Positions 1 to 64,000 of a DNA stretch of 64,000 bases are shown one piece after another. Origin of the DNA: Diospyros lotus (taxonomy: Eukaryota; Streptophyta; Magnoliopsida; Ericales; Ebenaceae); assembly GCF_014633365.1 (NCBI RefSeq), contig NC_068347.1, forward strand, positions 12,491,655 to 12,555,654, given 5' to 3'. The position numbers were made by a program, and so were the translations under genes. Numbering within the stretch: position 1 is the stretch's first letter; the number at the start of each line of letters is the position of its first letter. The notes beneath the pieces are model-generated. The model had not been told where the DNA came from. It saw only the letters and a program-made list of their open reading frames with translations, and did not search any database.

Positions 1-1436
1 TCGCGGTGGCTGCGAGCGAGGCGGCGGCGGCACCGTGGCCAGGGTCCGACGGTGGCGGCGGTGTTGTTCGCAGCTTCAGCTGGCAATGGTCCGGTAGCGA
101 AGGCAGGCGACGGCCATGCAGTTGAGCGGCCGCTGTGCTAGGAAGAAGACGCGAAGAAGGGAGGAAGAAGATAGACAGGAAGAAGGATAAGAATAAAAGA
201 AAATAGAAAAAAAAAGAAATAAAAAGAAATGGGAAAAATAAAGGAAAATTCTAGAAAAAAGGCAATGCTAGTGTAGGGGTTTGGCCGGTTTTCTCTTCTA
301 GATTAATCGAGGTAAATAAATTAATTCCTTTTGTGTTAATTTCATATGTGAGATAATGTGAATTGTTGGTTGGATTAGACTCTCGATTGGGGTTGTTTGG
401 AAGTAATCGACAGGTGGTTTTTACGTTAAATGGCAAAAACATGGGCCTTAGTGTAATGTCTGATGTTAATGGAGTTGGGTTTTGTGTGGTTGCATCTAGG
501 GTCGACCAGGGAGGCAGTGGTCCTAGAAGAGTTCAAGGTTCAGATTGGAGTTTGTCCCAAGGCAGAGATGTAGCTTCAAGCCAGGTAAGGGATGGCCCCA
601 AGTAGTGGTGGTCTTGCTTGCATTTGTAAGTATTTCTTTATGAGTTGCATGTAGTGGTCAGCATTTGCGTGATATGTTTTCTAGTGTACCTATGGCCATA
701 TGGAGGACTAGTGTGGTGGGAGGGGTTGGTTCATGCCTTAACCTAAGGAGGTTATGAGGGCATGAAAGACTACCCATTTGCATTGTATTTTTGCATTACA
801 TGCTCTCTGATGCTTCATTTACTTATGCATGACACCCTTACTGAGTCTTTATGACTCATGAGGTTTTACCTCATGTGTAGATGTTGCAAGTCCAGATGCA
901 AGTAAGGATGGTGTCGGGAGGCTATTGTGGCAACTAGCGGTATTGCCCCAGTTTGGGTATTTTATTATCTCTTGTACGTATTCATGTGGTGGTATGTATA
1001 TATACCCTTGTGTGTGAATGAATATGTTGTTGAGCGCTGGATGTATCTAATTATTGTAATCATCTCAATGTGATAGGTGGTTGAGAGATTTCTCGATGTG
1101 TATGGCTTAGTTGTGGAGCCAAGTTTGGATCAAGTATGGACTGAGAAGGTATGTTCCCATAAATCCCAGTACTTAGTGGAAATTTTATATGCTAGCTTTA
1201 TGCCTGGGTCACCTTTGGCTTGTTGTGAAGCGAGCTGAAGAAAGGTGAAACTCACTCAGGTTTTGGGTCCCGTTCTGCTGTGTTTTTATCGGTGTTTGGG
1301 GACTGATTCCTCTAGTGCCCACCTAGGGCGTTTCCCATTGGAACATAGTCCAACCCTTCAGTTGTTGATTTATCGTGTAAGTAATCCGGTCGATTATTCA
1401 CGAGTACCGCCCCACAGGTGGGAGCGGGTCATTACA
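1..1436 (+). mobile_element. K1: LTR of family K, partial at the window edge
   Basis: This is the 3' part of a long terminal repeat of family K, a Tekay/Del-like LTR retrotransposon. It aligns with 10524-11907 on the same strand and with the reverse complement of the LTRs at 22546-24991, 42387-44002 and 61186-63968. It ends in GTCATTACA and is followed at once by a tRNA-Met primer binding site, which fixes it as a 5' LTR in plus orientation. A purine-rich tract (about 135-260) follows a GC-rich stretch, as in the other copies. Short ORFs here are not conserved coding sequence. The start lies outside the window. Confidence 0.85.
842..875 (+). repeat. Double hairpin in K LTR
   Basis: Two adjoining inverted repeats: TGAGTC-TTTAT-GACTCA (842-858), then CATGAGGTTTTACCTCATG (857-875) with an 8-bp stem and 3-nt loop. 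The pair recurs in most other K LTRs. Function unknown; an RNA structure or a bZIP-type DNA site (TGACTCA) are both possible. Confidence 0.7.
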
Positions 1437-3325
1437 GTTGGTATTAGAGCAATGCTAGCATATGAGTGGAATATCAGTGTACTGGTGGTGTTATGTATGG
1501 TTGGTTAAGTGATTGATGCGAGTGATTACTAGAGTTTTGAGTAGAGGACGTCTGGCATGATTTGGGTATAAGTTAGAATGTCCTAGCTGCTAAGTTGGGA
1601 TAGGGAACGGTTGATTGGTAATGCTAAGATTTCAATGCGAGGTTGATCCGATGACCTTGAAAATTGGACATGTGGTTCGAGGACGCTAAGAATTGGGTCG
1701 AGGTGTAGAGGCCTGCGATGGTTAGAATGGTATGCTCAGATATTCCTGTTATAGGAATAGGAAAATACTAGTGGTTGAGATGATATACCCGTAAAAGGTA
1801 TACGGGTCGAGTAAAGAAGAATCGAAAACCCGAGTGTTGGTGTTGGTGTTAAGAGGAACCTGAGTATGGGAATTCAGGGAATATGAAGTGTTTGAAGGAT
1901 GAAAATTCTTTGAGATTGAATTTTTGAAGCTTGTGTGGGGACACAAAGCCAAGTCATGACAAGAGTCATGATGGGGCAAGGAAAGCCTGAGGCATAACTA
2001 ATCCAGAAAGGGATTAGTGGAGCATCCCTATGTAGGGGATTGGCTAAGCATGTTCGAGGGAATAGAGTTTTCCCTTAGAAGTGGTGTGAAAAGGCTTGTG
2101 TGCTAGAGATAGAGTAAGCTAAAGTGGGAGTTAGCTCAAAGCTCAAGGAAATGAGTAGTCAACAGGCCAAGTGATGAGCTCCATGAAGGGAGTAAGTTTG
2201 CTTACAGTGAGGCTTCAAGGGGAGTGTACATGTAATGCATATGCATGTCATGACCAAGGTAGGCATGACGTAAGTAGCCTTCGGAAGGACTTCGAGGGGA
2301 GTCGGGTGTGAGGTATGCATGTTAGATATATGTAGTGTGAGGTGATCGTATCGTTATGGCGATCCCGGAAAGGATGTGCCTGTGGTATGAGTGGACCCTA
2401 GCTGATTTCATGATGAAACGAGATCTCTCATAGGGAAGGATAGGTGTGTGGAAAATGGACCCTAGCGCGCATTTGTATGAGGTGGAAAATCCCTAATGAG
2501 TTGAGTTAGGATTCAGGGGAATCCAAATTGGGAATGAATGAGTTCGGCATGTGTTGACGTATATGTGAAAGCCATAGGATTATCAGTCCATTTGCGAAGG
2601 GCCAAGAGACCGTTCACATGTTGATAGATGAGGGGTGAGGCAAATCCTCATTTTGACGCTTGGGGTTTGGTGGACGCATAAGGTCTTGGCAGATAAGGAA
2701 TGAATAGACCCTCATCATGATGCTTAAGGTCATGAGATCTTAGTTGGGGTGACGAGGAGGTTACCCATGAGGGCGGGTTTTGTGGTCTGAGTGCAGTGAT
2801 GGGTCAGTTGTGGCAATAGGACATCCATGGGCTATGCACACATAGGAAACGCCTACTCCAGATGCTGAGTGTGCAGAGGCGTGGCGAGCGATGTAGAGGC
2901 CCCAGGTTGTAAGTCTCAAGTCTTGGGAGCCTGAGTAAGGCGTGTTGGAAGGTCGAGCGGAGCTTGGTGGCAAAGTGGTTCGAGATAGACCAGGATCCAT
3001 TGGTATGAAAGATAAGTCTTTCAAATTTTGATTGAAAAGCCGTGAGGTATGATCTCGTGGGGTAAGATCATAAGGCTTTACGAGTTGGGTTTGTTTGAGA
3101 TTCTCTTAGGTTGTGAGATATGTAAAGTCTTGAGGTGTGAGGCTCATGGAGTGAGCTTGAGGTTATCAAGGCAAGGAAAACCTAGTGAGGTGGCTTCCGT
3201 TAGATGGTGATGGAACCATCGTAGCTCGCGGAGGCTTCGATGTAGCCTTAATGCTACAGGTGCAAGGCTTGCAGTGATGGGTTTGATGTTATGGACAGTG
3301 TGGCAAAGGACTAATGTGTTAGCTC
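1437..3325 (+). mobile_element. K1 internal region, 5' part, non-coding
   Basis: This sequence matches the reverse complement of the PBS-proximal internal regions of the other K elements (39420-40940, 59220-61185 and 21549-22545). Shared landmarks include the copy of the 'CATCATGATGCTTAAGG' tract near 2715. No gag domain, zinc knuckle, protease, reverse transcriptase or integrase motif is seen in any frame, so the short ORFs are chance. Homology to K stops near 3325, where a different element begins; the rest of the internal region and the 3' LTR are missing here. Confidence 0.8.
1438..1450 (+). other. Primer binding site (tRNA-iMet) of K1
   Basis: TTGGTATTAGAGC lies one base after the LTR end. 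It differs by one base from TGGTATCAGAGC, the complement of the initiator tRNA-Met 3' end used by Tekay/Del and many other plant LTR elements. The other K copies have the unmutated site. Confidence 0.85.
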
Positions 3326-4816
3326 TGAAAGTAAAGCAACATCACTACGGGGCAAACAACGTAGTTCAAAAATTTTGAACCTTACCCCGATCCCGGCGAT
3401 TGGATCAACGTCAAAATCAAATCATTCAAATACAAATAAAATAAATCTAACATTTAAATTTTCGAGTCGTTCGCGGATTTGAGCAATCCAAGCATCCGGC
3501 CTCTAACTCATGATACGCGGCATGCATCCATTAACAAGGAGAGCGAAATAGGAGTGCTAGCTTCTTCTCCTTTTCGCAGCTTGTGTATGGACGGAAAAGA
3601 ACGCCCACGTTTCAAATTGATGCCAAAAAGAAATGGGAAAGAGTGAATAGCAATAGGTTTTTCAACTCTTGAAAAACTACACCAAAAACTCTCTCCAATT
3701 TTGGGCAACCCATAAAGGGATATTTATAGAGAAATATCCTAGGGTTTCTCAAACCCTAATGGATTGGGGTAGCCCATTAATTCTAATTCAATTAGAATCT
3801 TAAGTGGGCTTATCCTAGTACAACTAGAAATATAATTAAATAGCTCAAATCCTTTTATAGGTTTAAATAAAATATTGTGGCCCAAATCTAATTCAAGCCC
3901 AAATATATTTTATTTAATATTTGGCCCAAATCTAATTTGGTCCAAATATAATATTTAATATTTGACCCAAATCCAATTTAATCCAAATATAATATTTAAT
4001 TTAATATTTGGCCCAAATTCAATTTAGTCGAAATATTAACTTAAGCCCAAATATATTTTATTTCCTATTTATCACTCTAACAAATAGAAAATTATTAAAT
4101 TATAAACTCCTTCCTAATTTAATCAATTGCCATTTTAGGAAACTCTTTTCATTATGACGACTCTTCGTCATATCGACGTCATTACGTCTATTTGTTTTTT
4201 TTTTTCCGTGAGAACCTACGATGGCACTGTTAGTGTAGGTGCTCTAGACCCAATCAGATTTGGCATGTTGTATACTGACAATTGTAATCATATTTATTAT
4301 TTGAATAAGGAGTTGTTCAAATTCACAAGAAGTCATTCTATTAGTTTCTTGTTATTATTGTAATAACCGAATGAAACTAGATAGAAGTCCATATGATGTA
4401 TACTGTGATTAATCTATAAAGATGTGAGATGATGCATCACAGTTTCCAGACATCATTAAACGTCCCAAGTCGTAGCAATGTCAAGAATGGACATTGACAA
4501 TTACAATAAGACTTGTATGTGCTATATTTTTGCTATGTGATAGCAATGGAGGTCTCACACCCATAGGCATGGGGATACCTAGACAAGTACATAGGTGACT
4601 AATGTTGGAGAACATGTCACTGGACATGACTCGCCATGAGAATCATTTTAGTCATATGTTGATGGAATTCTCATACGAGATGGGTGTAACTAACCCTTGG
4701 ACCTGAGGTTGTCACGATCATCTCATAAGAAGACCGGTATGCTTTGACATTATTTCGATGGGTCTAGACAAAGGCTGCACGTGGGCGATCGTTGAGTATA
4801 TTGTGAGGCTTAAGAT
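3326..4816 (-). mobile_element. Copia-like LTR remnant, unclassified
   Basis: This segment interrupts the K1 internal region at 3325 and is itself cut by element L at 4817. Read on the minus strand it has a TATA-like TCTATAAATA (3721-3730) upstream of a pyrimidine/purine-mixed leader, and its minus-strand end reads TTTCA at 3326, compatible with the CA end of an LTR. There is no coding sequence. The assignment as a copia-type LTR rests on general structure only. Its other end and any TSD partner are lost. Confidence 0.4.
3881..4065. repeat. Degenerate A/T-rich tandem repeat
   Basis: About four units of 34-46 bp each begin with CCCAAATYYAATT and end with ATATTTGG. They lie inside the LTR remnant. 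Confidence 0.65.
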
Positions 4817-5765
4817 AAAGGCATGTTATGCAAGCTAACATCCACACACAAGTGAAGCAACAAATGCTCAAAGTGTCACAAAACATGCAGGAATCACTCA
4901 CCTTAACTAATCACCTTAGGAAGCATGGTTTACAACGAGCTGGATGGGTTTTCCAACTGCTTGATACGAACTTCGAGAAAGATTCGAAAACTTCGGCGAG
5001 GCCCGTTCCCCCTTGATTCTCCATCGATTTTCTTCCTTTTTTTTGCAGGATTCTCTCATTTTTCTCAAGAACAAAACCCTCCCCTTTGTTTCCCTCAATT
5101 TGGAAGATAATCTCCTCTAGAATGTTTGAAATGATTTGTGATTAACATAGGCCCCTATTTATAGACTTTTCTAACCAATCACATGTCGCCACCTCAAGGG
5201 TCATCATGAGTCCTTAACTTAGCTTCCAAGTAGTCCAATGGTTGCTTGCCATGTGTCCTTGAAGATAAGGTTTGGAGACTTTTGGAGGCTTAAGTAATCT
5301 TGGAGGCTAAGCAAAAGACTTGGAAAAGACTTAGCAAAGACTTAAAGAAGACTTACTTTAACAAAGACTTCGACTTGGCCTTCAAAACGATCCAAAGTTA
5401 CATTTGATTTGAGTTTGAAATCCAATATATTTTGAAGAGATATTTTAAGGTTTCAACAAATGACGCTTCGACCTAAACTTTTCACGTAACTGCAGTTAGA
5501 CCCTTTGCAACTTGGTCCCCGAGCCATTTTTAATTGCACTTTTTGGTCCCTGAAAAATGGATAAATTACACTTATCATCCCAAGATTTTAGATAAATTAC
5601 ACTTTTACCCGACTTCAATATTTACGATTTTGCCACTAGTTCAGAAATTGAACCTTTGTCTCAAGGCTTCTATAATCCTTTGAAATGACTTATTTCCTCA
5701 AGTATTAGAATCCAATAATCTTAGATATTACATCATATTTGAGTTCGAAAATCTGGGGTATTACA
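4817..5765 (-). mobile_element. L element: 3' LTR, truncated
   Basis: This 949-bp piece is nearly identical to 9456-10373, the corresponding part of the L 5' LTR. On the minus strand it begins TGTAATACCCCAG at 5765, next to a polypurine tract. Its U5 end is missing at the breakpoint near 4817. Compared with the other LTR it holds an extra 31 bp near 5570-5605, bounded by direct copies of ATAAATTACACTT. The 60-aa minus-strand ORF at 4916-5098 recurs at 9555-9737 simply because both LTRs are copies. Confidence 0.85.
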
Positions 5766-5782
5766 TCCTCCCCCCTTAAAAG
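5766..5782 (-). other. Polypurine tract of L
   Basis: On the minus strand CTTTTAAGGGGGGAGGA directly precedes the LTR start TGTAATACCCC. It is the plus-strand primer site and has the form typical of Tekay/Del elements. Confidence 0.8.
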
Positions 5783-8727
5783 AATTTCCTTTTCGAAATT
5801 TCTCTTCATAGCTCACTCAGAATCTATTTCTCGAATCAAATTCCTCAAAATCATGGTGTCTCCCAAACATTTTCTTGGCATGCCTCGATCAATATGGTTT
5901 GCCTTAACTCTTGGCCTAAGGCACATATTTTTTTAACTAAGAAATTGAAATGTTTCGTCCGAAAATCGGTATCAAGGTTTTTCGACCCTTTCCCAATTGT
6001 CAACTGATGACCATACCTTCGAGTCTTCGAGAATAGCTTGCCAGGTTTGTTCATCAGATGAGAGTGAATCGCTAGGCTAGCGACGTAAATAGATGTTCCA
6101 TCAAGAATCACATCTAATGCCACAGGCTAAAAAGCCTCCACCAGTCCCCACTCTCGGGTTAATAGAACAGGCTCATTCCCGCATTAGCCACCACGTTCAC
6201 CCAGAATAGGCTATTAGAGCAGGCTCGTTAGCCACCACGTTCATCTTCCCGGGGTGGTACTGGATCACACAACCATAACTCTTCAAAAACTCTATCCACT
6301 GTCGTTACCCTGCATTCGAATCCCTTTGAAAGAACAGGCACCTCAAGCAATCATGAAGACCTCGAACTTTTCACATAGCGCTGTCATAGCACGCTCACTA
6401 CTGCATCAATACCCACATCAATAAGGGCAGAGTTTAGGATAATCAAATCAAAGCCAATTGCTCACAATTTTTGGAGTGCACAACAATTTGCATACCAAAC
6501 CGAAGGTCAGGTCGATAACTAGAATAAAATTTCCCTTCCCCAAAGGCCAAGTATGGGAACCGCAATCCCATTGCTTGCTATTACTGGAAAACACATTTCT
6601 TAAGCAAGTTCACAACACATCACATGCCTACATTGGGGAAAACATACCACCCATAGTTATGACCTAACTCGACCCACGTATGCAATTACCATTCCTTCAC
6701 CCCCCTTTCGAAACCTTTAATTCCCCAAGCTCACTTGGCACACGATGCAACAGTTATACTCCTGGTACCGACACTTTCTCATGCTCGAATTCTCTCGAGG
6801 AGAACAAGTCAGATATCAGTCCATAAATACAATCACAACTCATATAAGTATGATTTGAACACCTCAATCATCAACTCACAAGGGTTATAGGTGCGTTAAT
6901 CCCAAATATCATCACCAGATACTCATAATAATTCGTAACATGATCTAGAGTAATCTTGTTACATCTTCCTTTCCACTCTTAATTACATTCCTTAAAGCCA
7001 CAAATCATATTTAAAGTTATAATTAACACTCATTAACTCACAACTACCTAACTTACTACTTGACATCCCTTCTTTTTCCAAATTATAGGTTGATACATTT
7101 ATCCTCATACCTTAGATGATGTGAATGGGCTAACCGTCGATCCCATTACCCAAATATCCTCGAGATGGACATAAGAATTCCATGGACTAGACTTACCTCA
7201 ACTCCATAATTATTGATTTCAAAGTCCAAAATTCTTAGAATCCTTAAGATTCCCAAATGTATCAAGTTCCAGCAAAATAGTTTTTTAATACGGGATTCTG
7301 ATAAACCATTTACAAAAATAACCACCAAACTCGATTAGTCTACCAAGGCTCCAATTTTATCAACCCTCTATAAAAAGTTGTAGATAAAGAATCATATATG
7401 GAAACGTCCCCAAGAATCTAGTAAGTCATTCAAGATTTTCTGGCATAGGTTAATTTTGCCAAATAACTAGAATACTTACTCATCCAAGTCCCGTCTTCTA
7501 AGACAATAGGCATCTCCCAAACGATTATTACTAGAATCCTCGAGATTCCAAATTCATCAACTTCTGCAAACTAACCATTAGTATGAGACTCTAATGAACC
7601 ATATATGGGAATACTTCCAAATACAATTAGTTTCCCGAGACCTCAAATCTGTCAATTTCCTACAAACAGTTGTTGATAAGAAATTCTAACAAACCATTTG
7701 TGGAAATGTTTCCAAAAATCTCGTGCATTACCCAAGATTATAGCATAGGGTCTTAGTCGATTATAATAGAAACATTTGTACTTCATCCCTTGCTTACTTA
7801 CCCGTTGGACTAACCATAGTCATCGGGAACAACCTCAAATGTCACGTAACCTATCCTGTCACCAAACAACTTAAAGGTTAGTAACAATGAACACCATCAC
7901 CCTCATATTATAGACATCTCATGTTGCTACTTTATCCTTTTTGATCCCCAAAAGTAGCCCCATGACCTATCCTGAAATCCAGAAGTCTGCAAAAGTTAGT
8001 AACATCAAATATATCTCTTGAATCTAGAAATTTCTATAGGAAAGAAGATAGTTCCCCAAGATCCTCAAATTGACATAGGGTCTTAATGGCCTTAATTCCA
8101 TACATTCCTCGAGTTTTGAGAATTCTCATAATAATTTGACTTGCAAAATAGCATCTCGAAATCCTAGGTCCACCAAGTTTCTGCAAAATATTGGTTAATA
8201 AAATTTCTTATCCCCAGCAATTCTTTGAAAATCAAATGATCAAACGATCTCCTTAGCACCCAATAGACCTTGAATAAACTTCCATATAAAGGATTCTATC
8301 TTCCTTTAATAATTTAACTAGTCTTTCCTAAGATTTACCAAATAATCAAATACTTACTCGCATCTTGCCCAACTTACGTACTTGCCAAATCTTATTATCC
8401 TTAACAGGGACAACCTCGAATAATGAGTAGCCTATCCTGTCATCAAAATCGAAGATCAGCATACAATGCTATATACATTTACTCGCATTTATACACGTAT
8501 ATAGACTTCTCATTTCACTATTTTGTCCATTTGAGTACATCTACATACAATCCTTTGTCTCGCAAAACCAAAAATAATTCTTCCTTGGTTTCGGATCATA
8601 CCTGCCATAAATTAAAACATCCTCAAAGTTAGTCAACTCAAATCTAAATCAAAACCGCAAAGCAACCACAACCCAAAATATCCTCAAAATTAATCAAGCA
8701 CACTTAAATAAGAACCATTTATTCTAG

Positions 8728-8740
8728 CTCTAATACCAAC
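8728..8740 (-). other. Primer binding site (tRNA-iMet) of L
   Basis: On the minus strand GTTGGTATTAGAG(C) follows directly on the LTR end GGGGCGTTACA. It matches the initiator tRNA-Met complement with one change. Confidence 0.8.
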
Positions 8741-10373
8741 TGTAACGCCCCATTTTTCCAAATACACAATGATGAAAAATATAAGTCAACATCACCCCGA
8801 GTGTTATGGAAACCCTTGCCAACAGAAGCATTTGGATCGAACTTGAAGCTCAACGAAAGCTAAACAAAGGGGGTTTGCACTATATTTCCTTTACAAGTGC
8901 AAGAAATGCATATGACCTTCAATACTCCATAAAACATAACATATCACAGTAGGTACAATTGCAGGACACCCACACACACACCCTTTACAACCTTGAGTGT
9001 CCTAGCTGCTATTACAATACATCACTTGGTTATAAGGGTACATAATGAAATAAAAGCTAAAGCTAGTTGCAAAACCCAAAGCTAGCTCAGCACCACCTCT
9101 TTGCCTTTGCTCGAACTAGAACCTGGAACACATGGTGCTTCCGATATACCTGGAACATGGAACGTTCTAGGGGCATCAACCCAAGTTAGATATTAAATTT
9201 TAAGTGAGTGAATCCGAAAAGAAAAGGTATGTGGGTGCAAATGCAATAATGCCATTATGAAATCCACCCATGTGATAGCAATGCCAGGGTGTTGCAATCA
9301 CCCCCGTGGTCATCATAATCACCCCTGGCTCACTGTAAGAGCATGAGTTCTTCCATGATAGCCCAACAACTAGCCACAGTCACCAGCACAAACATGATAT
9401 ATGACAAAATAGAAGGAATATGCATAACCAAGGGAAAATAAGACGTGTAAGCCACAAAGGCATGTTATGCAAGCTAACATCCACACACAAGTGAAGCAAC
9501 AAATGCTCAAAGTGTCACAAAACATGCAGGAATCACTCACCTTGACTAATCACGTTAGGAAGCACGGTTTACAACGAGCGGGATGGGTTTTCTGACTGCT
9601 TGACACAAACTTCGAGAAAGACTCAAAAACTCCGGCGAGGCCCGTTCCCCCTTGATTCTCCATCGATTTTTTTCCTTCTTTTTGCAGGATTCTCTCCTTT
9701 TTCTCAAGAACAAAACCCTCCCCTTTGTTTCCCTCAATTTGGAAGAGATTCTCCTCTAGAATGTTTGAAATGATTTGTGATTAACATAGGCCCCTATTTA
9801 TAGACTTTTCTAACCAATCACATGTCGCCACCTCAGGGGTCATCATGAGTCCTTAACTTAGCTTCCAAGTAGTCCAATGTTTGCTTGCCATATGTCCTTG
9901 AAGATAAGGTTTGGAAACTTTTGGAGGCTTAAGTAATCTTGGAGGCTAAGCATAAGACTTGGAAAAGACTTAGCAAAGACTTAAAGAAGACTTACTTTAA
10001 CAAAGACTTGGACTTGGCCTTCAAAACGATCCAAAGCTACATTTGATTTGAGTTTGAAATCCAATATATTTTGAAGAGATATTTTAAGGTTTCAACAAAT
10101 GACGCTTCAGCCCAAACTTTTCACGTAACTGCAGTTAGACCCTTTGCAACTTGGTCCCCGAGCCATTTTTAATTGCACTTTTTGGTCCCTAAAAAATGAA
10201 TAAATTACACTTTTACCCGACTTCAATATTTACAATTTTGCCACTGGTTCAAAAATTGAACCTTTGTCTCAAGGCTTCTATAATCCTTTGAAATGACCTA
10301 TTTCCTCAAGTATTAGAATCCAATAATATCATATATTACATCATATTTGAGTTCAAAATTTTGGGGTATTACA
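8741..10373 (-). mobile_element. L element: 5' LTR, complete
   Basis: This is a 1633-bp LTR. On the minus strand it begins TGTAATACCCC at 10373 and ends GGGGCGTTACA at 8741, next to the PBS. It inserted into a K LTR: the sequence right of it (from CCATG, 10374) continues as K2. The matching left-hand TSD was lost with the truncated 3' LTR. Confidence 0.88.
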
Positions 10374-11907
10374 CCATGGCTGCGATGATGGAGGTCGATG
10401 GAGGCGGCTGGAGGCATGGGATCATGAGGAGCAGCGACTGAGGCCGTTTTAGGCCGGCAAGCTGGCTGGAGCAGCAAGGTTGAGCGGTGGCTGGAGGCAT
10501 TGTTGTGCAGGGCAGTCTGGAAGCTCGCGGTGGCTGCGAGCGAGGCGGCGGTGGCGCTGTGGTGGGGGTCCGACGGTGGCAGCAGTGCTGGCCGTTGTGA
10601 AGGCAGGCGATGGCCATGTGTTAGAGCAACCGCTGTGCGAGGAAGAAGACGCGAAGAAGGGAGGAAGAAGATAAACAGGAAGAAGGAGAAGAATAAAAGA
10701 AAAAAATAGAAAAGAAAAAGAAATAAAGAGAAATGGGAAAAAAAAAGGGAAAAAATAAAGGAAAATGCCAAAAAAATTTAGAAAAATGGAAGAAAATTCT
10801 GAAAATTGTTTTGGGGCTCAAGGAGCATGCTAGAGGCTCGAAAATGGAGATTTGGGCGCAAGAATGGCAATTAAGAAGGCAATGCCAGTGCAGGCATTTG
10901 GCCAGTTTTATTTTCCAGATTAATCGAGGTAAATAAATTAATTCCTTTTCGTGCTAATTTCATATGTGAGATAATGTGAATTGTTGGTTGGATTAGACCC
11001 TTGGTTGGGGTTGTTTGGAAGTTGTCGACGGTTGGTTTTTGCGTTGAATGGAAAAAACATGGGCCTTAATGTAATGTCTAATGTTAATAGAGTTGGGTTT
11101 TGTGTGATTGCATCTAGGGTCAACCAGGGAGGCAGTGGTCCTAGAAGAGTTCGAGGCTCAGGCTGGAGTTAGTGCCGAGGCAGAGATGAAGCTTCGAGCC
11201 AAGTATGGGATGACCCCAAGTGGTGGTAGTCTTGCTTGCATTTGTAATTGTTTCTTTATGAGTTGCATGTAGTTGTCAACATTTGTGTGATATGTTTTAT
11301 AGTGTACCTATGGCCATATGGAGGACTAGTGTGGTGGGAATGGTTGGTTGATGCCTTAACCTAAGGAGGTTATGAAGGCATAAAAGACTACCCGTTTGCA
11401 TTGCATTTTTGCATTACATGCTCTCTCATGCTTCATTTACTTATGCATTGCACCCTTACTGAGTTTTTATGAGTCATGAGATTTTACCTCATGTGTAGAT
11501 GTTGCAAATCTAGATGCAAGCAAAGATGGTGCCGGGAGGCTGTTGTGGCAACTAACGGTGTTGCCCGAGTTTGGGTATTTTATTATCTCTTGTATGTATT
11601 CATGTGGTGGTATGTATATATACCTTTGTGTGTGAATGAATATGTTGTTGAGCGCTGGATGTATCAAGTTATTGTAATCATCTTAGTGTGATAGGTGGTT
11701 GAGAGATTGCTCAATGTATATAGCTTAGTTGTGGAGCCAAGTTCGGATCAGGTATGGACCAAGAAGGTATGTTCCCATAAACCCCCAATACTTAGTGGAT
11801 ATTTGATGTGCTAGATTTGTGTCTGGATCACCTTTGGCTTGCTGTGAAGCGAGCTGAAGAAAGGTGAAACTCACTCAGGTTTCGGGTCCCGTTCCGCTGT
11901 GTTTTTA
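10374..11907 (+). mobile_element. K2: LTR fragment of family K
   Basis: Sequence from CCATGG to about 11907 aligns colinearly with K1 1-1290 and with other K LTRs. The U3 start is missing because L abuts it, and it breaks off before the U5 end (TGTGTTTTTA, then unrelated sequence). The minus-strand (antisense) ORF at 10621-10821 begins with a Phe-rich hydrophobic stretch like the antisense ORFs in other K LTRs. The double hairpin is present with changes at about 11460-11495. Confidence 0.82.
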
Positions 11908-11966
11908 CAGCTATGGCTGGTGAAACGGAACATGTTTTCAGTCTCATTCCATGAGTTTCGTTGTTG
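11908..11966 (+). other. Short flank between K2 and the CACTA element
   Basis: These 59 bases match neither K nor CACTA. They probably continue at 16860 as the target sequence into which the CACTA element inserted (TSD ATG). Confidence 0.4.
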
Positions 11967-11987
11967 ATGCACTACAAAAAAATGGGT

Positions 11988-12610
11988 ATTTAGCGGCGAT
12001 TGTTTTGCTGTGGTTATGTAAACCGCCGCAAAACACAGAATTTTGCGGCAGTTTTAAAACCGCCGCAAAGTACTTATTTTGCAACAGTTAACAAAAACAA
12101 CCGCAAAATTTTAAAATTAAACAATTTAAAAAAAAATCAGCGATTTTCTAGAAACTGCCGTAAAATTTATATAATAATTGAAAAATTTTAAAATTAATTT
12201 AAATTACCATTTTTTGGGCGGTCAGAAACCGCCGCTAAAATGCTTAATTTAAAAAATAAAAATTAAATTTAGCAGCGGGTTCCTATAACCGCCGCTAAAT
12301 TTTTAATAATTAAAAAAATTCATTTTCCAGCGATCAAGAACCGCTGCTAAAATCATTAATTTAAAAATTAAAAATTTAATTTAGCAGCGGTTTCCATAAA
12401 TTGTCGCTAAATTTGGAATAATTTAAAAATTAATTTAAATTATTATTTTGCGGCGATCTGAAATTGCCACTAAAATTATTTATTTAAAAATTAATAATTA
12501 AATTTGGCGAGCTTTCCTAGAACCGTCGCTAATTTTTGAATAATTTTTAAATATAATTTAAATTATCATTTTGCGGTAGTTAGAAACCGCCGCTAAAACT
12601 ATTAATTTAA
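11988..12610. repeat. CACTA left subterminal repeat array
   Basis: Some ten copies of a motif like TTAGCGGCGGTTT and its complement AAACCGCCGCTAAA alternate in A/T-rich spacers. In En/Spm such arrays bind the TNPA-like protein; that role here is inferred. Confidence 0.85.
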
Positions 12611-13070
12611 AAAATAGTATAATAATTTAAAAAAATTAATTAATATTATATCTTTTTAAAGATTAAAAAATAAAACTTATTAATGATTTTGAAGAACCAT
12701 CACAAAATTTTATAAAATAATGTAATATTTATATTAAAAATATATAAAATTTTAAAAAATATGTTTAACTCTACTTTTTAATTTTTAATAAATTTATTTA
12801 AATTAATTCAATGAATTTATTTTTAAGTGTTTTTTGGGGTGATTTATCCATAAATATTATATATGTGTGGGTATACACATATATGTGATTTCTTACTTAA
12901 ATTACAAAATATAAACAAATAGTACATTTGAATGTGTACAATTATTGATAATAAACACACACTAGAAATGTTATATAATAATTAATTATTGGTAATAATT
13001 ATTAAATGCATGTGTTCAAAATGTAAACAAACACGACATTTAAAAAATATCGAGAGATTGTATTATATAT

Positions 13071-13656
13071 TGTTGATGTTCAGAATTAGCCAACCGTAAT
13101 TCGTAAGCTTGCAATGAGGACATAAGCTCGAAATGCAAGGAGGAGGAACGGAATAGAACGTACACGAGAAGTTTTTATGTGATTCGGCTAGAACGATGCC
13201 TACTCCACGACTGTCCTCTGATAATTCCAACAGAGTAACAGTATGTCATTATGATTGTCCTCTTTTACAATGGTATTTTTTACCCCTATTTATAGTGAGG
13301 GGTGTTTACAACTACATAAAATCAAAAGTGGTAAAATGACATCATGGGGACAAAATGTCCTTATCAATTCCATGAAATCAGGATTGGCCTCCGTATTATC
13401 GGGGATCTTATTTATCTCAGATAAAGTAGGTGGGTTCCTACCTCCGATTAGTTGGAAGCATCGCTGGGAGTTCGTTGGAAGTATCACTGAGAACTCGCTG
13501 AGAGCTTGCTTGATTCTGTGATCTGAATTCGAGTTTTAGCAATATATGAGCTTGCACTGACGAGCTCAACTCAGGCCTACTGGGCTTGAGGCGATTGGGC
13601 CGGTTTGCTGGGTCGAGTCCAACCCATAAGGAGTAGTACGAGAAATACCCATAACA
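13071..13656 (-). mobile_element. Copia-type solo LTR inside the CACTA element
   Basis: This 586-bp unit starts TGTTGATG and ends CCATAACA (TGTT...AACA termini) and is flanked by TATAT at 13066-13070 and 13657-13661, a 5-bp TSD, though a low-complexity one. On the minus strand it has a TATA box CTATAAATAGGGG and, further on, a CACATAAAAACTTCTCGTGT tract typical of copia LTR R-U5. The 88-aa ORF across it is not a gene. Confidence 0.7.
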
Positions 13657-13933
13657 TATATAAAAGGAGTGTAAGGGTTATCTTGTCAGTTTCTTTCTCT
13701 CTATAAATAAGGAAATACCCATATTTGCCCATGCCCCATCACAGCCTCCAAGATCTAGCCAGACTTCATCAGAATCATCCACCCCACATCTATCTCAAGA
13801 TTTTTCATCGACACACTCGTCTACATCACGCCATTACTAGACAGTTAATGTGATAGGTATGCACAAAATATTTAAATTGAGTGTAATTATTATATACTTA
13901 CCTTAATTATTAAATTAGGTATATGTATTTTGA

Positions 13934-16293
13934 TTGAGAGATGAATGGGGAGTTATAAAACAAGAAAAGCTAAATGTTAAGGATGTTTGGTTACTTGCAC
14001 GTGGAAGGCGTGTCATGTTAGAGCTTAATAAATCACTCCAACCAATAAGAGATGCAGCTGGACTTTTTGGAGGGATTTTAGGAGAGTTAGCTTCTGATTT
14101 TGTTACTTTTCTTGTCAATTACGAAAGCCGGCATAAAGTTCCCAAGGCATATAAAGATGAAATTTACAAAAATAGAGTCATGGTAATTAACTAATATTTG
14201 TTGTTTTGATATATTTTTTTGAATATTTTGTTATAATTAACATTGTTATTTTTTAAAGGAAAAATTTAATGTTGATGAAGGACATGTGAAGAATTTTATT
14301 TTGAGAAACATTGGAAAAAAATGGAAGGACAATAGATGCAAGTTATACCACGAATACCATGATCCCACTATTGGTTGAGAGGCAAATCTTGCAAAACATC
14401 CACCAGGAATCTCACAAGACCAGTGGGCAAGTTTCATTAATTATCATGCACGCGAGAAAACTAAGGTGATGTTACTAATCTTGCTTATAAGATTACTAAT
14501 CTTTATACAACTAAATAATTATAATTCAACTAATGATGTTCTTATTGGATATCTAGGAGATGTGTCTAAAAAATAGTGAAAATCGATCCAAATTGACAAT
14601 CCCACACACTGAAGGATCAAAGAGTCTGGCAAGAAAAAAACATGAGATGGTAATTTACAAAAATTTATCCCAAGTATGAATTTTTCATTCTAACATCAAC
14701 TAACATTTATGTAAAATTGTTTTAAATTATAGAAAATTGAGAGTGGTCAGCCAGTGAGTAGGGGTTTATTAGACATCACGACACGTAAGAAGAAAGACGG
14801 ATCTTTTGTGAATGAAGGAGCACGAACTATAAGCGTAAGTTTTGACACATGCATAAACTTTACTTTCAAATTTATTTGTTTTTATAGTGTTTGTTTCTAG
14901 ACACCTTTTGGCAATTCAAGTTCTTAGTTAATTAAATTCCCTTCATCAAAGGTGTTTTCTGCTGTTGATTAATCCATTATCTTTGGGTTATATCACCTTG
15001 TCAACATGATGTTATTCTTGTCATTTTCAAAGGGACAGATGATGAACATTCTCTTTTATACTTATTTATTTTGTATTTTATTGATGATCAAACATGTTTG
15101 ATGTTTCTTCTCTCAGTAATCCATACTTTAGATAATCATAATGTTTGGAGATTAATATAAGGCCAGATACGGTCAATTACTTTGTCACAAAGAAAGGGAT
15201 TTCATTATCTATTGCGGATTAAAAAGATATTTTAGAGTCCTAAAGGGTGGGAAGTTTAGTTAATTAATCTAAGAATTTTAGTTATTTAATCATCAACTAA
15301 AATGTTTACATGAACTTAGATGTATATGGTTGACATGGGCTCAAAACAAACATTATGTATATAAATGTGTATGTGTGTGTATATATAAATGTATATATAT
15401 GTAAGTGCAAGAAGCACATATTCTTTTCTAGCCCTGACTACCTGCAGGCCAAGAGATGGCTAGGTGACATGTATAGGGGCATCAATTCCTTATGGAGTGT
15501 CCTAATGGCAAGCAAAGATGATGGATGGTGTTGTAAATTCGTCGATTAATTACGTTGCTTTTCGGGTGAGAACATTATGAGGAGAAGAATTTGGTTATAT
15601 TTCGAGAGGACATAGAATATTTTTGTGTCTTGCATCTTTTCTATCTTCTCTTTACTTTTGTTTAATGCTCATGACTGAGCTCGATTCCCAGATGATGATC
15701 CCCTAGTCCTTTGTGGGAACAACTTGTAATATATATATATATATATGCATAGTTATATCACAAATGGGGGTCTTGTCACATGTAGTGTAGTTAATTACTT
15801 GAAAAAGTCACTAGTTAAGTGGTAGAAAGATTAAAGTTGTAATTTATTCCTTGAAATTAGGTCTCCTTGAAAGTAGAAAGTTGAGAATACTTACTTTTTT
15901 GGTGTTAATCGGAGTTTTTTGTGTGAGTTGATTTGTTAGTGTTTTGTTGTTATTGATATTGTTTTTTAATCCATACACATACAGGACAAAATTTCTAAGA
16001 TTGAGAGTCAAGGCACATCTTCACAGTCAGTCTCCTTACATGATTCACTTGCTCAAGTGCTAGGAAAAGAACACTCGGGCCGAGTCCGAGGTTTGGGCTT
16101 CAGTCCGAGTCCAAATCAAGTTTTTGGGACCACTAGTCAATTGAATGGGATATCTTTTTCTTCCAATAATACCAGTCCATCTGTTGTAGCATGCCAAGAA
16201 CAAGTGAACCTTTTGACAGGAGAATTACGAACTAGTAAACAAAAGGTTCAAAGATTGAGATATTGTGTTTGTGAATTTGGTATATATATATAG
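13934..16293 (+). pseudogene. Transposase_24 (Ptta/En/Spm) pseudogene
   Basis: Five exons are visible: to 14182 (starts near 13934), 14259-14465, 14557-14649, 14733-14834 and 15985-16293, each with GT-AG borders and matching phase. The protein reads RDEWGVIKQEKL..., then KKWKDNRCKLYHEY, then NRSKLTIPHTEGSKSLARKK, SGQPVSRGLLDITTRKKKDGS, and LGKEHSGRVRGLGFSPSPNQVFG. This order, with the GSKS and GRVRGLGFGP-like blocks, is that of Pfam Transposase_24, the plant TNPA-like family of CACTA elements that binds subterminal repeats. An in-frame TGA at 14376-14378 (codon 40 of exon 2) breaks it. No convincing start codon or 5' exon was found: a stop lies directly upstream at 13931. The last exon ends in a microsatellite-derived tail. 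Confidence 0.85.
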
Positions 16294-16459
16294 GTTACAG
16301 ATTTAATTAGGATATTTGTGAGTTGGATATTTATGGTTTGAGCTATTGTCTTTGGATATTTATGGTTGGATACTTAGGTTACAGGTTGAGCTATTATCTT
16401 TGAGTTGGGTATACAGGTTATAATTTACAGTTATTCTCGGGGATTTAAATGCTTCTATT

Positions 16460-16835
16460 GAATTTAGCGGCGGTTTTAAAATCGCCGCTAGTAGCTGTTT
16501 CAAAACTGTCGCCAAATTTAAACTTTAGCGACGGTTTTAACCGCTGCTAAGTTCTTTTCCACTAGCGGCGATTTAAGAAATCGTTGTTAAATTCAATAGG
16601 TTTTAAACATTTAGCAGCGGTTTTGAAACCGTCACTAAAAATTATTAACCGCCGAAAATAATATATTTTTGCGGCGATTAGTAAACCGCCGCAAAAAATA
16701 TAACTTTACGACGGTTACTCCAATGGTTGCTGAAAATCCTCTCAACGGCCGTATCTGCGGCGGTTTTCAATACCGCCGCTAAAACACTTTGCAACGGTCA
16801 GAAACCGTCACAAAATTCAATTATAACTGTCATTA
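16460..16835. repeat. CACTA right subterminal repeat array
   Basis: This holds about ten GCGGCGGTTTT / AAACCGCCGC motifs in both orientations, mirroring the left end. Confidence 0.85.
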
Positions 16836-16859
16836 AATTGCTTTTTTTTTGTAGTGATG

Positions 16860-17610
16860 TTTTTATTATTTAAAAAAAATAAGAAGAAAGAAAGTGATGC
16901 AGGAAATTGCTTTTAATTTTACAAACTGTCCATGTTCATAATTCCTCCTAAAATTCCAAGAAAGTGATCTGTTTATACATGATATATAAAAAGGTGGAAG
17001 CTATTGGGAAGGATTGTTCCCTGCTGCAAACGAAAAGTGTTCCTTTGAATGATCTCTTTTTCAACACAGGAATGTTACATGGTTTAAATGCTTTAAAGCC
17101 AAATTGAAGAAGGTGCTGAATAGAGTGATTGGTTTTGCATGTTTTATATATTTGAGCTTGAGTAGATTCATTTTTGCTCCACTAGTTTTGATGGATTTTG
17201 AGCTACATTTCCAAATATTTCCCACCTTGATCCTAAACCCCGTTGCAACCCTTGAAAATTCCTTCTAATTCGTGTTATGCATGGGATCCCAATGGTGGAG
17301 AATGAGAAGATATGAAAGCCTATGGTAGATCATTTCCATTGGAATGAATTTGAGCAAAACACATAACTTTCAAAGACATGAGAGTCAAGTGTTTATTTCA
17401 GTGAGGGTCTACATATTTAGTTTATTCCATTTTTGAGTGAAAATGCTTACTAAGTAATTGCTAGTTATTTAAGAATATTTTTTCATGATGTGTTATGAGT
17501 TTTGAAGAGCTTGATTGTTCTTTGTTGATGGCGTTGCAACCTTGGTGTTTTGGGGAAAGTGAATTTGAGTTTTGCCTGTGGACGAGCAAAAGATTAAGTG
17601 TGGGGGAATT
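16860..17610 (+). mobile_element. Ty3/gypsy 3' internal (untranslated) region
   Basis: This non-coding stretch leads into a canonical polypurine tract and LTR start. No integrase or other domain is readable. The CACTA element inserted into it. Confidence 0.6.
17581..17610 (+). other. Polypurine tract of the Ty3/gypsy element
   Basis: GACGAGCAAAAGATTAAGTG followed by TGGGGGAATT directly precedes the LTR start TGATGAGAATG. The 'gacaagcaaaag...aagtgtggggg' form is typical of Athila/Tat-type plant elements and matches that of the element at 45305-52617. Confidence 0.85.
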
Positions 17611-19158
17611 TGATGAGAATGAAAAATGTCATATTTTTCCCCCTTAATGTTTATTCTTTTATATTTATTTGATGCCTAAATGTACTCATTATTTTTATAT
17701 TTTGATTTAGGATGCAAATGGAGGCATTAAGTGCAAAACGAAGCTAATTGGGCAATTTTGGACAGTTTCGACATCACTTCGTAATCTGGGCATAACTCTC
17801 TCATCCGAGCTCCGATTGAGATAATGCAAGATTCTATGGAACGAAAAGAAAAATCTCTATAACCTACGACAAGGTCTAAATTGGGCTTGAAATTATTGTA
17901 CCTGCACTGTTGACGGTTAAAACTCCCTCAACCTATAAGTTTAATATGCGGATTTGACGTGGTTTATTTTCTGAAGTTCTTAGATCTAGAAAGACAAGAA
18001 AAATTGGAGCAGAAGCCGCAAAGAAATTGCAATTGAACTTGGAGGTCCAAATACATTATTTTAATCAATTGAAGTTCAAGTAGGGCCCATGAAATTGAAA
18101 GGAAAATGAGAATTGAAGCTCACATATAATATTAATTAATTAAAAGAATTGGAAACAAACAATTGAAAAGCCCAGGAAGCCATGAAGACTCCAATTCAAA
18201 TTGGAAGTGCAATTTAAGAGGGCCAATGAATATGGAGGGCTAGGGCGCCGCACATGCATGTATGGAGATTCACACATTAAAGGGGGACTAGTAGCAATCG
18301 ACAGATTTACATGGAATTAATAGAGATGCCTCTTTTCCCTTATTTTCTTACTTCTCCTTTGAGTTTTTATTAAGGCGCTGCGTGGCTAATTTTTTATAAT
18401 TGATTAAAGGAAATTGAAGCCTCTGAATCAATAAAATTGTGAGATCTAATTTGTTTTTATTATTCAATTTATGCTTTGAGTATCGAATGTTCTTGTGTTC
18501 CTATTTTCATGATTGTCTCATTTAATTACTAGGAGGCCTACTAGTTTATTATTTGTTGCAATCTATTGCTAAGTTAGATATCAAATCCGTAATTATTTGA
18601 TCCCTTTAATTTGTGAATCAACTAAGATTTAATGATTTGTTGCATAAAAAATTATTAGATCTTAGGAAGAACGCTCAACTGAATTAAATACAGCCGCTTG
18701 TACTTGTGTTGTTTATCTTCATCGATCTCTCTAATTCTTAAGGCTACTACTAGATTAAACCTGTCGTGCTTGTCTTGGGTTATTTAGTAATTAGGGTTGA
18801 TTAGATCGTCTATTTTCTAATTAATTATGACTAAGAAAAGAGAGAAAAATAGTTCCAACAGTGAATATTCGAAGTGTGAATTGCTATATATACTTGCATT
18901 AATGCTCAGTTGTAAGATTTCGATGGTGGATGTTGACTTAAACCAAGGTTTGTTCTTTTTATTGATTTTGATATTCCAATTTGAATTGCTCCTTAATCCT
19001 TTTTCTTAAAATTATTTTCGTTATACTCAACCCCCCCTAATCATTATTTGCATAGAATAAACTAGGATAAATACTCTTCGTGGGAACAATCCTTACTCAC
19101 ACCACTATATAAATTTTTAGGAGTATAGGTTTTATTTTGGGTTGCCTACGACAGCACA
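17611..19158 (+). mobile_element. Ty3/gypsy 3' LTR (Athila/Tat type)
   Basis: It begins TGATGAGAATG right after the PPT. Near its end is the TTCGTGGGAACAATCC...ACCACTATA block that many Athila/Tat LTRs share, and it ends in CGACAGCACA. The exact right end is uncertain by a few bases because no 5' LTR or TSD is in the window. ORFs inside are short. Confidence 0.65.
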
Positions 19159-20556
19159 CAAGCTAGCCAGGCTTTTTCTTGGTGATTCAAGCTAGGAATG
19201 GGTTTAAAGAAAGGATACCCAATCCAATAGACAATCTATTTGGATGAGATTGCTACTTTAGCAATCAAGAGATTAGTGGAGCAAGAAGGAGAGCAATAGG
19301 AAGGGTTTTAGGCTCTGAAAGAATGAGGAGAAGAAGATCTGGACAAGAGAATGGCCAAGCATCAAATGCAGCCCAACCTCCGATTCTTCTCCTTATTCTT
19401 CTTTATTTCCTTATATATGAAACCCTAGAATCCTAAATGCTTAATAATCGGTTAATAGCCAAGGAGAAAGAGAGGGAACATGTGGGAGACAAGCCCACAT
19501 CATAAAGAAACTACTCCATCCCCTTAATCATTCTCTCTACCAGCTATCTTTTCCATTCAAAGTAGAAATGAGAAAACAGGTTGTGAGATTCATAACCCTA
19601 TGCAACATAAATAGTTGATAGTTTAAAGACCTCTTTGCATGAATTGGTCAACATATTCTAAGGAATTGTCGACCGATTTTGTCAAGTATTTGCAAATTGC
19701 ATTTAGGTCCATCATTAACTCTTAATAACTTTTTCATTATCTCATGAAGAAACTGAGGCCCCCCTTAACTCTTAATGGGATGCCTGTCAACTCTTAACAA
19801 TTGCTCCTTTTGTTTTAATCATTGAACCCGATCCGTTAACTCTTAATGACAACATCATTAACTTTTAATAATTATTACAATTTTCATCGCTTAGTCAACT
19901 ACTACACTTGGATATGCGTGTGACCTTCTAGGTTCACTACTAAGCATCAATTGAGACACATCAAACTCTTTGACGCTGATTAAACACTTTGTTTTATAAC
20001 GAGGATCTCTCCATAAACTCAATGTACCCCGAAATACCTTGATTGACAACTAGCATTATGTCAGGGTGATCTTACCAATAATGAAGTCTAACTTCTTTAA
20101 GAACCTATTTGGGCTTTCGATTCCCATGTACTATAACCCCTCTATCGACTAACATTCTGATCGAGTGAGAGTCATGGGCTGATTAAACTCACTAATTCGA
20201 TAACTATACTAAGAAACAATGTGGTGTGATTGACATGACACATCAAAACCCTTTCCAACATTGGAAACACTTTCTAATCAAGTGTACCCTAGCCAGGGAT
20301 TTCTACAATCAAAACCACCTCTGATTGCATAGGATGTTTACCTCACGCAGGAGGTCAATAGATTCCATTGGAAATCTACCTCCATATTCCATTGCACAGG
20401 GACCACACAGTGCATTTCCCACTGGTAACCAAATGGTTCTTAGCAACGACAAATCTCCGGTATCGACATACAAGACAACTGTGTTGCCTCCAGTCTAAGG
20501 ACTAGTAATACAATTAAAGCTTATGATAAATTATAGATCCTCTTAGCCATGTGATC
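19159..20556 (-). mobile_element. Copia-like LTR remnant, left part
   Basis: This non-coding sequence has a minus-strand TATA-like CATATATAAGG (about 19413-19423). It continues, after the M insertion, at 33790-34113: the join CATGTGATC/CATCACATG is smooth and the TGATC is duplicated. Family assignment is tentative. Confidence 0.45.
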
Positions 20557-20707
20557 TGTAATGACCCCATTATGGGTCTAGAATATTTTGGTATTTTGGG
20601 TATTGATTATATGTGAGTGAAATTTCGTTTGTTTAAAAAAAGGAAAGATGAAGGGTCATAAAGGGATATGCATAATTGAATGAGGGTAAAATGGGAAGAA
20701 GAAATAT

Positions 20708-20715
20708 TATAAAAG
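20708..20715 (+). promoter_or_regulatory. TATA box of LTR M
   Basis: TATAAAAG about 150 bp into the LTR is followed by a pyrimidine-rich leader (CTCTCC repeats), as expected of a U3 promoter. Confidence 0.55.
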
Positions 20716-21548
20716 AGAGAGTGATCCTCATTTCCTCTTCTCTATCTCGTTCCTTTCTCCCTCTCTCCCTCCTTCATTCTGAATTTCTTCTCATTCCATT
20801 TGGGGTTCAAGGAAAGGATTGGAGGCCAAGATTAAGGCCTTTTGGTGGGGCTTGGAGGTGAAAGCTAGTGGATTCTTCTTCTTCTCCTTAAAAATCAAAG
20901 GCAAGTTCTCTCTATCTTCTTCTTAAATGGAAAGTTTCCATCTAGGATCCTTGTTGTGGGAAAACTTAAGGTTTCTCCCTTCCATAGAAGTCTTTGAAAT
21001 GTCCATTTGTGGGTGAAAATTTGGAAACCCTTCATTTTGGAAGGGGGTTTTGGAGAATCTGGTTGATTGTGTCTCATATAATTTTCCTTTGGTTTTTGTT
21101 AAATGAAGTGTCATAATGAGGTTTGTATCACCTCATCTTCCTTTTGGAATGATGTATTTGGGGTTTGGTTGGATTATGGTGAGTTTTGGTGGATTTTGGG
21201 GTGTTCCCGATCTTGTTTGTGCGTTTCTGCTCTCAATAGTCAATTATTTTGGTTAATAGTCGACTAATTAATGGGTTAGCTAACCCACAAAAGATCAAGT
21301 CTTGGCCCAGTTGACTAAGCCTTTCAATAGTCAACTAATCTTCTCATTAGTCGACTAAAGGTTCTAGATAGCTTTGTGCAGTCATACGGTTTTGGCCATA
21401 ACTTTTTGTATAGATGTTCGATTCAGGAACTGTTTAAAGCATTATAAACTAAACTCGAGAGGATTCAATTTGGTATAGGATTTGGGAAATTTGGACAAGT
21501 TTTTAAATCATAAGTTCCCTTTGGAATGCTTGCTTAAGATTGAGAAAT

Positions 21549-22545
21549 TGGGAATTTTCCATCCCATACTAATGCCTGCTAGGGTCCACTTATGCCCTAG
21601 GCACATCCCCTCTGGGATTATCATAACGATACTATCACATCGTACCATATATATATAACATGCATACATTACACATGACTCCCCTTAGAGTCCTTTAGAA
21701 TGCTACATACGTCATGCCTACCCTGGCCATGATAAGCATATGCACTACTGCACACTCCACTCAGAGCCTCACTGAAAGTAACCTTACTCCTTACTTGGGG
21801 CTTGTCACATGGCCTGACGACGACTCATTTCCTCGAGCTTCAAGCTACCTCCCACTTTAGCTCACTCTATCCCAAGCGTACAAGCCTTATCTCACCACTT
21901 TTAAGGGAAAAACACTATTGCCTCATACATGTTTGGCCAAATCCCTGACATAGGGACACTCCACTAACCCCCTATGGATTAGTTATGCCTTAGACTCTCC
22001 TTGCCCCTTCATGACTCTTGTTATGACTCGGCTTCGTGTCCTCACACAAGTCTCAACACTTCCATCTCAAGGAATTCTCATCCTTAGAACGCTTAATATC
22101 CCTAAATTTTCACATTTGGGTTTCTTGACACCAACACCTACACTTAGGTTTTTCGATTCTTCTTTGCTTGACCTGTATACCACTTACGGGCATATCATTT
22201 GAACCCAGGGTATTTTCTCATTCCTAGAGCAGGAATATCCGAGCATACCCTTCAAACCATCATAGGCCTCAACACCTCGACCCAATCCTTGGGGTCCTCA
22301 GACCACATGTCCATACTGTCGAGACCAATGAATTAACCTCACATTCAAATCTCGACATTTCAAGCCAACCATTTCCGATCCCAACTCAGCAGGTAAGACA
22401 TTTCGACTTACATCCAAATCATTCCAGACATCCTCGACTCCTAACTCTGGCAATTGCTCACATCAATCACTTAACTGACCATACATAACACCACCAACAC
22501 GCTAGCTTTCCCCACTCATATTACTAGCAATGCTCTGATACCAAC
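21549..22545 (-). mobile_element. K3: PBS-side internal fragment
   Basis: Reverse complement of K1 internal 1437-2530 and colinear with 40400-40940 and 60290-61185. It is truncated on the left at about 21549, where it meets M sequence without a recognisable LTR or TSD. No coding domains. Confidence 0.82.
22532..22545 (-). other. Primer binding site (tRNA-iMet) of K3
   Basis: On the minus strand GTTGGTATCAGAGC follows the LTR end GGGTCGTTACA. It is a perfect match to the initiator tRNA-Met complement. Confidence 0.9.
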
Positions 22546-24991
22546 TGTAACGACCCACTTCCACTTACAGGCGCCACCGATGAATAATCGACCGGATTAC
22601 TCACACGACAAGCCAACTACTGAAGGGTTGGACTATGTTTCATCATGAAACGCCCTAGGTGGACACTAGGCTTCGTCTTTCCCTTGGCTCCATTCAAGGA
22701 ATATGTCCCAAAACAAACAAGAAAACACAGCGGAACGAGACCCGAAACCCAAGTGAGTTTCACCTTTCTTCAGCTCGCCTCGCAGAAAGCCAAAGGTGAC
22801 CCAGGCACCAAACTAGCGCATCAAACATCCACTGAGTACTAGGGATTTATGGGAACATACCTTCTCTATCCTTACCTAATCCGAACTCGGCTCCACCAAC
22901 TAAAGCCATAAACAACAAGCAATATCACTAGCACCTATCACACTATGATGATTATAACTACTAGATACCATCCCTAGTCTAACAACATATACATTCACAT
23001 GAATACATACAGGAGATAATGCAATTCACATACTCGGGCAACGCTGCTAGTTGCCACAACAGCCTCCCGGCACCATCCCTGCTTGCGTCTGGACTTGCAA
23101 TATCTACAACATGAGGTAAAACCTCATGAGTCATAAAGACTCAGTAAGGGTGCAATACATAAGTAAATGAAGCATGAGAGAGCATGTAATGCAAAAATGA
23201 AATGCAAATGGGTAGTCTTTCATGCCCTCATAACCTCCATAGGTTATGGCATCGACCAACCCTTCCCACAACACTAGTCTTTCATATGGCCATAGGTACA
23301 TTAGAACTCATATCATGCAAGTGTTATCCACTACATGCAACTCATAAAGAAAAACATTTACAAATGCATGCAAGACCACCACCCTTGGGGTCATCCCTTA
23401 CCTGGCTCAAAGTCTCATATGCCAAAAGCGAGAACGCCAGCCTGCTTTGAACTCTTCTGGGACCACTACCTCCTCGGTAGAACCTAGATGCCACACAAAA
23501 CCCAACAGCAACAGAAATTAAATTAGGGAATATGTTTTTGCCATTTACCACAAAAACCCACCCATCAAAAATTTCCAAACAACCCCAATCACGGGCATAA
23601 TCCAACCATCACTTCACATTACAGTATCTCACATAATGCATTAACTCGAAAAAAAATTTAATTAATTTACCTTACCCGATCTGGAGGAGAAATCCAGCCA
23701 ACCGTCCACGCCGATGTTTCCTCATGGGATGCCACCTTACGTTCAAAACCCCATTTCTGAGATTCCGACACGCTCCATGAGCCCTAAAATGATTTTCAGA
23801 ATTTTCTCCCATTTTTCTGGAATTTTCTATCATTTTTCCCATTTTTTTCTCCATTTTCTAGAATTTCTTCTTTTCTTTTCTTATTTTTCTTTATTTTCTT
23901 TCTTCTTCCTGCTTCATCTTCTTCTTCGTCCCGATGCATGGCCACCTGCGCGCAGCCACACCGCCAGCCCCTGTCGGCTCCACCACCGTAGATCGCACCT
24001 CACTACCTAGGACCGCCCCGAACCAGCTGCCAATGCCAGCCTCCCTTGCGTGCACTGTTACCATGGCCGACGTCGTTGCCTCAGGATGCCACTCCTACCG
24101 TTTCACCCGTCGCCGACCACCGCCTCAATCGTTGCTTACGCGGTCACTACCAGTCGCTTCTACCTCGGCCTCCCTCGCCACTCCTCAAGCTCCAGCACCG
24201 CAGCCATAGCCGCAGCTTCTTCAAGCCGCAACTGCAACCAGACAGCAAGCTCTCTCTCCCTCTCTCTCTCTCATCTCCCTTTCTCTCTCATTCTCTCGAT
24301 CTCGGCCATGAGCTCTCTCTCTACTTCTTATTACATTTTGAATTTCAAAATTTTAGCAAGCTTTCGCCCAATCCGCGCTCATGTATATATATATATATAT
24401 ATGTAAATTAAATTACACATTTAACCCTACCTATTCTCATTAATTCCACTTGGGAATTTCTAGTTACAATTTGACCCTCCTAGGCCCATAAATATTGCAA
24501 GACATGCCTAAACCTTAATTTAATTGCCATCAAGATACCCAAAATCTTGATTTTTTTCAAAAATTATTATCCGACTTTTACTCGAAAATACCATTTTCGT
24601 CCCTGTGCCCACACAGGACCTTTACTCCGCCTGAAAATACTTCAGGGTTGTCTCACTCACAAAACCAGACGACCTCTGGGTCCCCTCAACTTCCCAAAGG
24701 TCCCCTCCGACCATTCAGTTCAAGCAACCATTGGGGCTAATACAAAAATTAGTCCCGAAACCATTCCCAATCTGATTGCTTTCAGCGTCATTAGCCTCAC
24801 CTCAAGACGCTCACCAATCTCTTACCCTTTTCCCTGGACATCCAAGTCCCGGGGCACTCCCTACCGCCAATTCGGTAATTTTATTAATTAAATTCTTAAA
24901 ACCGACTTTTGGGCTTTCCGGACCACCCGAGATCCTTCCAAATCACTGGAAATCATTTATGTTTCAATTCCGTGTAATATCGGGTATTACA
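22546..24991 (-). mobile_element. K3: complete LTR shared by two internal pieces
   Basis: This 2446-bp LTR begins on the minus strand at 24991 with TGTAATACCCGATATTACA and ends at 22546 with GGGTCGTTACA. It has a PBS on its downstream side and a polypurine tract on its upstream side, so it sits between two internal regions, as after unequal recombination between elements. It contains an AT microsatellite (about 24381-24401) that may act as TATA, (GA)n leader tracts, and long but low-complexity ORFs on both strands. Confidence 0.88.
23110..23143 (-). repeat. Double hairpin in K3 LTR
   Basis: Same pair as at 842-875, here with loop TAAAA-type variation: CATGAGGTAAAACCTCATG followed by GAGTCATAAAGACTCA. 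Confidence 0.7.
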
Positions 24992-26800
24992 TTCCATCCC
25001 CCTTAAAAGAATTATGTCCTCGAAATTCACTTTACCTTACTTGTCTGCTCAAGACAACCATATTCTCAAGCAAATCACCAAACTCCCACACTTGAGAATC
25101 TCATAGCCTAACCATTGCTTACCTTTCCCTCGGGCTCTTCCCACCTCTAGGTTTCGCTTAGGCTACCAATCCTCTTGCCACTTTGGCCTTCCCGCCAACT
25201 CACACCATTGGTCGCTGGGTATGCTTACTGCAACGATGTCCATCACTTGATGGATTTTCACTAGCTCACAGCATCACTTTGCAGTCCACTTCCCATTTTC
25301 CCTATTAATCGAAACCAAAACACGCTAACATTGCATCACTGATCAGTTTACCACGATTTTACGCCAATCCCACATGCAACGTTTCCCCTGCCAATCACAC
25401 ATGGCCACGATTTTACACTAATCAAACACAACAACGTCTTAGCATTGATCATTCGCAGCAATGTCACTTCTAGTGCCCATTACACACACCGACACTCATT
25501 CAGCCATGGCATTTCATCGTCGGCCACAAACATCCATAGCCTAAGTCGATCCTCATGGTAGCATCTCATTACTGATCGACTATAACCATGTTCGCACTAT
25601 ATGGGAAGCAACCAGTTGGCTCTTTTAGCCATACTCAACCATTCATCACATGGTCTCCTATCTTGACCAACCGACCCTCAAATATCACTAGCTTACGCTT
25701 AACTCACATACCCAAACCTCATAGTGGGTAACTTCTTGCTTTAACTAATAACATGCACTACCCGAGTCCACCTCGAGCTTAACGAAGCACGCGCCATACC
25801 ACTCTCCTAACTAGGCATTCTTTCCATAGTCAACAAAAATATTGAGGCCTTTCTCATTGGCCAATACCACTCGCCAACTGGGGTCACTTACCCACATCTG
25901 GGACTCTCATCGGGCAACCCCTCTTAAATGTTCTGCACCCATACCTCATATTTTTGCTATCATAACCCATACTAGGCCTTACTCCGGCTGTCAAACCCTA
26001 CAACGAGTAAGTGATCCTACCATTTTTACTTTAAGGTTGTGGAACCTTTAACCCCAGCCCTCATCATCCCTATTGTGCATGCCACAGATCTTTAGCCCCT
26101 GCCCACGCCCATAATCATTGTGTTGCCCTGTGCATTAGGCAAGCCAACACCCAGTCATCATGACCATGTTGCTCCCATATAGGCATATCAAGTCGCAACA
26201 CCAATTTCCAGTAGCATGGCCCAGGCCCGTCACTAATTGCATCGCACCGGCAGTATGACTCCGAGCCTTCGGGTCCCACCTCTACTACCTTAAACCATCA
26301 AGGTTACACCACCACCCATGTAACGGTTTTCTAGCCAAGTTTACTAGCTTATTTTCAATTCCATTCAAACATTTCTATATTCCATAATTCCTCAACATAG
26401 CCTTACCCTCACAGGCACGAGCTTTCTTGGCCATCCTAATGCCCAATTCTCAATTTACAACTTACTTCTCAATTCGCAACTGACACCTGACCTTGAGACT
26501 CTACCAAGCCCAATGGTTCTCTTTGTCCTCCTCGACGATGACAATACCATGACAACAACGAGTCTCTTCCCAAGGTCGTTGCATCTTAAATTTCATAGGT
26601 CGTCTCATCCACTATGACCTCAATCTTGGATTAGCGTTTTCCTCATTACCTTGTCTTTCATTGAATCGCTAATTAATCCCCGAGAAACTCCAGCTTCTCC
26701 CGAATTCCTCTTGTACCTTTCATTTCCAGCGAGCTCACACCATTTGGTTAGCAGCCACATTGGCTCTAATACAATTATCGTCAACTAAGACAACCTCCTT
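24992..26800 (-). mobile_element. K3: PPT-side internal fragment
   Basis: It starts with the polypurine tract (minus strand CTTTTAAGGGGGATGGAA) and the upstream block GAATTTCGAGGACATAATT, typical of Tekay/Del 3' ends. It is colinear with 55232-56940 and 36294-37330. It breaks off near 26800 and joins an LTR fragment. No coding domain is visible. Confidence 0.8.
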
Positions 26801-26982
26801 CCAACGCTCGACGCTACTACCGCCGCTTCACCTGTTGCCGGCCACCGCCTCAGCCGTTGCATGCGCAATCACCACCAGCCGTTTCTGCCTCAGCCTCCCT
26901 CGCCACTCCCTGAGCTCCAGCACTACGGCCATGGTCGCAGCTTCTTTAGGCCGCCACTGCAATCGTCCAGCAAGCTCTCTCT

Positions 26983-27028
<46 letters not shown>

Positions 27029-27687
27029 CTCATTGGATTTTGAATTTCAAAATTTTAGCAAGCTTCCACCCAATCCACGCGTATCTATATATATATATGT
27101 AAATTAAATTACATATTAACCCCACTTATTCTCATTAATTCCACTTGGGAATTTCTAATTTCAATTTGACCCTCCTAGGCCAATAAATATTGCAAAACAT
27201 CCCCAAACCTTAATTTAATTGCCATCAAGATACCCAAAATCTCGATTTTTTTTCAAAAATTAATATCAGACTTTTACTCAAAAATATCGATTTCGTCCCT
27301 ATGCCCACACAGAACCTTTACTCCACCTGAAAATACTTCAGGGTTGCCTCACTCACAAAATCAAACCACTTCTAGGTCCCCTCAGCTTCTTGGAGGTCCC
27401 CTCTAACCATTCGGTTCAAGCAACCATTCAGCCTTATATAGAAATTAGTCTGGAAACCATTCCCAATTTGATTACTTTTAGTGTTATTAGCCTCGCCTCA
27501 AGAAGCTCACCAATCTCTTACCCTCTTCCCTGGAGATCCAAGTCCCAGGGCACTCCCTGCCACTAATTCGATAATTTTATTAATTAAATTTCTGAAACCG
27601 ACTTTCAGGCTTCCTGGACCACCTGAGATCCTTCCAAATCACTGGAAATTATTTATTTTGCAATACCATGTAATACCGAGTATTACA
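26801..27687 (-). mobile_element. K3: U3-side LTR fragment
   Basis: Aligns with 24090-24991. On the minus strand it begins TGTAATACTCGGTATTACA at 27687; its U5 half and the PBS are deleted. Confidence 0.82.
26984..27024. repeat. (CT)n microsatellite
   Basis: An almost pure run of CT dinucleotides within the K LTR fragment; shorter CT runs occupy the same place in other K LTRs. Confidence 0.95.
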
Positions 27688-28135
27688 TATGGTCTACCCA
27701 TCCTTGGATGAAATCATGATTTGTGCCCATTCCCTTGCTTGGTTGACCTTTTTGGTAATATTCAATTCATGTTGAATCTTGTTGAAAGCTTAAATAGGGT
27801 TTGATTCACCCTATCTTTCTTAAGGAATGATGCTTTCTTGTTTAAGGTGTAGCTTAAGAAAGACTTAGGTGTTGTCTTGCTTATATTCTTTGACTAATCA
27901 ACATTGCTATCTAATTCTTAGTGCAACCATTGAAATTGACATCTGCAGGCATAGGATTGGGAAGGAAAGGGCATGGACATAAATATATGTGTTCATTTAT
28001 GATGGTTGCGATTTGGCTGGTGGCCATAGAGATTGTAATGTGAGGATGACATAACCTAGGCATGTGAGAATATATTTGTGTATGGGAGTTAGCCCTATCA
28101 ACTAAAACATGGTATAGCATGAATGCCGGGACATG

Positions 28136-28463
28136 GGATTATCATGCCAGTGGGCTTATGCCCGACCGTGGTTATCATGCCGGTAAGCTTATGCTTAACT
28201 GTGGTTATCATACTAGTGGGTTTATGCCCGACCATGGTTATTATGTCGATGGTTTATGCCCAACCCTGGTTATCATGCCGGTGGGCTTATGCTTGACCCT
28301 GGTTATCATGCTGGTGGGTTTATACCTATTATGGTTATCATGCCAATGGGTTTATGCTCGACTGTGGTTATCATGCCGATGGGCTTATGCTTAACCGTGG
28401 TTATCATCCCAGTGGGCTTATGCCCGACTGTGGGTGTTATGCCGACAGTTAGTGCCCGGCCGT
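28136..28463. repeat. 33-bp minisatellite, about 10 copies
   Basis: The unit resembles GGTTATCATGCCGGTGGGCT followed by TATGCCCGACCGT. Copies differ at several sites and the last is degenerate. Because 33 is divisible by three, it gives spurious 11-residue peptide repeats (YHAGGLMP...). It lies in LTR M. Confidence 0.93.
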
Positions 28464-28539
28464 GGGAGCTACGGCTCGTAATGCCGCCTAGTGTGGACTA
28501 GGGCATGGGTGGATATTGTTCCACAATTGGTAATGGAGT

Positions 28540-28632
28540 ACTGTGGGTTTGAGTCCTCCATCAGCCATATCTTATGATGCGTAAGACTGTGGGTTTGAGT
28601 CCCACAACAGCCTTATCTTATGATGCATAAGA
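28540..28632. repeat. 46-bp direct duplication
   Basis: Two copies of a unit beginning CTGTGGGTTTGAGTCC and ending CTTATGATGCRTAAGA. Each holds a sequence close to a pol III B box. Confidence 0.8.
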
Positions 28633-28838
28633 CTGTAGCATCACAGGCGAGTGCTAGTGCTGTAGAGTGAATTGGATTTATAGGCACAGAGTGGGTTGCC
28701 TTGTGACATGAATGTACCATACTGCAAGATAATGGGTGTTGTGCTTAAAGCATTAGATGGGTTGCAGAGACTATATAATAGCGAGGCTACCGGAGTGTGC
28801 CTTATCCATGCTATTGTAGGAGTTTATTACTTGTGTAG

Positions 28839-31170
28839 TACACCCCGTCTTGTCAGGTGTGCCACTATAAGGAGTTACTGAGATTTTCGCCAATACATAA
28901 GATCCATACACGCATAGTGTTTCCAAAGAATAATCTTCACAAGCTAACAAAATCTTAGAACCCTAGTCCAGCCTTTGTATTATTAAGACCAACAGATCTA
29001 AGCTAAACAAAACATAACCTCACAAAACGGAAATAACAAAACTTGATATCAAAGGATATTATAACCGTTCATACAAACCATCTTCCAAACAAAATAAGGA
29101 TACATAATTGAAAGAAAACATAAATATCATCTAACACACTCGTACTTTCTCAACTCTATCCGATCACGTCCTCATCCCTATTGCGACCCTCGTCTGGAAC
29201 GTTTGAATGTTCCAAGGGTAGACCCATATTAGATGTTGAATCATCTAAGTGATGGCATATAAACAGTTTTATAGAATGTATGAAATGAACATAAGCATAG
29301 CATATACAAAATAACATGACACGTCAACCTTGAGAAATCTCCCTAGCATACTCAACCTCCCGTGGAAAATCCATTTCACATCATACCGTTGGGATTGACC
29401 TTGCCGTGGCATACTTAACCTCAAGGTGCACAACATCATCACCTGAACAACAGAGATTAACCTGGCGGTCCTGGCCCCATTCTCAAGAAGACCCCATCCC
29501 ATCCCACCGGATTATGACATGAATTTAACATAATAATGCAACGAAAACCACTTGCCACACATTTTCACAGTCATATCCAGTTGATGCATCACATGAAAAA
29601 TAACTTGATATGCACAGTATGCTTAAAAACAAATAGGTAGTACTTCCACATGAAACAACCACCCCTAAGTGAAATCATAGAGCGAACCTTGGGCCAAACC
29701 ACCCACATAAATCACACTAAGTTTTGAAGAGACTGCTCACTCACATTGGACAATAAATTGACGCGTTCCTTGAAAAATGTGTCGACCTCGATTAACGTGT
29801 AAAACCCCAACACTTGTAGTGGTCTTTCCTAGCTAATAATTATCCAAGGAAATCAATATTTATTATTTTCCTAATTTTCTCTATAATTTCCTTAATTTTC
29901 CTTATTTTTCTTTATTTTCCATAACTTCCCTTCTCTTTGAAAATTTGTAGTAAATACATAACACCTATTTTCACCAAATATTTTTCCACTAATATTCCTA
30001 AAATAATTTTCTAAAAATTTGAAAATTAATTTCAAAATTTTCTAGTACCTCACACACCAAGGGAGTAGCTTACGAGTGGGATCTGTGCATGCAACACACG
30101 CGCCTTGTCTTCTCCGATTGTCTTCTTTGACGACGGCTGGCTGCGATGATCTCCGATGGCTAAACTAATTAAACCGCCTTGTAGCTCTTCTCGAGGCGAT
30201 CCTAGAGGTGCCCCTAAACATTGGAAAACACCACCAGAAAGGCCCTTAATGGACGTTTACAGGTTTCGATCCGGCAAAGCCTGATTTTTGGCCAACTCTC
30301 TGAAACCCCTTAAATCCTACACCAAACCCTCCCAAATTCTCCAAAAATGCTCCTAAGAACTCAAGGAACAAAAGCCTTATGCTCTCAAGGCTCGATTCTT
30401 GCTAAAACTCCTAAACTTGCCTTCGATTTTGAATGAAACCCTCGGCCCTTTGAACCCTATTTATACCTGTTTTTCACCAAAATTTTGACCATACATAAGC
30501 TTTCCCATACCCTAAGCTTCAAATCTGATCATTACAAGCCTCGAATCGAGTTAAACAACGATGAAAAATCCTTTAAAATTTTGGCCAGATTTTTTATTAT
30601 TCAAAATCAATTTTCAAACTAATCATCGTCGATCCCGGCCAATGCCCTTGCCCAATCAAGTCATGATGGCCTGGAGAGCAATCCTGACTCCCTTGGAATC
30701 CTCGTCAACAGTCGCTGCAAAGTTGGTCCGTGATTTGTAGGTTTCACACCTGTTTTCTATTATTTCCACTTTCACCCCTCAACCTTTGATATTTCACGTT
30801 TCTGCCCTTATCATTCAAACCCCGGATTTTTCACTTATTTCATTAGACCCCATAAGTTTAGGATGTCTTGATACACCCCCAGAAGTTTAGGAAAAACCTC
30901 ATTTTAACCAACCTAGATCAAATTCTAAATTCTACACTTTGGCCCGAATGTCCTTAATTGCGCATTTGATCCTAAATTTCCTCGAATCTCTTGGTTTTTG
31001 AGAACCCTTGACTCTTTGGACATTTTTACCCTCCAAGTTTCATTTTGGTGAAGTCACTTACCTTTTTGTTCATGTTTTGAAATTTATACATTGGCCCGAA
31101 AGTATGATAAACTGCATTTAGACCCAAAAGATTTCTAAAATACTTTTGATATAAAATTCTGGGTATTACA
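28839..31170 (-). mobile_element. N1: solo LTR of family N
   Basis: On the minus strand it begins TGTAATACCCAG at 31170 and ends GACGGGGTGTA at 28839. It is flanked by TGTAG at 28834-28838 and 31171-31175, a 5-bp TSD. The terminal CA seems lost through a small deletion. The middle and U5 regions match N2 in opposite orientation (for example 29300-29410 against 32960-33090), while U3 has diverged. No PBS or PPT flanks it, so it is a solo LTR. No coding region. Confidence 0.75.
30458..30466 (-). promoter_or_regulatory. TATA box of N1
   Basis: Minus-strand TATAAATAG within GGTATAAATAGGGTTC, in the position of the N2 box. Confidence 0.6.
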
Positions 31171-31204
31171 TGTAGATTGTACAAATCTCTGTTATGATTA
31201 TGAC

Positions 31205-33335
31205 TGTAATACCCAGGAAAATTCTTAATGGTATAAATGGCATTTTATGAAGGGTATAAATGGAATTATCAAAAGAATGAGGCTTTAAAGATCACTATTG
31301 TAGTCTTAAGCGATCGAATCAGCTGAAGGGAGTACCCTGGACCCTAGATGATTAAGGAAAATGCAATGGTATTGACGAGAAATACGAGATATGATTTTAT
31401 GCATAAAAAGAAGTGGGATCGGGAACAGTTTTCGATACAGCTAAAATGCAGCTGCGAATTAGGCTCAGAAATCGAATTGTTATAAGGGACTTCCGAGAAG
31501 TCAATGGAAGGCTGAGGGGGCTTCGATTTTTCATAAGAAACAACCCTTCAGTGGTTTCAGGATGAAACAATAGCCCGGTGAGGACACTGGGGCGGAATCG
31601 TCTTTATCGAGTAATCTTCTACTATTAATTTCATGTTTTCGGTATTGAAATGCAAATTAATTCGATGTTTAAGGGTATAGTTGTAATAAGGAAATTGTCC
31701 AAGTGAAATTAAGATTGAAATTAGGGGGTTAATGTGTAATTTCTTTATATTAATAGTGTAATATATATAGATATACATATATATAATACGCATGTGCGTG
31801 TGTGCGTGGTGGCTGGTTTCTGCGAAGCTTCTAGGAAGCTTCATGGTCGAATTGCTTGGAGTAGTGGCCAAGTTTGGATCCAAGAGTGGTGTCCAAGCAA
31901 GGTTAAGTCGGTGGAGAGCCTATAAATAGGGAGCAAATTGAGAGCAAATAGCAGGAATGGAAATGAAGAAGGTTGCAAGTTATGGCTAAACAGAGAGCGA
32001 GCTTGGGCGAGCAAATAGCTGAGGTGATCAAAGAGAAGCTGGGAGGCGATGCAAAAGGCTAAAGGCAGCCACGGGGATGGCCGGAAGCAGCCAGAGCAAG
32101 CCAAACCAGCTTGCGGCAGCCATGGCTGCAAGCTTTCAGCATGTTCGAGCTGGCTGGGGCGGTTGGCAGCGGCTAAGGCGATGGCTCAGCAGTGGTGCGA
32201 CGGGTCTGAGGTAGCTTGGTTGAGGCTCGAGAGGCGGCCAATTGGAGCAAGCAAAGCCATGGGAGCCATGGCTGCAACCGGTTGCAGCGAGCAACAACCA
32301 GCCACAGCCAACAACAGCCATAGGCAGCAGTGCGTGCGTGGCGGCGAGGATAACAAGGCCACGGGCGGCCGAAGAAGACAATGGCAAGGTCGGTAACACG
32401 GTGGTATGACGGCTAGCGAAGCTGGATGTGCATGCATGGTAGGCGCGGGAGTTGCAGGTCGCGTGGAAGAAGAAAGTAGGGGAGAAGAAAGAAAGAAGAA
32501 GAAAAGAAAAGAAAAGAAAGAAAAGAAAAGGAAAATAGAGAAAATGAGGAAAAATGGAAGAAAAATTATAAAAAATTCCAGAAAATTTTGAGGATTAATT
32601 TGAGGCTAGAGGAGCATGAGGTGAGGATTAATTTGAGGCGAAAATTAACTTTTCGCATAAGGTGAGTGGTCTGTCTCTAGTTTTTCCCTTGTTTTGGAAA
32701 TGTCTTAGTGTGAGTGTAGTGAGTTCAGGTGAGCGGACTTACCAGAACTCGGGATGCTATGCTTATGCGTTTTATTTATGTATTTATGGCATCATTTGCA
32801 TATTGATCATGTGGTATATTGCATCAACTATTTTTACTTATAAAAGAGTCGGTGCATGGCGTGTGATTTTCATATCATTGGGGCATTGGTTTTTCGTGTC
32901 GTTGTTGGGTCCGTATGGGACGGGATGGGGTCTACTTGAGAATGGGACAAAGTTAATCCAAGTGAACGAGTGACATGGTAGGGCACTCGAGAGATTAAGT
33001 ATGTCGTGGCAAGGTCAACCCCAACGGTGTGTGGAATGGATTTTCCACAGGAGGTTGAGTATGTCAAGGAGATTTCTCAAGTTAGACATGTTTGCATGTT
33101 GTCGTATTGTCTATGTATGCCATGCTCGTATGTCTTTCATGCATTATGTAAACTGTTCATGCCATCACTTAGATGTTTTATCATCTAACCTGGGTTATGC
33201 CTCGACTAGGGTTCTCGGGATTCGTTATCTGCATGTGAAGATTGTTTTTGAAATCACCGCGCATGATGAACTTGAAAAAAAAAGATTCCTGGAAATACCC
33301 TTATAGTGACATGCTTGGCGAGGCGGGGTATTACA
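31205..33335 (+). mobile_element. N2: solo LTR of family N
   Basis: The 2131-bp LTR begins TGTAATACCCAGG and ends GCGGGGTATTACA. It is flanked by ATGAC at 31200-31204 and 33336-33340, a perfect 5-bp TSD, with no PBS or PPT next to it. A TATA box lies at 31921. A GC-rich stretch rich in GCA/GCC codons (32040-32400) yields chance ORFs on both strands, and a purine tract (32470-32590) follows. Confidence 0.88.
31921..31930 (+). promoter_or_regulatory. TATA box of N2
   Basis: TATAAATAGG preceded by GAGAGCC, a canonical plant core promoter sequence, about 715 bp into the LTR. Confidence 0.7.
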
Positions 33336-33789
33336 ATGACCATAATATTCCATGTTACAATTCTGCCTGTATTACTCTATGCCATGATCCTACCATATAT
33401 TGTTTGTTAATGTGTACTGAGTCTATGTTTTGATATATCTTATGCTATATTTCGTTGTATTATACTTGTTGGGCCTTGCGGCTCATTCCTTCTCTTTAGA
33501 TCATTCTGGGTGTAGGTAAAGCGAAGGATGAGAGGGGTCCTAGTAGGGCATGATCTATTGGGTTAGATGTATACAGAGCTCACCTGAATAAAAGGTTTTG
33601 GGGGCGTTTGTTAGCTGGTTGGGTTGTACTGTGTTATTGGTTGTATTTTATTATTAGGGTTTGTTGTATTCCCCTTTGGGATAACCTAATGAAATGTAAA
33701 TGATAATAATTATTTTGTTCTGTATAAAGAAAAAAAATGGTGGAATTCTTGTTATTTGTTGTATTGGACCTCCGGGTCATTACATGATC

Positions 33790-34113
33790 CATCACATGCA
33801 TCACATTCGGTAGATGTTCAACTAACATTTACCCACATGTCTACTATATCTATCGCATGGATTATGACATGTGACTCACCATCCTTTATCATTAGCATCT
33901 GATACTAACCAAATGTAGTAGCTCATGTGCCAGTCCGTAATCGATTAATCATAGACCATTTCTGAGAAATCTAAGGACTGGAAATTAACCTTTAAGAAAA
34001 TCTAAACCCGAAAGTCTTTGTCACATATTCTTAAACCTTAAGAATAAGACTATCGTCGGGAAATCTAAGGGCTCATTCATATGATTGATTGGAGAGATAT
34101 AAATGAAGATATG
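33790..34113 (-). mobile_element. Copia-like LTR remnant, right part
   Basis: Continuation of 19159-20556 beyond the M insertion. It is cut on the right by the K4 LTR, whose left flanking 5 bp are ATATG. No gene. Confidence 0.45.
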
Positions 34114-36293
34114 TGTAATGACCCGCTCCCAATTACGGGTGCCACCAGTGAATAATCGATTAGATTACTCACACGACAAACCAACAACTGAAGGGTAGGA
34201 CTACGTTTCATCATGAAACACCCTAGGTGGGGACTAGGCTTCGCCCTTCCCTTCGCTCCACTAGAGGGATCGGTCCCAAACACAGACAAGAAAACACAAC
34301 GGAATAAGAACCGAAACCCGAGTGAGCTTCACCTTTCTTCAGCTTGCCTCATAGCAAGCTAAAGGTGACCCAGGCACAAAGCTAGCATATCAAAAATTTG
34401 CTGAATACTGGGAATTTATGGGAGCACGTAATGCAAAAATGCAATGAAACATGGGTAGTCTTCCATGCCCTCATAACCTCCATAGGTTAAGGCACCGACC
34501 AACCCTTTCCACCACACTAGACCACCATATGGCCATAAGTATACTAGAACTGATATCATGCAAACGTTAACCAATACATTCAGCTCATAAAGAAACACTT
34601 ACAAAGGCAAGCAAGACAACCACCCTCGGGGTCATCCCTTACCTGGCTCGAAGCCTCTCATGCCTCGCACGAACTCCAGCTTGAAACTCAAGCTCCTCTA
34701 GGATCACTGCCTTCTTGATGGAACCTAGATACAAACACACTAAAAACCCAACTCCATTAACATCAGATATAAAACCAATGCCCTCAACTTCTCCATATGC
34801 CGCAAAACCACCCATCAACAAATTTCCAACCAACCATAAGCAAGAATTTTATACACCTAACACTCATTCAACATTATCTCGCACAATGGATTAATTCAAA
34901 AGAAAATAACTCATTTACCTGAATCTAACCGGAGGAGAAAATCGGTCAAACGCCCACACCGGTATTACCTCATTGGCCGCAAATCTTGCACCCAAATCTC
35001 TGATTTCAAGCCTCTGACATGCTTCTCGAGTCCCAAAATGATTTTCAGACTTTTCCCCAAATTTTCTGGAATCTTCTAGCATTTTTTTCCTATTTTTCTC
35101 CATTTTCCATATTTTCTTTATTTTTTGCTTTTATTTTCTATTTTATCTTTTTTCTCTTCTCCTTCCTTCCCGCGCATCTTTTTCGTCTGCTCTTCACCGC
35201 GCATGGTCACTGGCCTCCCACGATGCCGCCAATCCGCTCACCTCTGCTGGCTGCTCCTCGCTACCACACGATCACTGGCCACCGCCGCCTCAGGTGCGAG
35301 CCACCACGTGACCACAAACCGACCTCCCACACCGCGAGCCCCCCACGAGTGCCACCCCTGTGTGCTGCAACTCCACCGTGCCCAACATGGCCGCTGCCAC
35401 AAGCAGCTCCAATGCCTCCAGTCGTCAACGCCACCGCCTCAGCTCGCTGCCACCCCGTCGGTCGCCTCCACGTGCTCCACCTAGCATCGACGGTGGTCTG
35501 CCGTTGCTTTCTCTGCCTCGCGTCGGCCATGGCCGCCATCACCACGGCTTCTTCTTCTAGCCACCGACCAACCTCGCGGCCTCTCCTTCTCGATCTCTTT
35601 CTCTTTCTCGCACTTTCGCTCTATCTCCCTCTCATGCTCTCTGTATTCAAAATTCAGAGGCAACACGTGAGGAAGCGAAGCTTCCTCTCCCATTTACACG
35701 CACACACAACCATATATATATATATGTGTGTGTGTGTGAATTAAATTACACATTAACCCCATTTAATCTTATTAATTCCACTTGAGGAATTTATTATTTA
35801 CACTTGCGCCCTCCCAGCTCTTAATTAATTATCATCAGCCACTCCCAACTCGATTTCTTCGAAAATTAATATCCAGCTTTTACTCAAAAATACCGATTTC
35901 ATCCCTGCACCTGCACGGGACCTTTATTCCACCCAAAAATGCTTGAGGGTTGCTTACTCACAAAACCGAACAACCCTTAGGGTCCCCTCAGCTTCCCGGG
36001 GGTTCCCTACAACCTTTCAATATTGGCACCCATTCGGGCTTATACATAATTTATTCCGAAAATTATTCCCGATTGAACTGCTTCCAGCGTCACTAGCCTC
36101 ACCTCGAGATGCTCACCAATCTCATGACCTATTTCCTAGACATCTAAGTCCCGGGGCATTCCCTGTCATCATTTCAACAATTTTATTAATTAATTTCTCA
36201 AAACCGACCATTGGGCTTCTTGAACCACCCGAGGTCCTTTCAAAATAATCAAAAAATATTTATTTTTCAATACCATGAAATACGGGTATTACA
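34114..36293 (-). mobile_element. K4: 3' LTR
   Basis: On the minus strand it starts at 36293 (TGTAATACCCGTATTTCA, palindrome slightly decayed) and ends at 34114 (GGGTCATTACA). It lacks about 350 bp corresponding to 41236-41588 of its partner LTR, with the double hairpin inside the lost part. An AT/GT microsatellite (35715-35740) marks the likely TATA region. The 241-aa plus-strand ORF (35019-35744) is antisense, Phe-rich and then Pro/Ser/Ala/His-rich, and I do not consider it a gene. Confidence 0.85.
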
Positions 36294-39200
36294 TTCCACC
36301 CCCTTAAAAGAATTTCGTCCTCGAAATTCACTTCACCTTACTCTTCTGCCCAAGACAACCACATTCTTGAGCCATTTCTCAAATTCCCTTACTCAAGATT
36401 TCCATAGCTCAATCATTACTCACCCTTCCCTCGAGCTATCCCCACCTCGAGGTTCCGCCTTAGCTTTTAGTCCTCCAACTCTCGAGGACATTCATCAACC
36501 GATGGCATTTTGGCCTGCTGCCAAATCGCACTATTGGTTGTTGGTCACGTCTACTGCAACGATGTCCATCACTTGATGGATTTCAACTACCTCAAAGCAT
36601 TACTTCGTAGTCCACTTCCCATTTTCCACACCAAACCCAAAACCAACCCACGGTAATGCCCATCAAACTCGACAACATTGCATCACAGATCAGTCAACAA
36701 TGATTTTACGCTGATCAAACACAGCAACGTCTTAGCACTGATTAATCACAACAATGTCACTTCTAATGCCCATCAGGCACTCTGACACCTATTCCACCGT
36801 GGCATTCCGACATCAATCACATACATCCATAGCTTGAGTCGATCCTCATGGTAACTTTTCATTACCTATCAACTATAACCATGCTCGCACTATATGGGAA
36901 GCAACCATTTGGCTCTTTTAGCCATACTCGACCATTCACCACATGGTCTGCTACTTTGACTAACCGACCTTCACCTATCGCCAACTTATGCATAACCCAC
37001 ATACTGATACACCATAGTGGGTAACTTCATGTTTCTACCAATAACGTGCACTACTCGAGTCCACGCCTCAAGCTTAACACAACACGTGCCATACCACTTC
37101 TTAAATTTCACAGGTTGTCTCAACCATCACGACCACAATCTTGGCTTAGCTTTTTCACTCATTACTTTGCCATTCATTGAATAGGTTACTAATCCCCGAG
37201 ACATTCTGGTTTCTCCTGGATTCTTCTTATACCTTCCACTTCCATTGGAGTCACATCACGTGGTTGGCAACAAGGTTGGCTCTAATGCCATTATCGTCGG
37301 ATAAGACGGCCTCTTGCCATCGCTAGTCACCACATCTAGTCGCCACTGCGACTCCAAAGCCACAGTGCCACTGACTGACTACTCTCACGACGCAGCACAA
37401 CCATGGCCAACCGCTGCTTGTCGTTGCTGCTATCACCGGTAAGCGCTTTCGAACGCCACCGGCCACTCTCAACTGGTCACTGATCGGCTCCACTACCTGC
37501 TTTCTTTCACAACCCTTAGCCTTAACCACGAGGTTAATTTTCAACAGTTACCCACTCACCAGGGCATACCCCTAACTGTATCACACATAGCTATCGGGTG
37601 ATCTCATTAGCACCGAAACCTCATTCATGGAGGCCAATCTCATTCTTATGAATTATTCATTTGAGCTTTCAATACCCATTGGTGAATCTCAAATTCGCCC
37701 TTAACATCCATCTAATCCACTCCATTAGATTTTGTTGAATTATCAGGCTCACAGCCAACACAACATTCCTCTAAGCACTACTCTAGCTGTAGAAATCCTC
37801 TCAAGCTTAACAGCTCGGCAGCCCCCCTATTAGCTCTGCAGCTCGGCCTTCTGCCAGCTCGACAGTATGGCCCTCCGTCAGCTCGGCAACATGACCATTA
37901 ACCAGCTCGGCCTTCTGCTAGCTCGTCTACACACCTCTTGGTAGTTCGGCCTTTCGCTAGTTCATCTACACGCCCTCCAGATAGCTCTGCCTTCCGCCAG
38001 TTCGGTAACTCGACCTTTCACTAGCTTGGCCCTCCGCCAGCTCGGTAACATGGCCTCCATCAGCTAGACAGCTCGGCCTTCCGCTAATTAGGTAGCTCGC
38101 TAAGAAGCAACACTCAATCAAGCTCATCCCTGCTCCGACTAACCACCTTCAAAACTTCAAATCTTTTTCTCAAACCGATCGATCTGACTACCAGATCTCG
38201 CTGGACCCTCATATTAGTGGCATACACAGCAATCAACAAGGCCTTACGTTCACAATCCTCGAGCCTCACATTCCCAACATTGCCATTACATGTGCTTTCA
38301 TTTGGAAATCGATCCTATGTCACAACTGGAAATCCATCCATTGCTACATGAGGATGCCTCCTCATTTTCACATCGACACATTCAGGATTAACACTCGACT
38401 ATGCAACTGTGACCCTTCACAGATTCCTCAACCATGCCTTAGCCACATGTTCAGCCTATCACAACTCACATCCCGACTCACGTCATCGGTTTAGAGATCC
38501 ATATACCTGAAACCCTCTCACATTCAGTATTCCAATCTCATAGTTGGCTTTCATCTCATAAGTCCCACCCTCCACGGCACTTACTTCACATGACATCCTG
38601 GGGTCACTTGCTAACTCTTCCAATTATCCCTATATTCCCACACCACATAGGGTCACATTGGGCCCATCACCCTAATTTACCATATCAACCACAATCAACT
38701 CTAGCCACAAATGCGCTAAGATCCTTTAACAAGGAGTATCATCACAAGACTTGCCATGATTCCATAAGTCCTCACTCAACATTGAACTTAGGCTTAGCCC
38801 GAAAGTAACCTATAGTTCGCTCCAGGTCTTTAGCGTCTAATCATCTCCACTACAGACATGGGTACTCTCCACAGAGGGTCGCGGTCCCTCATTATGAGCT
38901 AACCCAATAGCCACCGACCATCTACATCTGCATCAGTGGTCCCTAATATTAAACCAGTCACTGGTAGGCATCCCTGTAGCATTATTCCATGCTAGAGCCA
39001 TTCCTCGTTCCTTGGGTTCCACTCTCTTTAGACATCTCGAGACACCACATGGTCTTAACATGAGATGAACCATTTCAACACCGCTTCACTACCACAAAGG
39101 ACTTAACCCGTACTTGGGCCTTTATGCACTTCGCCCATCTTGGCCTCCATGCACTTACCCGACTCGCAAGTCTCAACTTCTGAACTAAGCTCGCCCTTCG

Positions 39201-40940
39201 ACATTAAGCAACTAATCACCTCGATCCCCAGGACACTGCTATTGATCGAGCTACCCTAGCTCCTCGATCACCTTGACCTTCACGAAAATTATCAGTCCTA
39301 CAAAACTTAGACCATCACCCGACACAATTCCTATAGTGCAACTCTAACTCTTCGGCATCTGATTGTCACTTACAATTCACTATGTTGCTCCGTCCATTGG
39401 CCACCCGCCTTAACCACGAGCTAATCCTCTAGTCCTCTACCACATGGTCCATAACACCAGTCCGTCACTACGAGCCTTGCACCCGTAGCATTAACGCTAC
39501 ATTAAGCCTCCACGAGCTACGATGATTCTACCACCATCTAACGAAAGCCATCTTACTTGGTTATCCTTGACTTGATAACCTCAGGCTCACCCCATGAGCC
39601 TTACTCCTCAAGACTTTGTATCTCTTACAACCTAAGAGCATCACAACAATCCAACTCTTACAGCCTCACGATCTTACCCCATAAGATCATACTTCATGGC
39701 TTGCAACCACAATCCGAAAGATCTAACTTTCTATATCAATGGATGCTGATCCATCACACACCACTTTGCCACCAGGCTCATCCCAAAGCTTGACTACTTC
39801 AGGTTCCGGCACCCACCGTCTAGAGCACATACTGTCACCCTCTAGGTGGATCGAGACCTCACGTCTCCCCTTGCATACCCACATATGCATTCAGTCACTA
39901 CACCTAGCTCGGCCTTCCTACACGCCTTACTTGAGCTTTCCTGACTTTGGAATCACAACCTGGGGCCTCTACATCTCTCTACATGCCCCTGCCCACTCGG
40001 GCATCCGAAGTTGGCATTTCCTATGTGTGCATAGCCCATGGATATCCTGTTGCCACAACTCATCACCCTCAGCCCACATACCCATTCATACCCCTTATTG
40101 GGTGACCTCGTCTTCCCAACAAGGATCTCATGACCTTAGGCATCATCCCCGACCCTAAGCATCATGATGAGGGTCTATTCACCTCTCATCTCCTAACCTT
40201 AGGCATCCCACCAGACCCCAAGCGTCACCATGAGAGTTTTGATTGACCCTTCATCTGTCAATCACATGAATGGTTTGCTGGCCTTTCTCAATACGAATTT
40301 CTAATCCTTATAGCTTTCGCACGCATATTTACACATGCCTAACTCATACATTCCCAATCTGGATTACCCTGAATCCCAGCTCGACTCACTAGGGACTTTC
40401 CATCTCATACAAATGCCCGCTAGGGTCTACTTGCCACACACCTATCCTTTCCTCGGATAGACCTCGTTTCATAATGAAACCATCTAGGGTCCACTCATAC
40501 CCTAAGTACATCCCCTCCGAGATCATCATAACAATACGATCACCTCGTACCACATGCATCTAATATGCATACTTCACACCCGACTCCTCTTAGAGTCCTT
40601 CCGAAGGCTACTTACATCATGCCTACCCTGGCCATGACATGCATATGCATTACATGCACACCCCACTCAAAGCCTCTCTGCAATTAACCTTACCCCCTTC
40701 TTGGGCTCGCCACCTAGCCTGCTGACGACTCATTTCCTTGAGCCTCAAGCTAACTTCCACTTCAGCTCACTCTATGTTAAACACCGAAGCCTTATCACAC
40801 CACTCCTAAGTGAAAAGCTATATTCCCTTAATCATGCTTGGCCAATCCCCGCCATAGGGACTCTCCACTAATCCCCTCTAGGATTAGTTATGCCTCAAAC
40901 TCTCCTTGCCCCTTCATGGCTCTTGTCATAACTCAACTTC
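36294..40940 (-). mobile_element. K4: internal region, non-coding
   Basis: Runs from the polypurine tract (minus CTTTTAAGGGGGTGGAA) to a deletion breakpoint at about 40940 that removed the last part before the PBS, the PBS itself and the LTR end. It is colinear with the K5 internal region but shorter in the 37 kb part and with an extra minisatellite at 37.8 kb. There is no retroviral domain. Two imperfect copies of a CTTAGGCATC-type phrase at 40130-40240 recur in the other copies. Confidence 0.8.
37805..38105. repeat. Degenerate CAGCTCGG minisatellite
   Basis: Roughly ten irregular units containing CAGCTCGGCCTTCYGC or close variants, mostly about 30 bp apart. The homologous position in K5 (near 57400) lacks the array, so it arose in this copy or lineage. 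Confidence 0.8.
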
Positions 40941-42386
40941 GTGAATAATCGACTAGTGAATAATCGATCGGATTACTCACATGACAAACCAACAACTGAA
41001 GGGTTAGACTATGTTTCATCATGAAATGCCCTAGGTGGGGACTAGGTTTTATCCTTCCCTTCACTCCACTCGAGGGATCAGACCCAAACATAGACAAGAA
41101 AACACAGCAGAACGGAACTTGAAACCAGAGTGAGCTTCACCTTTCTTCAACTCGTCTCATAGCAAGCCAAAGGTGACCCAGGCACAAAGCTAGCATATCA
41201 AAAATCTGTTGAGTACTGGGGATTTATGGGAACATACCCTTTTGGTCATTACCTAATCCGAACCCAGCTCCACCAACTAAAGCCATAAACAACAAGCAAT
41301 TTCACAAACACCTATCACTTTATGATAATTACAACAACTAAATACATCTAGTGCTCAACAACATATTCATTCACACACAAGGGTATATGTACATACCACC
41401 ATATGAATACATTCAAGAGATAATAAAATACACAAACTCGGGCAACACCGCTAGTTGCCACAATAGTCTCCCGGCACCATCCCTGCTTGCATCTAGACTT
41501 GCATCATCTACAACATGATGTAAAACCTCATGAGTCATAAAGACTTAATAAGGGTGCAATACATAAGTAAATGAAGCATGAGAGAGCATGTAATGCAAAA
41601 ACACAATGAAACATGGGTAGTCTTCCAAGCCCTCATAACCTCCATAGATTAAGGCACCGACCAACCCTTTCCACCACACTAGACCTCCATATGGCCATAG
41701 GTATACTATAACTGATATCATGCAAACGTTAACCACTACATGCAACTCATAAAGAAACACTTACAAAGGTAAGCAAAACAACCACCCTCGAGGTCATTCC
41801 TTACCTGTCTCGAAGCCTCTCCTGCCTCGGCATAAACTCCAGCCTAAAACTCAAGCTTCTCTAGGATCACTGCCTTCCCGATGGAACCTAGATGCAAACA
41901 CACCAAAAACCAACTCCATTAACATTAGATATTAAACCAATGCCCTCAACTTCGCCATACGCCGCAAAACCACCCATCAACAAATTTCCTAACAACCCCG
42001 AGCAAGGATTTTATACACCTAACACTCATTTAACATTATCTCGCATAATGGATTAATTCAAAAGAAAATAACTCATTTACCCGAATCTAACCAAAGGAGA
42101 AAATCAGTTAAACGCCCACACTGGCGTTACCTCATTGGCCGCAAATCTTGCACCCAGATCTCTAATTTCAAGCCTCTGACATGCTTTTGACTATAATGAT
42201 TTCAACCCCGAAATGATTTCCTGACTTTTTCCCAAACTTTTTGGAATTTTCTAGCATTATTTTCCATATTTTTCTCCATTTTCCATATTTTCTTTATTTC
42301 TTTTCTTTTATTTTCTATTTTTTATTTATTTATTTTTCTCTTTTCCTTCCTCTTCCTCCTTCCTTCCAGCGCATCTTCTTCCTCTA
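40941..42386 (-). mobile_element. K4: 5' LTR, truncated at both ends
   Basis: U5-side LTR sequence joined directly to the internal region, with two copies of GTGAATAATCGA at the join (40941 and 40956). On the right it stops near 42386 inside the pyrimidine-rich tract and continues as the LTR of K5. The double hairpin is at 41514-41547. Confidence 0.8.
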
Positions 42387-44002
42387 CTTTACTCGGTCCA
42401 AACTTAGCTTCAACAACTCAAGCCACATATAAATCACGCAGACTCACAATCATCTATCACACTGGTGATTACAACAATTAGATACATCTATGCTCAACAA
42501 CACATACATTTACTCACAAGGGTATACATACACAGCACCACATGGCCACATACAAGAGATAATAAAATACACAACTCGGGCAACACCGCTAGTTGCCACA
42601 ACAGCTTCCCGGCGCCATCCCTGCTTGCATATGGACTTGCAGCATCTACACATGAGATGAAACCTCATGAGTCATAAAGACTTAGTAAGGGTGCAATGTA
42701 TGTAAATATGAATATAACCATGTTTATGTATGCCGAATGCATGCAAATGAGGTTAGGCCCACACATTCTCACAACTTACCAAGGTTTGAGGCACTAACCT
42801 ATCAACCTCCACAACACTAGTCCTCCATATGGCCACAAGTCCACTAGATCTCGCATCACGCAAGTGTTAACCACTACATGCAAATGCAACATAAAAACAT
42901 TATCAAACACATTTACCAACTTGCAAGGCCACCTCCACATGGGGCCATCCCTTACTTGGCTCGAAGCCTCATCCCTGCCTTGGGCGAGAACGCCAACCCG
43001 AACTTCAAACTCTTCTAGGATCATCGCCTCCAAGACGAACCTAAAGGCAAACACACACAAACCCAACTCCATTAACATCCGGCATTAAACCAATGCCCTC
43101 AACTTCACCACACATCGCAAAACCACCCGACAACAAATCAACAAAAATAACACCAACCATGCCATAACTGGCCATCAACAACTTTCCAAACAACCTCGAC
43201 ATAGGGTTTAATCCAACAAATAATTATTCTACATTAACTCGCTTAATGCAAATAATTTGGGAAGGAAAATCTCGCCATTTGCGCCCAAAATCTCGCTCTC
43301 ACACCTCCAGCACGTTCTTCAAGCCCATAATAATTTCCATAAATTCCTCCAATTTTTTGGGATTTTCTAGCTATTTTCCCCTTATTTTCTCATTTTCTTT
43401 TCATTTTTTTTTCTTTTATTTTATTTTCCTTTTTTCCCTATTTTCTTCTTCCTCATGCGTTCCTTCTTCTTCTCTCCTCCATGCGCGCATAGCGCCTAGA
43501 CCAGCACCTCTAGCCGCCCGCTGCCTGGCTTGTACACTCGCTGCCGCTCGCAACACCGCCTCCGGCTGCCTTCGACTGCATCGCGGCCATCCTTGCTGGC
43601 TGCCACCGTCGCAGCAACACACGGCCGACAGCTCCCCTGCGCGCTGCAACCCGTGTCAGCCATGGCCGACCCCGAGCTCCTGGCCGCCACTTCCTCCGTG
43701 CGCCTCCGGCCACTGGCCATGCACCTCCGACTGTTGTGAGCCACGCTGGCTTAGCCATCTGCGCCACCAGCCCACTGCAACCAGCTTCCTCGCGCGCATC
43801 TCTGCGCACTGCAACTCCAGCACGCAAACCGCCATTGTTGCCGCTGGTTCAGCCTTTACTGGCCGTCGTTGCTACCTGCATCGCCCACGCCAGCCGTCAT
43901 CATCGCGAGTTGCTCTGCCCTACATTGCCTTCAGCCACAGCAACCATGGCCTCTTCCATCGGATGCTGATGCTTCATCATTGGCCACGGCAGCCATTGAT
44001 TG
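42387..44002 (-). mobile_element. K5: 3' LTR, first part
   Basis: From the ACTCGGTCC phrase the sequence matches 61511-63177, the K5 5' LTR. The U5 end (about 320 bp) is missing at the fusion with K4. At 43998-44002 is GATTG, the left TSD of the chimeric insertion; the LTR resumes at 54465. The 253-aa plus-strand ORF at 43246-44007 is antisense and low-complexity. Confidence 0.87.
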
Positions 44003-44230
44003 TGTAACATCCCGTTCGAGCGATAGGAAGATCCGAAACAACTTATCCTGATGAGCCTACACGAACTTCCCAGGGGGGTCACCCATCCCTGGATTATCCC
44101 AGGTTAAGCGTACGCTTAACTTGGGAGTTCTTTGCCAACATTCAGCCCAAAAGGTATCCAGCTGGTGTTGTTTCCTTTCTTACACTATTCTCGATATATA
44201 CTAACTTCTCTGGGCTCTCGGGGTATTACA
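44003..44230 (-). mobile_element. Cassandra TRIM LTR with 5S-like promoter
   Basis: This 228-bp LTR on the minus strand begins TGTAATACCCCGAGAGCC and ends GAACGGGATGTTACA. Its centre is related to 5S ribosomal RNA, the defining trait of Cassandra, a terminal-repeat retrotransposon in miniature found across vascular plants and thought to be transcribed by RNA polymerase III. It is the 3' LTR of the chimeric insertion. Cassandra encodes no protein, so it depends on another element for particles, reverse transcriptase and integrase. Confidence 0.92.
44059..44133 (-). promoter_or_regulatory. 5S rRNA-like internal promoter region
   Basis: The minus strand reads AAGAACTCCCAAGTTAAGCG, then after an interval GGGATGGGTGACC and CCTGGGAAGTTCGTGT. 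These match the middle and 3' part of plant 5S rRNA, including the A-box (AAGTTAAGC) and C-box (GGATGGGTGACC) segments. In this copy the A-box is extended into a perfect 18-bp palindrome, GTTAAGCGTACGCTTAAC (44103-44120). It is not a 5S gene: the 5' third is absent. Confidence 0.9.
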
Positions 44231-44246
44231 TTCTCCCCCCCTTAAG
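44231..44246 (-). other. Cassandra polypurine tract
   Basis: The minus strand reads GCTTAAGGGGGGGAGAA just before the LTR start. GGGGACGTCATGAGC upstream resembles the GAGGACGAAATTC that precedes the K and L PPTs. Confidence 0.85.
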
Positions 44247-44428
44247 CTCATGACGTCCCCGTTATGCGACCTTACAACTGGTCCCAGATCTCTCCCCCCT
44301 TGCATGGCCGATGTGGGATTCTCCTAAGGTGCCTACACGCACCCCCCATAAGGGCCTCACACCCCCCTCGGGACTCAGCCTCCTCGTTGAGGTTTGCCCC
44401 ACCACCGCGCTCAAAGGCTCGAGGGTCG

Positions 44429-44442
44429 GCTCTGATACCAAC
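44429..44442 (-). other. PBS (tRNA-iMet) at the K-Cassandra join
   Basis: Minus strand GTTGGTATCAGAGC. Upstream of it lies the K LTR end (GAGTCGTTATA, with the final CA mutated to TA); downstream lies Cassandra sequence (CGACCCTCGAGCC). Confidence 0.92.
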
Positions 44443-45304
44443 TATAACGACTCGCTCCTACTTATGGGCGCCACCGGTAAATAATCAACCGGATTACTCA
44501 CCCAACAAACCACAACTGAAGGGTTGGACTATGTTTCAACAGGAAATGCCCTAGGTGGGAACTAGGCTTCGTCCTTCCCTTCGCTCCACTCAGGAATCGG
44601 TCCCAACTCAAATAAGAAAAATCCAACGGACCAAGACCCGAAACCCGAGTGAGCTTCACCTCTCTTCAGCTCACCCCATAGCAAGCTAGAGGTGACCCAA
44701 GCATAAAGCTAGCATACAAACACTTCGCTGAGTATTGGGGATTTATGAGAACATACCTTGCTGATCTTGACTCGGTCCGAAACTTGGCTTAACCGACTAT
44801 GCCACATTCAACAAGCAATCTCACAATCATCTATCCCATTGATGATTTACAACAATTAGATACATCTACGCTCAATAACACACACATTTACTCACAAGGG
44901 TATACATACACAACGCCCACCTGGCTACATACAAGCAATAATAAAATACATAACTGGGGCAACACAGCTAGTTGCCACAACGGCCTCCCGACGCCACCCC
45001 TGCTTGCATCCGGACTTGCATCATCTACACATGAGGTAAAACCTCATGAGTCATAAAGACTCAGTAAGGGTGCAATGCATGTAAATATGAATATAATCAT
45101 GTTTATGTATGCCAAATGCATGCAAATGAGGCTAGGCTCACACATCCTCACAACCCACCAAGGTTTGAGGCATCAACCTATCAGCCCCACCACTAGTCCT
45201 CCTTATGGCCACAGGTCCACTAGAGCTTGCATCACACAAGATGTAACCACTACATGCTAATGTAACATAAAAACATTATCAAACACATTTACCAACTTGC
45301 AAGG
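44443..45304 (-). mobile_element. K6: 5' LTR, U5-side part
   Basis: Colinear with 61186-62047 of the K5 5' LTR. It is interrupted after CAAGG (45300-45304) by the Athila-type element and resumes at 52623. Confidence 0.9.
45030..45063 (-). repeat. Double hairpin in K6 LTR
   Basis: CATGAGGTAAAACCTCATG followed by GAGTCATAAAGACTCA, as in the other K LTRs. Confidence 0.7.
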
Positions 45305-46866
45305 TGATGTGTGATTTTATGCACAATTAATTCGGGCAAGTGTACTCTAGTCAAATTTGCATATAGTGATGAAAAGATGTCGATCCCACGAGGACTAGAT
45401 CACAATACCAAAACGATTTTAAATTAACCTAAGTTGAACCAATTAATTAATCAATGAATCAAAATGAAAATAAATGGAAAACTAGATTCTTTGTGAGAAA
45501 AATTAATTAATAAATGCACTAGGGTTTAGATTTCATTTAATCTAGGTTATGGAATTATCTATTCAATCCAATTCAAAACCACAAATACATTTATAGTATT
45601 TTATAATTATTTGCATGTGATGGTGGATTTCCCTCAATTAATTAATAAGCTTTCTCAAGTCATATTAATCCTTTATTAATTCAATTTCACTGTCAGATTT
45701 CTGAGCAGATATCAATGAAATAAATAAGTATTAAGTTCTTTGGAAACCTCTAATCTCGGAAGGGGATTTGACTCACTAAGCTTCCTCGATTCCCACACAT
45801 GAGCTAATCATCTTTCGATCTCATAGTCAAACACGTGATTTATATTGCCTACGATCTAATTTATAACAATTTTTTAGTCAATCATGCATAAATCATTAAA
45901 TCATTAAAAGGTGGCCAATCTTTTAAAGCATTAAACACAACAATATAAATTCCTCATGCAAATAATAATCGGGTTTTGAATCGAACCAAACAAATACTCA
46001 CATAATTCCAGAATTAAAATCCATCCAAACCCTAGCTAAAATAAATTAACTAGACATTATTAACATAAAAATAAAAACAGAAATTAAATGAATGAAACAG
46101 AGAGGCTCCCTGTCCCAGATCTGAAACAGATCTGGGCGCGGCTGCTGGCTCCAATTTTTGTATTGTTCGCGACTTCAATTTCCTCTTTTGTGTCCACTAC
46201 TTCTCTTCTTCAATCTCACTGTGTGCGGCTTCCCAATTGCTTCGTTGTGCGCCGTTCCAAGCCTCTTCTGTTTTAATCTCCAATTCCTTTCAATCGTGTG
46301 CGCGGCTCCCAGCCTCCTCACCTTTTATTCCATGTTCACATATTAATATATATATATATATATGCATGACATGGGCCGCCCTAGCCAAGCCCAATTCAAG
46401 CCACTTCTTTTGATTTGTTTAATAATATATATATATATATATAAAAATATAAATATGCACATGGCATTCACGCTACTGCCAATTACTATATATATATATA
46501 TAAAATAGTTAGGTTATTATAATATTATATATAAATAATATAAGATAAAATATAATATATATGAAATAATATATATAATATTTAATATACTATTAAATAT
46601 AATAACTTTAATTATATTATAATATTAGTTATTTAAAATATTTATTTATTTTTTTAATTTATAATATTAATTATAAAATTAACTTTATAATATATATTTT
46701 TTTTTCTTTTTACGCCCAAATCTTCGAATTTATTTCCTTTGTTGGATTCCTACAAAACAAGAATAAAACAATGTAAAATTCATATAAACACACATTTATG
46801 TAGGAAAAATAGTACAAGGTTAAGATAAAAAATAAATAAAATTATGTATATAATTAAGTCCTATCA
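45305..46866 (-). mobile_element. O: 3' LTR
   Basis: 1562 bp, nearly identical to 51065-52617. On the minus strand it starts TGATAGGACTT and ends ACACATCA. It includes the GTCCTCGTGGGATCGACATC block typical of Athila/Tat LTRs and several TA microsatellites (46340-46362, 46424-46442, 46484-46502). The two 62-aa ORFs at 46088-46346 are chance. Confidence 0.93.
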
Positions 46867-46912
46867 AATACCCCCACACTTAACCTTTTGCTTGTCCTCA
46901 AGCAAAGTAGAG
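46867..46912 (-). other. O: polypurine tract
   Basis: The minus strand reads GCTTGAGGACAAGCAAAAGG then TTAAGTGTGGGGGTATT immediately before the LTR start TGATAG. It is the canonical plus-strand primer region of Athila/Tat elements. Confidence 0.88.
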
Positions 46913-47834
46913 AAGAAATACAAAATAAACATTTTATTTTCATGCTAGGCCAAAATCAAGAATTCCAATAACATATCAACGCATAATTAATCACAAAATT
47001 GGTTACCATACATATTATCATATCAACTCTAAATCCAAAAGTATTAATTGAAAGAATTAGTCATACAAAATCATCACTTTTGATGCCATGCATACTTCAA
47101 AATTAATTTATGAAATCTTGTAACTAACACAATTGAATCATGCAATAGCCTTCTTGCAATCACTTCTCTCCACTACTACAAACATAAGGAGTAATAGGGA
47201 TGATTTTTTTTTTTTTTTTGAATCAATCTTTTCTAAGCATTACTTGGCTTTTGACGCGAATGTCGACATTTTGTGATGAAGACACCCGGTTATTCTCCTA
47301 AATAATTGCTTAGAATGCATTTGCATACTCATATTTTGAACTACCGTTTGACGTGAAGGATGATGCAGGAGCATACTGTCAACCCCCAGTTACTACTAAG
47401 TAGCTCAAAACATAGGAGTAGATAAATAGCAATAACATTTTTTTTTCTTTTTTTATTTTTTTTGCTTTTTTTTTTTTTTCATCCCATTTTACTTCAACTC
47501 TGTTTAGGCCTAGTTTCAAGAAATAATCACAATATTATTCTCACATAATCAATCATGCATAATCACAAAATCCCATGAATTTTGTCAAGAAGCATATATT
47601 TCAACCATCATGATAATCCAGCATAGTCAATTCCTTTTCCTTAACACTGTTACATCTAGAATCAATAATCAAATAGAACAGTTCCCAATTTTGAATTAAC
47701 TATGCATTGAACCAAAGTTAATATAGGAAACATGAAATCGGCCTAAACATGAAAATAAAACATTTTTTTTTCAAGAAAATCATCATTTATGCACATTATA
47801 TATTTCTTCTTTCTTTTTCTTTTTCTTTCAAAAA
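46913..47834 (-). mobile_element. O: 3' untranslated internal region
   Basis: A/T-rich, non-coding, with homopolymer T runs (for example 47207-47220 and 47460-47480). I see no gene or other element. Confidence 0.75.
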
Positions 47835-48486
47835 AATTGAGAATTATTGAATTTCCCTTTTCATGAGCAGGAACAAATTTTAAATGCCAAGAACAAGGTC
47901 GTGGGCGTGGTCCATTTTAAAAAAAAGAAAAAATGTTGTCCATCCAAAAGAGACAAGTTGTTGCCTTTGGATGTTCCTTCTTTTTCTTCAAAAGCCAAGC
48001 CACCAAGTCATGAAAAGGAAAAGTTGATAAGGGTGTTGAGGGAGCAAAAGAAAGGAATTGGATTGAGAGTTGTTAGCATTCAAGGAATAAGTCCATCAAT
48101 TGGCACGAACAAAGTTTTAATGGAAGAAGGATTCAAGCCTCCGTGAAGATGGAAACTTAGTCAAGCTAATGACTATAAAGAAGCGCTTGATGGGAGGCAA
48201 CCCATTCGAAATATTATTTATTTTTTTTTCTTTTTATTTTTCTTAATTTTTAGAATATTCTTGGATTGATTTCTTATTTCAATTTTTTTTTTCTTCTTTG
48301 TAGGACTTGTTGAATCCAAAAATCCAGCCCATCTTCTTCAAAAGAATAAGGCCAACAATCTTCAAGCATTTCAAGAAGGTCTACATCAGGGGAGTATTGC
48401 TTTTCTTTTCTTTTTTTCTTATTTTTAAACATTGGGGACAATGTTTAATTTAAGTGTGGGGGTGGGAAATTCAATAATTCTCAATT
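47835..48486 (+). mobile_element. Inverted segment of O bounded by 23-bp inverted repeats
   Basis: Arms 47835-47857 and 48464-48486 are exact complements (core TTGAGAATTATTGAATTTCC). Between them the coding and 3' landmarks run on the plus strand, opposite to the rest of O: a reverse transcriptase N-terminal remnant, then the post-integrase phrase AAGCGCTTGATGGGAGGCAA, then CATTGGGGACAATG and TTAAGTGTGGGGG. Everything from early reverse transcriptase to the end of integrase is deleted. Confidence 0.8.
47847..48146 (+). pseudogene. Reverse transcriptase N-terminal remnant
   Basis: The peptide contains HEKEKLIRVLREQKKGIG and ISPSIGTNKVLMEEGFKPP, which correspond to the region just before and at the start of Athila/Tat reverse transcriptase (the 'LRVLREHKKAIGWTI..IKGISPS' block). 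It stops at that point; no catalytic YxDD region is present. It also repeats the PSKRDKLLPLDVPS phrase that ends the minus-strand gag-pro frame, so the junction region is present twice in opposite orientation. It cannot encode an active enzyme. Confidence 0.8.
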
Positions 48487-50848
48487 GATGGTCTGGCTTT
48501 CGAAGAAGAGGAAGAGGAAACATCCAAAGGTAGCAATTTGTGTCTTTTGGATGGATTGAATTTTTGCTTTTCTCCCAAATAGCCCACAGCCTCCTTGTGT
48601 TGTTCATCTAAAATTTGATCCTTCACATCAAAAGAGTTAGCAATGCAATTTTCTATAGGCTCATCTAATCTCTCTACCAAATCATCAATGCCATCTATCC
48701 TAAAGACTTTTTTTTCATTGTCATTAGAACATTTCGTAGCCTTAAACACATTGAAAATAACTATCTCATCATAAATTCTAAGGCTAAGTGTTCCTTGCTG
48801 GACATCAATCAAAGCCCTCCCTGTGGCAAGAAAAGGTCTCCCTAAAATTAGGGGCATATCATAATCTTCTTCCATATCCATAACAATGAAATCAACAGGA
48901 AAAATAAATTTATCTACTTTTACCAAAACATCTTCCACTACTCCCCTTGGATATTTGATACTTCTATCAGCCAATTGAAGAGAAACAGTGGTGGGTGTTG
49001 GTTCTTTTAATCCAAGTTTCCTGAAAATAGAAAAGGGCATCAAATTAATACTTGCACCGAGGTCACATAAAGCCTTATCAAAATTAATTCCACCAATAGT
49101 GCAAGGAATAGAAAAGCTCCTTGGATCCTTAAGTTTTGGAGGCAATTTATTTTGTAGAATTGCAGAACATTCTTCATTAAGTTTCACCATCTCAAATTCC
49201 TCCAACTTTCTTTTGTTTGCAATTATGTCTTTCAAAAATTTGGCATAACTTGGCATCTGTGATATAGCATCAAGAAGAGGGATGTTAATATGCAATTTTT
49301 TAAACACCTCTAAAAATTTAGCAAATTGTTTATCCAAGTTAGCCTTCAAAAATCTTTTAGGAAAAGGAAGAGGAGGTTTGTAAGATTTTAAATTAAGTGA
49401 AGAAGAACTCCCTTTTTTCTCTGTTGATAAATCATGATCCTCTTCTTTGGCTTCCAGCTCTTGGTTTTCTTTCTCTTTTGTACGCTCTTCATCTTTTTCT
49501 TTACTTTCAAGTTCTTTTCCACTTCGCAAAGTGATGGCTTTTACATGCTCCCTTGGATTCTTCTCAATATTGCTAGGCAAGCCTCCTTGTGGTCTTTCTG
49601 AAATTGCTTGGGCAAGTTGTCCAATTTGAGTTTCCAAGCTTTGCATTCTTGCTTCTGTACTATTGATAAATTTTGCCATTATATCTTCCAAATTTGGCTT
49701 CTTCTCCTGTGGAATTTGATGTTGTTGTTGTTGAAAGCCGGGGGGCACTCTTTGTTGATTATTACTCCAAGAAAGATTAGGATGGCTCCTCCATCCTGGA
49801 TTGTAAGTGTTGAAGTAGGGATTAAAATTTGACCTGTTGCCACCATAGGAAATAAAATTAGCTTGTTCAGAAGAACCAGAAGAAAAAGGATTTCCTACTT
49901 GACAATCTACACTAGCATGACCCCCTCATCCACAAAGCTCACAAGAAAGAAAATGGGGGGAAGAAGAAGAAGAAGCATTCATAGCTGAAACCCCTAAATT
50001 ACCCAAATTCTTATTTAATTCAGCAATTTGAACAGATAAAGCAGTGATAGAATCAACATTATAAATTCCAACTCCCTTTTTATTTGCTCTTTCATTGTCC
50101 CATTGATAACTATTGGCTGCCATCTCTTCCAAAAGTTCATATGCTTCCTCGGGAGTTTTCCTCATAAGGGTACCACCTGCAGTTGCATCTAACATCGAAC
50201 GAGAAGATTGATTAATGCCACTATAAAAAGTTTGCACTTGCATCCAAACAGGTAGACCATGGTGAGGACATTTCTAAGCATTTCTTTAAATCTCTCCCAT
50301 GACTCATATAAGGATTCATTACCAAATTGTGAAAAAGTTGTTATGTCATTCCTTAATTTAGCCGTTTTAGAAGGTGGAAAATATTTAGACAAAAACTTTT
50401 GTGCTAAATCATTCCATGTAGTAATAGAACCTGCTGGAAGAGAATTAAGCCATTCTTTTGCTATATCTTTCAAGGAAAAGGGAAACAACCTAAGTCGAAC
50501 TGCATCCTCACTAACTCCATTATGCCTAAAAGTATCACATATTTCAAGAAAATTAGCAATATGAGAGTTAGGATCATCATTAGGGCCAGAAAATTGTACA
50601 CTCATCTGGATCATTTGAATAATTGCAGGCTTGATCTCGAAGTTGTTTGCTTGCACATTGGGCCTCCTAATGCTTGATGTAGTGCCATCCAGAGTAGGTG
50701 TAGTATCTGAGCTCAACGTCCTTAGATTAGTTTGGGTTGCTTGTTCTTGCTCCATCTTGTTCTTTTTTTTCTCCTTCTTTTGCTTTTTCAAAGTTTTTTC
50801 AATTTCTTGATCAATGGGTATCAGTTCTCCATCACTACTCCGTGTCAT
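48471..50848 (-). pseudogene. gag-protease polyprotein pseudogene of O
   Basis: Start at 50848. About 790 codons: a charged Lys/Glu-rich N-terminus (residues 10-45), a capsid-type Retrotrans_gag domain (about 75-200, with [40 protein letters not shown], and [18 protein letters not shown]), a linker, a CCHC zinc knuckle (CELCG.GGHASVDC), a Gln/Glu/Lys-rich spacer, and an aspartic protease with active-site LCDLGASINLMP and ILGRPFLATGRALIDV. Two lesions: a one-base deletion near 50270 and a TGA inside the zinc knuckle (49926-49928). The frame is otherwise open from 50243 to 48471. Gag would form the particle and the protease would cut it; the enzyme half of pol is missing. It ends at the inverted segment, whose arm supplies the stop. 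Confidence 0.9.
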
Positions 50849-51064
50849 GCACCATGAAACCTACAAAGAAAAAGAAAAATACTAAAAATAAAAAAAATTA
50901 AAAATAAAATTTCTAAAAGATGAAAAATAAATAAATAATAAAATAAATAATTAAATTAAATTAAAATTGCAAAACCTAAAAGAAAAAAAAAATGTTCAAT
51001 CTAAGGCTAACTTATGTAGTTTTGATATGCAATAAACTAGTCCCCGGCAACGGCGCCAAAAACT
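50849..51064 (-). mobile_element. O: untranslated leader
   Basis: A/T-rich, non-coding sequence between PBS and gag start codon. Confidence 0.8.
51041..51058 (-). other. O: primer binding site (tRNA-Asp type)
   Basis: Minus strand TGGCGCCGTTGCCGGGGA, six bases from the LTR end; the standard PBS of Athila and Tat elements. Confidence 0.93.
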
Positions 51065-52617
51065 TGATGTGTGATTTTATGCACAATTAATTCGGGCAAG
51101 TGTACTCTAGTCAAATTTGCATATAGTGATGAAAAGATGTCGATCCCACGAGGACTAGATCACAATACCAAAACGATTTTAAATTAACCTAAGTTGAACC
51201 AATTAATTAATCAATGAATCAAAATGAAAATAAATGGAAAACTAGATTCTTTGTGAGAAAAATTAATTAATAAATGCACTAGGGTTTAGATTTCATTTAA
51301 TCTAGGTTATGGAATTATCTATTCAATCCGATTCAAAACCACAAATACATTTACAGTATTTTATAATTATTTGCATGTGATGGTGGATTTCCCTCAATTA
51401 ATTAATAAGCTTTCTCAAGTCATATTAATCCTTTATTAATTCAATTTCACTGTTAGATTTCCGAGCAGATATCAATGAAATAAATAAGCATTAAGTTCTT
51501 TGGAAACCTCTAATCTCAGAAGGGGATTTGACTCACTAAGCTTCCTCGATTCCCACACATGAGCTAATCATCTTTCGATCTCATAGTCAAACACATGATT
51601 TATATTGCCCACGGATCTAATTTATAACAATCTTTTAGTCAATCATGCATAAATCATTAAATCATTAAAAGGTGGCCAATCTTTTAAAGCATTAAACACA
51701 ACAATATAAATTCTTCATGTAAATAATAATCGGGTTTTGAATCGAACCAAACAAATACTCACATAATTCCAGAATTAAAATCCATCCAAACCCTAGCTAA
51801 AATAAATTAACTAGACATTATTAACATAAAAATAAAAACAGAAATTAAATGAATGAAACAGAGAGGCTCCCTGTCCTAGATCTGAAACAGATCTGGGCGC
51901 GGCTGCTGGCTCCAATCTTTGTATTGTTCGCGACTTCAATTTCCTCTTTTGTGTCCACTACTTCTCTTCTTCAATCTCACTGTGTGCGGCTTCCCAATTG
52001 CTTCGTTGTGCGCCGTTCCAAGCCTCTTCTATTTTAATCTCCAATTCCTTTCAATCGTGCGCGGCTCCTAGCCTCCTCACCTTTTATTCCATGTTCACAT
52101 ATTAATATATATATATATATATGCATGACATGGCCGCCCTAGCCAAGCCCAATTCAATCCACTTCTTTTAATTTGTTTAATAATATATATATATATATAA
52201 ATATAAATATGCACATGGCATTCACGCCACTGCCAATTACTATATATATATATAGTTAGGTTATTATAATATTATATATAAATAATATAAGATAAAATAT
52301 AATATATATAAAATAATATATATAATATTTAATATACTATTAAATATAATAACTTTAATTATATTATAATATTAGTTATTTAAAATATTTATTTATTTTT
52401 TTAATTTATAATATTAATTATAAAATTAACTTTATAATATATATATATATTTTTTCTTTTTATGCCCAAATCTTCGAATTTATTTCTTTTGTTGGATTCC
52501 TACAAAACAAGAATAAAACAATGTAAAATTCATTTAAACACACATTTATGTAGGAAAAATAGCACAAGGTTGAGATAAAAAAATAAATAAAATTATGTAT
52601 ACAATTAAGCCCTATCA
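51065..52617 (-). mobile_element. O: 5' LTR
   Basis: 1553 bp, starting on the minus strand TGATAGGGCTTAATTG at 52617. It pairs with 45305-46866; the first 240 bp at the U5 end are identical and later differences are mostly C/T changes and microsatellite length. Confidence 0.93.
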
Positions 52618-52622
52618 CAAGG

Positions 52623-54459
52623 CCACCTCCACATGGGACTGTCCCTTACCTGGTTCGAAACCTCATCTCTGCCTCGGCACTAATTTCAGCCCGAACTCCG
52701 AACTCTTTTAGGATCACCTCCTCCGCAGTCGAACCTAGATATAAATACACACAAACCCAACTCCATTAACATCCGGCATTAAACCAATGCCCACAACTTC
52801 GCCACATATCACCAAAATCGTCCATCAACAAAATTTCAAATAACCTCAACACAGGGTTTAATCTAGCGAATAATTATTACTCTCTGAATAAATTAATTCA
52901 AAGAAAATAATTCATTTACCTCAATCAATTTGGAAACGAAAATCGGCCAATCGCCCATACCGGCATTGCCTCATTGACTGCTATCTCAAGTCCAAAATCC
53001 CATTCTCGAGCTTCCAGTATGCTCCACGAGCCTCGAAATAATTTTCAGAACTTTTCTAGATTTTTTCTGAAATTTTCTCCTATTTTCCCTCATTTTTCAG
53101 AATTTTCCATATTTTCTATTTTCTTTTCTTTTTTTTTCTTTTTTTCTTTTCCTTCTTCTTCCTTGGTCTTCTCCCGCGCGGCTACTGTTCATTCATCTTC
53201 TTCCTCGCGCGGCCCACCTGCGCGCTCCTCTCGCTGTCCACCATTTGGCCTTCCAACGCCTTCGCCAACCCCCAACGGTCACCACCACCAGCAGCCGCGC
53301 CCCCCTCCGGCCATCGGCATAGCCATGAGCAGCCCCCCGCGACCTCAGTCCCACGCACGCGCAGCATTTCCAATAGCCATGGCTGCCGCAACCAGCTTTT
53401 TCATTGCCTCCGACTGGCGTCGCCGCCGCTTCCTCCACCGTTGCAACCAACCACGGTCGCTTCCAGCTTCGTCTAGTCTCCCCTGTTGTTGCCTTCCCCT
53501 ACAATGCGTCGGCCATGGCAGCCTCCGCTGCTGGCCGTTGCAACTAGCCGCCATCGCGGCCTTTGATGCTGCATTTGCCATCGCCGGCTTCCTCTGTTGC
53601 TTCTGGTCATCACGGCCGCCACAAGCTGCCTCCTCTCGAGCCATCGCTGCCATCAGCCCCTCCTCAAGCTGCAGCACCGCGGACATGGCAGCAGCCTTTA
53701 ACTGCTGTCGCATCTCTCTCTCGGTCTCTCCGTCCCTCTCTCGAGAGCTCTCTCTCTCTTCGGTCTCGGCCATTACTCCCTCTCTCGATCGCGAGCCCTA
53801 TCTCTCGATCTATCTTTCTCTGTTTCTCATCTCCTGATTTGGATTTCAAATTTTGAAATGGGTGGCAGCTCTCACGCACCAGCATATATATATATATACA
53901 CTTAAAATTACTTATTAATCCCTCCAAATTTTCCATAATCACAATTAAGGAAATTTAATTACACTTGGAATTTTTAATAATAACACTTTGACCCTCCAAG
54001 GCTTAATTAAATTACTCTTAGGCCACCCCAAATCTCGATTTATTCGAAATTAATGACCGACCGCTTCTCGGGAATACCGACCTCGTCCCTACGCCTGCAC
54101 GGGACCTTTATTCGACCCGAAAACACTTAAGGGTTGTCTTACTCAGAAAACCGAACCACCCCTAGGGTCCCCTCTGACTATTCGGTATTGCCACCCACTC
54201 GAGCTTATACAGAATTTATTCTGAAAATTCTTCCCGGTCGGACCGCTGTCAGCCTCCTTAATCTCATCTCGAGACGCTCACCAACCTCTTGCTCTCTTCC
54301 CTGGACATCCAAGTCCTGAGGCACTCCCAACCGTCAATTCGAAAATTCTTAATAATTAATTACTCAAAACCGACTCTTGGGTTTCCCGAACCACCCGAGA
54401 TCCTTTCAAAATAATCAAAAATTATTTATTTTCAACACCATGTAATACCGGGTATTACA
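52623..54459 (-). mobile_element. K6: 5' LTR, U3-side part
   Basis: On the minus strand it begins at 54459 with the perfect 19-bp palindrome TGTAATACCCGGTATTACA. TA microsatellite at 53884-53896 is the likely TATA region, followed by (GA)n tracts. The 287-aa plus-strand ORF (52974-53837) is antisense, Phe-rich then Ser/Pro/Ala-rich; the composition follows the pyrimidine-rich strand and gives no known domain. Confidence 0.9.
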
Positions 54460-54464
54460 GATTG

Positions 54465-55231
54465 GCCCTCTCTCACAATCTCACTCTCTCGAAATCTCTC
54501 TCTCGCACAATATCTTGGCCTGACTCCCTCTCTCGGCAATGCTCTCTCCCTCGCAATCTCTCACGAGCTCTCACTTCCCCCGCTCTCTGGTTTGACCATT
54601 TCAAATGGCAGATATAACACTAGGAAGCTTCCTTGAAGCTTCCTCACATATTCACGCCATATATATATATACTAATTACATATAAACCCTCCAAAAATCT
54701 CAAAATTCCACTTAAGCAATTAATAATTGCACTTGAGGATTTTTATAATAACACTTGGGCCCTCTCAAGGCTTAAATTAATTATAATTAAGCCACTCCCA
54801 ACTCGATTTCTTTGAAAATTAATATTCGACTTTTACTCAAAAATACCGTATTCGTCCCTACGCCTACACGGGACTTTTATTCCACCCAAAAACACCTAAG
54901 GGTTGCCTTATTCGCAAAATCGGACCACCCCTAGGATCCCCTTAGCTTCCCAAAGGTCCCCTACGACCATTCGGTATTGGCACCTACTTAGACTTATACT
55001 GAGTTTATTCCGAAAATTATTCCCAATCGGACTGCTTCTAACGTCATAAACCTCGCCTCGAGACGCTCATCAATCTCTTGCCCTGTTCCCTGGACATCCA
55101 AGTCCGCCAATTCGACAAATTTCATTAATTAATTACTCAAAATTGACTCTTGGGCTTCCCAGACCACCCGAGATCCTGACAAAATAATCGAAAATTATTT
55201 ATTTTCAATACATGTAATACCGGGTATTACA
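54465..55231 (-). mobile_element. K5: 3' LTR, second part (U3 side)
   Basis: Continues 42387-44002 after the chimeric insertion; matches 63183-63968. The minus-strand start at 55231 is TGTAATACCCGGTATTACA. Confidence 0.9.
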
Positions 55232-55248
55232 TTCCACCCCCCTTAAAG
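55232..55248 (-). other. Polypurine tract of K5
   Basis: Minus strand TTTAAGGGGGGTGGAA next to the LTR start, preceded by GAATTTCGAGGATGAAATTC, the typical Tekay/Del context. Confidence 0.87.
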
Positions 55249-58200
55249 AATTTCATCCTCGAAATTCACTTTACCATACTTTCTTGCCCAAGATAATTAT
55301 ATTCTCCGGCTACATGCCAAATTCCCATGCTCGAGAATCTCATAGACTATCCATTTCTCATCCTTTACCTTGGGTTATTCCCACCTCAAGGCTTCACTTA
55401 GGTATTTTGTCCTCCGCCTCTCGAGGACATTCACCAACCGAATACCGTTTTGGCCTCCAGACAAATCGCACCACTGGTCGCTGGTCATGCTTACTGCAAC
55501 GATATCCATCTCCTAATGGATTTTCTCTGCTGCGAAACATCGTTTTGCAGTCCACTTCCCATTTTCCTATCAATCAAAATGAACTCTCGCTAATATTGCA
55601 TCACTAATCAGTCTACCACGATTTTACGCCAATCACACATGGCCATGATTTTACGCTGGTCCAACCAGCAACGTCTTAGCACTGATCATCAGCCGCAATG
55701 TCTCTTCTAGTGCCCACAAGACACTCTAACACCCATTCATCATGGCATACCACCATTTATTACAAGCATGCATGGTTTGAGTCGATCCTCGTGGCAACTT
55801 CTCGTTACCGATCAACTTACCATGCTAGCACTACCTGGGAAGTAACCATTTGGCCCACCTAGCCAACTTCGACCATTTCATGAATGGTCTACTACCTTGA
55901 CCGGCCGACCCTCATTTATCGATATGATTATGCATACTCGACATACCCAACACCATGCCAGGTAATTACACATTTCAACCATACGTGCACTACCCGAGTC
56001 CACCTTGAGCTTGGCGATGCACGCACCATTACAATCTCACCTCGAGCTTAACCATGCTCGGGCCACAACTTTCTTCCAACCAGGAGTTTCTTGCATAAGC
56101 ACACAGACTCCACTGGCCTTCCTTTTTGGCTGATACTGCACGCTAGTAGGGGTCTCATACCCATACCAGGGAACTCTTCATTAAGCAACCCCTTCAATAC
56201 ATCACCCAATTTAGCTTTCACAATCATCCCCATGCTAGGCCTTACTTTGGCTATTAAACCCTATCGCAAGTCAAGGATCCTACCATTGCTCTTAAGGTCG
56301 CAGAACCATTAATCGGCCCTCGTCAGCACCCATGGTGCGTGGCACAAGTGATTGGCTTATTACCATCTGCACAATCACTTATTGCATCGCACTTGTAGGA
56401 TGACCCGTGCCTTCGGTCCGCACCACAACAAGTCAACATGGTTACACCCCCACTCTTGTAGCAGTCCTCTAGCCAAATTCACTCACCCAGCTTCAATTTC
56501 ATTGGGACCTTTCAATTTCTGTCGTTTCTTGTCAGAGCCTCTTACCTTAGAGGCACGAAACTTTCAGCCATCCTAACTCAGATTCATTTTAAATCCGCAA
56601 TAGACCCCTGACTTTACCATGCATAATGGTTACCTTTTGACCTTCCTGACAACATCTTTTCCCTGACAGCTATGATGACACCACCATGCCATCTCAAAAG
56701 ACTTGCTGCTCCATGAATCTCACTAGTCAACACAACCAGCATGACCCCACTCTTAGGTTGCCTTCCTTATATCACTTTGCTATACTTATATCAACTAGCT
56801 AATTCCCTGAGAGACTTTGGTTTCTCCCGGACTTCTATAACTTTTGCTTCAATCAGCTCACATCACATGGTGAGCGACCACATTGGCTGCAATGCTACCA
56901 TAATCGGCTAGGACCACCTCCTGCCATCACTTGGCGCCACATCCAGCCACAATCATGACTCTAAAGCACCTACGCCACCAACTAACTACTCTCAGGACGC
57001 CACATGACCATTGCCAGCCACTGCCGGTATCACTGGTCGGCATCTTCGGTCGCCATTGGCTACCCCCAGCCGGTCACCAATCGACTCCACTAGCTGATTT
57101 CCTTTCACAATCGTTAACCTTTAGTCACTAAGTTAAATCTCATTAATTGCCCACACTCCAAGGCACCCCTCTAGCCGTATCACTCACAGCTATCAGGTGA
57201 TTTCACCACCTAAACACCATTCCTAGGAACCAACCTCGTCCCACAAGCTCTTCCTTCGAGCTTTCGTCCCCTATTGGCAACATCTTAAATTCACCCTCAA
57301 CTTTCATCTAGCCAACTCGATTAGCTCTAGCCAGATCGCCCAGCTCATAACCAACACAACCTTCCTCCAAGCATTACACTTGCAATCATCGACTATCGCC
57401 TCGATTTGAGCTCCATCCACTAGAAATCACCCCTGCCACTCATGTGGAATTTACACTCCCACTTGATGCCGTAGGACTCACATTCCTACTCAGGCACTTG
57501 CCATCACACTGGCTTTCCCCGGGTGATCCATCATGTTAGAGTTATAGTGCATTAGGAAGTTTATCCCGTGTTGTTGCCCCATTCTCAACTTGGGAGAATA
57601 TCTCAAGTTCTACCCCATGACACATTTCAACATTACCATCTATAACCCTTCGTTACGGAGTAACACTCCTTTGAGCAGCACAATTTTTCCCTGACCAACC
57701 ATCTTCTATAACACTTGGATTTCTTTCTCAAAATTCACCTGGTTTAGCCACCAGGACTGGCTGAACCTTTATGTACACGGTCAATCAACAAGGCTTTACA
57801 TCACAATCCTCAAGCCTCACGCTCCTATCATTGCCATCAGGTGCTACCACCTGGCAATTGATCCTGTGTCAGCTACCGGAAATCCATCCAGTGCTACATA
57901 AGGATACTTCCTCATTTTCACATCGACACAATCAGGACTAACACTAGACTGTGCAATTGCGAGTCTTCACTGATTTCGAACCGTGCCTTATCCACTTGTT
58001 CAGCCTGCCACAACTCACATCACAGGATTAGAGATCCCTATACTTGAAACTTTTGCACTCTTCAATAATTCCATCTCATGGTTGGCTTCTAACTCGTAAG
58101 TTTCGCCCTCCACGGCACTTACGTAACATTTTGGAGCCATTTACCGACTCCACCAATCGACCCATCTTCTTGCTTCACCGCAAGGTCACACTGGGTCCAT

Positions 58201-58754
58201 CATCTGAATTTACCCAATCCATTTCGATTGAATTCAACCATAACTGCGTTAACATCCTTTAACAAGGAACATCACCACACATCTTGTTATCTCACCACAA
58301 GATATTACCCACTTCGATTCACAAACCTTCTGCTACCACGACAACAAAAGGCATTACCACGATTCTTCAACCCTCACAGAAATTTAGGTCTGGCCCAAAC
58401 ATAACCTACAACATACCCCAGGTCTTCGGCTTCTAATCATCTCCACCGCAGACGGGTTAGTCCACATAGAGGGCTGCAATCCCTCCTGTGAACTAACCGT
58501 CTATATCCAGTGGTCCTTAGCATTAGACCCGTCAACGGTAGGCATCAACCGTAGCGTTATTCCCATGCTAGACCCGTTTCTTTTCCATGGGTTTCTTTCT
58601 CAAACATTTCTGAATGCTACAACACCTTGACATTCACTAAACCGCCTCAACACTGTTTATTACTCACAGCTGAATTATGGGACTAACCACTGCTTTCGTC
58701 GCCCCTACCGTGCATCTTACAGATCTTCTACCCCTGACCATCTGCATAATCACT

Positions 58755-58926
58755 GTGTTGCCCTGTGCTTTAGGCGAGCCAACACCCGGTCATCATTACC
58801 GTGTCACTCCCATACACTGGCCCAACACTGGTTCCCCATCGTGTTGCCTTGTGCTTCAGAGAGTCAACACTTAATCATCAATACCGTGTTGCTCCCTTAC
58901 ACTGGCCCAACAACAGTTTTCTACAG
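58755..58926. repeat. 86-bp tandem duplication in K5
   Basis: Two copies starting GTGTTGCCYTGTGCTT at 58755 and 58841, ending in ACACTGGCCCAACA. A related phrase lies near 26123 in K3. Confidence 0.75.
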
Positions 58927-61171
58927 CACAGCTCAGGTCCCACTCCGATCTGCTTCGCACCCCGCAGTGTGACTTTCAACCTTCCAGTCCAACCTTCGAT
59001 ATCGAACCTGGCATGACTACCCCACCACACTCGCAGCCAATATCCTTACCAGGTTCCTACTTGGCCACTAATCTATTGGACCATTACTGCATTCCACGAT
59101 TCTTCCCTTAGGACTACTCTAGATGTCATATCTCTTACAAGAGACAATTGATTTCACCTAACCAACTCTCTTAAGGTGCTGCTCCAGATCTTCGGCATCT
59201 GATCGTCACCTGCAGTTCACTAAATTGCTCAGGCCCATGAGCCACTTGCCCTCAACGCGAGCCAACTCATTAGTCCTCTGCCATACGGTCCATAGCATCA
59301 GATCCATCACATTGAGCCGTGCACCCATAGCATCAAAGCTACTTAAAGCATCCCCGAACTACGATGGTTCCGCTACCATCTTACCAAAGCCATCTTACTT
59401 GGTTATCCTTGCCTTGATAACCTCAAGCTCATACCCTGAGCCCTGCTCCTCCGGACTCTACATCTCTTACCGCTTAAGAGGCTCTCAAACTACCTCAGCT
59501 CTTGAGGCCTCAGGATCTTACCCCACAAGATCATACCTCACGTCTTTCACTCAACATTTGAAAGCTCCAACTTTCCATGACGATGGATCCAAATCCATCG
59601 TGATTCACTTTGCCACCCAGCTCATCCTAGAGCTTGATTATCATCAGTCTCTCAATCCACAACCGACGTGCTAAGCCTACCTCAAGCTCCGGCACCCATG
59701 ACCATAAGGCACCTAACATTACCCTCCAGGTAAATCGAGACCTCCCATCTCTCCTTGCACACCCATAGTGCATTTAATCACGACACCCGGCCTGGCCTTC
59801 CAGCACGCCTCGCATTGGCTTCCATAACTTGGAATTTAAAATTCGGAGCCTCCACATTACTCGCCATGCCCCTGCCCACTTGGCATCCAAAGTTGGCATT
59901 TCTTGCGCGCGCATAACCCATGGATGTCCTGTTGCCACAAACTCATCACCCTTAGACCACACACCGCTCATACCCTTCATTGGGTGACCTCCGCGTCTCC
60001 CATCAAGGGTCTCGTGACCTTAGGCGTCATCTCCACCCCAGGCATCACAATGAGGGTCTATTCTCCTCTCATCTCCTAACCTTAGGCGTCCCACCAGACC
60101 CTAAGAGTCATAATGAGAGTTTTGATTGGCCCCTCATCCATTAATCACATGAACGGTCTTTTGGCCCTTCACAACTAGGACTTCTAACCCAATGGCTCTC
60201 ACACGCATATCAACGCATACCTAACTTCTTAATCCTATATCTGGATTCCTCTGGATTCCAGTTCGACCTACTTGAAATTTCCATCTCATACAGAAACCTG
60301 CTAGGTTCCACTCATACCCTAGGCACATCCCCTCCGGGATCGCCATAGCCATACAATCACATGGCACCATATGAATCTCTTGTGCATAACTCACACCCGA
60401 CTCCCCTCGAGGTCCTTCCGCAAACTACCAAAGTCATGCCTACCCTGGCCATGACATTCAAATGCATTACATGCACACTCCCCATAGAGCCTCACTGCAA
60501 TTAACCTTACCCCCTTCCTAGGGCTCGCCATCTAGCCCGCTGACGACTCATTTTTTTGAGCCTCGAGCTAACTCCCACTTTAGCTCACTCTATCTCAGGC
60601 GAACAAGCCTTACTACACCACTTCCAAGGGACAACTCTAATCCCTTGAACATGCTCTGCAAATCCCTGACATAGGGACGCTCCACTAATCCCCTTTCGGA
60701 CTAGTCATGCTTCGACTTCGTGTCCCCACACGAGCCTCAACACTTCAATTTATTCCCATCCTTAAAACACTATACCATACACCCGAATTCCAATATTTAG
60801 GATTTCCTGACACTGACACCCACACTTGGGTTTTCGGTTTTTCTTTGCTCAACCCGTATACCTCTCACAGGTATATCATCTCAATCCAGGGTATTTTCTC
60901 ATCCCTAGAACAGGACTATCCAAACATACCATTCAAACCATTGCAGGCCTCAATGGCTCGACCCAATCCCTTAGGGTCCTCGGTCCACATGTCTAACTTT
61001 CAAATCAATTGTTCCTGACCCTAACTCAGCAGCTAGGACATTTTGACTTACATCCAAATCATGCCAGGCATCCTTCATTCTAAAACTTTGGCAATTATTC
61101 ACATTAATCACTTAATCGACCATAAATAATATTCCAACACGCTAGCTTTCCCCACCCTTATAGCTAGCCAT

Positions 61172-61185
61172 GCTCTGATACCAAC
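61172..61185 (-). other. Primer binding site (tRNA-iMet) of K5
   Basis: Minus strand GTTGGTATCAGAGC directly after the LTR end GGATCGTTACA. Confidence 0.9.
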
Positions 61186-63968
61186 TGTAACGATCCGCTC
61201 CCACTTACGGGCGCCACCGGTAAATAATCGACCGGATTACTCACCTGACGAACCACAACTGAAGGGTTGGACTATGTTTTAATAAGAAACGCCCTAGGTG
61301 GGAACTAGGCTTCGTCCTTCCTTTCGCTCCACTCAGGAATCGGTCCCAACTCAAACAAGAAAAATCTAGCGGACCAAGACCCGAAACCTGAGTGAGCTTT
61401 ACCTCTCTTCAGCTCGCCCCATAGCAAGCCAGAGGTGACCCAAGCACAAAGCTAGCATAACAAACACTTTGCTGAGTATTGGGGATTTATGAGAACATAC
61501 CTCGCTGGTCTTTACTCGGTCCGAACTTAGCTTCAACAACTCAAGCCACATATAAATCACGCAGACTCACAATCATCTATCACACTGATGATTACAACAA
61601 TTAGATACATCTACGCTTAACAACACATACATTTACTCATAAGGGTATACATACACAGCACCACATGGCCACATACAAGAGATAATGAAATACACAACTC
61701 GGGCAACACAGCTAGTTGCAACAACAGCTTCCCGGCGCCATCCCTGCTTACATCTGGACTTGCAACATCTACACATGAGGTGAAACCTCATGAGTCATAA
61801 AGACTCAGTAAGGGTGCAATGTATGTAAATATGAATATAACCATGTTTATGTATGCCAAATGCATGCAAATGAGGCTAGGCCCATACATCCTCATAACCT
61901 ACCAAGGTTTCAGGCACCAACCTATCAACCTCCACAACACTAGTCGTCCATATGGCCACAGGTCCACTAAATCTCGCATCACGCAAGTGTTAACCACTAC
62001 ATGCAAATGCAACATAAAAACATTATCATACATATTTACCAACTTGTAAGGCCACCTCCACATGGGGTCGTCCCTTACCTGGCTCGAAGCCTCATCCCTG
62101 CCTCGGGTGAGAACGTCAGCCCGAACTTCAAGCTCTTCTAAGATCACCGCCTGCCAGACGAACCTAAAGGCAAACACACACAAACCCAACTCCATTAACA
62201 TCCGGCATTAAACCAATGCCCTCAACTTCACCACACATCGCAAAACCACCCGACAACAAATCAACAAAAACAACACCAACCACGGCATAACCGGCCATCA
62301 ACAACTTTCCAAACAACCCCGACATAGGGTTGAATCCAACAAATAATTATTCTACATTAACTCGCTTAATGCAAATAATTTGGAAAGGAAATATTAATTT
62401 ACCTCGACTCAGCTAGAGAGAAATTCGAAAAATGCCCACACTGACGTTGCCTCCCGAGCTGCCATTTGCGCCCAAAATCTCGCTCTCGCGCCTTCAACAC
62501 GTTCCTCAAGCCCCATAATAATTTCCACAAATTCCTCCAATTTTTTGGGATTTTTTAGCTATTTTCCCCTTATTTTCTCATTTCTTTTTTTTTTCTTTTC
62601 CTTTTTTCCCTACTTTCTTCTTCTTCGCGCGTTCCTTCTTCTTCTCTCCTCCATGTGTGCATAAAGCCTGGACCAGCACCTCCAGCCGCCCGCTGCCTGG
62701 CTCGTACACTCGTTGTCGCTCGCAGCACCGCCTCCGGCTGCCTCCGACTGCATTGCGGCCATCCTTGCTGGCTACCACCGTCGCGGCAACACACGGCCGG
62801 CAGCTCCCCTGCGCGCTGCAACCCGCGTCTGCCATGGCCGACCCCGAGCTCCTAGCCGCCACTTCCTCCGTGCGCCTTCGGCTACTGGCCGTGTGCCTCT
62901 GACTGCTGTGAACCATGCTGGCTCAGCCTTCCGCGCGCCACCAGCCCACTGTAACCAGCTTCCTCATGCGCACCTCTGCGCGTTGCAACTCCAGCACGCA
63001 AACTGCCATTCCTGCCGCTAGTTCAGCCTTCATCGGCCATCGTTGCTGCCTGCATCGCCCACGCTAACCATATCATTGCGAGCTACTCCGCCCTACATTG
63101 CCTTCGGCCACAGCAACCATGGCCGCCTCCATTGGATGTTGATGCTTCATTATCGGCCATGGTAGCTGTTGCCATGGCCGATTGGCCCTCTCTCGCAATC
63201 TCACTCTCTCGAAATCTCTCTCTCGCGCAATCTCTTGGCCTGGCTCCCTCTCTCGGCAATGCTCTCTCCCTCGCAATCTCTCACGAGCTCTCACTTCCCC
63301 CGCTCTCTGGTTCTGCCATTTCAAATGGCAAATACAACACTAGGAAGCTTCCTTGAAGTTTCCTCACATATTCACGCTATATATATATATACTAATTACA
63401 TATAAACCCTCCAAAAATCTCAAAATTCCACTTAAGCAATTAATAATTGCACTTGAGGATTTTTATAATAACACTTGGGCCCTCTCAAGACTTAAATTAA
63501 TTATAATTAAGCCACTCCCAACTCAATTTCTTTGAAAATTAATATTCGACTTTTACTCGAAAATACCGTATTTGTCCCTGCACTTGTACGGGACTTTTAT
63601 TCCACCTAGAAACACCTAAGGGTTGCCTTATTGGCAAAACCAGACCACCTCTAGGGTCCCCTCAGCTTCCCAAAGGTCCCCTACGACCATTCGGTATTGG
63701 CACCCACTTAGGCTTATACAGAGTTTATTCCGAAAATTATTCCCGATCGGACTGCTTCTAGCGTCATAAACCTCGCATCGAGATGCTCATCAATCTCTTG
63801 CCCTCTTCCCTGGACATCCAAGTCCCGGGGCACTCCCTGCTGCCAATTCGACAATTTTCATTAATTAATTACTCAAAATTGACCCTTGGGCTTCCCGGAC
63901 CACCCGAGATCCTGACAAAATAATCAAAAATTATTTATTTTCAATACCATGTAATATCGGGTATTACA
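61186..63968 (-). mobile_element. K5: 5' LTR, complete
   Basis: The 2783-bp LTR is the best reference copy of family K. On the minus strand it begins TGTAATACCCGATATTACA at 63968 and ends GGATCGTTACA at 61186. From U3 to U5 it holds a TA microsatellite (63379-63391, likely TATA), (GA)n tracts, a GC-rich stretch, a purine tract (62575-62650), and the double hairpin. ORFs on both strands in the GC-rich part (up to 112 aa) are low-complexity. The flank beyond 63968 starts AGAAC; the partner TSD was lost with the left end. Confidence 0.9.
61774..61807 (-). repeat. Double hairpin in K5 LTR
   Basis: CATGAGGTGAAACCTCATG then GAGTCATAAAGACTCA; same position in the LTR as in the other copies. Confidence 0.7.
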
Positions 63969-64000
63969 AGAACAAAAGTTGAAAATGTATGCCTAGTTGA
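63969..64000. other. Flank right of K5
   Basis: Thirty-two bases that do not match the K family; nothing recognisable. Confidence 0.5.

Follow-up and report, generated by a model that had tools for sequence, protein, structure and literature searches.

How can one retrotransposon insertion carry the LTRs of two different families? The question is raised by an element in the window analysed here, a stretch of 64,000 nucleotides from Diospyros lotus (NC_068347.1). A sequence-only reading had described this element as a Tekay-like family K LTR joined at the primer binding site (PBS) to Cassandra, a tiny 5S-carrying element present across vascular plants, the whole having integrated as one unit.

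Read in minus sense, the hybrid consists of a K LTR, the dinucleotide GT, a tRNA-Met PBS, a Cassandra internal region, a polypurine tract (PPT) and a Cassandra LTR. As had been reported, it is flanked by the target-site duplication (TSD) GATTG on both sides (43998-44002 and 54460-54464). The K LTR starts at 54459 with TGTAATACCC and ends at 44443. It is interrupted by a nested LTR element of younger age (45305-52617, minus strand), absent from the earlier description. This element contains gag and protease frames, its own LTRs are 97.1% alike, and it is bordered by its TSD CAAGG at 45300-45304 and 52618-52622. The K LTR is thus split on the minus strand into a U3-side part, which forms the 5' end of the hybrid (52618-54459, with the second TSD copy of the nested element at 52618-52622), and a U5-side part (44443-45304), whose last bases are TTATA instead of the TTACA of other K copies. 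Once the nested element is removed its length is 2,699 bp.

The spacer at 44442-44441 (minus strand) is of the K type, as GT was seen in all three K joints of the window but in only 1 of 69 Cassandra copies. It is followed by the PBS TGGTATCAGAGC (44440-44429, minus strand), which we take to be of the tRNA-Met type and which is the junction of both families. Directly downstream the hybrid reads CGACCC, whereas K copies read ATGGCT or ATTGCT; the exchange falls within the 12-nt PBS, with the K-type spacer on one side and Cassandra sequence on the other. The Cassandra internal region, PBS included, comprises 210 nt (44231-44440, minus strand) and ends with the PPT AGGGGGGGAGAA (44231-44242, minus strand), whose joint to U3 is of the kind found in K, M and chromoviruses. 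The 3' LTR of the hybrid is a Cassandra LTR of 228 bp, TGTAATACCCC...GGGATGTTACA (44003-44230, minus strand). From the PBS to the end of this LTR there are 438 nt, which is too short for coding.

Inside the Cassandra LTR lies a 5S rRNA-derived stretch (44059-44131, minus strand). When the LTR (44230-44003) was compared with an approximate plant 5S gene sequence, an alignment score of 59 was obtained; 500 shuffles gave a mean of 15.8 and a maximum of 27, and the best score elsewhere in the window was 27. A search with the Rfam 5S model gave no match to the Cassandra LTR. The 3' part of the hybrid shows the methionine PBS, the PPT, the short non-coding body and the 5S-derived LTR stretch of a Cassandra TRIM. 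However, ordinary genomic copies have two like Cassandra LTRs, and because the 5' LTR here is a K LTR, we do not class the entire hybrid as a Cassandra. The two-family structure, with a whole K LTR at the 5' end and a Cassandra body and LTR after the PBS, is confirmed as real.

The hybrid is inserted in the 3' LTR of another K element on the minus strand, the U3 side of which lies at 54460-55231 and which resumes past the hybrid at 42387-43997. The internal region of this host (55232-61172) showed no Pfam domain in three masked frames, and its 5' LTR occupies 61186-63968. When the host flanks were joined with a single GATTG, they aligned to 62872-63480 in this sister LTR, where the site is empty (near 63171-63189), with 542 of 610 positions identical and 12 gap positions, 9 of them forming one gap beside the site. 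The K LTR of the hybrid and the host 5' LTR are similar in total length (2,699 and 2,783 bp) and share 77% identity over the first 573 nt, 68% over 1299-1837 and 89% over the last 860 nt; for 574-1298 no BLAST alignment was obtained.

The same join recurs in the genome. A DNA search found the K LTR-PBS-Cassandra join crossed at at least ten places (10 of 40 scored), a lower bound since only 40 of 4131 candidates were scored. Two loci, L031 and L034, have the full layout of the window hybrid with duplications of their own, CATAT and CTGGG, so that the expected further copies with a K LTR and a Cassandra body do exist. Between the three hybrids, pairwise divergence is 25.5-26.9% for the K LTRs and 5.8-6.4% for the Cassandra bodies, and for each body there is some other Cassandra copy that is closer (3.4-3.7%). 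Judged by these distances, the three stem from different donors and are independent. The chance of one matching 5-bp flank pair is about 0.0011, and that of three pairs about 1.5e-9. L034 does not have the GT spacer of K; its spacer is AA, which among Cassandra copies is the most frequent type (30 of 69), and the exchange in this copy therefore lies at or before the spacer.

Three of the ten places lack resolved or matching flanks (C13:17.74M, C1:14.68M and C5:27.06M), and in two the 5' end is rearranged and inverted. C1:2.23M and C2:44.99M hold rearranged forms that have inverted ends and are flanked by TSDs. What is left of a K-like end at L032 (C1:1.70M) amounts to about 24 nt, followed by an inverted K internal region. 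At L033 (C1:6.74M) Cassandra is joined to the diverged end of a K-like LTR, with no recognisable LTR start within the 9 kb examined.

Among the first 30 Cassandra loci, the PBS is directly preceded by a full Cassandra LTR in 25 and by a partial one in 2, while the window copy, L003 and L026 have none. An independent sample of 40 regions, covering 46 of 100 listed places (of 1092), gave 49 Cassandra internal starts, 42 of which are preceded by a Cassandra LTR (38 full, 4 partial); no full K hybrid was found among these 49. The seven starts without Cassandra LTR are L035, L043, L044, L045, two in L065, and L071. L035 is the same place as L032, L043 and L044 carry another LTR-like end, L045 and the two starts in L065 belong to a related TRIM with other LTRs, and upstream of the start in L071 no LTR was recognised.

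Other joins between the two families were counted by a pattern method, whereas the ten PBS joins come from the DNA search. The reciprocal join, for which a search had also been suggested, was found at 3 places, and joins at the PPT at 0 and 0 places; for comparison, ordinary K PPT-LTR joints gave 326 matches. K and Cassandra share a PPT-U3 joint of about 25 nt with 88-92% identity, which surfaced when the Cassandra body was compared with the window by BLAST, unguided. Around the LTR end and PBS they have up to about 20 nt in common, and the LTRs of both start with TGTAATACCC. The PBS doubles as a homology stretch and could be used by other homology-led joining. In the reciprocal element at C1:1.117M the K internal sequence continues to its PPT, 5.9 kb on; the LTR start after the PPT diverges from K beyond about 9 bases, inverted K follows further along, and a 3' end of the element was not found. 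Two composites were detected, C6:32.38M and C5:27.10M. The former is a complete K element with a Cassandra unit inside, three LTRs of which the outer ones are near-identical, and the TSD CTTCC. Cassandra tandem arrays also occur in the genome (L005, L008 and L025).

Because TSD-flanked copies have differing donors, and because reciprocal joins were found at three places and PPT joins at none, the sequence comparisons indicate that the hybrids form before integration, at the PBS, and repeatedly. The TSDs, the empty sister site and the recurrence support the single integration with a join at the PBS that had been proposed. The reading we prefer, with a probability of roughly 0.7, is one round of reverse transcription in a particle shared by both families, with intermolecular second-strand transfer and chromovirus enzymes. 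K and Cassandra RNAs would be co-packaged in one particle, and K plus-strand strong-stop DNA (U3-R-U5-PBS) would anneal via its PBS to the PBS end of the Cassandra minus strand. Extension would yield K LTR-PBS-Cassandra internal-Cassandra LTR, and an integrase, by inserting the K U3 end and the Cassandra U5 end into the target, would duplicate GATTG. If a second hand-over took place at the next PBS, a K-Cassandra-K composite would result, and Cassandra tandem arrays might arise in this way too. Second-strand transfer is the best fit; this step, the co-packaging and the enzyme identity are inferred, whereas the sequence comparisons show the anatomy, the single integration, the recurrence with different donors, the position of the join at the PBS and the shared signals. 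Counting against this reading are the AA spacer of L034, the possible use of the PBS as homology, the five of the ten places with deficient flanks or rearranged 5' ends, and the lack of a full K hybrid among the 49 starts of the independent sample.

A simple hybrid could also arise in one molecule, by internal priming on a composite RNA (K LTR-PBS-Cassandra-PBS-K internal-K LTR). The tRNA would prime at the second PBS, the minus strand would jump via the R region of K, and the plus strand would extend from the K PPT to the Cassandra U5 end. Composites exist, as seen at C6:32.38M and C5:27.10M. However, since the K LTRs of the window hybrid, L031 and L034 are so far apart, each hybrid would have to descend from a different composite, of which only two were found, and the first origin of composites is left unexplained, which makes this route unlikely. 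It is likewise improbable that repair at the PBS, whether homologous or led by microhomology, linked completed K and Cassandra cDNAs independently of reverse transcription and that the product then integrated. The shared stretch of up to about 20 nt at the LTR end and PBS and the rearranged, inverted-end forms at C1:2.23M and C2:44.99M would suit such joining, but the longer homology at the PPT-U3 joint gave no joins at all against three reciprocal ones at the PBS. Gene conversion, in which a K LTR replaced the 5' LTR of an ordinary Cassandra at the GATTG site, could draw on the abundant K sequence around the locus and on the LTR start common to both types; yet an exact swap, reaching from LTR start to PBS and preserving the TSD, must then have happened again at C6:43.82M and at C6:45.49M, from K donors 25-27% apart, and we consider this very improbable. 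An assembly error or a chance crossover of separate K and Cassandra insertions is hardly credible given three hybrids of the same layout with three different matching flanks and a host sequence that runs on across the site. Misassembly, two-insertion crossover and later gene conversion were rejected, as they fail to explain independent TSD-flanked copies with different donors. A read-through RNA donating the K LTR was also rejected, since its start would need to match the LTR start exactly in every full copy.

For the preferred reading, second-strand transfer in a shared particle, a source of enzymes is needed, as both K and Cassandra look non-autonomous. No coding domain was found by Pfam in the three K internal regions of the window (coding strand, stops masked); the searches returned none at E up to 1, one chance-level match at E 0.19 and none at E up to 0.1. 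The enzymes therefore probably came from a third element. The label "Tekay-like" is not supported for K itself, since these three regions showed no polyprotein with a chromodomain as in Tekay/Del, and Tekay was rejected as a proven name for K. The K LTRs of 2,484-2,783 bp and the 5-bp TSDs are within the Tekay/Del range (LTRs of 1.1-4.4 kb, 5-bp TSD). The U3 att start of K, TGTAATACCC, agrees at 9 of 10 positions with the maize and sorghum Tekay/Del consensus TGTAACACCC in the available text of PMC4029996. For the U5 att of Tekay/Del, the available text gives the last three bases and position -6 as conserved, with GGG at -8 to -10; in K (GGATCGTTACA or GGGTCGTTACA) and in Cassandra (GGGATGTTACA) the LTR ends in ACA with a G at -6, and the GGG is shifted or incomplete.

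The chromoviruses of the genome have LTRs starting with TGTAATACCC, TGTAACGCCC, TGTAACACCC or TGTAACGACC, and their PPT, LTR ends and PBS are common with Cassandra. On these shared sequences they are likely candidate partners of Cassandra, and a Tekay/Del-type chromovirus, whose PBS is identical and whose PPT and LTR ends are closely similar, would be the most likely donor of the enzymes. One candidate source, C6:38997065-39006062, carries SH3_Tf2-1 in a 1518-aa frame, with a chromovirus integrase end. The Chromo domain is above the cut-off in L106 and L107, and below it (E 0.0022) in L102, which is part of this candidate.

Hybrids between LTR families are known from Ty1/Ty2 in yeast and from the BARE-2/Wham chimeras in barley, where the known joins lie in LTR or coding parts, whereas here the join is at the PBS. 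In soybean, Du et al. reportedly described in 2010 LTR swapping between autonomous and non-autonomous elements, the new type having multiplied. As here, parts were exchanged between LTR elements dependent on each other; however, the soybean products are said to have two like LTRs, whereas those of the D. lotus hybrids differ, and each hybrid is therefore a first-generation product.

In the available text of Sabot and Schulman (2007; PMC1950507), LTR-int-LTR-int-LTR insertions in Triticeae are attributed to template switching. These too are TSD-flanked joined elements made in reverse transcription, and C6:32.38M shares their layout with like outer LTRs. However, the copies joined there come from one element or from similar ones instead of two families, and in place of three LTRs with like outer ones there are only two in the window hybrid, which are unlike each other. 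ONSEN copies recombine in Arabidopsis (PMC5668417, available part), where recombination is likewise tied to transposition of an LTR family, yet within one family. In the accessible parts of PMC7215508 and PMC4668562, tandem arrays of Cassandra consist of LTR-internal units arranged head to tail and are of a single family, whereas the hybrids join K and Cassandra units. In the literature searched, mostly open-access and available in part (PMC10853983, PMC4717578, PMC10886601, PMC7215508, PMC5668417, PMC4029996, PMC6317226, PMC4668562 and PMC1950507), neither a Cassandra hybrid with another LTR family nor a named Cassandra partner was found. The autonomous partner of Cassandra is called unknown in the text available from PMC7215508 and PMC10886601 ("we have no indication").

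The hybrids indicate which other element's DNA was made alongside Cassandra, and the signals in common, namely PPT, LTR ends and PBS, point to a testable lineage for its partner. They would also reveal intermolecular second-strand transfer, a step that is traceless between partners from the same family, and represent one way in which LTR exchange, composites and TRIM arrays could come about. We see an even chance that plants have a recurrent relay in which the cDNAs of different families hand over to each other at the PBS, a single mechanism making two-family hybrids, composites and Cassandra arrays, and that Cassandra is copied in Tekay/Del-type chromovirus particles. If true, this relay would give Cassandra a concrete candidate partner, a Tekay/Del-type chromovirus.

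The insertion at 54459-44003 consists, in minus sense, of a K LTR, GT, the PBS TGGTATCAGAGC, the Cassandra internal region with its PPT and a Cassandra LTR, and GATTG borders it at either end. The K LTR starts with TGTAATACCC, as do those at 63968, 55231, 36293 and 24991, and extends as far as the bases preceding the PBS. The target was another K element (the host), in whose 3' LTR the hybrid sits; the host's 5' LTR (61186-63968) lacks the insertion and carries a single GATTG, and a separate 9-bp difference adjoins the site. BLAST against this 5' LTR aligned the K LTR of the hybrid in three blocks: nt 1-573 (77%), 1299-1837 (68%) and the terminal 860 nt (89%); positions 574-1298 gave no alignment. 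The Cassandra LTR contains the 5S-derived stretch, within which a near-perfect palindrome, CCCAAGTTAAGCGTACGCTTAACCTGGG, was seen at 44093-44128.

The hybrid is real and recurrent. The genome (630 Mb, 43 contigs; the window is C10:12491655-12555654) was searched with a 516-nt query running from the K U5 end through the spacer into the Cassandra internal region, and among the best 40 of 4131 candidates, which were scored, at least 10 places, window copy included, cross the join. The other 30 end at or just past the K LTR end (query 301-317) and are separated from the crossing ones by a gap of 139 bits. Further copies of this type, for which the sequence-only reading had proposed to look, are thus present. 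The Cassandra internal-start pattern was found at 1092 places with up to 3 mismatches (reversed control: 0), including some from a related TRIM; set against these, the 10 or more joins amount to about 1 in 100, a lower bound. In the first 30 loci fetched, a Cassandra LTR precedes the PBS in 27 (25 full, 2 partial); the remaining three have a K LTR end (window copy and L026) or the terminal bases of a K-like end (L003). No full K hybrid was found among a sample of 49 Cassandra starts.

The order K LTR, PBS, Cassandra internal region and Cassandra LTR is also found at L031 (C6:43.82M; K LTR 2,484 bp, CATAT on both sides) and L034 (C6:45.49M; 2,533 bp, CTGGG on both sides). Between the window copy, L031 and L034 the K LTRs differ pairwise by 25.5-26.9% and the Cassandra bodies by 5.8-6.4%, and each body is closer to some other Cassandra copy (3.4-3.7%). 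From these sequence differences we read the three as separate events with different donors. The set of 10 also includes C1:2.23M (ATTTG on both sides), where an inverted K U5 end is followed by a K internal fragment and a partial K LTR, and C2:44.99M (flanks CAAAG and CAAAA, 4/5 alike), where an inverted Cassandra LTR precedes a partial K LTR. Because these two have matching or nearly matching flanks, the inverted-end forms seem to have been integrated as such. Both Cassandra copies and hybrids can begin, at the 5' end, with inverted or palindromic LTR pieces (L015, L022, L095, C2:44.99M, C1:2.23M). C6:32.38M and C5:27.10M are composites, in which the Cassandra LTR leads on to another PBS and then to K internal sequence. 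The former is a complete element: a K PPT-LTR joint follows after 5.9 kb, CTTCC stands on both sides, and the outer K LTRs are identical at 209/209 positions and 98.0% over 344 positions. C13:17.74M has the K LTR start and flanks that do not match, and at C1:14.68M and C5:27.06M the join is matched and the 5' side has no resolved structure.

Related arrangements were observed elsewhere. In the window, the K LTR at 24991-22546 (within 22546-27688) is preceded by a PPT and followed by a PBS, as would suit a complex K element in which this LTR is the middle one. At C1:6448545-6454619 (L043, L044) another LTR-like end (GGTGTCTACAATG) precedes the Cassandra internal region, which may make this a hybrid involving yet another family. 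L045 and L065 hold a related TRIM which has the first part of the internal region in common with Cassandra and a different LTR of ~182 bp, starting with TGTAAGCACC and ending in ATTACA or GTTACA; in L045 a 5S-like stretch adjoins it.

The spacer before the PBS is GT in 3/3 K joints of the window versus 1/69 Cassandra copies, among which AA (30), GG (28) and AG (7) occur. The exchange in the window copy is therefore placed within the PBS, since the spacer is of K type and the bases past the 12-nt PBS are those of Cassandra. L031 has GG. L034 has AA, typical of Cassandra, so its exchange lay no later than the spacer; this counts against the strand-transfer model in its simplest form, yet would fit repair of a short mismatched duplex. 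The reciprocal product (Cassandra LTR-PBS-K internal), likewise proposed as a check, was found at 3 places with up to 3 mismatches: in the composite C6:32.38M, behind a palindromic partial Cassandra LTR at C1:5.496M, and at C1:1.117M, where K internal sequence, continuing to its PPT, follows an entire Cassandra LTR whose 5' flank is foreign. The PPT-U3 joint is a 25-26 nt stretch common to K and Cassandra (88-92% identity), and the genome pattern search returned 0 places with K/Cassandra joins at the PPT in either direction and 326 with ordinary K PPT-LTR joints. Because the 10 places came from another method, the fair comparison of PBS with PPT is 3 versus 0 and 0.

Plus-strand strong-stop DNA comprises U3-R-U5 and a PBS for which the tRNA is the template, and through this PBS it pairs with the minus strand at its 3' end. 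With a strong-stop from one family and a minus strand from another, the product would be as observed. As the R regions of the hybrid differ, the usual multiplication is not expected, and its recurrence would reflect repeated formation. An extended plus strand again ending in a tRNA-derived PBS and annealed to a K minus strand could give the composite, and the same hand-over among Cassandra molecules alone could give tandem arrays. This transfer, already invoked from the sequence alone, remains the best explanation, amended in that the enzymes were probably supplied by a third element, neither K nor Cassandra.

In three K internal regions (coding strand, stops masked) no Pfam domain was found except one chance-level match (E 0.19). 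As a control, the masked-frame method did pick up a transposase fragment, and Pfam found Retrotrans_gag and aspartyl protease domains in the open frames of the nested element. The transposase fragment, of plant En/Spm type (Transposase_24, E 4.8e-7), lies at ~14557-14658. The nested element (45305-52617) is younger and sits inside the K LTR of the hybrid (LTRs 97.1% alike, TSD CAAGG); its two frames scanned gave no domain beyond gag and protease, and its PBS, TGGCGCCGTTGCCGGGG, is of Tat/Athila type.

When the Cassandra body was compared with the window by BLAST, 4 matches at E < 0.01 appeared beyond itself and its own palindrome; they are the PPT-U3 joints of family M and of three K copies. 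The family M element (4817-10373; LTR parts 94-96% alike) yielded no Pfam domain and resembles chromoviruses L096-L099 at ~80% in their 3' ends. For SH3_Tf2-1 the genome gave at least 150 scored matches out of 8174 candidates, and many of them lie in open frames 1503-1598 aa long. On the 3' sides of 13 such loci a PPT-like tract and then TGTAA follow in 12 (absent in L100), and directly before the PPT lies a chromodomain, above the Pfam cut-off for L106 and L107 and below it for L102. The chromovirus at C6:38997065-39006062 has AGGTG on both sides and LTRs of 1,892 bp, identical at 730/730 positions and 99.7% over 1163; they start with TGTAATACCC and end with GGGGCGTTACA, followed by GT and the PBS TGGTATCAGAGCC. 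Against the 29-nt PPT-U3 stretch of Cassandra, K scores 19-21, M 20, this chromovirus 21, L106 18, four other chromoviruses 13-15 and the nested element 10. These scores were reached by 0/2000 shuffles for K, M, C6:38997065-39006062, L106, L104 and L105, 1/2000 for L103 and L107, and 39/2000 for the nested element. In sorghum and maize the commonest U3 att of Del (= Tekay) is TGTAACACCC (PMC4029996).

Two papers term the partner of Cassandra unknown (PMC7215508; PMC10886601). Recombination between families during reverse transcription is of an already known kind; the present case would show it at its first generation, with the join placed at the PBS and with Cassandra involved.
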